Shown here in pieces: positions 1 through 21,271 of a stretch of 21,271 nt of DNA; positions within the stretch are counted from its first letter, which is position 1; each line of letters starts with the position of its first letter. The notes below the pieces were generated by a model, which was not told where the DNA came from, did not search any database, and saw only the letters and a list, made by a program, of their open reading frames with translations. A program made the translations under genes and the position numbers. The DNA comes from a virus, in the IMG/VR virus record IMGVR_UViG_3300038441_001139, positions 1-21,271 of that record. One strand, written 5' to 3'.

Positions 1-77
1 TCGCCGCGTTCGCTGACGATCTTCAGGTCAGGGGTCAGCCCGGTGACCTTCCCGTACTTGTACGTCGGGACGGGCAT
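1..77 (-). CDS. Hypothetical phage protein, 5' part only
   Basis: An ATG at 77 opens a frame that stays open to the left edge, giving the first 25 residues (MPVPTYKYGKVTGLTPDLKI, then VSERG). It starts 4 bases after the stop of the basic protein gene. The run of AAG codons that ends that gene (GAAGAAG) can act as its Shine-Dalgarno sequence, which suggests coupled translation. The fragment is too short to assign a family and I do not recognise it. It belongs to the same minus-strand late operon and continues outside the window. Confidence 0.6.
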   Translation of the reverse strand, partial: MPVPTYKYGKVTGLTPDLKIVSERG

Positions 78-81
78 CAGA

Positions 82-369
82 TCACTTCTTCTTCATCAGG
101 TGGCTGGCGACCTTGGCGACCTTCGCCGCCTTAGCGGTCTGGTCGATGGGCCGACCGGGTGCCTTGGGCTGCTTGGCCGGGCGGGTGGGCATCGCACCCT
201 GCCGGTTGAAGGCCGCGTTCGGTGAGGCCACGGCGCGTGCCCGGGCGCTGGCCCTCGGTGCGCTACCGGCGGGCTTCGGTGCCTTGACCGTCGGGGTCGG
301 CCGTGGCCCGATGGGCTGGGGCGTGCCGTACAGGCCCGTGATGGCCTTGGACTTCCTCGGTGTTGCCAT
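82..369 (-). CDS. Small highly basic Ala/Pro/Lys-rich protein, histone-H1-like composition
   Basis: This gene encodes 95 residues with about 20 Lys/Arg against a single Asp and no Glu. It is rich in Pro and Ala, has repeated AK/VAK steps near the end (TAKAAKVAKVASHL) and finishes in three lysines. Such composition is typical of disordered nucleic-acid-binding tails, like those of histone H1 or mycobacterial-type nucleoid proteins. Binding to DNA, RNA or an acidic partner is inference, and there is no recognisable folded domain. The ATG at 369 overlaps the stop of the preceding acidic-peptide gene (TGATG) and has a good GAGGAG 5 bases upstream. A GTG one codon earlier is possible but has worse spacing. 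It lies immediately after a gene for a strongly acidic peptide. Confidence 0.75.
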   Translation of the reverse strand: MATPRKSKAITGLYGTPQPIGPRPTPTVKAPKPAGSAPRASARARAVASPNAAFNRQGAMPTRPAKQPKAPGRPIDQTAKAAKVAKVASHLMKKK

Positions 370-476
370 CACTTCTCCTCGTCTGCCGGATCGGTTTCCC
401 GCTCCGTCTTGGGATCGGGCGGTGACGTGAAGTCATCGTCCTCCACAATGTCGGTGTCGGGATCGATCTCGGTCAT
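369..476 (-). CDS. 35-residue strongly acidic peptide
   Basis: This short gene encodes 35 residues, about 15 of them Asp/Glu and only 3 Lys/Arg, including the stretch VEDDDFTSPPDPKTERE. No domain or hydrophobic segment is visible, so it is probably disordered. Evidence that it is real: its ATG overlaps the stop of the membrane-peptide gene by four bases (ATGA), its TGA overlaps the ATG of the basic-protein gene (TGATG), and without it the strict gene packing would be broken by about 100 bases. A GGAG lies 9 bases upstream of the start. It may be a charge partner of the basic protein that follows. Function unknown. Confidence 0.6.
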   Translation of the reverse strand: MTEIDPDTDIVEDDDFTSPPDPKTERETDPADEEK

Positions 477-616
477 GCGAACGAACTCCAGAGCAGGGCC
501 ACGCAGATCAGGATGATCGCCCACACGGAGAGGTCGCGGCCCCGTGCCTCGACCTGCACCACGACGGCGAAGATCAGGGCGATGATCACCAAGATGTCGG
601 GGATGGTCACGTCCAT
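473..616 (-). CDS. 47-residue membrane peptide with two helices (holin-like candidate)
   Basis: Translating from the ATG at 616 gives 47 residues. There are two hydrophobic segments, about residues 7-20 (DILVIIALIFAVVV) and 31-46 (VWAIILICVALLWSSF), separated by a short charged turn (QVEARGRDLS). This hairpin layout in a tiny late-operon protein downstream of tail genes fits a small holin or another phage membrane peptide. However, it lacks a charged C-terminal tail, and no endolysin gene is in view to support a lysis role. GAGGTGA lies 5 bases upstream of the start. The stop overlaps the next ATG (ATGA). The gene is certain enough from RBS, overlap and hydrophobic pattern; the holin role is a guess. 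Confidence 0.65.
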   Translation of the reverse strand: MDVTIPDILVIIALIFAVVVQVEARGRDLSVWAIILICVALLWSSFA

Positions 617-625
617 CGTCTCACC

Positions 626-1003
626 TCATGTTTCCTCGTCGTCCGTCAGCCGTGCGTTGAGGTACCGGACCGCGTCGATGAGGTCCGCGACGGCGTGTGC
701 CGTCTGCGCGTTGGTCGGCTGTGACCCACCACGCACGGCGTTCCGGTAGTCCCGCAAGTGCTGGACGTGGTCGCGCATGAACGGGGGGAGCGGCGGGACG
801 TAGGTCCCAGAGAGCGGGTTCTCGCGGTCCATGGTGCTGGTCGGTTCGAAGGCGGCGAGAGCGGCCGACGCGTCCCCGTCCGTCGTGATCCGAAGGGCAC
901 CTTCGTGCAGGTCGGTCTGCACGTGAAAGCCCTGCTCACGCAGGTACTCGCTGACCTCGGCCGGGTCGATCCCGGCCCACTCGGGATGCAGATACTCGCC
1001 CAT
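626..1003 (-). CDS. Conserved-looking hypothetical protein, 125 residues
   Basis: The ATG at 1003 shares one base with the tail-fibre stop (TGATG), so I prefer it to longer upstream starts that would run inside the fibre gene. The N-terminal half (IDPAEVSEYLREQGFHV, then ALRITTDGD) looks like a small mixed alpha/beta fold. A proline-rich linker (YVPPLPP) follows, then a helical C-terminal half (AHAVADLIDAVRYLNARL) ending in acidic residues. I do not recognise a family. Its position right after the tail fibre suggests a virion or fibre-assembly role, but nothing in the sequence proves it. It ends 9 bases before the small membrane-peptide gene. Confidence 0.75.
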   Translation of the reverse strand: MGEYLHPEWAGIDPAEVSEYLREQGFHVQTDLHEGALRITTDGDASAALAAFEPTSTMDRENPLSGTYVPPLPPFMRDHVQHLRDYRNAVRGGSQPTNAQTAHAVADLIDAVRYLNARLTDDEET

Positions 1004-3747
1004 CACACCGCCGTCCAGTAGCCGTTCACGATCAAGGTGTACGTGATCGTTCCGGCTGTTCCCATCGAGACACCAAAGTCGATCTGCCGGTTGTTCGTGC
1101 CACCGCACAGGACGAAGTGGCACTCGGTGATCATGTACTGGTTAGCCACGACTCCGGGCGTTCCCTCGATCAGGTACTGGGCTGCCGATCCGTAGTCGTA
1201 CACCCGGAACCGCCCCGACGGTGACACGACGCTGTGCTTCGCCACCAACTGCACGCTCACGGCCTTGGCCGTGCCAGCCGGGATTGACGTGATCTCTACC
1301 GAGTGCGACTGCCCGATGTCAGCCGTCGTCGTCGCCCCGCCGTACACCGTCTGGTGTGTCGCCAGCGGAACGTAGCGGTACATCTGCCCGCCGATGACCC
1401 GCAGTTCGGCGGCTTGGAACGTGTCGTCGGTCTGGAGCAGGTTCGCGCCGCCACGCTTGATGTTCGTGTCCTTGCCGTTCCCGAAGATGATCTCGCCCGC
1501 GCTGCCGTCCTGAATACCCCGAAGCCCGATGGCATTGGCGACATCCACGTCGGAGAACTCAGAGTCATCGCCGATCTGGAGCCGTTCGTCGTTGCCACCC
1601 GCTGGCCCGATGCGGAGTGCGCCGGGCGCGGGTGAGGAGAACGGCGTGTCGCCACCGAACAGCAGGCCGTTGGTGCCCAGCGTGATCTCGGACCGTGCGG
1701 CCCCGTCGCTGCCCCGGAGGCGGAAGATGCCACCGGCGAGGGCATCGATCTGGAGGCCGCCCGCGTCGAGGACGACCGCGTTCGCGATGTAGCCCGGCGA
1801 CCACGGGGTCACGACCGTGGACGCCTCCAACTTCACGGCATCGAACCACGCCGTGGTCCCAACGGCCCCGTTCATCACGCACCGGACGTAGACCGAGGTC
1901 GCCGATCCCGAATACCACGCGACTGCGGACACCTTGGAACCCGGGTCTTCGAAGTCGGTCGTCGCCGTCTTCGGCGTGGTGTAGACGAGTTGCCCGCCAC
2001 CCGATCCCGTGGCGAGATCGACGTACGCGCCCGAGTTGCCGAGGCTCTGGACCCGGGCCGAGAGCGTGTACCACGTGTCGGTGTTGACCGGCACCTGCTG
2101 GTAGGCGACGTGGCTGCTGCCCTTGCCCAGCATGCGCAGCGACTTGGTGCCGTACACGTACGCGCCCACGTCACCCGCCGCGTTGGCGGCATCCTCACGG
2201 GTCCAGTTGTCGGGGATGATCTGGTTCGTGGAGTGGGTGATCTTCAACTCGTTGAGTGCCGGGCTGACGGCCGGGCTGGCACCCCACGTCAGCAGCCACG
2301 CCCGGTACCAGAAATAGCGCAGCAGGCCAGCCGACGCGATGCTGTTCTTCCACGCCGACGAGGACGGAGCGGTCGGTGGCGCGGCCGACAGGGTGGCGTA
2401 CTCGACCGTGACCCTGCCCTGCCCGCCATTCGTCTCGTCGGTCACGCTGAGGTTGGCGAGGCTGAGGCCGGTGATCGCCGTGGCACCCATGTCGTAGGCG
2501 TGGGTGATGACCGCCCAGCGGACCCTGATCCGGTAGTACCCGACCGTGACCGTGATCCCATGGGAACACGTGGCCGTGACCCGAACGTGGTAGTACGACC
2601 CCTCCACGAACGTGGCCCCGATGATGCGGCTCCTCGCTGCCGAGTCGGCCACCGTGCCCGAGTCGCTGAACGACGCACCGGGTGACCCGGCACTGTCGCT
2701 GTTGATCTCCACCCGGTACGAGGCCTGCGTGCCGCCATCGGGACACGTGAACGACCACGCGACGTTGAGCCTCGGGCTGAGCCAACCGGAACCTGCGTCG
2801 TACGAGGTCTTGCCCAGCCGCCCGGCAGCCGACGGCTCGGTCAGGGTGACGACCGGGTTGGCCGCGATGATGATCGTCTTGGTCGCCGACCACGCGCCCC
2901 ATGACGTGCCGTCGTAGGCACGTGCCCGGGCGTAGTACGTCGTGCCACGGGTGAGCGTGGAGGGCACGGCATTCACGACGGAGCCGGAGGCCCACGATCC
3001 AGACACGGTGGTGTCATTGACCGGGGTCGTGAACGCGGTGTTGTTCGCGACCTGCCACTGGTACTGGGTGAGGTTGTCACCGGCGTCGGGGTCGGTGATC
3101 GTGATCCCGATGTTCGGGGTCTGCGATGCGACCACGCCCGCGCCGTCCTGCCCGGTGACCGCGAGGGTCGGCGCGTTCGGGGCGCGGTTGGTCGTGTACG
3201 TGATCTCCAGATACGCGTCCGACCCCTGCTCGCGGGAGTAAATCTCGCCCACGTCCGACGACGAGTTCGACTCGGCCGATCCGTCCCACGCGATGCCACG
3301 GATGCCGTAGAACGGCGACCCCGCCAGCACGTCCTGCATCATCGCGGTGACCGTGCGGTAGGTCCACGTGCCCTCGGAGGTGGGCAGCGAGTCGTCGGCC
3401 GAGTTGGTGCCGGTGGTGGCGGGTCCCGGGTAGATGACGGCGTTACTGGCGCTCAGACCCGACGACGATCCTTCGGACCACGCCTCGGTGATGCGGGACC
3501 AGTGGACCTCGGGACTGGACCCGAAGGCGACGCTGATCTGGCTGCTCGTCCGGTAGTGCAACTTGGCGTCGGTGATCGACACCCAGCCCGACATGTTGAT
3601 CGAGAAGCCCAGCAGCGTGCGGTAGCGGTAGCCCGCGTAGAGGCCGAACGCCAGCCCGCTCGACGTGCCCTTGCCCTGATCGTAGTTGTCGCTCTCGCGA
3701 CGGGCGATGCACGCGTCCTTGGTGACCGGGAAGTTCGTGGTCGGCAT
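1003..3747 (-). CDS. Tail fibre / minor tail protein with DNRLRE-like, FN3-like and carbohydrate-binding-like modules
   Basis: This gene encodes 914 residues, probably a virion fibre contacting the host surface. Modules by eye: residues 1-185 DNRLRE-like beta domain (RRESDNYDQG; YRTLLGFSI; AYLEITYT); 186-290 FN3-like, opened by NRAPNAPTL; two further beta sandwiches to about 500; about 510-645 a CBM4/9-like jelly roll (KSLRMLGKG, WYTLSARVQ, WFDAVKLEAS). The linker WSPGYIANAVVLDAGGLQID follows, then around 762-777 the fibre motif NIKRGGANLLQTDDTF, close to the NLYRS-A-LKTDD motif of many phage fibres. The last 120 residues look like a beta tip domain. The ATG at 3747 overlaps the upstream stop (TGATG). 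A 32-residue longer version starts inside the upstream gene and is out of character (rich in Arg, His and Asp), so I reject it. Confidence 0.85.
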   Translation of the reverse strand: MPTTNFPVTKDACIARRESDNYDQGKGTSSGLAFGLYAGYRYRTLLGFSINMSGWVSITDAKLHYRTSSQISVAFGSSPEVHWSRITEAWSEGSSSGLSASNAVIYPGPATTGTNSADDSLPTSEGTWTYRTVTAMMQDVLAGSPFYGIRGIAWDGSAESNSSSDVGEIYSREQGSDAYLEITYTTNRAPNAPTLAVTGQDGAGVVASQTPNIGITITDPDAGDNLTQYQWQVANNTAFTTPVNDTTVSGSWASGSVVNAVPSTLTRGTTYYARARAYDGTSWGAWSATKTIIIAANPVVTLTEPSAAGRLGKTSYDAGSGWLSPRLNVAWSFTCPDGGTQASYRVEINSDSAGSPGASFSDSGTVADSAARSRIIGATFVEGSYYHVRVTATCSHGITVTVGYYRIRVRWAVITHAYDMGATAITGLSLANLSVTDETNGGQGRVTVEYATLSAAPPTAPSSSAWKNSIASAGLLRYFWYRAWLLTWGASPAVSPALNELKITHSTNQIIPDNWTREDAANAAGDVGAYVYGTKSLRMLGKGSSHVAYQQVPVNTDTWYTLSARVQSLGNSGAYVDLATGSGGGQLVYTTPKTATTDFEDPGSKVSAVAWYSGSATSVYVRCVMNGAVGTTAWFDAVKLEASTVVTPWSPGYIANAVVLDAGGLQIDALAGGIFRLRGSDGAARSEITLGTNGLLFGGDTPFSSPAPGALRIGPAGGNDERLQIGDDSEFSDVDVANAIGLRGIQDGSAGEIIFGNGKDTNIKRGGANLLQTDDTFQAAELRVIGGQMYRYVPLATHQTVYGGATTTADIGQSHSVEITSIPAGTAKAVSVQLVAKHSVVSPSGRFRVYDYGSAAQYLIEGTPGVVANQYMITECHFVLCGGTNNRQIDFGVSMGTAGTITYTLIVNGYWTAV

Positions 3748-6700
3748 CAGTAGGTACTCGCCGTGACGGTGACGGCGGTCGCGCCGTTGGTGCCGTTCGT
3801 GTTCGTCTGCTGGGTGCCGGTCCAGTCTGCCGTAGCCGTCCACGTCTTGGCGGTCGGGACGTTGGCCGAGAACGCGGCCAGTTCGAACGACGAGTTCTTG
3901 ACGAGGTTCATGCCACCGGGCAGGCGGCCGAAGTTGATCGCGGTCGCGTTGATCCCGTCGGGCGTGATCGCGGTCTGGGCCACGCCGTCGAGGTAGACCG
4001 TGATGCCCGCATCCGTGATCCGAACGTAGTCGGACGAGGACAGGTCGTCGGGCAGGCCGTCGGCCGTCTTGCCCACGTACAGGCCGGTGTCATTCCAGTA
4101 GCCGACCCGCTTCGTGCCCTGCCAGACCTCGATCCCATCAGCCCCATCCCCGATGGAGTTGACCTTGATCGTGCCCGCCGTGATCATCCCGGCGTCGATC
4201 TCACCGGTGGTCAGGAAGTTCGTGACCACCTCATCGAAGGCCATGTCCTCGGCCCCGACGAGGGTCGGGATGGCGCTCACCTGCGCCGACCAGCCCGCCT
4301 CCGGGTTGGCGAGGTAGTCGACCGGGGTGGCGACGGCGTCACTGGTGGCGACGTTGCCCGAGTAGTCGACAGCCCGGACTTGGAACCAGTACGCCGTGGG
4401 CGGATCGGCCACCGGCAAGTCGGTGATGACGACCGTGTTCACGCGTGCCCTGATGGCAGGCGGGGTCCATGTCGACGCAGTCGTGTCCGGGGCACCGGCC
4501 CCGTTGTCGGGGGCGTACCTGATCTCGTTGAACATGAGGTCGGCAGCGGTCGACGGGTCCCAGTTCAGGCCCACGGCCTTGAAGCCCGCGACGGCCGTCA
4601 GGCCCGACGGAACGGTTGGGGCGGTCGCGTCCTTGATCGTGACGGCGGTGACCGTGGCGGTGTACCCGCTGGTGTTGCCGCTGATGTCCCGCGAGTTGGC
4701 CCGCGCCCAGTACCGCTTGTTCCCTGCCACGCCACGAAGCACCGCCACGGTCGTTTCGGGACCGATGCTGACCACGGAGGCGTTGAGCCAGATCGGCGTC
4801 TCCAGCGCCGGATCAGGGTTGGGTGGCTCCGGCGTCTCGTAGGTGAACTGGACGCTGGTGCTGAACAGATCGGCGTCGGCCGGGTGGGTGATGGTCGCCC
4901 GCAGTTCGATGAGCGATGCCCCGGTCGCATCCTCGACCAGCGCGGAGGTCAGGCTGACGAGGGTCGGCACGGCGGGCGGTGTCGTATCCGATCCCGGTGG
5001 CGGGCCACCATCGATGGGCGGGCAGTAGACCTCGGCGTAGAGGCCGGTGTCCTCATCGACCTCATAGACGCAGCCGGTGTTCAGGTCCTCGTAGAACTGG
5101 GACGTGATCGGGTCCGTCGACAGCGGCAGGGTCAGTGGCGTGATCACCACGCTGCCGTCCACGAACGAGACGCCGCCCACCCCGAACGCCTCGGGCGTGT
5201 TGATCGGCGGCTCCCCGAACGTGACCGGCACGCCGTACCCGACCTGCCACTCCTTCGGCAGGCCCGGGTTGATCGACGGGATCAGGTCCGGGTCGGGCGG
5301 GGTCGAGGTCTTCTTGGGCATGACGGTCAACGTCATGTCCGTGTGCCCATCGGGGTAGTACCGCCACTCGACGCCGTAGATCGTCCAGTAGCCGCTGCTG
5401 CCGTACTGGAGCGTGTCGACCACGCCCCGCTCGATCCTGATCAGGATGTTGTCGCCGAGGTCCCAGCCGTCGAACGGCGTGAGCATGTCGGCCCGGATCG
5501 CGAGCGCCATCCGCTTGCCGATCTTCGACAGCACGTTGGCGTTCTCGTTCGCCCGGCGCTGGAGATCGTTCTGGTCGATGATGTCAGGGAAGAACGCGGT
5601 CTTGGCCCGGCGTCCCCACTGGCTCTCGACCAGCCCGCCCTTGCCCACCGCCCGGTAGACCTTGACCTCACCGCGCTTCTGCCCGACCGACAGCACCCGT
5701 GTCGCGAAGTCACCCAGCGCCACCACCCGGAAGTCGTTGAGCAGCCCGCCGTACTCCAGTTCGATGTTCGGCCGGTCCCTGCCCCAGTTGTCGACCAGCG
5801 TCCACTGCCACGCGCTGAAGTCGGCGTTGGTGGGCTTGGCGTAGAACCTCGCCTCGCGCCCCGTGCCCTGCTTGTGTGAGTCGATCAGGCCGGTGATGAA
5901 CGGCAGGCACTCGGCATACGTGCTGTAGATCGTGGCCCGTTCGGCGAGGGCGGTGATCGGACCACGGGTGATGAACCCGACCGGGCTGTCGGGCAGGTTC
6001 TTGTGGTAGTCGATCTGGTCCTTGATGATCCAGTCGAGGGTCTTGTCGATGTACTTGGACCCGCCACCGCCCGTGCCGGTCGCTGCCTTCTCGGCGTTGG
6101 CCGGGTCGTACCGCTCGTCCACCGCCGTCTGGAGCAGGCCGAGGTAGTCGGTGCCGTAGAACACGACGCTGTCCGTGTCGGCATCGAAGTCGGTGATGAT
6201 CCCCGCGAACTTGGTGGCGTAGCGGTCGCCGTAGAACTGCTCGACCGCGAAGTGGGTCTGGTGGGCCTCGATGTACGGGCAGTACGGGTGCAGTGCCGGG
6301 AGGCTGAAGTACACCTCGCCGCCACCGTTGAGGTAGGCGCTGGCCCCGAGGTCCATCGGGTCGTCCACGTACCCGATCAGCGCACCACGCCCGCGCAGGG
6401 TGCCCATCTTGTAGAGCGCGACGCGGACCGGCGCATTGCGGGCGATCTGGGTGGTGAGTTCCACGTCGCCGAGGTCGGGGTTGAAGTCGGCCGTCAGGGT
6501 GAACTCGATGTACGACCACGGCGACCACGATCCCCTGCTGTCCTGTGCCCTGATCCGGTAGGTGTAGGTCCCGGCGGTCAGGGGGCGGCCACCGTACGGC
6601 CGGGCGATCACGCCACTGGTGATCTCATCAGCGGAGGGGAGTACGACTCCGGTGTCCCACACCCGCGTTGACGAGTCCGCGAACGCTGCGTCCGTGTGCG

Positions 6701-7817
6701 CGCTCACCGGCTGCATCTGGAGTTCGAACTGGGCGAGCGGGTTCCCCTCCGGGTCGCTGTACGTTCCGCCGAAGTGCGCCTCCGACATCGCTGCCACTGG
6801 GGCCAGAGCGGTCGCGAGGACCGTCGGGGCCGAAGACGTGATCCGAAGGGCGCGGACTGCTGAGAACGGACCCCACAAACCGGCCGGGTCCTTCGTCTTG
6901 GCTCGCCATTCGTAGTCGGTCTGCAACTTCAGCGCAGCGGCTGCGAGCGAAAGCGGAACCGAGAAGCGCCCGGTCTGGGTTTCGTCCGAGCCTGCGGACT
7001 GGAGACTGGCTGGAAGAGTCCACGTCGCCACCTTCCCTACGTCGTCGGTCTGGTCCTTCAGCCACACCTCGATCAGCCGTGCGGCCATGGGGTCGAGGTC
7101 GGGGTCGGCGTGCTGCCCTTCGAACACGTCACCGAACGAGACATTCGTCGTGCCCGGGTTGAGCAGGGTCGGCGCGGTCGGTGCCCGGTTGACCGGGTCG
7201 TAGGTGATCAGGACGTACGGGCGGTTCCCGGCCGTGCCGTCATGGAACGAGCGGAAGATCGCGCGGTACGAGTTGACCGTCTGGTCGCCCGGCGACTTCA
7301 CGTAGAAGCCGTAGTTGGTGCCGCCCCCGCCGACCGTGTTGTCGACGTACTTCACCGACTTGGGCACGACCGGCTTGATCAAGTTCGTGATGTCAACGAA
7401 CAGCCACGCCTCGTCCTGCGGCATGCCCGTCGAGGGGTTGATCGCAAGCGACTTCTCGACCCCGCCCGTCGCGGACACGGCCTCGTAGTCACCGGCGGTC
7501 CAGACGTTCTCGCCGTTGGTCCCATCGGACCACCCCTCGGTGGCCCGCTCCACCCTGATCTTGGCCTTGGACCCCATCGAGAAGTGGGTCGAGTCGTCCT
7601 CGACCTTCATCGCGAGTTCGGCCTTGATCAGGCGGGCGACCCCGGTCCAGTTCCACGCCACCTGAAGGAGCGAGCGGTAATGCCGCTCGTCAGCACCGGC
7701 ACCGGTCGGGCCGACCAGCATGTGCCGGTCATCACCGCAGCCCTGCGGATCAGCCCCGTTGTTGTCCCGCCTGATCTGCTTCGCCTTGTTGGCGGCGAAC
7801 TGCCGCGTGACGGCCAT
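3747..7817 (-). CDS. Tail hub / minor tail protein, ReqiPepy6 Gp37-like with DNRLRE and FN3 modules
   Basis: This gene encodes 1356 residues. Residues 1-208 resemble a DNRLRE module (HYRSLLQVAWNWTG; ERATEGWSDGTNGENVW; YVLITYDP). Two FN3-like domains follow (about 209-330 from NRAPTAPTL, and 331-450). About 450-870 look like the siphovirus Gp37-like tail-hub region (GRGALIGYVDDP, ATKFAGIITDFDADTDSVVF, WDLGDNILIRIERG). A proline linker, two more FN3 domains (about 944-1060 and 1061-1165) and a C-terminal fibre-like part with EIDAGMITAGTIKV complete it. Such proteins form the tail tip that follows the distal tail protein, which is exactly its place here. The end is odd: NLVKNSSFE, the usual opening of a carbohydrate-binding module, occurs only about 50 residues before the stop. 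The ATG shares a base with the upstream stop (TGATG), and GAGG lies about 11 bases upstream. Confidence 0.85.
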   Translation of the reverse strand: MAVTRQFAANKAKQIRRDNNGADPQGCGDDRHMLVGPTGAGADERHYRSLLQVAWNWTGVARLIKAELAMKVEDDSTHFSMGSKAKIRVERATEGWSDGTNGENVWTAGDYEAVSATGGVEKSLAINPSTGMPQDEAWLFVDITNLIKPVVPKSVKYVDNTVGGGGTNYGFYVKSPGDQTVNSYRAIFRSFHDGTAGNRPYVLITYDPVNRAPTAPTLLNPGTTNVSFGDVFEGQHADPDLDPMAARLIEVWLKDQTDDVGKVATWTLPASLQSAGSDETQTGRFSVPLSLAAAALKLQTDYEWRAKTKDPAGLWGPFSAVRALRITSSAPTVLATALAPVAAMSEAHFGGTYSDPEGNPLAQFELQMQPVSAHTDAAFADSSTRVWDTGVVLPSADEITSGVIARPYGGRPLTAGTYTYRIRAQDSRGSWSPWSYIEFTLTADFNPDLGDVELTTQIARNAPVRVALYKMGTLRGRGALIGYVDDPMDLGASAYLNGGGEVYFSLPALHPYCPYIEAHQTHFAVEQFYGDRYATKFAGIITDFDADTDSVVFYGTDYLGLLQTAVDERYDPANAEKAATGTGGGGSKYIDKTLDWIIKDQIDYHKNLPDSPVGFITRGPITALAERATIYSTYAECLPFITGLIDSHKQGTGREARFYAKPTNADFSAWQWTLVDNWGRDRPNIELEYGGLLNDFRVVALGDFATRVLSVGQKRGEVKVYRAVGKGGLVESQWGRRAKTAFFPDIIDQNDLQRRANENANVLSKIGKRMALAIRADMLTPFDGWDLGDNILIRIERGVVDTLQYGSSGYWTIYGVEWRYYPDGHTDMTLTVMPKKTSTPPDPDLIPSINPGLPKEWQVGYGVPVTFGEPPINTPEAFGVGGVSFVDGSVVITPLTLPLSTDPITSQFYEDLNTGCVYEVDEDTGLYAEVYCPPIDGGPPPGSDTTPPAVPTLVSLTSALVEDATGASLIELRATITHPADADLFSTSVQFTYETPEPPNPDPALETPIWLNASVVSIGPETTVAVLRGVAGNKRYWARANSRDISGNTSGYTATVTAVTIKDATAPTVPSGLTAVAGFKAVGLNWDPSTAADLMFNEIRYAPDNGAGAPDTTASTWTPPAIRARVNTVVITDLPVADPPTAYWFQVRAVDYSGNVATSDAVATPVDYLANPEAGWSAQVSAIPTLVGAEDMAFDEVVTNFLTTGEIDAGMITAGTIKVNSIGDGADGIEVWQGTKRVGYWNDTGLYVGKTADGLPDDLSSSDYVRITDAGITVYLDGVAQTAITPDGINATAINFGRLPGGMNLVKNSSFELAAFSANVPTAKTWTATADWTGTQQTNTNGTNGATAVTVTASTY

Positions 7818-8818
7818 CAGGCGAACGCCTCACTCCAGAACAGCCGGGACCCGGCAGCCAGAGCAGCGCCCGTGCGCCAGTAGTGGAACGGTGTGCTGAA
7901 GGGACGGGACGGTGGGTTGATCGAGGCCGGGACCATCGGCTTCCGGTTCTTGGTCGCGAACGTGACAAGGTCCATGCGGAGGACGAGCGGGGCTGTGCCA
8001 GCCCCACCCGAGATGTCCTCCGTCATGAGGACACGGTCGTCGCCCATCCATCGGTACACCGTGTTGGCCTTGGCCTCGATCTTGATCTTCATGTCGATGC
8101 CGTTGAAGCCCGTGACCCGGAACTCCCCGACAGGCGGCACGGTCGCGCCGATCACCAGCATGATGTTGAGCGGCGTCTCGTAGTCCCCCCGGTTGATCGC
8201 CGCACCCGCCACGTTCGACGCACCTGCCGCGCCCGACACGTCCACGCTCTTGCTGGGGTCGATGTACACGCGGGGGTCCTTCGCCAGCAGGGTCACCGAC
8301 CACGGGATGGCGGTCGGCCGCGTGCCGTGGTTGTTCTTGCTGGTGTCCTGCCGGTCACGGTTGATCGCGAACGTGGGCGTGCGCTGCGGGCGCACGTTCA
8401 TGTACAGCGGGACGACGCCAGCCGGGATGTCAGCCCCACCGGGCACGCTGACGTACGGGAACGAGTCGAGGTCGAGGGTCGACTGCTGGTAGTGGAGCGG
8501 CAGGAAGCCCCGGTCACCCGGGCTGTCCTGATACGCGGAGGTCGGGCTGAACACCGACCGCAGCACGTGCAGGAAGTCGAACATCTCGGCGAGGCTGGTC
8601 GCGTAGATGTGGCCGCTCATCTGGATCGTGCGCCCGCCGAGATACACGTCCGAGGCGTGGACACCGTCACTGCCCGCGCGCTTCTCGGTGTAGCCCACCG
8701 CGTCCACGGCCGAGTAGTCGACCTGCTCGACCGCGATCCCGCGCAGGGTGCGGCCTGTCTCCAGCGTGGCCCCGTTCAACTCCAGCCCGCGATACGAGAT
8801 GGACTTGGAGATGTCCAT
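7817..8818 (-). CDS. Dit-like phage tail protein (distal tail component)
   Basis: This gene encodes 333 residues. The N-terminus has the pattern of Dit/phage-tail-family proteins: a first strand with LELNGATLETGRTLRGIAVE, then a DAVGYTEKRAGSDGVHASD loop and GRTIQMSGHIYATS. The last segment corresponds to the ring-forming strand pair of siphoviral Dit proteins. The centre carries PWSVTLLAKDPRVYID, which also recurs in that family, and the C-terminal half is a beta-rich domain. Dit forms the ring linking the tail to the hub, and the next gene is a hub protein, so context agrees. The ATG at 8818 follows the connector stop by 4 bases with GGTGA 6 bases upstream. Family assignment is by motif recall, without alignment. 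Confidence 0.7.
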   Translation of the reverse strand: MDISKSISYRGLELNGATLETGRTLRGIAVEQVDYSAVDAVGYTEKRAGSDGVHASDVYLGGRTIQMSGHIYATSLAEMFDFLHVLRSVFSPTSAYQDSPGDRGFLPLHYQQSTLDLDSFPYVSVPGGADIPAGVVPLYMNVRPQRTPTFAINRDRQDTSKNNHGTRPTAIPWSVTLLAKDPRVYIDPSKSVDVSGAAGASNVAGAAINRGDYETPLNIMLVIGATVPPVGEFRVTGFNGIDMKIKIEAKANTVYRWMGDDRVLMTEDISGGAGTAPLVLRMDLVTFATKNRKPMVPASINPPSRPFSTPFHYWRTGAALAAGSRLFWSEAFA

Positions 8819-8822
8819 CAGG

Positions 8823-9497
8823 TCACCAATACTTGCGGACGGTGCGGATCAGTCCTCGCTGGCGGTCCCAGTCCTGCTTGGAGTTCGCCGACATCTGCAT
8901 CATCTGGGTCGGCGACACGTCGCTGTTGTTGGTCTGGCCCTGCCACTGCGCGAACAGCGAGCGGTCATGGGCGAGCAGGTCGTACCCGGCGCTCCTCGCG
9001 TACGCCCGGACGGCGTACTCCTCCTCGGCCGAGAGCGGCAGGGTCGGCGACGGGCTGCCCTCGATGGTGTAGGGGATCGTCCGCAGCGCGTAGCCGTGGA
9101 GCCGGATGCCGTACTCGGAGGCGCGGAACTGGCGCAGGTACCAGACGGGGAACTCGATGGTCCCGCCACCGGCCGTCTTGCGGAAGTCGATCCCGCCACT
9201 GCCCTGCCAGCCGTCGATGGGTTCGCTGATGTTGAAGGCGTACCCGTCGGAGGCCCGCTTCACCTCGACCCGGTAGGGCAGTTCGATGGGCACGTCATAC
9301 ACGTTCTGGGTGATGTCGCCCGTCTCGGGATCGACCTCCAACGGGATGTCGTAGATCGTGTCCGATGGGCACACGCGGTTCAGTTCAACGATCCCACCAC
9401 GAACGAAGTCCTCGACCTGCACGGTCGAGAACACCTCCTGCGCCTCGTCGGCGAGGTCGCGATAGACACCCCCGACCAGTTCTTCCAGTGTCGCCAT
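8823..9497 (-). CDS. Putative head-tail connector / adaptor protein
   Basis: This gene encodes 224 residues. It begins with an acidic amphipathic helix (MATLEELVGGVYRDLADEA), has a beta-rich middle (YDVPIELPYRVEVKRASDG, FPVWYLRQF), and ends in a helical tail with AVRAYARSAGYDLLAHDRS and a basic C-terminus. Its place between major capsid and Dit-like genes, and a helix-sheet-helix layout, are what one expects of a connector or tail-terminator protein. I cannot name a family, so the role rests mostly on context. GAGGTGG lies 4 bases before the ATG and fixes the start. A 67-base gap containing a strong hairpin separates it from the capsid gene. Confidence 0.6.
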   Translation of the reverse strand: MATLEELVGGVYRDLADEAQEVFSTVQVEDFVRGGIVELNRVCPSDTIYDIPLEVDPETGDITQNVYDVPIELPYRVEVKRASDGYAFNISEPIDGWQGSGGIDFRKTAGGGTIEFPVWYLRQFRASEYGIRLHGYALRTIPYTIEGSPSPTLPLSAEEEYAVRAYARSAGYDLLAHDRSLFAQWQGQTNNSDVSPTQMMQMSANSKQDWDRQRGLIRTVRKYW

Positions 9498-9501
9498 CGA
9501 A

Positions 9502-9508
9502 CCACCTC
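9502..9508 (-). promoter_or_regulatory. Ribosome binding site of the connector gene
   Basis: GAGGTGG on the minus strand lies 4 bases before the ATG at 9497. It sits just after the capsid-gene hairpin, so translation of the connector does not depend on coupling to the capsid gene. Confidence 0.7.
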
Positions 9509-9516
9509 GGTGTTAG

Positions 9517-9552
9517 GACCGGGAGGAGGAAGTGCGTGCCCTCCTCCCGGTC
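9517..9552 (-). terminator. 13-bp GC-rich hairpin after the capsid gene, terminator-like
   Basis: Arms GACCGGGAGGAGG (9517-9529) and CCTCCTCCCGGTC (9540-9552) are perfect reverse complements around a 10-base loop. The hairpin begins 12 bases after the capsid stop codon. No U-run follows it on the minus strand (CTAACACC), so it is not a textbook Rho-independent terminator. U-less GC-rich hairpins do act as terminators or 3'-end stabilisers in actinobacteria. It may cause partial termination or protect the capsid mRNA, favouring capsid over tail expression. Confidence 0.65.
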
Positions 9553-9564
9553 TGGAGCGGGTGG

Positions 9565-10584
9565 TTACGGAACGATGGTGGCCTTGTAGGCCCGGGCACC
9601 CGTCGTGTTGGTCGCGGGACCCATGGCCGGGGAGCCGTCGAAGGCGGTGAGGGCGTAGCCCATCATGCCCTTCCAGCCCATGATGGCGCGCTGCGCGAGC
9701 GGGTCGGCATGATCGCCACCGCGTCCGACGCGGTACGCCTCGATGGTCGACCAGTCGCCCGCGACGTACGCCTCGGGGCCGAAGATGATGATCTGCGCCG
9801 GGGTGCTGGGCAGGCGGTTCGTCTCGATGAACCGGACGCCACGGAACGAGCCGATCTCGCCGTTGAGAAGGGCCGACGTATCGGCGTACTTCTTGGTGTC
9901 CGTCCAGCCGAGTTCACCGACCTGCGTCATCACCAACTGGCTCGTCTCCGGGGCGATAAAGGCGTGGTAGTAGCCGTCCGCGAAGGTCGGCACGTTCGCC
10001 CGCTTGGCCTTGGTGACGGCCTCCACGATGCCCTGCGCGTACCCGGTGGCAGCGATGGTCAGCGCGGGGGCGGTGAGGAGCAGCGTGCCGAGGGTCGTCT
10101 CGACGTAGTCGACCGCGTTCCACGCCAACTTCTCGCTGGCCTTGGCGTACAGGTCGAACGGCGAGAAAATCTCGGCCAGATCGGTGATCGCGGTGGTCTT
10201 GCCGACCTGCTTCCCCGTGAAGGAGAAGGTGTCGAACAGCATCTTCTCCGTCTCGGGCGGGACGCCTTCAAGGAGTTCGACGGCTGCCGTCAGGTCAGCG
10301 AAGCCCGTGTACACGAACGCGTTCGTGCCCGGGACGTGCGACGCCATCAGCGGCTGGTTGCCCGCCTGCGCGAACACGGCCTTGTTGCGGAGCGTGTCGA
10401 GCGTGTTGCGGACGACGAGGGCCGTGACGACCTTCGCGAAGTCGGCGTTCAGGCCACCGCCAGTGGCGAAGGCGGTGCCGGGGACGCCAGCACCAAGGGT
10501 GCCTGCGTTGGAGACGATGATCGGTTCGGTGCCAGCAGCGGTCTGGACAATACCGCCGCCTTGGTTCCCGCCGGTAAGCGGCAT
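9565..10584 (-). CDS. Major capsid protein, N4-gp56 family type
   Basis: This gene encodes 339 residues. After a Gly-rich N-terminus come a helix (VVTALVVRNTLDTLRNKAVF), a beta/extended section (FSFTGKQVGKTTAITDLAEI), a long helix that would follow the E-loop (KASEKLAWNAVDYVETTLG), and a C-terminal part with EIGSFRGVRFIETNRLP near residues 239-255 and ADPLAQRAIMGWK near residue 295. The last two match the conserved GxxxGVRFxET and DPLxQRAxxGWK patterns I associate with N4-gp56-family capsid proteins of HK97 fold. Position directly after a scaffold-like gene supports this. It makes the icosahedral shell. The ATG has AAGGGA 9 bases upstream. It is flanked by real intergenic gaps on both sides and followed by a strong hairpin, consistent with high separate expression. 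Confidence 0.8.
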   Translation of the reverse strand: MPLTGGNQGGGIVQTAAGTEPIIVSNAGTLGAGVPGTAFATGGGLNADFAKVVTALVVRNTLDTLRNKAVFAQAGNQPLMASHVPGTNAFVYTGFADLTAAVELLEGVPPETEKMLFDTFSFTGKQVGKTTAITDLAEIFSPFDLYAKASEKLAWNAVDYVETTLGTLLLTAPALTIAATGYAQGIVEAVTKAKRANVPTFADGYYHAFIAPETSQLVMTQVGELGWTDTKKYADTSALLNGEIGSFRGVRFIETNRLPSTPAQIIIFGPEAYVAGDWSTIEAYRVGRGGDHADPLAQRAIMGWKGMMGYALTAFDGSPAMGPATNTTGARAYKATIVP

Positions 10585-10593
10585 GAGCCGAGT

Positions 10594-10599
10594 TCCCTT
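10594..10599 (-). promoter_or_regulatory. Ribosome binding site of the capsid gene
   Basis: AAGGGA on the minus strand lies 9 bases before the ATG at 10584, inside the 18-base gap after the scaffold stop codon. It supports this start for the capsid protein. Confidence 0.6.
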
Positions 10600-10602
10600 C
10601 GA

Positions 10603-11184
10603 CTAGAAGGTGCCCTCCTTCATCGCCTCCTGCACGGCCGGAGCCAGTCGCCGGAGGTCGCCGAGGAGTTCATCCTTGGACTTCTCGTTGAGCGGCTTCT
10701 GGCTGTTCAGACCACCGGGGATGCCGGGGCTGCGCCGTGGAGCCGCGTTCGGATCGATGATCGGGTGGCTCCCGGGCTGCGCTGGTGCCCCGCTTTCGGC
10801 CCACGCCTCGATGGCGGCGACCTTCTCGGGTGGCAGGTTGGCGATGGAGTCACCGAGAATGCCTGCGGCCATCGGGTACTGGGCTTGGAGTTGGGCTGAC
10901 GCGCGGGCAACCCGTTCCTGCTGGAGGTTCTGCTCCAGTTCCCTGATCCGTGCCGCCTCGGGGGACTCACCGACAGGCGCTGGAGCGGGCTGGGCCTTCA
11001 GCGCCTCGATCTGCGCATGAAGGGCGGCCGTCTCCGCGTTGTGGGCCTTGTCCTTGCCGCTAGAGCGGTTCCTCCAGAAGGCTTCGACCTCTTCGACGGT
11101 CTGAGCGCCGCTCGACTCGACGGGCTGCTCGCCCGTGGTGCCTGCGTCGTCAGCCGTGGCGTCGGTCTGGCGTTCCTCGGTCAC
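10603..11184 (-). CDS. Scaffold-like protein
   Basis: This gene encodes 193 residues and lies directly before the capsid gene. The N-terminal 35 residues are acidic and Thr/Ala-rich, probably disordered. Then come WRNRSSGKDK and a heptad-like helical region (about 45-100, AALHAQIEALKAQ and RIRELEQNLQQERVARASAQ). A Pro/Ala-rich stretch (PGSHPIIDPNAAPRRSPGIP) follows, then a charged helical end (SKDELLGDLRRLAPAVQEAM). An acidic, coiled-coil protein with a basic-containing C-terminal helix immediately upstream of the capsid gene is the usual signature of phage scaffolding proteins, which nucleate procapsid assembly and then leave. The start is GTG, chosen because GAGGAG sits 6 bases upstream. 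No protease motif is visible in it. Confidence 0.75.
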   Translation of the reverse strand: MTEERQTDATADDAGTTGEQPVESSGAQTVEEVEAFWRNRSSGKDKAHNAETAALHAQIEALKAQPAPAPVGESPEAARIRELEQNLQQERVARASAQLQAQYPMAAGILGDSIANLPPEKVAAIEAWAESGAPAQPGSHPIIDPNAAPRRSPGIPGGLNSQKPLNEKSKDELLGDLRRLAPAVQEAMKEGTF

Positions 11185-11190
11185 TCTGTT

Positions 11191-11196
11191 CTCCTC
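11191..11196 (-). promoter_or_regulatory. Ribosome binding site deciding the GTG start of the scaffold gene
   Basis: GAGGAG on the minus strand, followed by AACAGA and the GTG at 11184, is among the best Shine-Dalgarno sites in the window. It follows an RNA hairpin in the 50-base gap after the giant gene. Confidence 0.75.
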
Positions 11197-11200
11197 ACTG

Positions 11201-11232
11201 TGATGCCGCCACCGCGTGGCGTCAAGGCATCA
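11201..11232 (-). promoter_or_regulatory. Composite hairpin between giant gene and scaffold gene
   Basis: Outer arms TGATGCC (11201-11207) and GGCATCA (11226-11232) enclose inner arms GCCAC (11208-11212) and GTGGC (11216-11220) with a 3-base loop. The minus-strand RNA would form a 12-bp stem with a one-sided 5-base bulge. It begins 2 bases after the giant gene's stop codon and ends 4 bases before the scaffold ribosome binding site. There is no U-run, so an attenuator, an RNA processing site or a translation insulator are all possible. Confidence 0.6.
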
Positions 11233-11234
11233 TG

Positions 11235-14200
11235 TCACGGTTGCGGGGGCTGCGGAAGTTGCTGCTGTAACTGGGTCGCCGCTTCGGTCAGCCGCTCCTC
11301 CACCGGGACGGCCCCGCCCGGTCCCAGCGAGAGCGCCTGTGGCGTGAGCGCGTTCTCCTCGTCGCCGCCAAGGAACGGTGCCCGGGTGGCCTTCGCCATG
11401 TCATCGATCCAGTCGAACCCGGCCTTGGGACCGAAGGCGTAGGACACGATCTCGCTGCCCGTCTTCGCGATGTTGAACTCCTTCGGCTTGCCCTGCTTCG
11501 TCAGCGGCTCGTCAATCGTCTCCGCGCCGTACTCGGCCACGCGCCGGGACCACAGTGGGAAGTTGGCGGGCGCGTCCCACGGAGACGCGGGCAGGAACAT
11601 CATGAAGTTGCGGAAGACCTTGTCGTTCTTCGGGTCGTTGACGTTGGCGTTGAACTCGGGATCGCTGTCCTTCTGGAGTTCGATGGCGTTCTGGACCCGG
11701 TTGGCGTTGACGAACCCGTAGAACGGCGAGCCGTGCAGGCCGTACTCGACGCCGTTGATCTTCACCGGCTTGGTCAGGAACGGGACCGGCAGGCCGAACG
11801 GGTTGACCGACAGCGCGCGGACCATCTCGGGCGCGACCTTGCCCCACATGTACGAGGCCGGGTACATGCCCATGTACGGGTGGTTGACCGACCGCTCCAG
11901 CCACGACCGGTTGCGCCGGAACTGGACGTTGGTGAAGGCCGCGTCCTCCGCGTCGACCACGGACTGGATGCCCGCCGCGTGCATCATCTCGTCGGTCGCG
12001 TCGAACGGGACGGCGTTCGCCAGCGCCTCGCGCTCGCGCTGGATCGGCATCGTGAGGTCGTTGAACAACTGCTCCAACTCGGGGCTGACCTTGGCCTTGG
12101 GGTTGGCCTTGGCCCATTCGAAGATGCGGATCAGGACCTTGCGGAAGTAGGCGAACGCGTCCCGCATCTTGGGGTTCTTCGCCTCACCGGTCGCCAGCCA
12201 CTTCCCGAACTCGTCCGCAAAGTGTTCGCTCGTCTCCCGGTCCCAGCCGAACTTCCGGGCCTCGGGCATGCGGGTCGCGACCTCGTCGTACTCCTTGCGG
12301 ATAGCCGCACCCTCGGCCTTGCGCGCCGCAAGTTCGGTCTGCGATACCCGAAGGTGTTCTGACAGGGCCACATGGAGTTCTGACGCAGACACATGCGCCG
12401 ACCGGGCAGGCTCGACGGCGGCCGTGGCTTCATCGCGTGACTTGATCAGCGCGTCCAGTTTCTCCTGCTCGCGGGTCAGCGCGCCCTCGACTGCGTCGAG
12501 GCCCCGCTGACGCTCCGACGGGTACTTCCGGGCGTTCGCCGCCTTGCGCTTGGCGGGCGCGTCCTTCCGCAACTGCTTCAGCGCGCCCTGCTGCATCGTG
12601 ACCCGGTCGGTCAGGTCAGCCGCCTTGGCCTCGGCCTGCCGCAGTGTCGTGGCCGCAACATCGAGGTCGCTCTTGGCAACCTTGGTCGCGGTCTGTGCCT
12701 CGATGACCACGTTCTCCCGGTCGGCGACGACGTTGGTGATCTCGTCCAACTGCGTCCGCAGCTCACCCGTCCGGGTGATCAGCGTGGCGTTGCGCTCATC
12801 GATCACCCGGTTGAGGTCTTCGAACACGACCCGCTTCATCGACGGGTCGGTCACCAGCGGCTCGATCACGGCGTGGGTGATCTCATGGAGGAACGTCGAC
12901 CGGTTCCGGTACTGCGTCAGGCCGATGATCTTGTCGCCCGTGTCGGTCATGATCGTCGCGCCACGGATCACCCGGCCATCCTGCTGGGCCATGATCGTGT
13001 TGACCGGGTCGAGGACCGAGTAGCCCGCCTCCTCGACCGACGGCTGGCCCTCGTTCTTGTAGAACCCGGCAAGGTTGTGACCGTCATCGGACGATGCGTA
13101 GTACCGAATGTCGCGCCTCGGCATGGCGTGGCTCGATGCGAATGCCGTCGTCTCCGGGTCCCAGATGTGGCGGCGCTCGTCCCACAACTTCCACTGGTAG
13201 CCGCCGTTGCCGTGGCGCTTCAGGCCCTCGGCCTCGGGTCCGGGGATCGCCTCGGCCTCGGCCTTGCGCCGCGACATGGTGTTCTCAAAGACCTCGTAGT
13301 CCCCGCCGAACATCTTCAGGTCGCGGTCGTAGAGGTCGGCCCACTCCTCGTCGGTGCGGTACATCCGCTCCATCCGGTCACGCTGCATGGTCGTGATGCC
13401 CGGCTTGCTCTCATCGGCGACAGCCTCGTCCAGCCTGCGCCGCACCCACGCGGCCTTCTCGGCCACCGTCCCAGCATCGAGCGCAGCACGCTGGCCCTCA
13501 CCGGGCACGAACTTGATGTCCACGCCCTGCGCCTCGGCCCACTTGAACACGCCCGCACCACGCGGGGCACCAGTGCCGATCCACTTCTGGATCAGCGCCT
13601 GCTTCTCGGCACTGAGGGTGGCGAGCCAGTTCCGCCACTCGGCGTTCTTCCCCTTCGCGCCCTTGGTGTAGTACATCCACTCGGTCAGGTCACCGACCAT
13701 GTGCAGGTCGTGGACGCCCTTGGGGAAGTTCAGCGGGTCACCGAGATCAGCCCCGAAGAACCCGGTCTTCAGGCTCAGACCGTTGGTGCGATGGCTGATC
13801 CGCTCACCGAACTCGTCCAGCGGCTCCAAGGCCGACTCGACCGTGTCGAGGACCGGGTGCCACGTTCCGTCGGCGGCCATGATCTCCACGTCCCCGGCAT
13901 GGACAGCGCCCTTGGCCCGCAGGTTCTGCGATGCATCCACGCCGCTCACGGCCTCGTCCCACGACATCTTGTCCTGACGCACGCGCAGGACGACCGAGTT
14001 CTCGTTCTCGGCGTAGATCGTGGCCGGATGCCGGGCGACGTACTCGCCGACCTTCCAGTTGGAACCGGCCCGCTGCTGCGGCGCGACCCGGTAGACGAAG
14101 CCCTCCTCGGACTGGAACTTCTCGGGGATGGTGGCGTTGCCCCGGGCATCGGTCCCGAAGCGCGCGGGCTGGAACGGCGTCAGGTCCTCGGTCGCCCCGG

Positions 14201-17200
14201 CCGGGGCGAACTGGGTCCCGCGCCGACGGACGAAGAAGTCCGGGTTGGCGAGCATGTCCTGCGCCATCAGGAGCGAGCGACCCATGTTCGCGTTGGTGGC
14301 GGTCGAGCGCCACGCCACGTCATCGTTCTTCAGGTACGCGAACGTGTCCTGATCGCCATGGAACATCCCCGCCCCGTCGATGTTCTTGCCCGCCGGGAGG
14401 CCAGCCCCGTTCACGTTCCACGGCTTGAAGATGATGTCTCCGTCGTGGCCCTTCCAGCGGGTGGCGTAGGGCGCGATGACCGCACGCGCGGCAGCGTCCA
14501 TCGGGTCCTCGGCCAACTTCGCGGCTGCCTCCAGCAGCGCAGGCCGGTCGGCCTCCTTGATCAGCGCAGCCCGCTTCACCCTAAAGATCGGGTCCATCGT
14601 GTCCAGTGCGTCGATGCCGCCCTTCTCGATGGTGTCCGCGATCTGCTCGATGGCCCAGTTGTGAAGCGGCCCCGTCGACCCGTGCTGGGCAACGTACTCG
14701 CTGCCCGCCTCCTCCATCTGGGTGTACCGGGCACGCTGTTCCTTCGTGGTCCCACGCAGGTACATGCTGGCGACCGTGGCCCGCTCCTCGACCAGCGACT
14801 GGGTGGACGCGATGGTCTTGCCGTCAGGTCCAACCCGCTCCGGCAGCATGTTCGCGCCCATGTGGCGCAGCCGGTCATCGAGCGGGATGTAATGGCTGAT
14901 GCCGGGCTGGGTCGAGTAGGCGAGGCCCATCTCGTTGACCGTCGCCTTGCGCCCGACAGCCCGCTCGATGGTGTTCCGAAGGGCCGTGGCGTCAGCGACC
15001 AGCGACTCCAGTTCGGCCCGGTTCGCTACCCGGAACCGGGTCGCGACCATCTCGTTCCGGGTCAGCGTCATCTGGGCCGAGTGGAGCGCCATGTTGTAGT
15101 TGTTGAACAGGCGGGCGACGGCGTCGGGATCGGTCGACTCCATGTCGATGGTGTGGCCGCGCCACATCTTCTCGTCCAGCGCGTGCTTCAGCGCCGGGTC
15201 CTTCAGGTCGACCGGGTTCAGCACCTGTGACCGGAGGACGTGCGCCTCCCATGCCGTCCACGGCGTCTCCAGATCGCGCAGCGCCGCCTCGCCACCGGGC
15301 ACCCACATCGTGCGACCGCCCTCGCCGAACTGGACCTTCTGCATGTCCGCGATGTTGCCGTGCTGCTCGACCGGGATGCTGGCCGGTGGGTTCATGGCCG
15401 CGCTCAGGAACTCGTCGTCGGCCACCTCGACGGCCACCTGATCCACACTGACCGCGCCGTCCTCGGCCACCCGGTAGTAGTTGACCAGCCGCTTGTTCTG
15501 CTGGAGCAGGGTGCCCCACGCAGCGAGGTCAGCCTCGGTCGCGCTGATCAGGTCGTCGTGCATCAGGCTGACCGGGCTGGACTGCATCGTGCGCGACAGC
15601 AGTTCCGTCTCGCTGATGCCCTGCGTATCGGCCAGCGCCTGCACGATCTTGCGCACGGCGGTGACCTCGGGCTTGCCTCCGGCCACCAGCGGGACGGCGT
15701 CATCCCACCACTGGTCGACCCCGCCCGTCTTCACTTCGAACTGGGTGGCCTTCCACGTCCGCTCGATGTAGTCCTGATGGGCACCCAGTTCACGCATCGT
15801 GTCCACGAACTCGTCGCGACTGAGCGCGCCGGTCGTGACCCGATGGTTGATCGCCTCACGGCTGGTGTTGAACGCGACCCGTGCGTTCTCCTCCAAGTTC
15901 ACCGCCGCTCGCGCACCCATGGCCGGTTCCTTGGCCGCGTCCATCAGGTGGTAGGCGACCCGGGGATCGGCGTTCGCCCACTTGTCCTTCTCGACCAGCC
16001 AACGGACGGCGATCTGTCCCTGATCCGTGGTGCCGAAGGTCTTCTCCAGATCGAGCCAGATGTTCGGGTTGATCTGGTCGAACTGGTCCTTCAGCATCGG
16101 GCCGAGGAAGTACCGGAACATCTCGGACTGGGCAGCCGCCTTGCGCTCATGGACGTTCAGGACCGAGACGTTGTGGATCGCCTGCCGGAGCATGTTCCGG
16201 TCGACAGCGGCGGCGGCCTGCTTCGCGGCCTTCGCGCCACTGAGGTAGACCAGCGACCGCTCCATCATGTCGAACTGGGCCTCGGGCGACGACGCCTTGT
16301 ACCGCTCCATCAGGTGCTGCTGGATCATCTGCACGTCGTCCAGCGTCACCGTCTCGCCGGTGATCGGGTTCTTCCACTGGCCGGTCAGCCGGGCCTGCCG
16401 TCCGCGCGCTGCGCTGAACACCCACGGCTCGACCCACTCCTGCATCTGGAACACGGGGTTGATCGAGAACCGGACGAGCGGGTACATCCGCTCAGCCACG
16501 ATGCCGAGGAAGTTCGACGGCATGAGCGGGATGTTGGCGAGTTCGGTCTTGGCCTTGCCCGACAACTTCTGGGTCAGGCCGACCGTGCCCACGTTGCCTT
16601 CGAACGACTGGAGCGTGAGCATCTGGAGGTCGTGCCCGGAGAGGCCAACCCGGGACGCGGCCTTGTTCGCGGCGATGACCCGGTCGAACTCACCGATCAT
16701 CAGGCCACGGGGCGCGGCTCCCGTCTCCAGTGCCTGCCGCTTCACGGCGTCGTACAGGTCGCGGGCCTCGTTGACCGTCAGGCCCTGCCCGCCCTCGTCC
16801 ACCGGCTTCGCACCACGGGTCATCGCGCCTTCCACGAACCGGCGGCGTGACTCGCGGTCGATCTTGTCCGACGTGATCTGCTGGCCCATCAGCCGGGTCT
16901 TGCGCTCCAGCGTGTTCGCCATGGACTTGATGCGGTTGCGGTCCATCGGGTCACGGAAGCGCAGGTTCCACGTCTCGGCCCGGTCCCCAGTGATGTCGAC
17001 CCACGGCCGGGCATGCTTGATGTCACCGGCCCTGATCCCGTTCTCCAGATCGTCCTCGGCGTGGGTGACGATCCGCCACTCGTCCTCGCCCTCGGGGCGC
17101 AGGCCGTAGACATACCCGTCACCGCGCTGCGCATCGGCGACGATCTCGCCCGGCAGCCGCCTCAGCGCCTCGTCATCGAGTTCCTTGGTCAGGCTGCCTT

Positions 17201-19265
17201 CGAACTCATCGAGCCACGACTTGACGCCCGCCAGCAGGACGGCCTCGTCGGTCCCGTCAGCAAGGAACTCGACGGCGAGGATGTCGTACTGGCGAACGGC
17301 GGTGCGGACAGCCTCGATGTCCCCGGTGTTCAGCGCGTCGCGCAGGTTCTTGGCGCGGAGGTCGGTGAGTTCCCGTGGCCCGATGAGCGTGGTCCGATCA
17401 ACGGTGTCCATGCGCGCGGCCTGCGCCTTGGTGGGCAGCCCGTCGGCGTTGTTGGCGATCTGGGAGTTCAGCGTCTCCCGGGCAGCCCGCTTCGCTGCGT
17501 TGTGGGTCTTGATCCGGTTGCCGAAGTACATCGCGTCGACCAGCGAGTACGCGTCCTCGTTGCCTCCCAGCCGCCGCAGCACCGCATCGGCCTGATCCCC
17601 GGACAGGCCCAGCCGGGTGAGGCGGTCCTTGGCGTGTGTGTGCGCCCGGGCCAGCGCCTCCTCCTTCGTGCCACCGGTCAGGATGGCGAGGTCGGCCTTG
17701 CGGCGGCCGATCCACCTCTCCATCTTCATGGCGTAGTTCTGCGCCCCGACCCCGGCACGGGCCTGAGCGACCTTGGTCGGCCGGGCGTCGGACAGGCGGC
17801 GTGTGGCGATCACGTCATCGGCGAGGCTGTCCCCCGCCATGAGCAGCCCCTCCTGCGCGCCGAAGTAGCCCATGCCCTCATCGAACAGGTCGCCCTTACC
17901 GACCACGTCGAGCGCATCCCCGAGCCGGGAGTAGTTCTCGATCCCGTAGCCCTGCGCGATGCCCTTCGTCCCCTCGCGCGACAGGTACGCGTTGGTGATC
18001 GGCTTCGACCCACGCCGCCCGATCAGGTTCGTCGGGTCGAGGATGCCCTGCGTGAAGTCGGCGATCTTCTCCAGCCGGGCGAACCCGGGGTGGAGCGCAG
18101 CCTGCTGGCGGGCCGGGAGCGCCTTCGTTGCACGGGCGAGGACATCGGAGTGCGCGCCCGTCCGAATGGCCTCTTCCATGATCTGGTACGGCGTGACGGC
18201 AGCCTCGGAGATGGCCGCCCCGCCCTCGGCAACCGACCGCTCCGCGACCTGCCGGGTCAGCGCCCGGACCCCCGTCTCGCCCAGTTCGTCCACGAACCGG
18301 ACAGCCCGTGCAGCACCGGCTCCCTTCGACGCCAGTCCAATGGCTGTGCCCGCGCCGAACGCGAGGTTGGCCGGGTCGAGAACGGCCGAGCCGAGCAGGT
18401 TGACGACCCAGTTGTTGGAGTAGCCCGCGCCGTTGACGACCAGTTCATCGAGGAACCGGTCCTCCTTGATCTCGCCCGCCTTGAAGCGTTCGCGCAGCGC
18501 GATGACCTCGGGATTGAGGTCTTCCTCTGGTGCGTTCATCACCCGGTCGATGGCCGCACCGGGACCACCGGCGTAGCCGCGCTGGATGAGGTCGCTGGGG
18601 AGGCCGAAGATGCCCAGCGTGTTCATCAACTGCTCGCCCGCGTTGGTGGACGGGCCGAGCGACCGGAGGATCGGGCTGATCCCGCCCTCCTCGATCTGCT
18701 TGGCCCAGTCCTCCTTATCGTGTTCGCCCAGTGCCTTCATCAGGCCAAACGGGTTGCCCTGCCACTCCTTGAAGAACGCACTGCGCTCCTCGTCCGTGGC
18801 CCGAAGGAGCGAGGCCCCGGGCACGCCACCACCGCCCGGCAGGAACGGCAGCGCAGGCATGTTGCCCAGCACCCCACCGACCGCGTCGAGGCCCACCTGC
18901 GGGATGTGCCCGATCCCTCGCCCGATGTTGGCTCCCAAGTCGGCCTGCCCGAACATGCCGCCCACGACCCGGCCAGCGCCCGCGCCGAACCCCTCCACGA
19001 ACCCGCCTGCGCTGGGCAAGTTAGCGGCGAACGCGCCCGGCCGGGTGAGGTTCAGCGTCTGCTTGCCGATGTCCTTGTACGGCCGGTCGGGGTTCGTGGT
19101 CGAGGCGTACCGCTGGGCGAAGTCGGAGTTGACCTTCAGCACCGGACCACGGGCGACCTGCGGCGCGGCCGTGAACGACGACTGCATGGCGGGCATCGCC
19201 TGCCTGCCCCAGTCACCGAGTCCCATCGGCGGCTGCACACCCCCTGATCGTGTCAGGGGCGGCAC
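11235..19265 (-). CDS. Giant polyvalent-type virion protein with HExxH metallopeptidase motif and coiled coil
   Basis: The frame is uninterrupted for 2676 codons, about 38% of the window. Residues about 60-150 are Gly/Ala-rich and weakly hydrophobic (FGAGAGRVVGGMFG). LDPANL (near 298) and LDPTNL (near 408) repeat a motif. Around 914-955 an aromatic segment (AERMYPLVRFSINPVFQMQE) resembles membrane/LPD-type segments of large phage proteins. Near the end, DKIIGLTQYRNRSTFLHEIT leads into HExxH (H2127, E2128, H2131). A charged coiled coil (about 2145-2340) follows, then SEHFADEFGKWL with E2347 as a possible third zinc ligand. The C-terminal part has HPYMGMYPASYMWGKV (about 2462). Large polyvalent proteins with one peptidase domain occur in phages and conjugative elements and may be injected. 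The start could instead be ATG 19226 (codon 14). No RNA-polymerase or lysozyme motif was found. Family and function remain uncertain. Confidence 0.8.
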   Translation of the reverse strand: MPPLTRSGGVQPPMGLGDWGRQAMPAMQSSFTAAPQVARGPVLKVNSDFAQRYASTTNPDRPYKDIGKQTLNLTRPGAFAANLPSAGGFVEGFGAGAGRVVGGMFGQADLGANIGRGIGHIPQVGLDAVGGVLGNMPALPFLPGGGGVPGASLLRATDEERSAFFKEWQGNPFGLMKALGEHDKEDWAKQIEEGGISPILRSLGPSTNAGEQLMNTLGIFGLPSDLIQRGYAGGPGAAIDRVMNAPEEDLNPEVIALRERFKAGEIKEDRFLDELVVNGAGYSNNWVVNLLGSAVLDPANLAFGAGTAIGLASKGAGAARAVRFVDELGETGVRALTRQVAERSVAEGGAAISEAAVTPYQIMEEAIRTGAHSDVLARATKALPARQQAALHPGFARLEKIADFTQGILDPTNLIGRRGSKPITNAYLSREGTKGIAQGYGIENYSRLGDALDVVGKGDLFDEGMGYFGAQEGLLMAGDSLADDVIATRRLSDARPTKVAQARAGVGAQNYAMKMERWIGRRKADLAILTGGTKEEALARAHTHAKDRLTRLGLSGDQADAVLRRLGGNEDAYSLVDAMYFGNRIKTHNAAKRAARETLNSQIANNADGLPTKAQAARMDTVDRTTLIGPRELTDLRAKNLRDALNTGDIEAVRTAVRQYDILAVEFLADGTDEAVLLAGVKSWLDEFEGSLTKELDDEALRRLPGEIVADAQRGDGYVYGLRPEGEDEWRIVTHAEDDLENGIRAGDIKHARPWVDITGDRAETWNLRFRDPMDRNRIKSMANTLERKTRLMGQQITSDKIDRESRRRFVEGAMTRGAKPVDEGGQGLTVNEARDLYDAVKRQALETGAAPRGLMIGEFDRVIAANKAASRVGLSGHDLQMLTLQSFEGNVGTVGLTQKLSGKAKTELANIPLMPSNFLGIVAERMYPLVRFSINPVFQMQEWVEPWVFSAARGRQARLTGQWKNPITGETVTLDDVQMIQQHLMERYKASSPEAQFDMMERSLVYLSGAKAAKQAAAAVDRNMLRQAIHNVSVLNVHERKAAAQSEMFRYFLGPMLKDQFDQINPNIWLDLEKTFGTTDQGQIAVRWLVEKDKWANADPRVAYHLMDAAKEPAMGARAAVNLEENARVAFNTSREAINHRVTTGALSRDEFVDTMRELGAHQDYIERTWKATQFEVKTGGVDQWWDDAVPLVAGGKPEVTAVRKIVQALADTQGISETELLSRTMQSSPVSLMHDDLISATEADLAAWGTLLQQNKRLVNYYRVAEDGAVSVDQVAVEVADDEFLSAAMNPPASIPVEQHGNIADMQKVQFGEGGRTMWVPGGEAALRDLETPWTAWEAHVLRSQVLNPVDLKDPALKHALDEKMWRGHTIDMESTDPDAVARLFNNYNMALHSAQMTLTRNEMVATRFRVANRAELESLVADATALRNTIERAVGRKATVNEMGLAYSTQPGISHYIPLDDRLRHMGANMLPERVGPDGKTIASTQSLVEERATVASMYLRGTTKEQRARYTQMEEAGSEYVAQHGSTGPLHNWAIEQIADTIEKGGIDALDTMDPIFRVKRAALIKEADRPALLEAAAKLAEDPMDAAARAVIAPYATRWKGHDGDIIFKPWNVNGAGLPAGKNIDGAGMFHGDQDTFAYLKNDDVAWRSTATNANMGRSLLMAQDMLANPDFFVRRRGTQFAPAGATEDLTPFQPARFGTDARGNATIPEKFQSEEGFVYRVAPQQRAGSNWKVGEYVARHPATIYAENENSVVLRVRQDKMSWDEAVSGVDASQNLRAKGAVHAGDVEIMAADGTWHPVLDTVESALEPLDEFGERISHRTNGLSLKTGFFGADLGDPLNFPKGVHDLHMVGDLTEWMYYTKGAKGKNAEWRNWLATLSAEKQALIQKWIGTGAPRGAGVFKWAEAQGVDIKFVPGEGQRAALDAGTVAEKAAWVRRRLDEAVADESKPGITTMQRDRMERMYRTDEEWADLYDRDLKMFGGDYEVFENTMSRRKAEAEAIPGPEAEGLKRHGNGGYQWKLWDERRHIWDPETTAFASSHAMPRRDIRYYASSDDGHNLAGFYKNEGQPSVEEAGYSVLDPVNTIMAQQDGRVIRGATIMTDTGDKIIGLTQYRNRSTFLHEITHAVIEPLVTDPSMKRVVFEDLNRVIDERNATLITRTGELRTQLDEITNVVADRENVVIEAQTATKVAKSDLDVAATTLRQAEAKAADLTDRVTMQQGALKQLRKDAPAKRKAANARKYPSERQRGLDAVEGALTREQEKLDALIKSRDEATAAVEPARSAHVSASELHVALSEHLRVSQTELAARKAEGAAIRKEYDEVATRMPEARKFGWDRETSEHFADEFGKWLATGEAKNPKMRDAFAYFRKVLIRIFEWAKANPKAKVSPELEQLFNDLTMPIQREREALANAVPFDATDEMMHAAGIQSVVDAEDAAFTNVQFRRNRSWLERSVNHPYMGMYPASYMWGKVAPEMVRALSVNPFGLPVPFLTKPVKINGVEYGLHGSPFYGFVNANRVQNAIELQKDSDPEFNANVNDPKNDKVFRNFMMFLPASPWDAPANFPLWSRRVAEYGAETIDEPLTKQGKPKEFNIAKTGSEIVSYAFGPKAGFDWIDDMAKATRAPFLGGDEENALTPQALSLGPGGAVPVEERLTEAATQLQQQLPQPPQP
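19241..19259 (-). promoter_or_regulatory. 7-bp hairpin at the 5' end of the giant gene
   Basis: CCCCTGA (19241-19247) and TCAGGGG (19253-19259) pair perfectly across a 5-base loop. The hairpin lies 5 bases downstream of the first base-triplet of the proposed GTG start (19265) and 14 bases upstream of the alternative ATG (19226). If the ATG is used, the hairpin is in the leader and covers the only G-rich tract (AGGGGG) that could serve as ribosome binding site, so it could modulate initiation. Confidence 0.45.
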
Positions 19266-21271
19266 CTACCGCCCGCCCTTGTTGAACACGACGCTTTCAC
19301 GCTTCGGCAGCGGTGCCGAAGCCTTCGGGACGGTGAAGCCGGTATACGGGTTCACCTCCCTGTCCTCATCCGGCTGCCTCGGCTTCGGGGCAGGCCGTGG
19401 CGCGACGGGCTTCGGCGGGCCTTGCATCGGACGAGGCGCAGGCGGCGCGTACCCACCGTACGGCTTCGCGCCCGGGGTCTGGCCGGGCTTCGGCATGAAC
19501 GGGTTCTGGCCGGGCTTGGTGACCGTGACCGGCTGTGCGCCGGGGATGAGCGGCCACTGCTGGGTCGCTCCACCCGCGTAGGAGAACGGCGTGCCGACCG
19601 CACCCTTGCTGATCCGGTAGGCGAGGTCGTTGGCGGCCGTGAGGCTCATGCCCGGCTGCGACAGCAGGTCACCCGCCGACCAGCCCTTCGGCAACTGGGA
19701 CGGCTTGGCGACGGTCTGGCCCGGGATGTAGTTCGCGCCCATCATCCCACTGGTCGCGTACATGCCCGGAATCTTCTGCTGCTCCTTGCTGACGCCCCAG
19801 TCGCCCAACTTGGCGACGAGGTCGTCGCGAGCGGCGGTTTCGGCCGACACCAGACCCTGACGGCGGAACTCGGCCAGCGACAGGCCCTGCCGGGTCGCGG
19901 CCTCCGTCTCGGCGCGCAACTTCAGCGCGGCGCGGGTGTTGCTCTGCTGCTCCGGGGTGTACCCGTAGTTGAGGTTGAACTGGATCGTGTTCACCAACTG
20001 GGTCGACTGGCGGTCGACCACGGCAGCAGCGGCATCCTCCGGCCGTACCCCGCCCGCGATGGCCGTGCCGTAGTCCTGCCGCATGGAGGCCGTCCACTTC
20101 TTGGGATCGGAGTACCACTCCGTCTCGGCCTTCTTCACGGCGTCGGCCCCGACCTCGGTGGCGACGTACTTCATGTGTTCCGATGACGAGTTCGCCAGTG
20201 CGGCGATGGGCGAGGAGAACGCCGTCTGCTTGTCGTTGGCGTAGTTCCAGTTCGCCTTGGTGTCGGGCGAGGTCAGGGCAGCCGAGTTCACGTAGTCCTG
20301 CGGGTTGTAACCCAACTTCGGTGCGCCCGCTGCCTTCGGACCACTGACCGGCTGCTGCCTCGCCGAGTACGTGTACACGACCGAGCCGTCGGCATCGATG
20401 GTCCGGGCCGGGGCACCCTCCGTGCCGATCCCGACCAGTGGGTTGATGGTCGACCAGACCAGCGCCCCGTTCTGGTAGGTGCCGTAGACGGTGATCGTCT
20501 GCCCGCCGGGTCCGGTGATGTCGACCTGCTTGCCGATGGTTTCGTCCATCCCCTCCCATGGCTTCACGGCACCCGTGAACGCACCCGTGGCCTGATCCTG
20601 ATACGCGGTCTGGCGCACCTTCAGCGCCGTCGCGACCGTGTAGCGGACCTCGCCCTCGCGCCCGCCCATCGTGTACTTGCCGTCGCTGGAGGTGTACGTC
20701 CCGTGCGCCGACACGGGCACCGGGATCAGGTCGTCGTTGCCCGCCACCTCGGGCGCGTCCCGGGCGAACGCCGTCCAGTTGTTGCCCTTGGGGTCGGGCA
20801 CTTGGTTCTTGCCCGTGCCCGACGTTCGGACCACGATGGCGTTCCCGTTGGCGATGTTGTCCATGATGAACCGGTTGTCGGCCGCAGCCTCGGACAGCGT
20901 GGCCGCATCGCTGGACTCGCCTGCCTCCTGCGTGCCCTGCGCGAGCAGGTCATCCTTCAGCGTCTGGCCCGCGCCCTTCTCACCACGGAGCGCGGCGAGC
21001 GTGCCCTCGATCCGGCCGTAGATGCCGGTCGCCGTGGGGTTGAAGTTGTTCGACCTCGGGTCCAGCGAGCCTGCGGGCAGCGTGCGCGCGAGGATCGGCG
21101 CACCGGTGTTCGTCAGCCAGTCCTGATACTGCTGGATCGCCGTCGCCTTCTCCATCGGCGAGGACCCGCTGTCGTCGGCGAGCGTGGCGTCCAGCAGCGC
21201 ACGGTAATGCTCGTTCTGCTCCACGAACGACGCCTCGCCCGGCTTGCCCAGCGTGACGGCGATGATCGTGG
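19266..21271 (-). CDS. Unrecognised large phage protein with Pro-rich C-terminus, 5' end outside window
   Basis: The frame is open to the right edge, giving 667 residues and a TAG stop. A GTG at 21224 could be read as a start, but the preceding codons (TIIAVTLGKPGEASF) continue the same character and no ribosome binding site precedes it, so I treat the gene as truncated. Residues after that GTG: a helical start (HYRALLDATLADD), a beta-rich middle (KQVDITGPGGQTITVYGTYQ), helical stretches (EQQSNTRAALKLRAETEAAT), and a proline-rich tail of roughly 80 residues (KPYGGYAPPAPRPMQGPPKP). It touches the giant gene directly (TAG then GTG), so the two are likely co-translated and may act together. Possible roles are portal-proximal or ejected virion protein. 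No family is recognised. Confidence 0.7.
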   Translation of the reverse strand, partial: TIIAVTLGKPGEASFVEQNEHYRALLDATLADDSGSSPMEKATAIQQYQDWLTNTGAPILARTLPAGSLDPRSNNFNPTATGIYGRIEGTLAALRGEKGAGQTLKDDLLAQGTQEAGESSDAATLSEAAADNRFIMDNIANGNAIVVRTSGTGKNQVPDPKGNNWTAFARDAPEVAGNDDLIPVPVSAHGTYTSSDGKYTMGGREGEVRYTVATALKVRQTAYQDQATGAFTGAVKPWEGMDETIGKQVDITGPGGQTITVYGTYQNGALVWSTINPLVGIGTEGAPARTIDADGSVVYTYSARQQPVSGPKAAGAPKLGYNPQDYVNSAALTSPDTKANWNYANDKQTAFSSPIAALANSSSEHMKYVATEVGADAVKKAETEWYSDPKKWTASMRQDYGTAIAGGVRPEDAAAAVVDRQSTQLVNTIQFNLNYGYTPEQQSNTRAALKLRAETEAATRQGLSLAEFRRQGLVSAETAARDDLVAKLGDWGVSKEQQKIPGMYATSGMMGANYIPGQTVAKPSQLPKGWSAGDLLSQPGMSLTAANDLAYRISKGAVGTPFSYAGGATQQWPLIPGAQPVTVTKPGQNPFMPKPGQTPGAKPYGGYAPPAPRPMQGPPKPVAPRPAPKPRQPDEDREVNPYTGFTVPKASAPLPKRESVVFNKGGR

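Follow-up and report, generated by a model that had tools for sequence, protein, structure and literature searches.

A giant cysteine-free protein encoded between the portal and scaffold genes: a candidate ejection protein with exchangeable modules in a probable podovirus-type phage lineage

We interpret a 2,676-residue protein encoded in the head-gene block of an IMG/VR virus as a giant protein that a podovirus-type phage ejects on infection, built as a conserved chassis with a swappable payload, and assign this sequence-based reading a probability of about 0.64. A first-pass annotation of the same DNA had called the protein polyvalent-type and offered two choices, a packaged and injected multifunctional protein or a giant structural one. 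Packaging and injection remain the best-supported reading, favored by a zincin signature, an acetyltransferase domain in a relative, a swapped cassette, the lack of cysteine and the gene position, but membership in the polyvalent class was not borne out.

The giant gene and its phage lineage

The window analyzed here is the whole of IMG/VR record IMGVR_UViG_3300038441_001139, a stretch of 21,271 bases. Its genes are given below in their order of transcription.

19266..21269, minus strand: preceding protein, C-terminal 667 aa, no cysteine, 5' end outside the window; proposed ejection partner
11235..19265, minus strand: giant protein, 2,676 aa, zero cysteine
10603..11184, minus strand: scaffold-like protein, 193 aa (lies ahead of the capsid gene, is helical and charged in composition, and recurs in relatives)
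9565..10584, minus strand: major capsid protein, MCP (phrog_1357, E 1.8e-25; Pfam Phage_capsid_4)
8823..9497, minus strand: 224-aa protein, possible head-tail adaptor by position only (kept in all relatives covering the region)
7817..8818, minus strand: Dit-like distal tail protein (PF05709, 3.5e-6)
3747..7817, minus strand: 1,356-aa tail protein (phrog_32822, 1.5e-9; resembles minor tail proteins from Streptomyces phages)
1003..3843, minus strand: tail or fibre protein, about 915-946 aa (weak fn3 match)

The coordinates (11235-19265) and length first reported for the giant are correct, and the strand, which had been omitted, is minus; its share of the window, given earlier as about 38%, measures 37.8%. 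As also described, the gene lies upstream of scaffold and capsid, the next genes on the minus strand being the scaffold-like ORF (10603-11184) and then the MCP gene (9565-10584). The frame opens with a GTG at 19265, directly adjoining the stop of the preceding gene, and continues for 2,676 codons to 11235 with no internal stop. Because GC3 is uniform along its length (0.88-0.92 in each 1,500-base slice, like the neighbor genes) and the frame is kept in a full-length relative of 72% identity, we regard it as a real gene. The 667-aa fragment shares 25-28% identity with the 884- and 892-aa proteins found at the equivalent place in relatives. At the far end of the window, the 946-aa tail ORF overlaps its neighbor by 97 bases (3747-3843), and an ATG near 3750 (MPTTNFPV) is its likelier start.

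The earlier statement that most of the giant belongs to no nameable family agrees with our searches: the whole protein and its domains, compared with Pfam, PHROGs, NCBIfam and PDB sequences, gave no significant match beyond coiled-coil noise, with weak matches falling almost entirely within the coiled-coil stretch at about residues 2150-2335. Tape measures and virion RNA polymerases, the families that the first-pass annotation had set against its own proposal, were searched for, and neither matched the giant. The tblastn search of the giant against 50,697 phage records returned zero matches, and equivalent searches with P0001, P0002, a distant giant, and the portal and TerL of relative G011 were uninformative. 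Relatives of the lineage's terminase, portal and giant thus went undetected in these 50,697 deposited phage genomes, the exception being a distant capsid/tail-protein similarity, and two scans of genome contigs found zero prophage relatives; as a first guess, the hosts would be soil bacteria of high GC content. The phage lineage carrying the giant is apparently undescribed.

Scans of IMG/VR, performed with the giant protein first and then with capsid and conserved-region alignments, added about 30 further contigs. The giants of this family measure 1,665-3,119 aa, and their identity to the window giant falls from 73% to about 19%. Gene order is constant across about ten genomes: TerS, TerL, portal, a protein of 806-997 aa, giant, scaffold, MCP, (adaptor), Dit-like and tail proteins. 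In the relatives, TerL matches phrog_2 (6e-11) and the portal marginally matches phrog_64. In four members, portal sequences share 68-77% identity, whereas the giants of the same members are far more diverged.

One relative, G020 (IMGVR_UViG_3300018481_000010; loci L049-L051; 48,759 bp), looks like a complete, circularly permuted genome, because it has a terminal direct repeat of 123 bp and its giant gene (2,835 aa) spans both contig ends. It also encodes Prim-Pol, AAA ATPase and vWA-type genes. An adaptor-like gene alone lies between its capsid and Dit genes. Its head-tail block contains no recognized tail-tube or tape-measure gene, a picture shared by about nine partial genomes; from this gene content, we infer a short-tailed particle as the natural reading. 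Two distant relatives, G029 (L096 8849-13123) and G032 (L090 1149-2495), have extra unidentified genes between capsid and Dit/adaptor, unlike the window, and their tail type could differ. In G017 (IMGVR_UViG_3300035148_000172), a lone in-frame TAG breaks the giant at codon 1274 (L052 near 6396), which may reflect an error in sequencing, a gene that is genuinely split or readthrough of the stop codon.

Domain anatomy and exchange of modules

Throughout the family, a core and a C-terminal anchor recur, and the middle between them is variable. The corresponding regions of the window giant are as follows.

15531..18668, minus strand: conserved N-terminal/central core, residues 200-1245 (alignment A5; the core search retrieves 22 loci)
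13851..14168, minus strand: exchangeable cassette, residues 1700-1805
12873..12887, minus strand: HEITH at residues 2127-2131, putative zincin motif for zinc binding and catalysis (HExxH in all long relatives)
12261..12848, minus strand: coiled-coil-like insert between the zincin motifs, residues 2140-2335 (missing from L066, L068 and G028)
12198..12227, minus strand: EHFADEFGKW, residues 2347-2356, with E2347 the proposed third zinc ligand (conserved E, matching context)
11526..11939, minus strand: C-terminal anchor region with NHPYMGMYPASYMWGKVAPEM, residues 2443-2580 (kept also in members without HExxH)

HEITH, previously singled out near the C-terminus, is present once, at residues 2127-2131 of 2676, and the long members reaching this region likewise have exactly one HExxH each (HEITH, HEIVH, HELMH, HELAH, HELVH and others). 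Downstream lies a conserved glutamate with surroundings that resemble SEWFADxF or SEHFADEF, retained even at low overall identity. These motifs were compared by direct inspection, the automatic alignment A3 having set the distant clade's HExxH in the wrong place. The spacing between HExxH and the glutamate is 35-45 residues in L066, L068, G028 and G011, and 220 in the window giant. At the motif level, HExxH with a later glutamate is the signature of a putative zincin whose two zinc-binding helices are separated by an insert, and inserts at this place have been described for polyvalent-protein peptidases (PMC5512222). Four members of 1,665-1,850 aa (G025, G029, G033 and G035) lack HExxH and have both core and anchor. 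The anchor motif reads NHPxxGxYPxSY(M/Y)xGK(V/I)xPxM across the family, with NHQ in G017.

The variable middle includes an exchange site near residue 1682, at which L002, G017 and G018 have no insert. A cassette domain of ~106 aa is common to the window giant, L004 and G020 only; in L003, an unrelated insert of ~210 aa replaces it, and L004 additionally carries a GNAT acetyltransferase (PF00583, 3.8e-8, above threshold). Between the window and G020, the cassette is 62% identical as against 29-32% in the adjoining stretches, and its presence is uncoupled from the relatedness of the members; together, these two observations point to horizontal exchange of the cassette. Profile searches with the cassette gave zero family matches, and an ADP-ribosyltransferase assignment, suggested by a by-eye resemblance that the searches left unconfirmed, was dropped. 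Candidate effector-type domains within a single chain are a putative zincin and the unmatched cassette in the window giant, and a putative zincin and GNAT in L004. GNAT-like acetyl-CoA loop motifs (GRKGIGNWMY, QRGKGIANWMY) occur near residue 1460 of the L012 giant (P0002) and near 231 of the partial giant of L055; they hint that the distant clade has acetyltransferase modules as well; Pfam gave no match for the G011 stretch.

Cysteine depletion of the giant and its neighbor

None of the 2,676 residues of the window giant is a cysteine, and the fragment of the preceding protein in the window has none either. In the family sample, the giants hold 5 cysteines in 49,101 residues, as against ~332 expected from the rate in other genes of eight family genomes (399 in 59,019 residues, 0.68%), a contrast to be read as counts, since the sequences are related and a pooled P-value carries no meaning. 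The structural proteins of the window phage are also cysteine-poor (0.35%); set against these genes, the giant would be expected to have 9.5 cysteines (P0 8e-5). L035, which nearly duplicates the C-terminus of G018 and has one cysteine, was left out of the count as redundant. The values for L032, L033 and L035 refer to mechanically chosen longest open stretches, those of L033 and L032 being at least partly non-giant. Because the absence recurs although most positions have been substituted among members, it indicates selection against cysteine. The fast-evolving preceding protein of ~900 aa (806-997 aa where complete) has 4 cysteines in 7,956 residues over the window, L028, L049, L054, L052 and L092, and is probably a second ejection protein.

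Among control ejection proteins, zero cysteines were found in N4 gp50, gp51 and gp52, in the LIT1 vRNAP, gp72 and gp73, in T7 gp15 and gp16, and in P22 gp7, gp16 and gp20. T7 gp14 and gp6.7 have one each, and crAss001 gp47, gp49 and gp50 have 1-3 in 1,349-2,412 residues; in these phages, ordinary counts are seen for portals, terminases and outer tail proteins. Zero cysteines also occur in three giants from Microbacterium phages, namely Akoni gp31, ArMaWen gp31 and Burro gp27, each of about 4,490 aa and with pairwise identity under 30% (PMC7302621). For N4-like vRNAPs, both the absence of cysteine and its channel rationale are already in print, in a passage of PMC3915230 citing Kazmierczak et al. 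The tape measures lambda gpH and P1 Sit also have none, and the injected P1 DarB has nine. The absence of cysteine thus fits passage through a narrow channel, yet is neither a unique nor a universal mark of it.

Proposed ejection and the competing explanations

From the anatomy, conservation, module exchange, cysteine avoidance and gene position described above, we infer a scheme for packaging, ejection, zinc binding, proteolysis and target. The core and anchor would direct the giant to a site inside the head close to the portal; at infection, the protein would enter the host as a thread, by way of the portal and short tail and either before the DNA or together with it, and its ~900-aa neighbor would be ejected too, perhaps as part of the channel. 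Such threading would account for the selection against cysteine. The zincin could free payload domains by cutting the giant, or could cut host or cell-wall targets, and the cassette and GNAT domains would be payload acting on the host. In support, portal genes on one side and scaffold/capsid genes on the other consistently flank those of the giant and the preceding protein, and core and anchor persist where the zincin is absent. Counting against ejection, cysteine is absent from tape measures also, and hydropathy predicts no membrane segments in the window giant (borderline ones in G017, G018 and G020), such segments being usual in T7/P22 gp14- and gp16-type proteins (PMC8954989). A more specific proposal, which we advance tentatively and at less than even odds, is that the family represents an undescribed delivery chassis, in which the conserved core and anchor package and eject whatever lies between them, with zincin, GNAT and other cassettes exchanged at a defined site. 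Equally speculative is its corollary that cysteine avoidance may be a sequence-only mark of channel passage, to which this family, the Microbacterium giants and N4-like phages would have come separately.

Several known systems share part of this profile. In its proposed mode of action, the giant would be a counterpart of the Microbacterium giants and of N4 vRNAP minus the polymerase. The ejected N4 vRNAP, gp50 (Schitoviridae; 3,500 aa), is likewise a cysteine-free giant with a C-terminal HExxH domain (C1, PMC12633501), encoded in the virion block of a short-tailed phage with cysteine-free partner proteins; it differs in gene position and in its polymerase motifs, shows no significant similarity to the giant, and has no counterpart of the exchangeable cassettes, and homology was rejected at the sequence level. 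The giants of Microbacterium podophages (cluster EK and Burro) are also cysteine-free, adjoin the portal gene and have unnamed domains, and Burro gp27 was judged virion-associated, a virion band of ~250 kDa, below the full protein size, being ascribed to it (PMC7302621). Unlike the giant described here, they measure about 4,490 aa, lack HExxH and are encoded before the portal rather than after it; homology, being undetectable, was again rejected at the sequence level. T7 gp14-gp16 and P22 gp7/gp16/gp20 are cysteine-free or nearly so and encoded in the head-tail block, and ejection proteins of this type belong to short-tailed phages and swap modules between homologues (PMC8954989). The giant is much larger, has no recognized peptidoglycan hydrolase or membrane segments, and belongs to a set of two candidate proteins only. 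In Bcep22-like podophages, the DarB-like giant JC1 gp69 (4,515 aa) was detected in virions by mass spectrometry with 51 unique peptides (PMC9144972); it has helicase/methylase-type domains, unlike ours, and the likeness drawn here is one of description. Polyvalent proteins (Iyer et al. 2017, PMC5512222) share a zincin-like signature with a variable insert, the GNAT seen in relatives and a portal-terminase phage setting. Nevertheless, none of the curated polyvalent domain models (LPD, MPTase-PolyVal, PBECR and others) matched the giant family sequences searched, and the giant is cysteine-free, unlike P1 DarB; the protein resembles this class but, lacking a model match, is not filed there.

Among the alternatives, a giant internal structural protein, of the inner core or portal vertex, that is retained in the particle and uses its zincin for assembly-time processing only would suit a gene directly before scaffold and capsid, in phages whose other structural proteins are also cysteine-poor. 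We consider it unlikely: lengths of 1,665-3,119 aa, fast evolution and exchanged enzyme-type modules fit a fixed part poorly, the giants are far more diverged than the portal (68-77% identical in four members), and their cysteine depletion far exceeds that of portal or tail proteins. An HExxH protease signature beside the scaffold gene might also mark a non-virion morphogenesis factor, such as a protease or chaperone for head assembly, but this very improbable explanation leaves the cysteine avoidance unaccounted for, and an essential assembly protease is unlikely because several members have no HExxH.

That the giant is a tape measure from a phage with a long tail, encoded by a gene relocated upstream of the capsid gene, is improbable, even though it is large, has zero cysteines like lambda gpH and P1 Sit, and accompanies a Dit-like protein. 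Between capsid and Dit, G020 has the adaptor-like gene alone and no recognized tail-tube or tail-terminator genes; the giant is not placed between tail-tube and Dit genes, none of the PHROGs tape-measure profiles reached significance against it, hydrophobic segments are absent from the window giant, and length varies almost twofold through gain and loss of enzyme modules. Hardly credible is an N4-type virion RNA polymerase or its remnant. Size, zero cysteine and an HExxH in the C-terminal third recall N4 gp50, and the best profile alignment to N4 pairs both HExxH motifs, but this alignment is non-significant (probability 3%) and leaves the remainder of the giant unaligned, single-subunit polymerase motifs are unconserved, and there is no PHROG match.

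What giant genes do in actinobacterial podophages has been described as unclear (PMC7302621). Should the giant indeed be an ejected chassis with a payload, cysteine count together with gene position would nominate ejected proteins across dark phage genomes, the family would separate the delivery vehicle from its cargo parts, and the delivery function would become directly testable.
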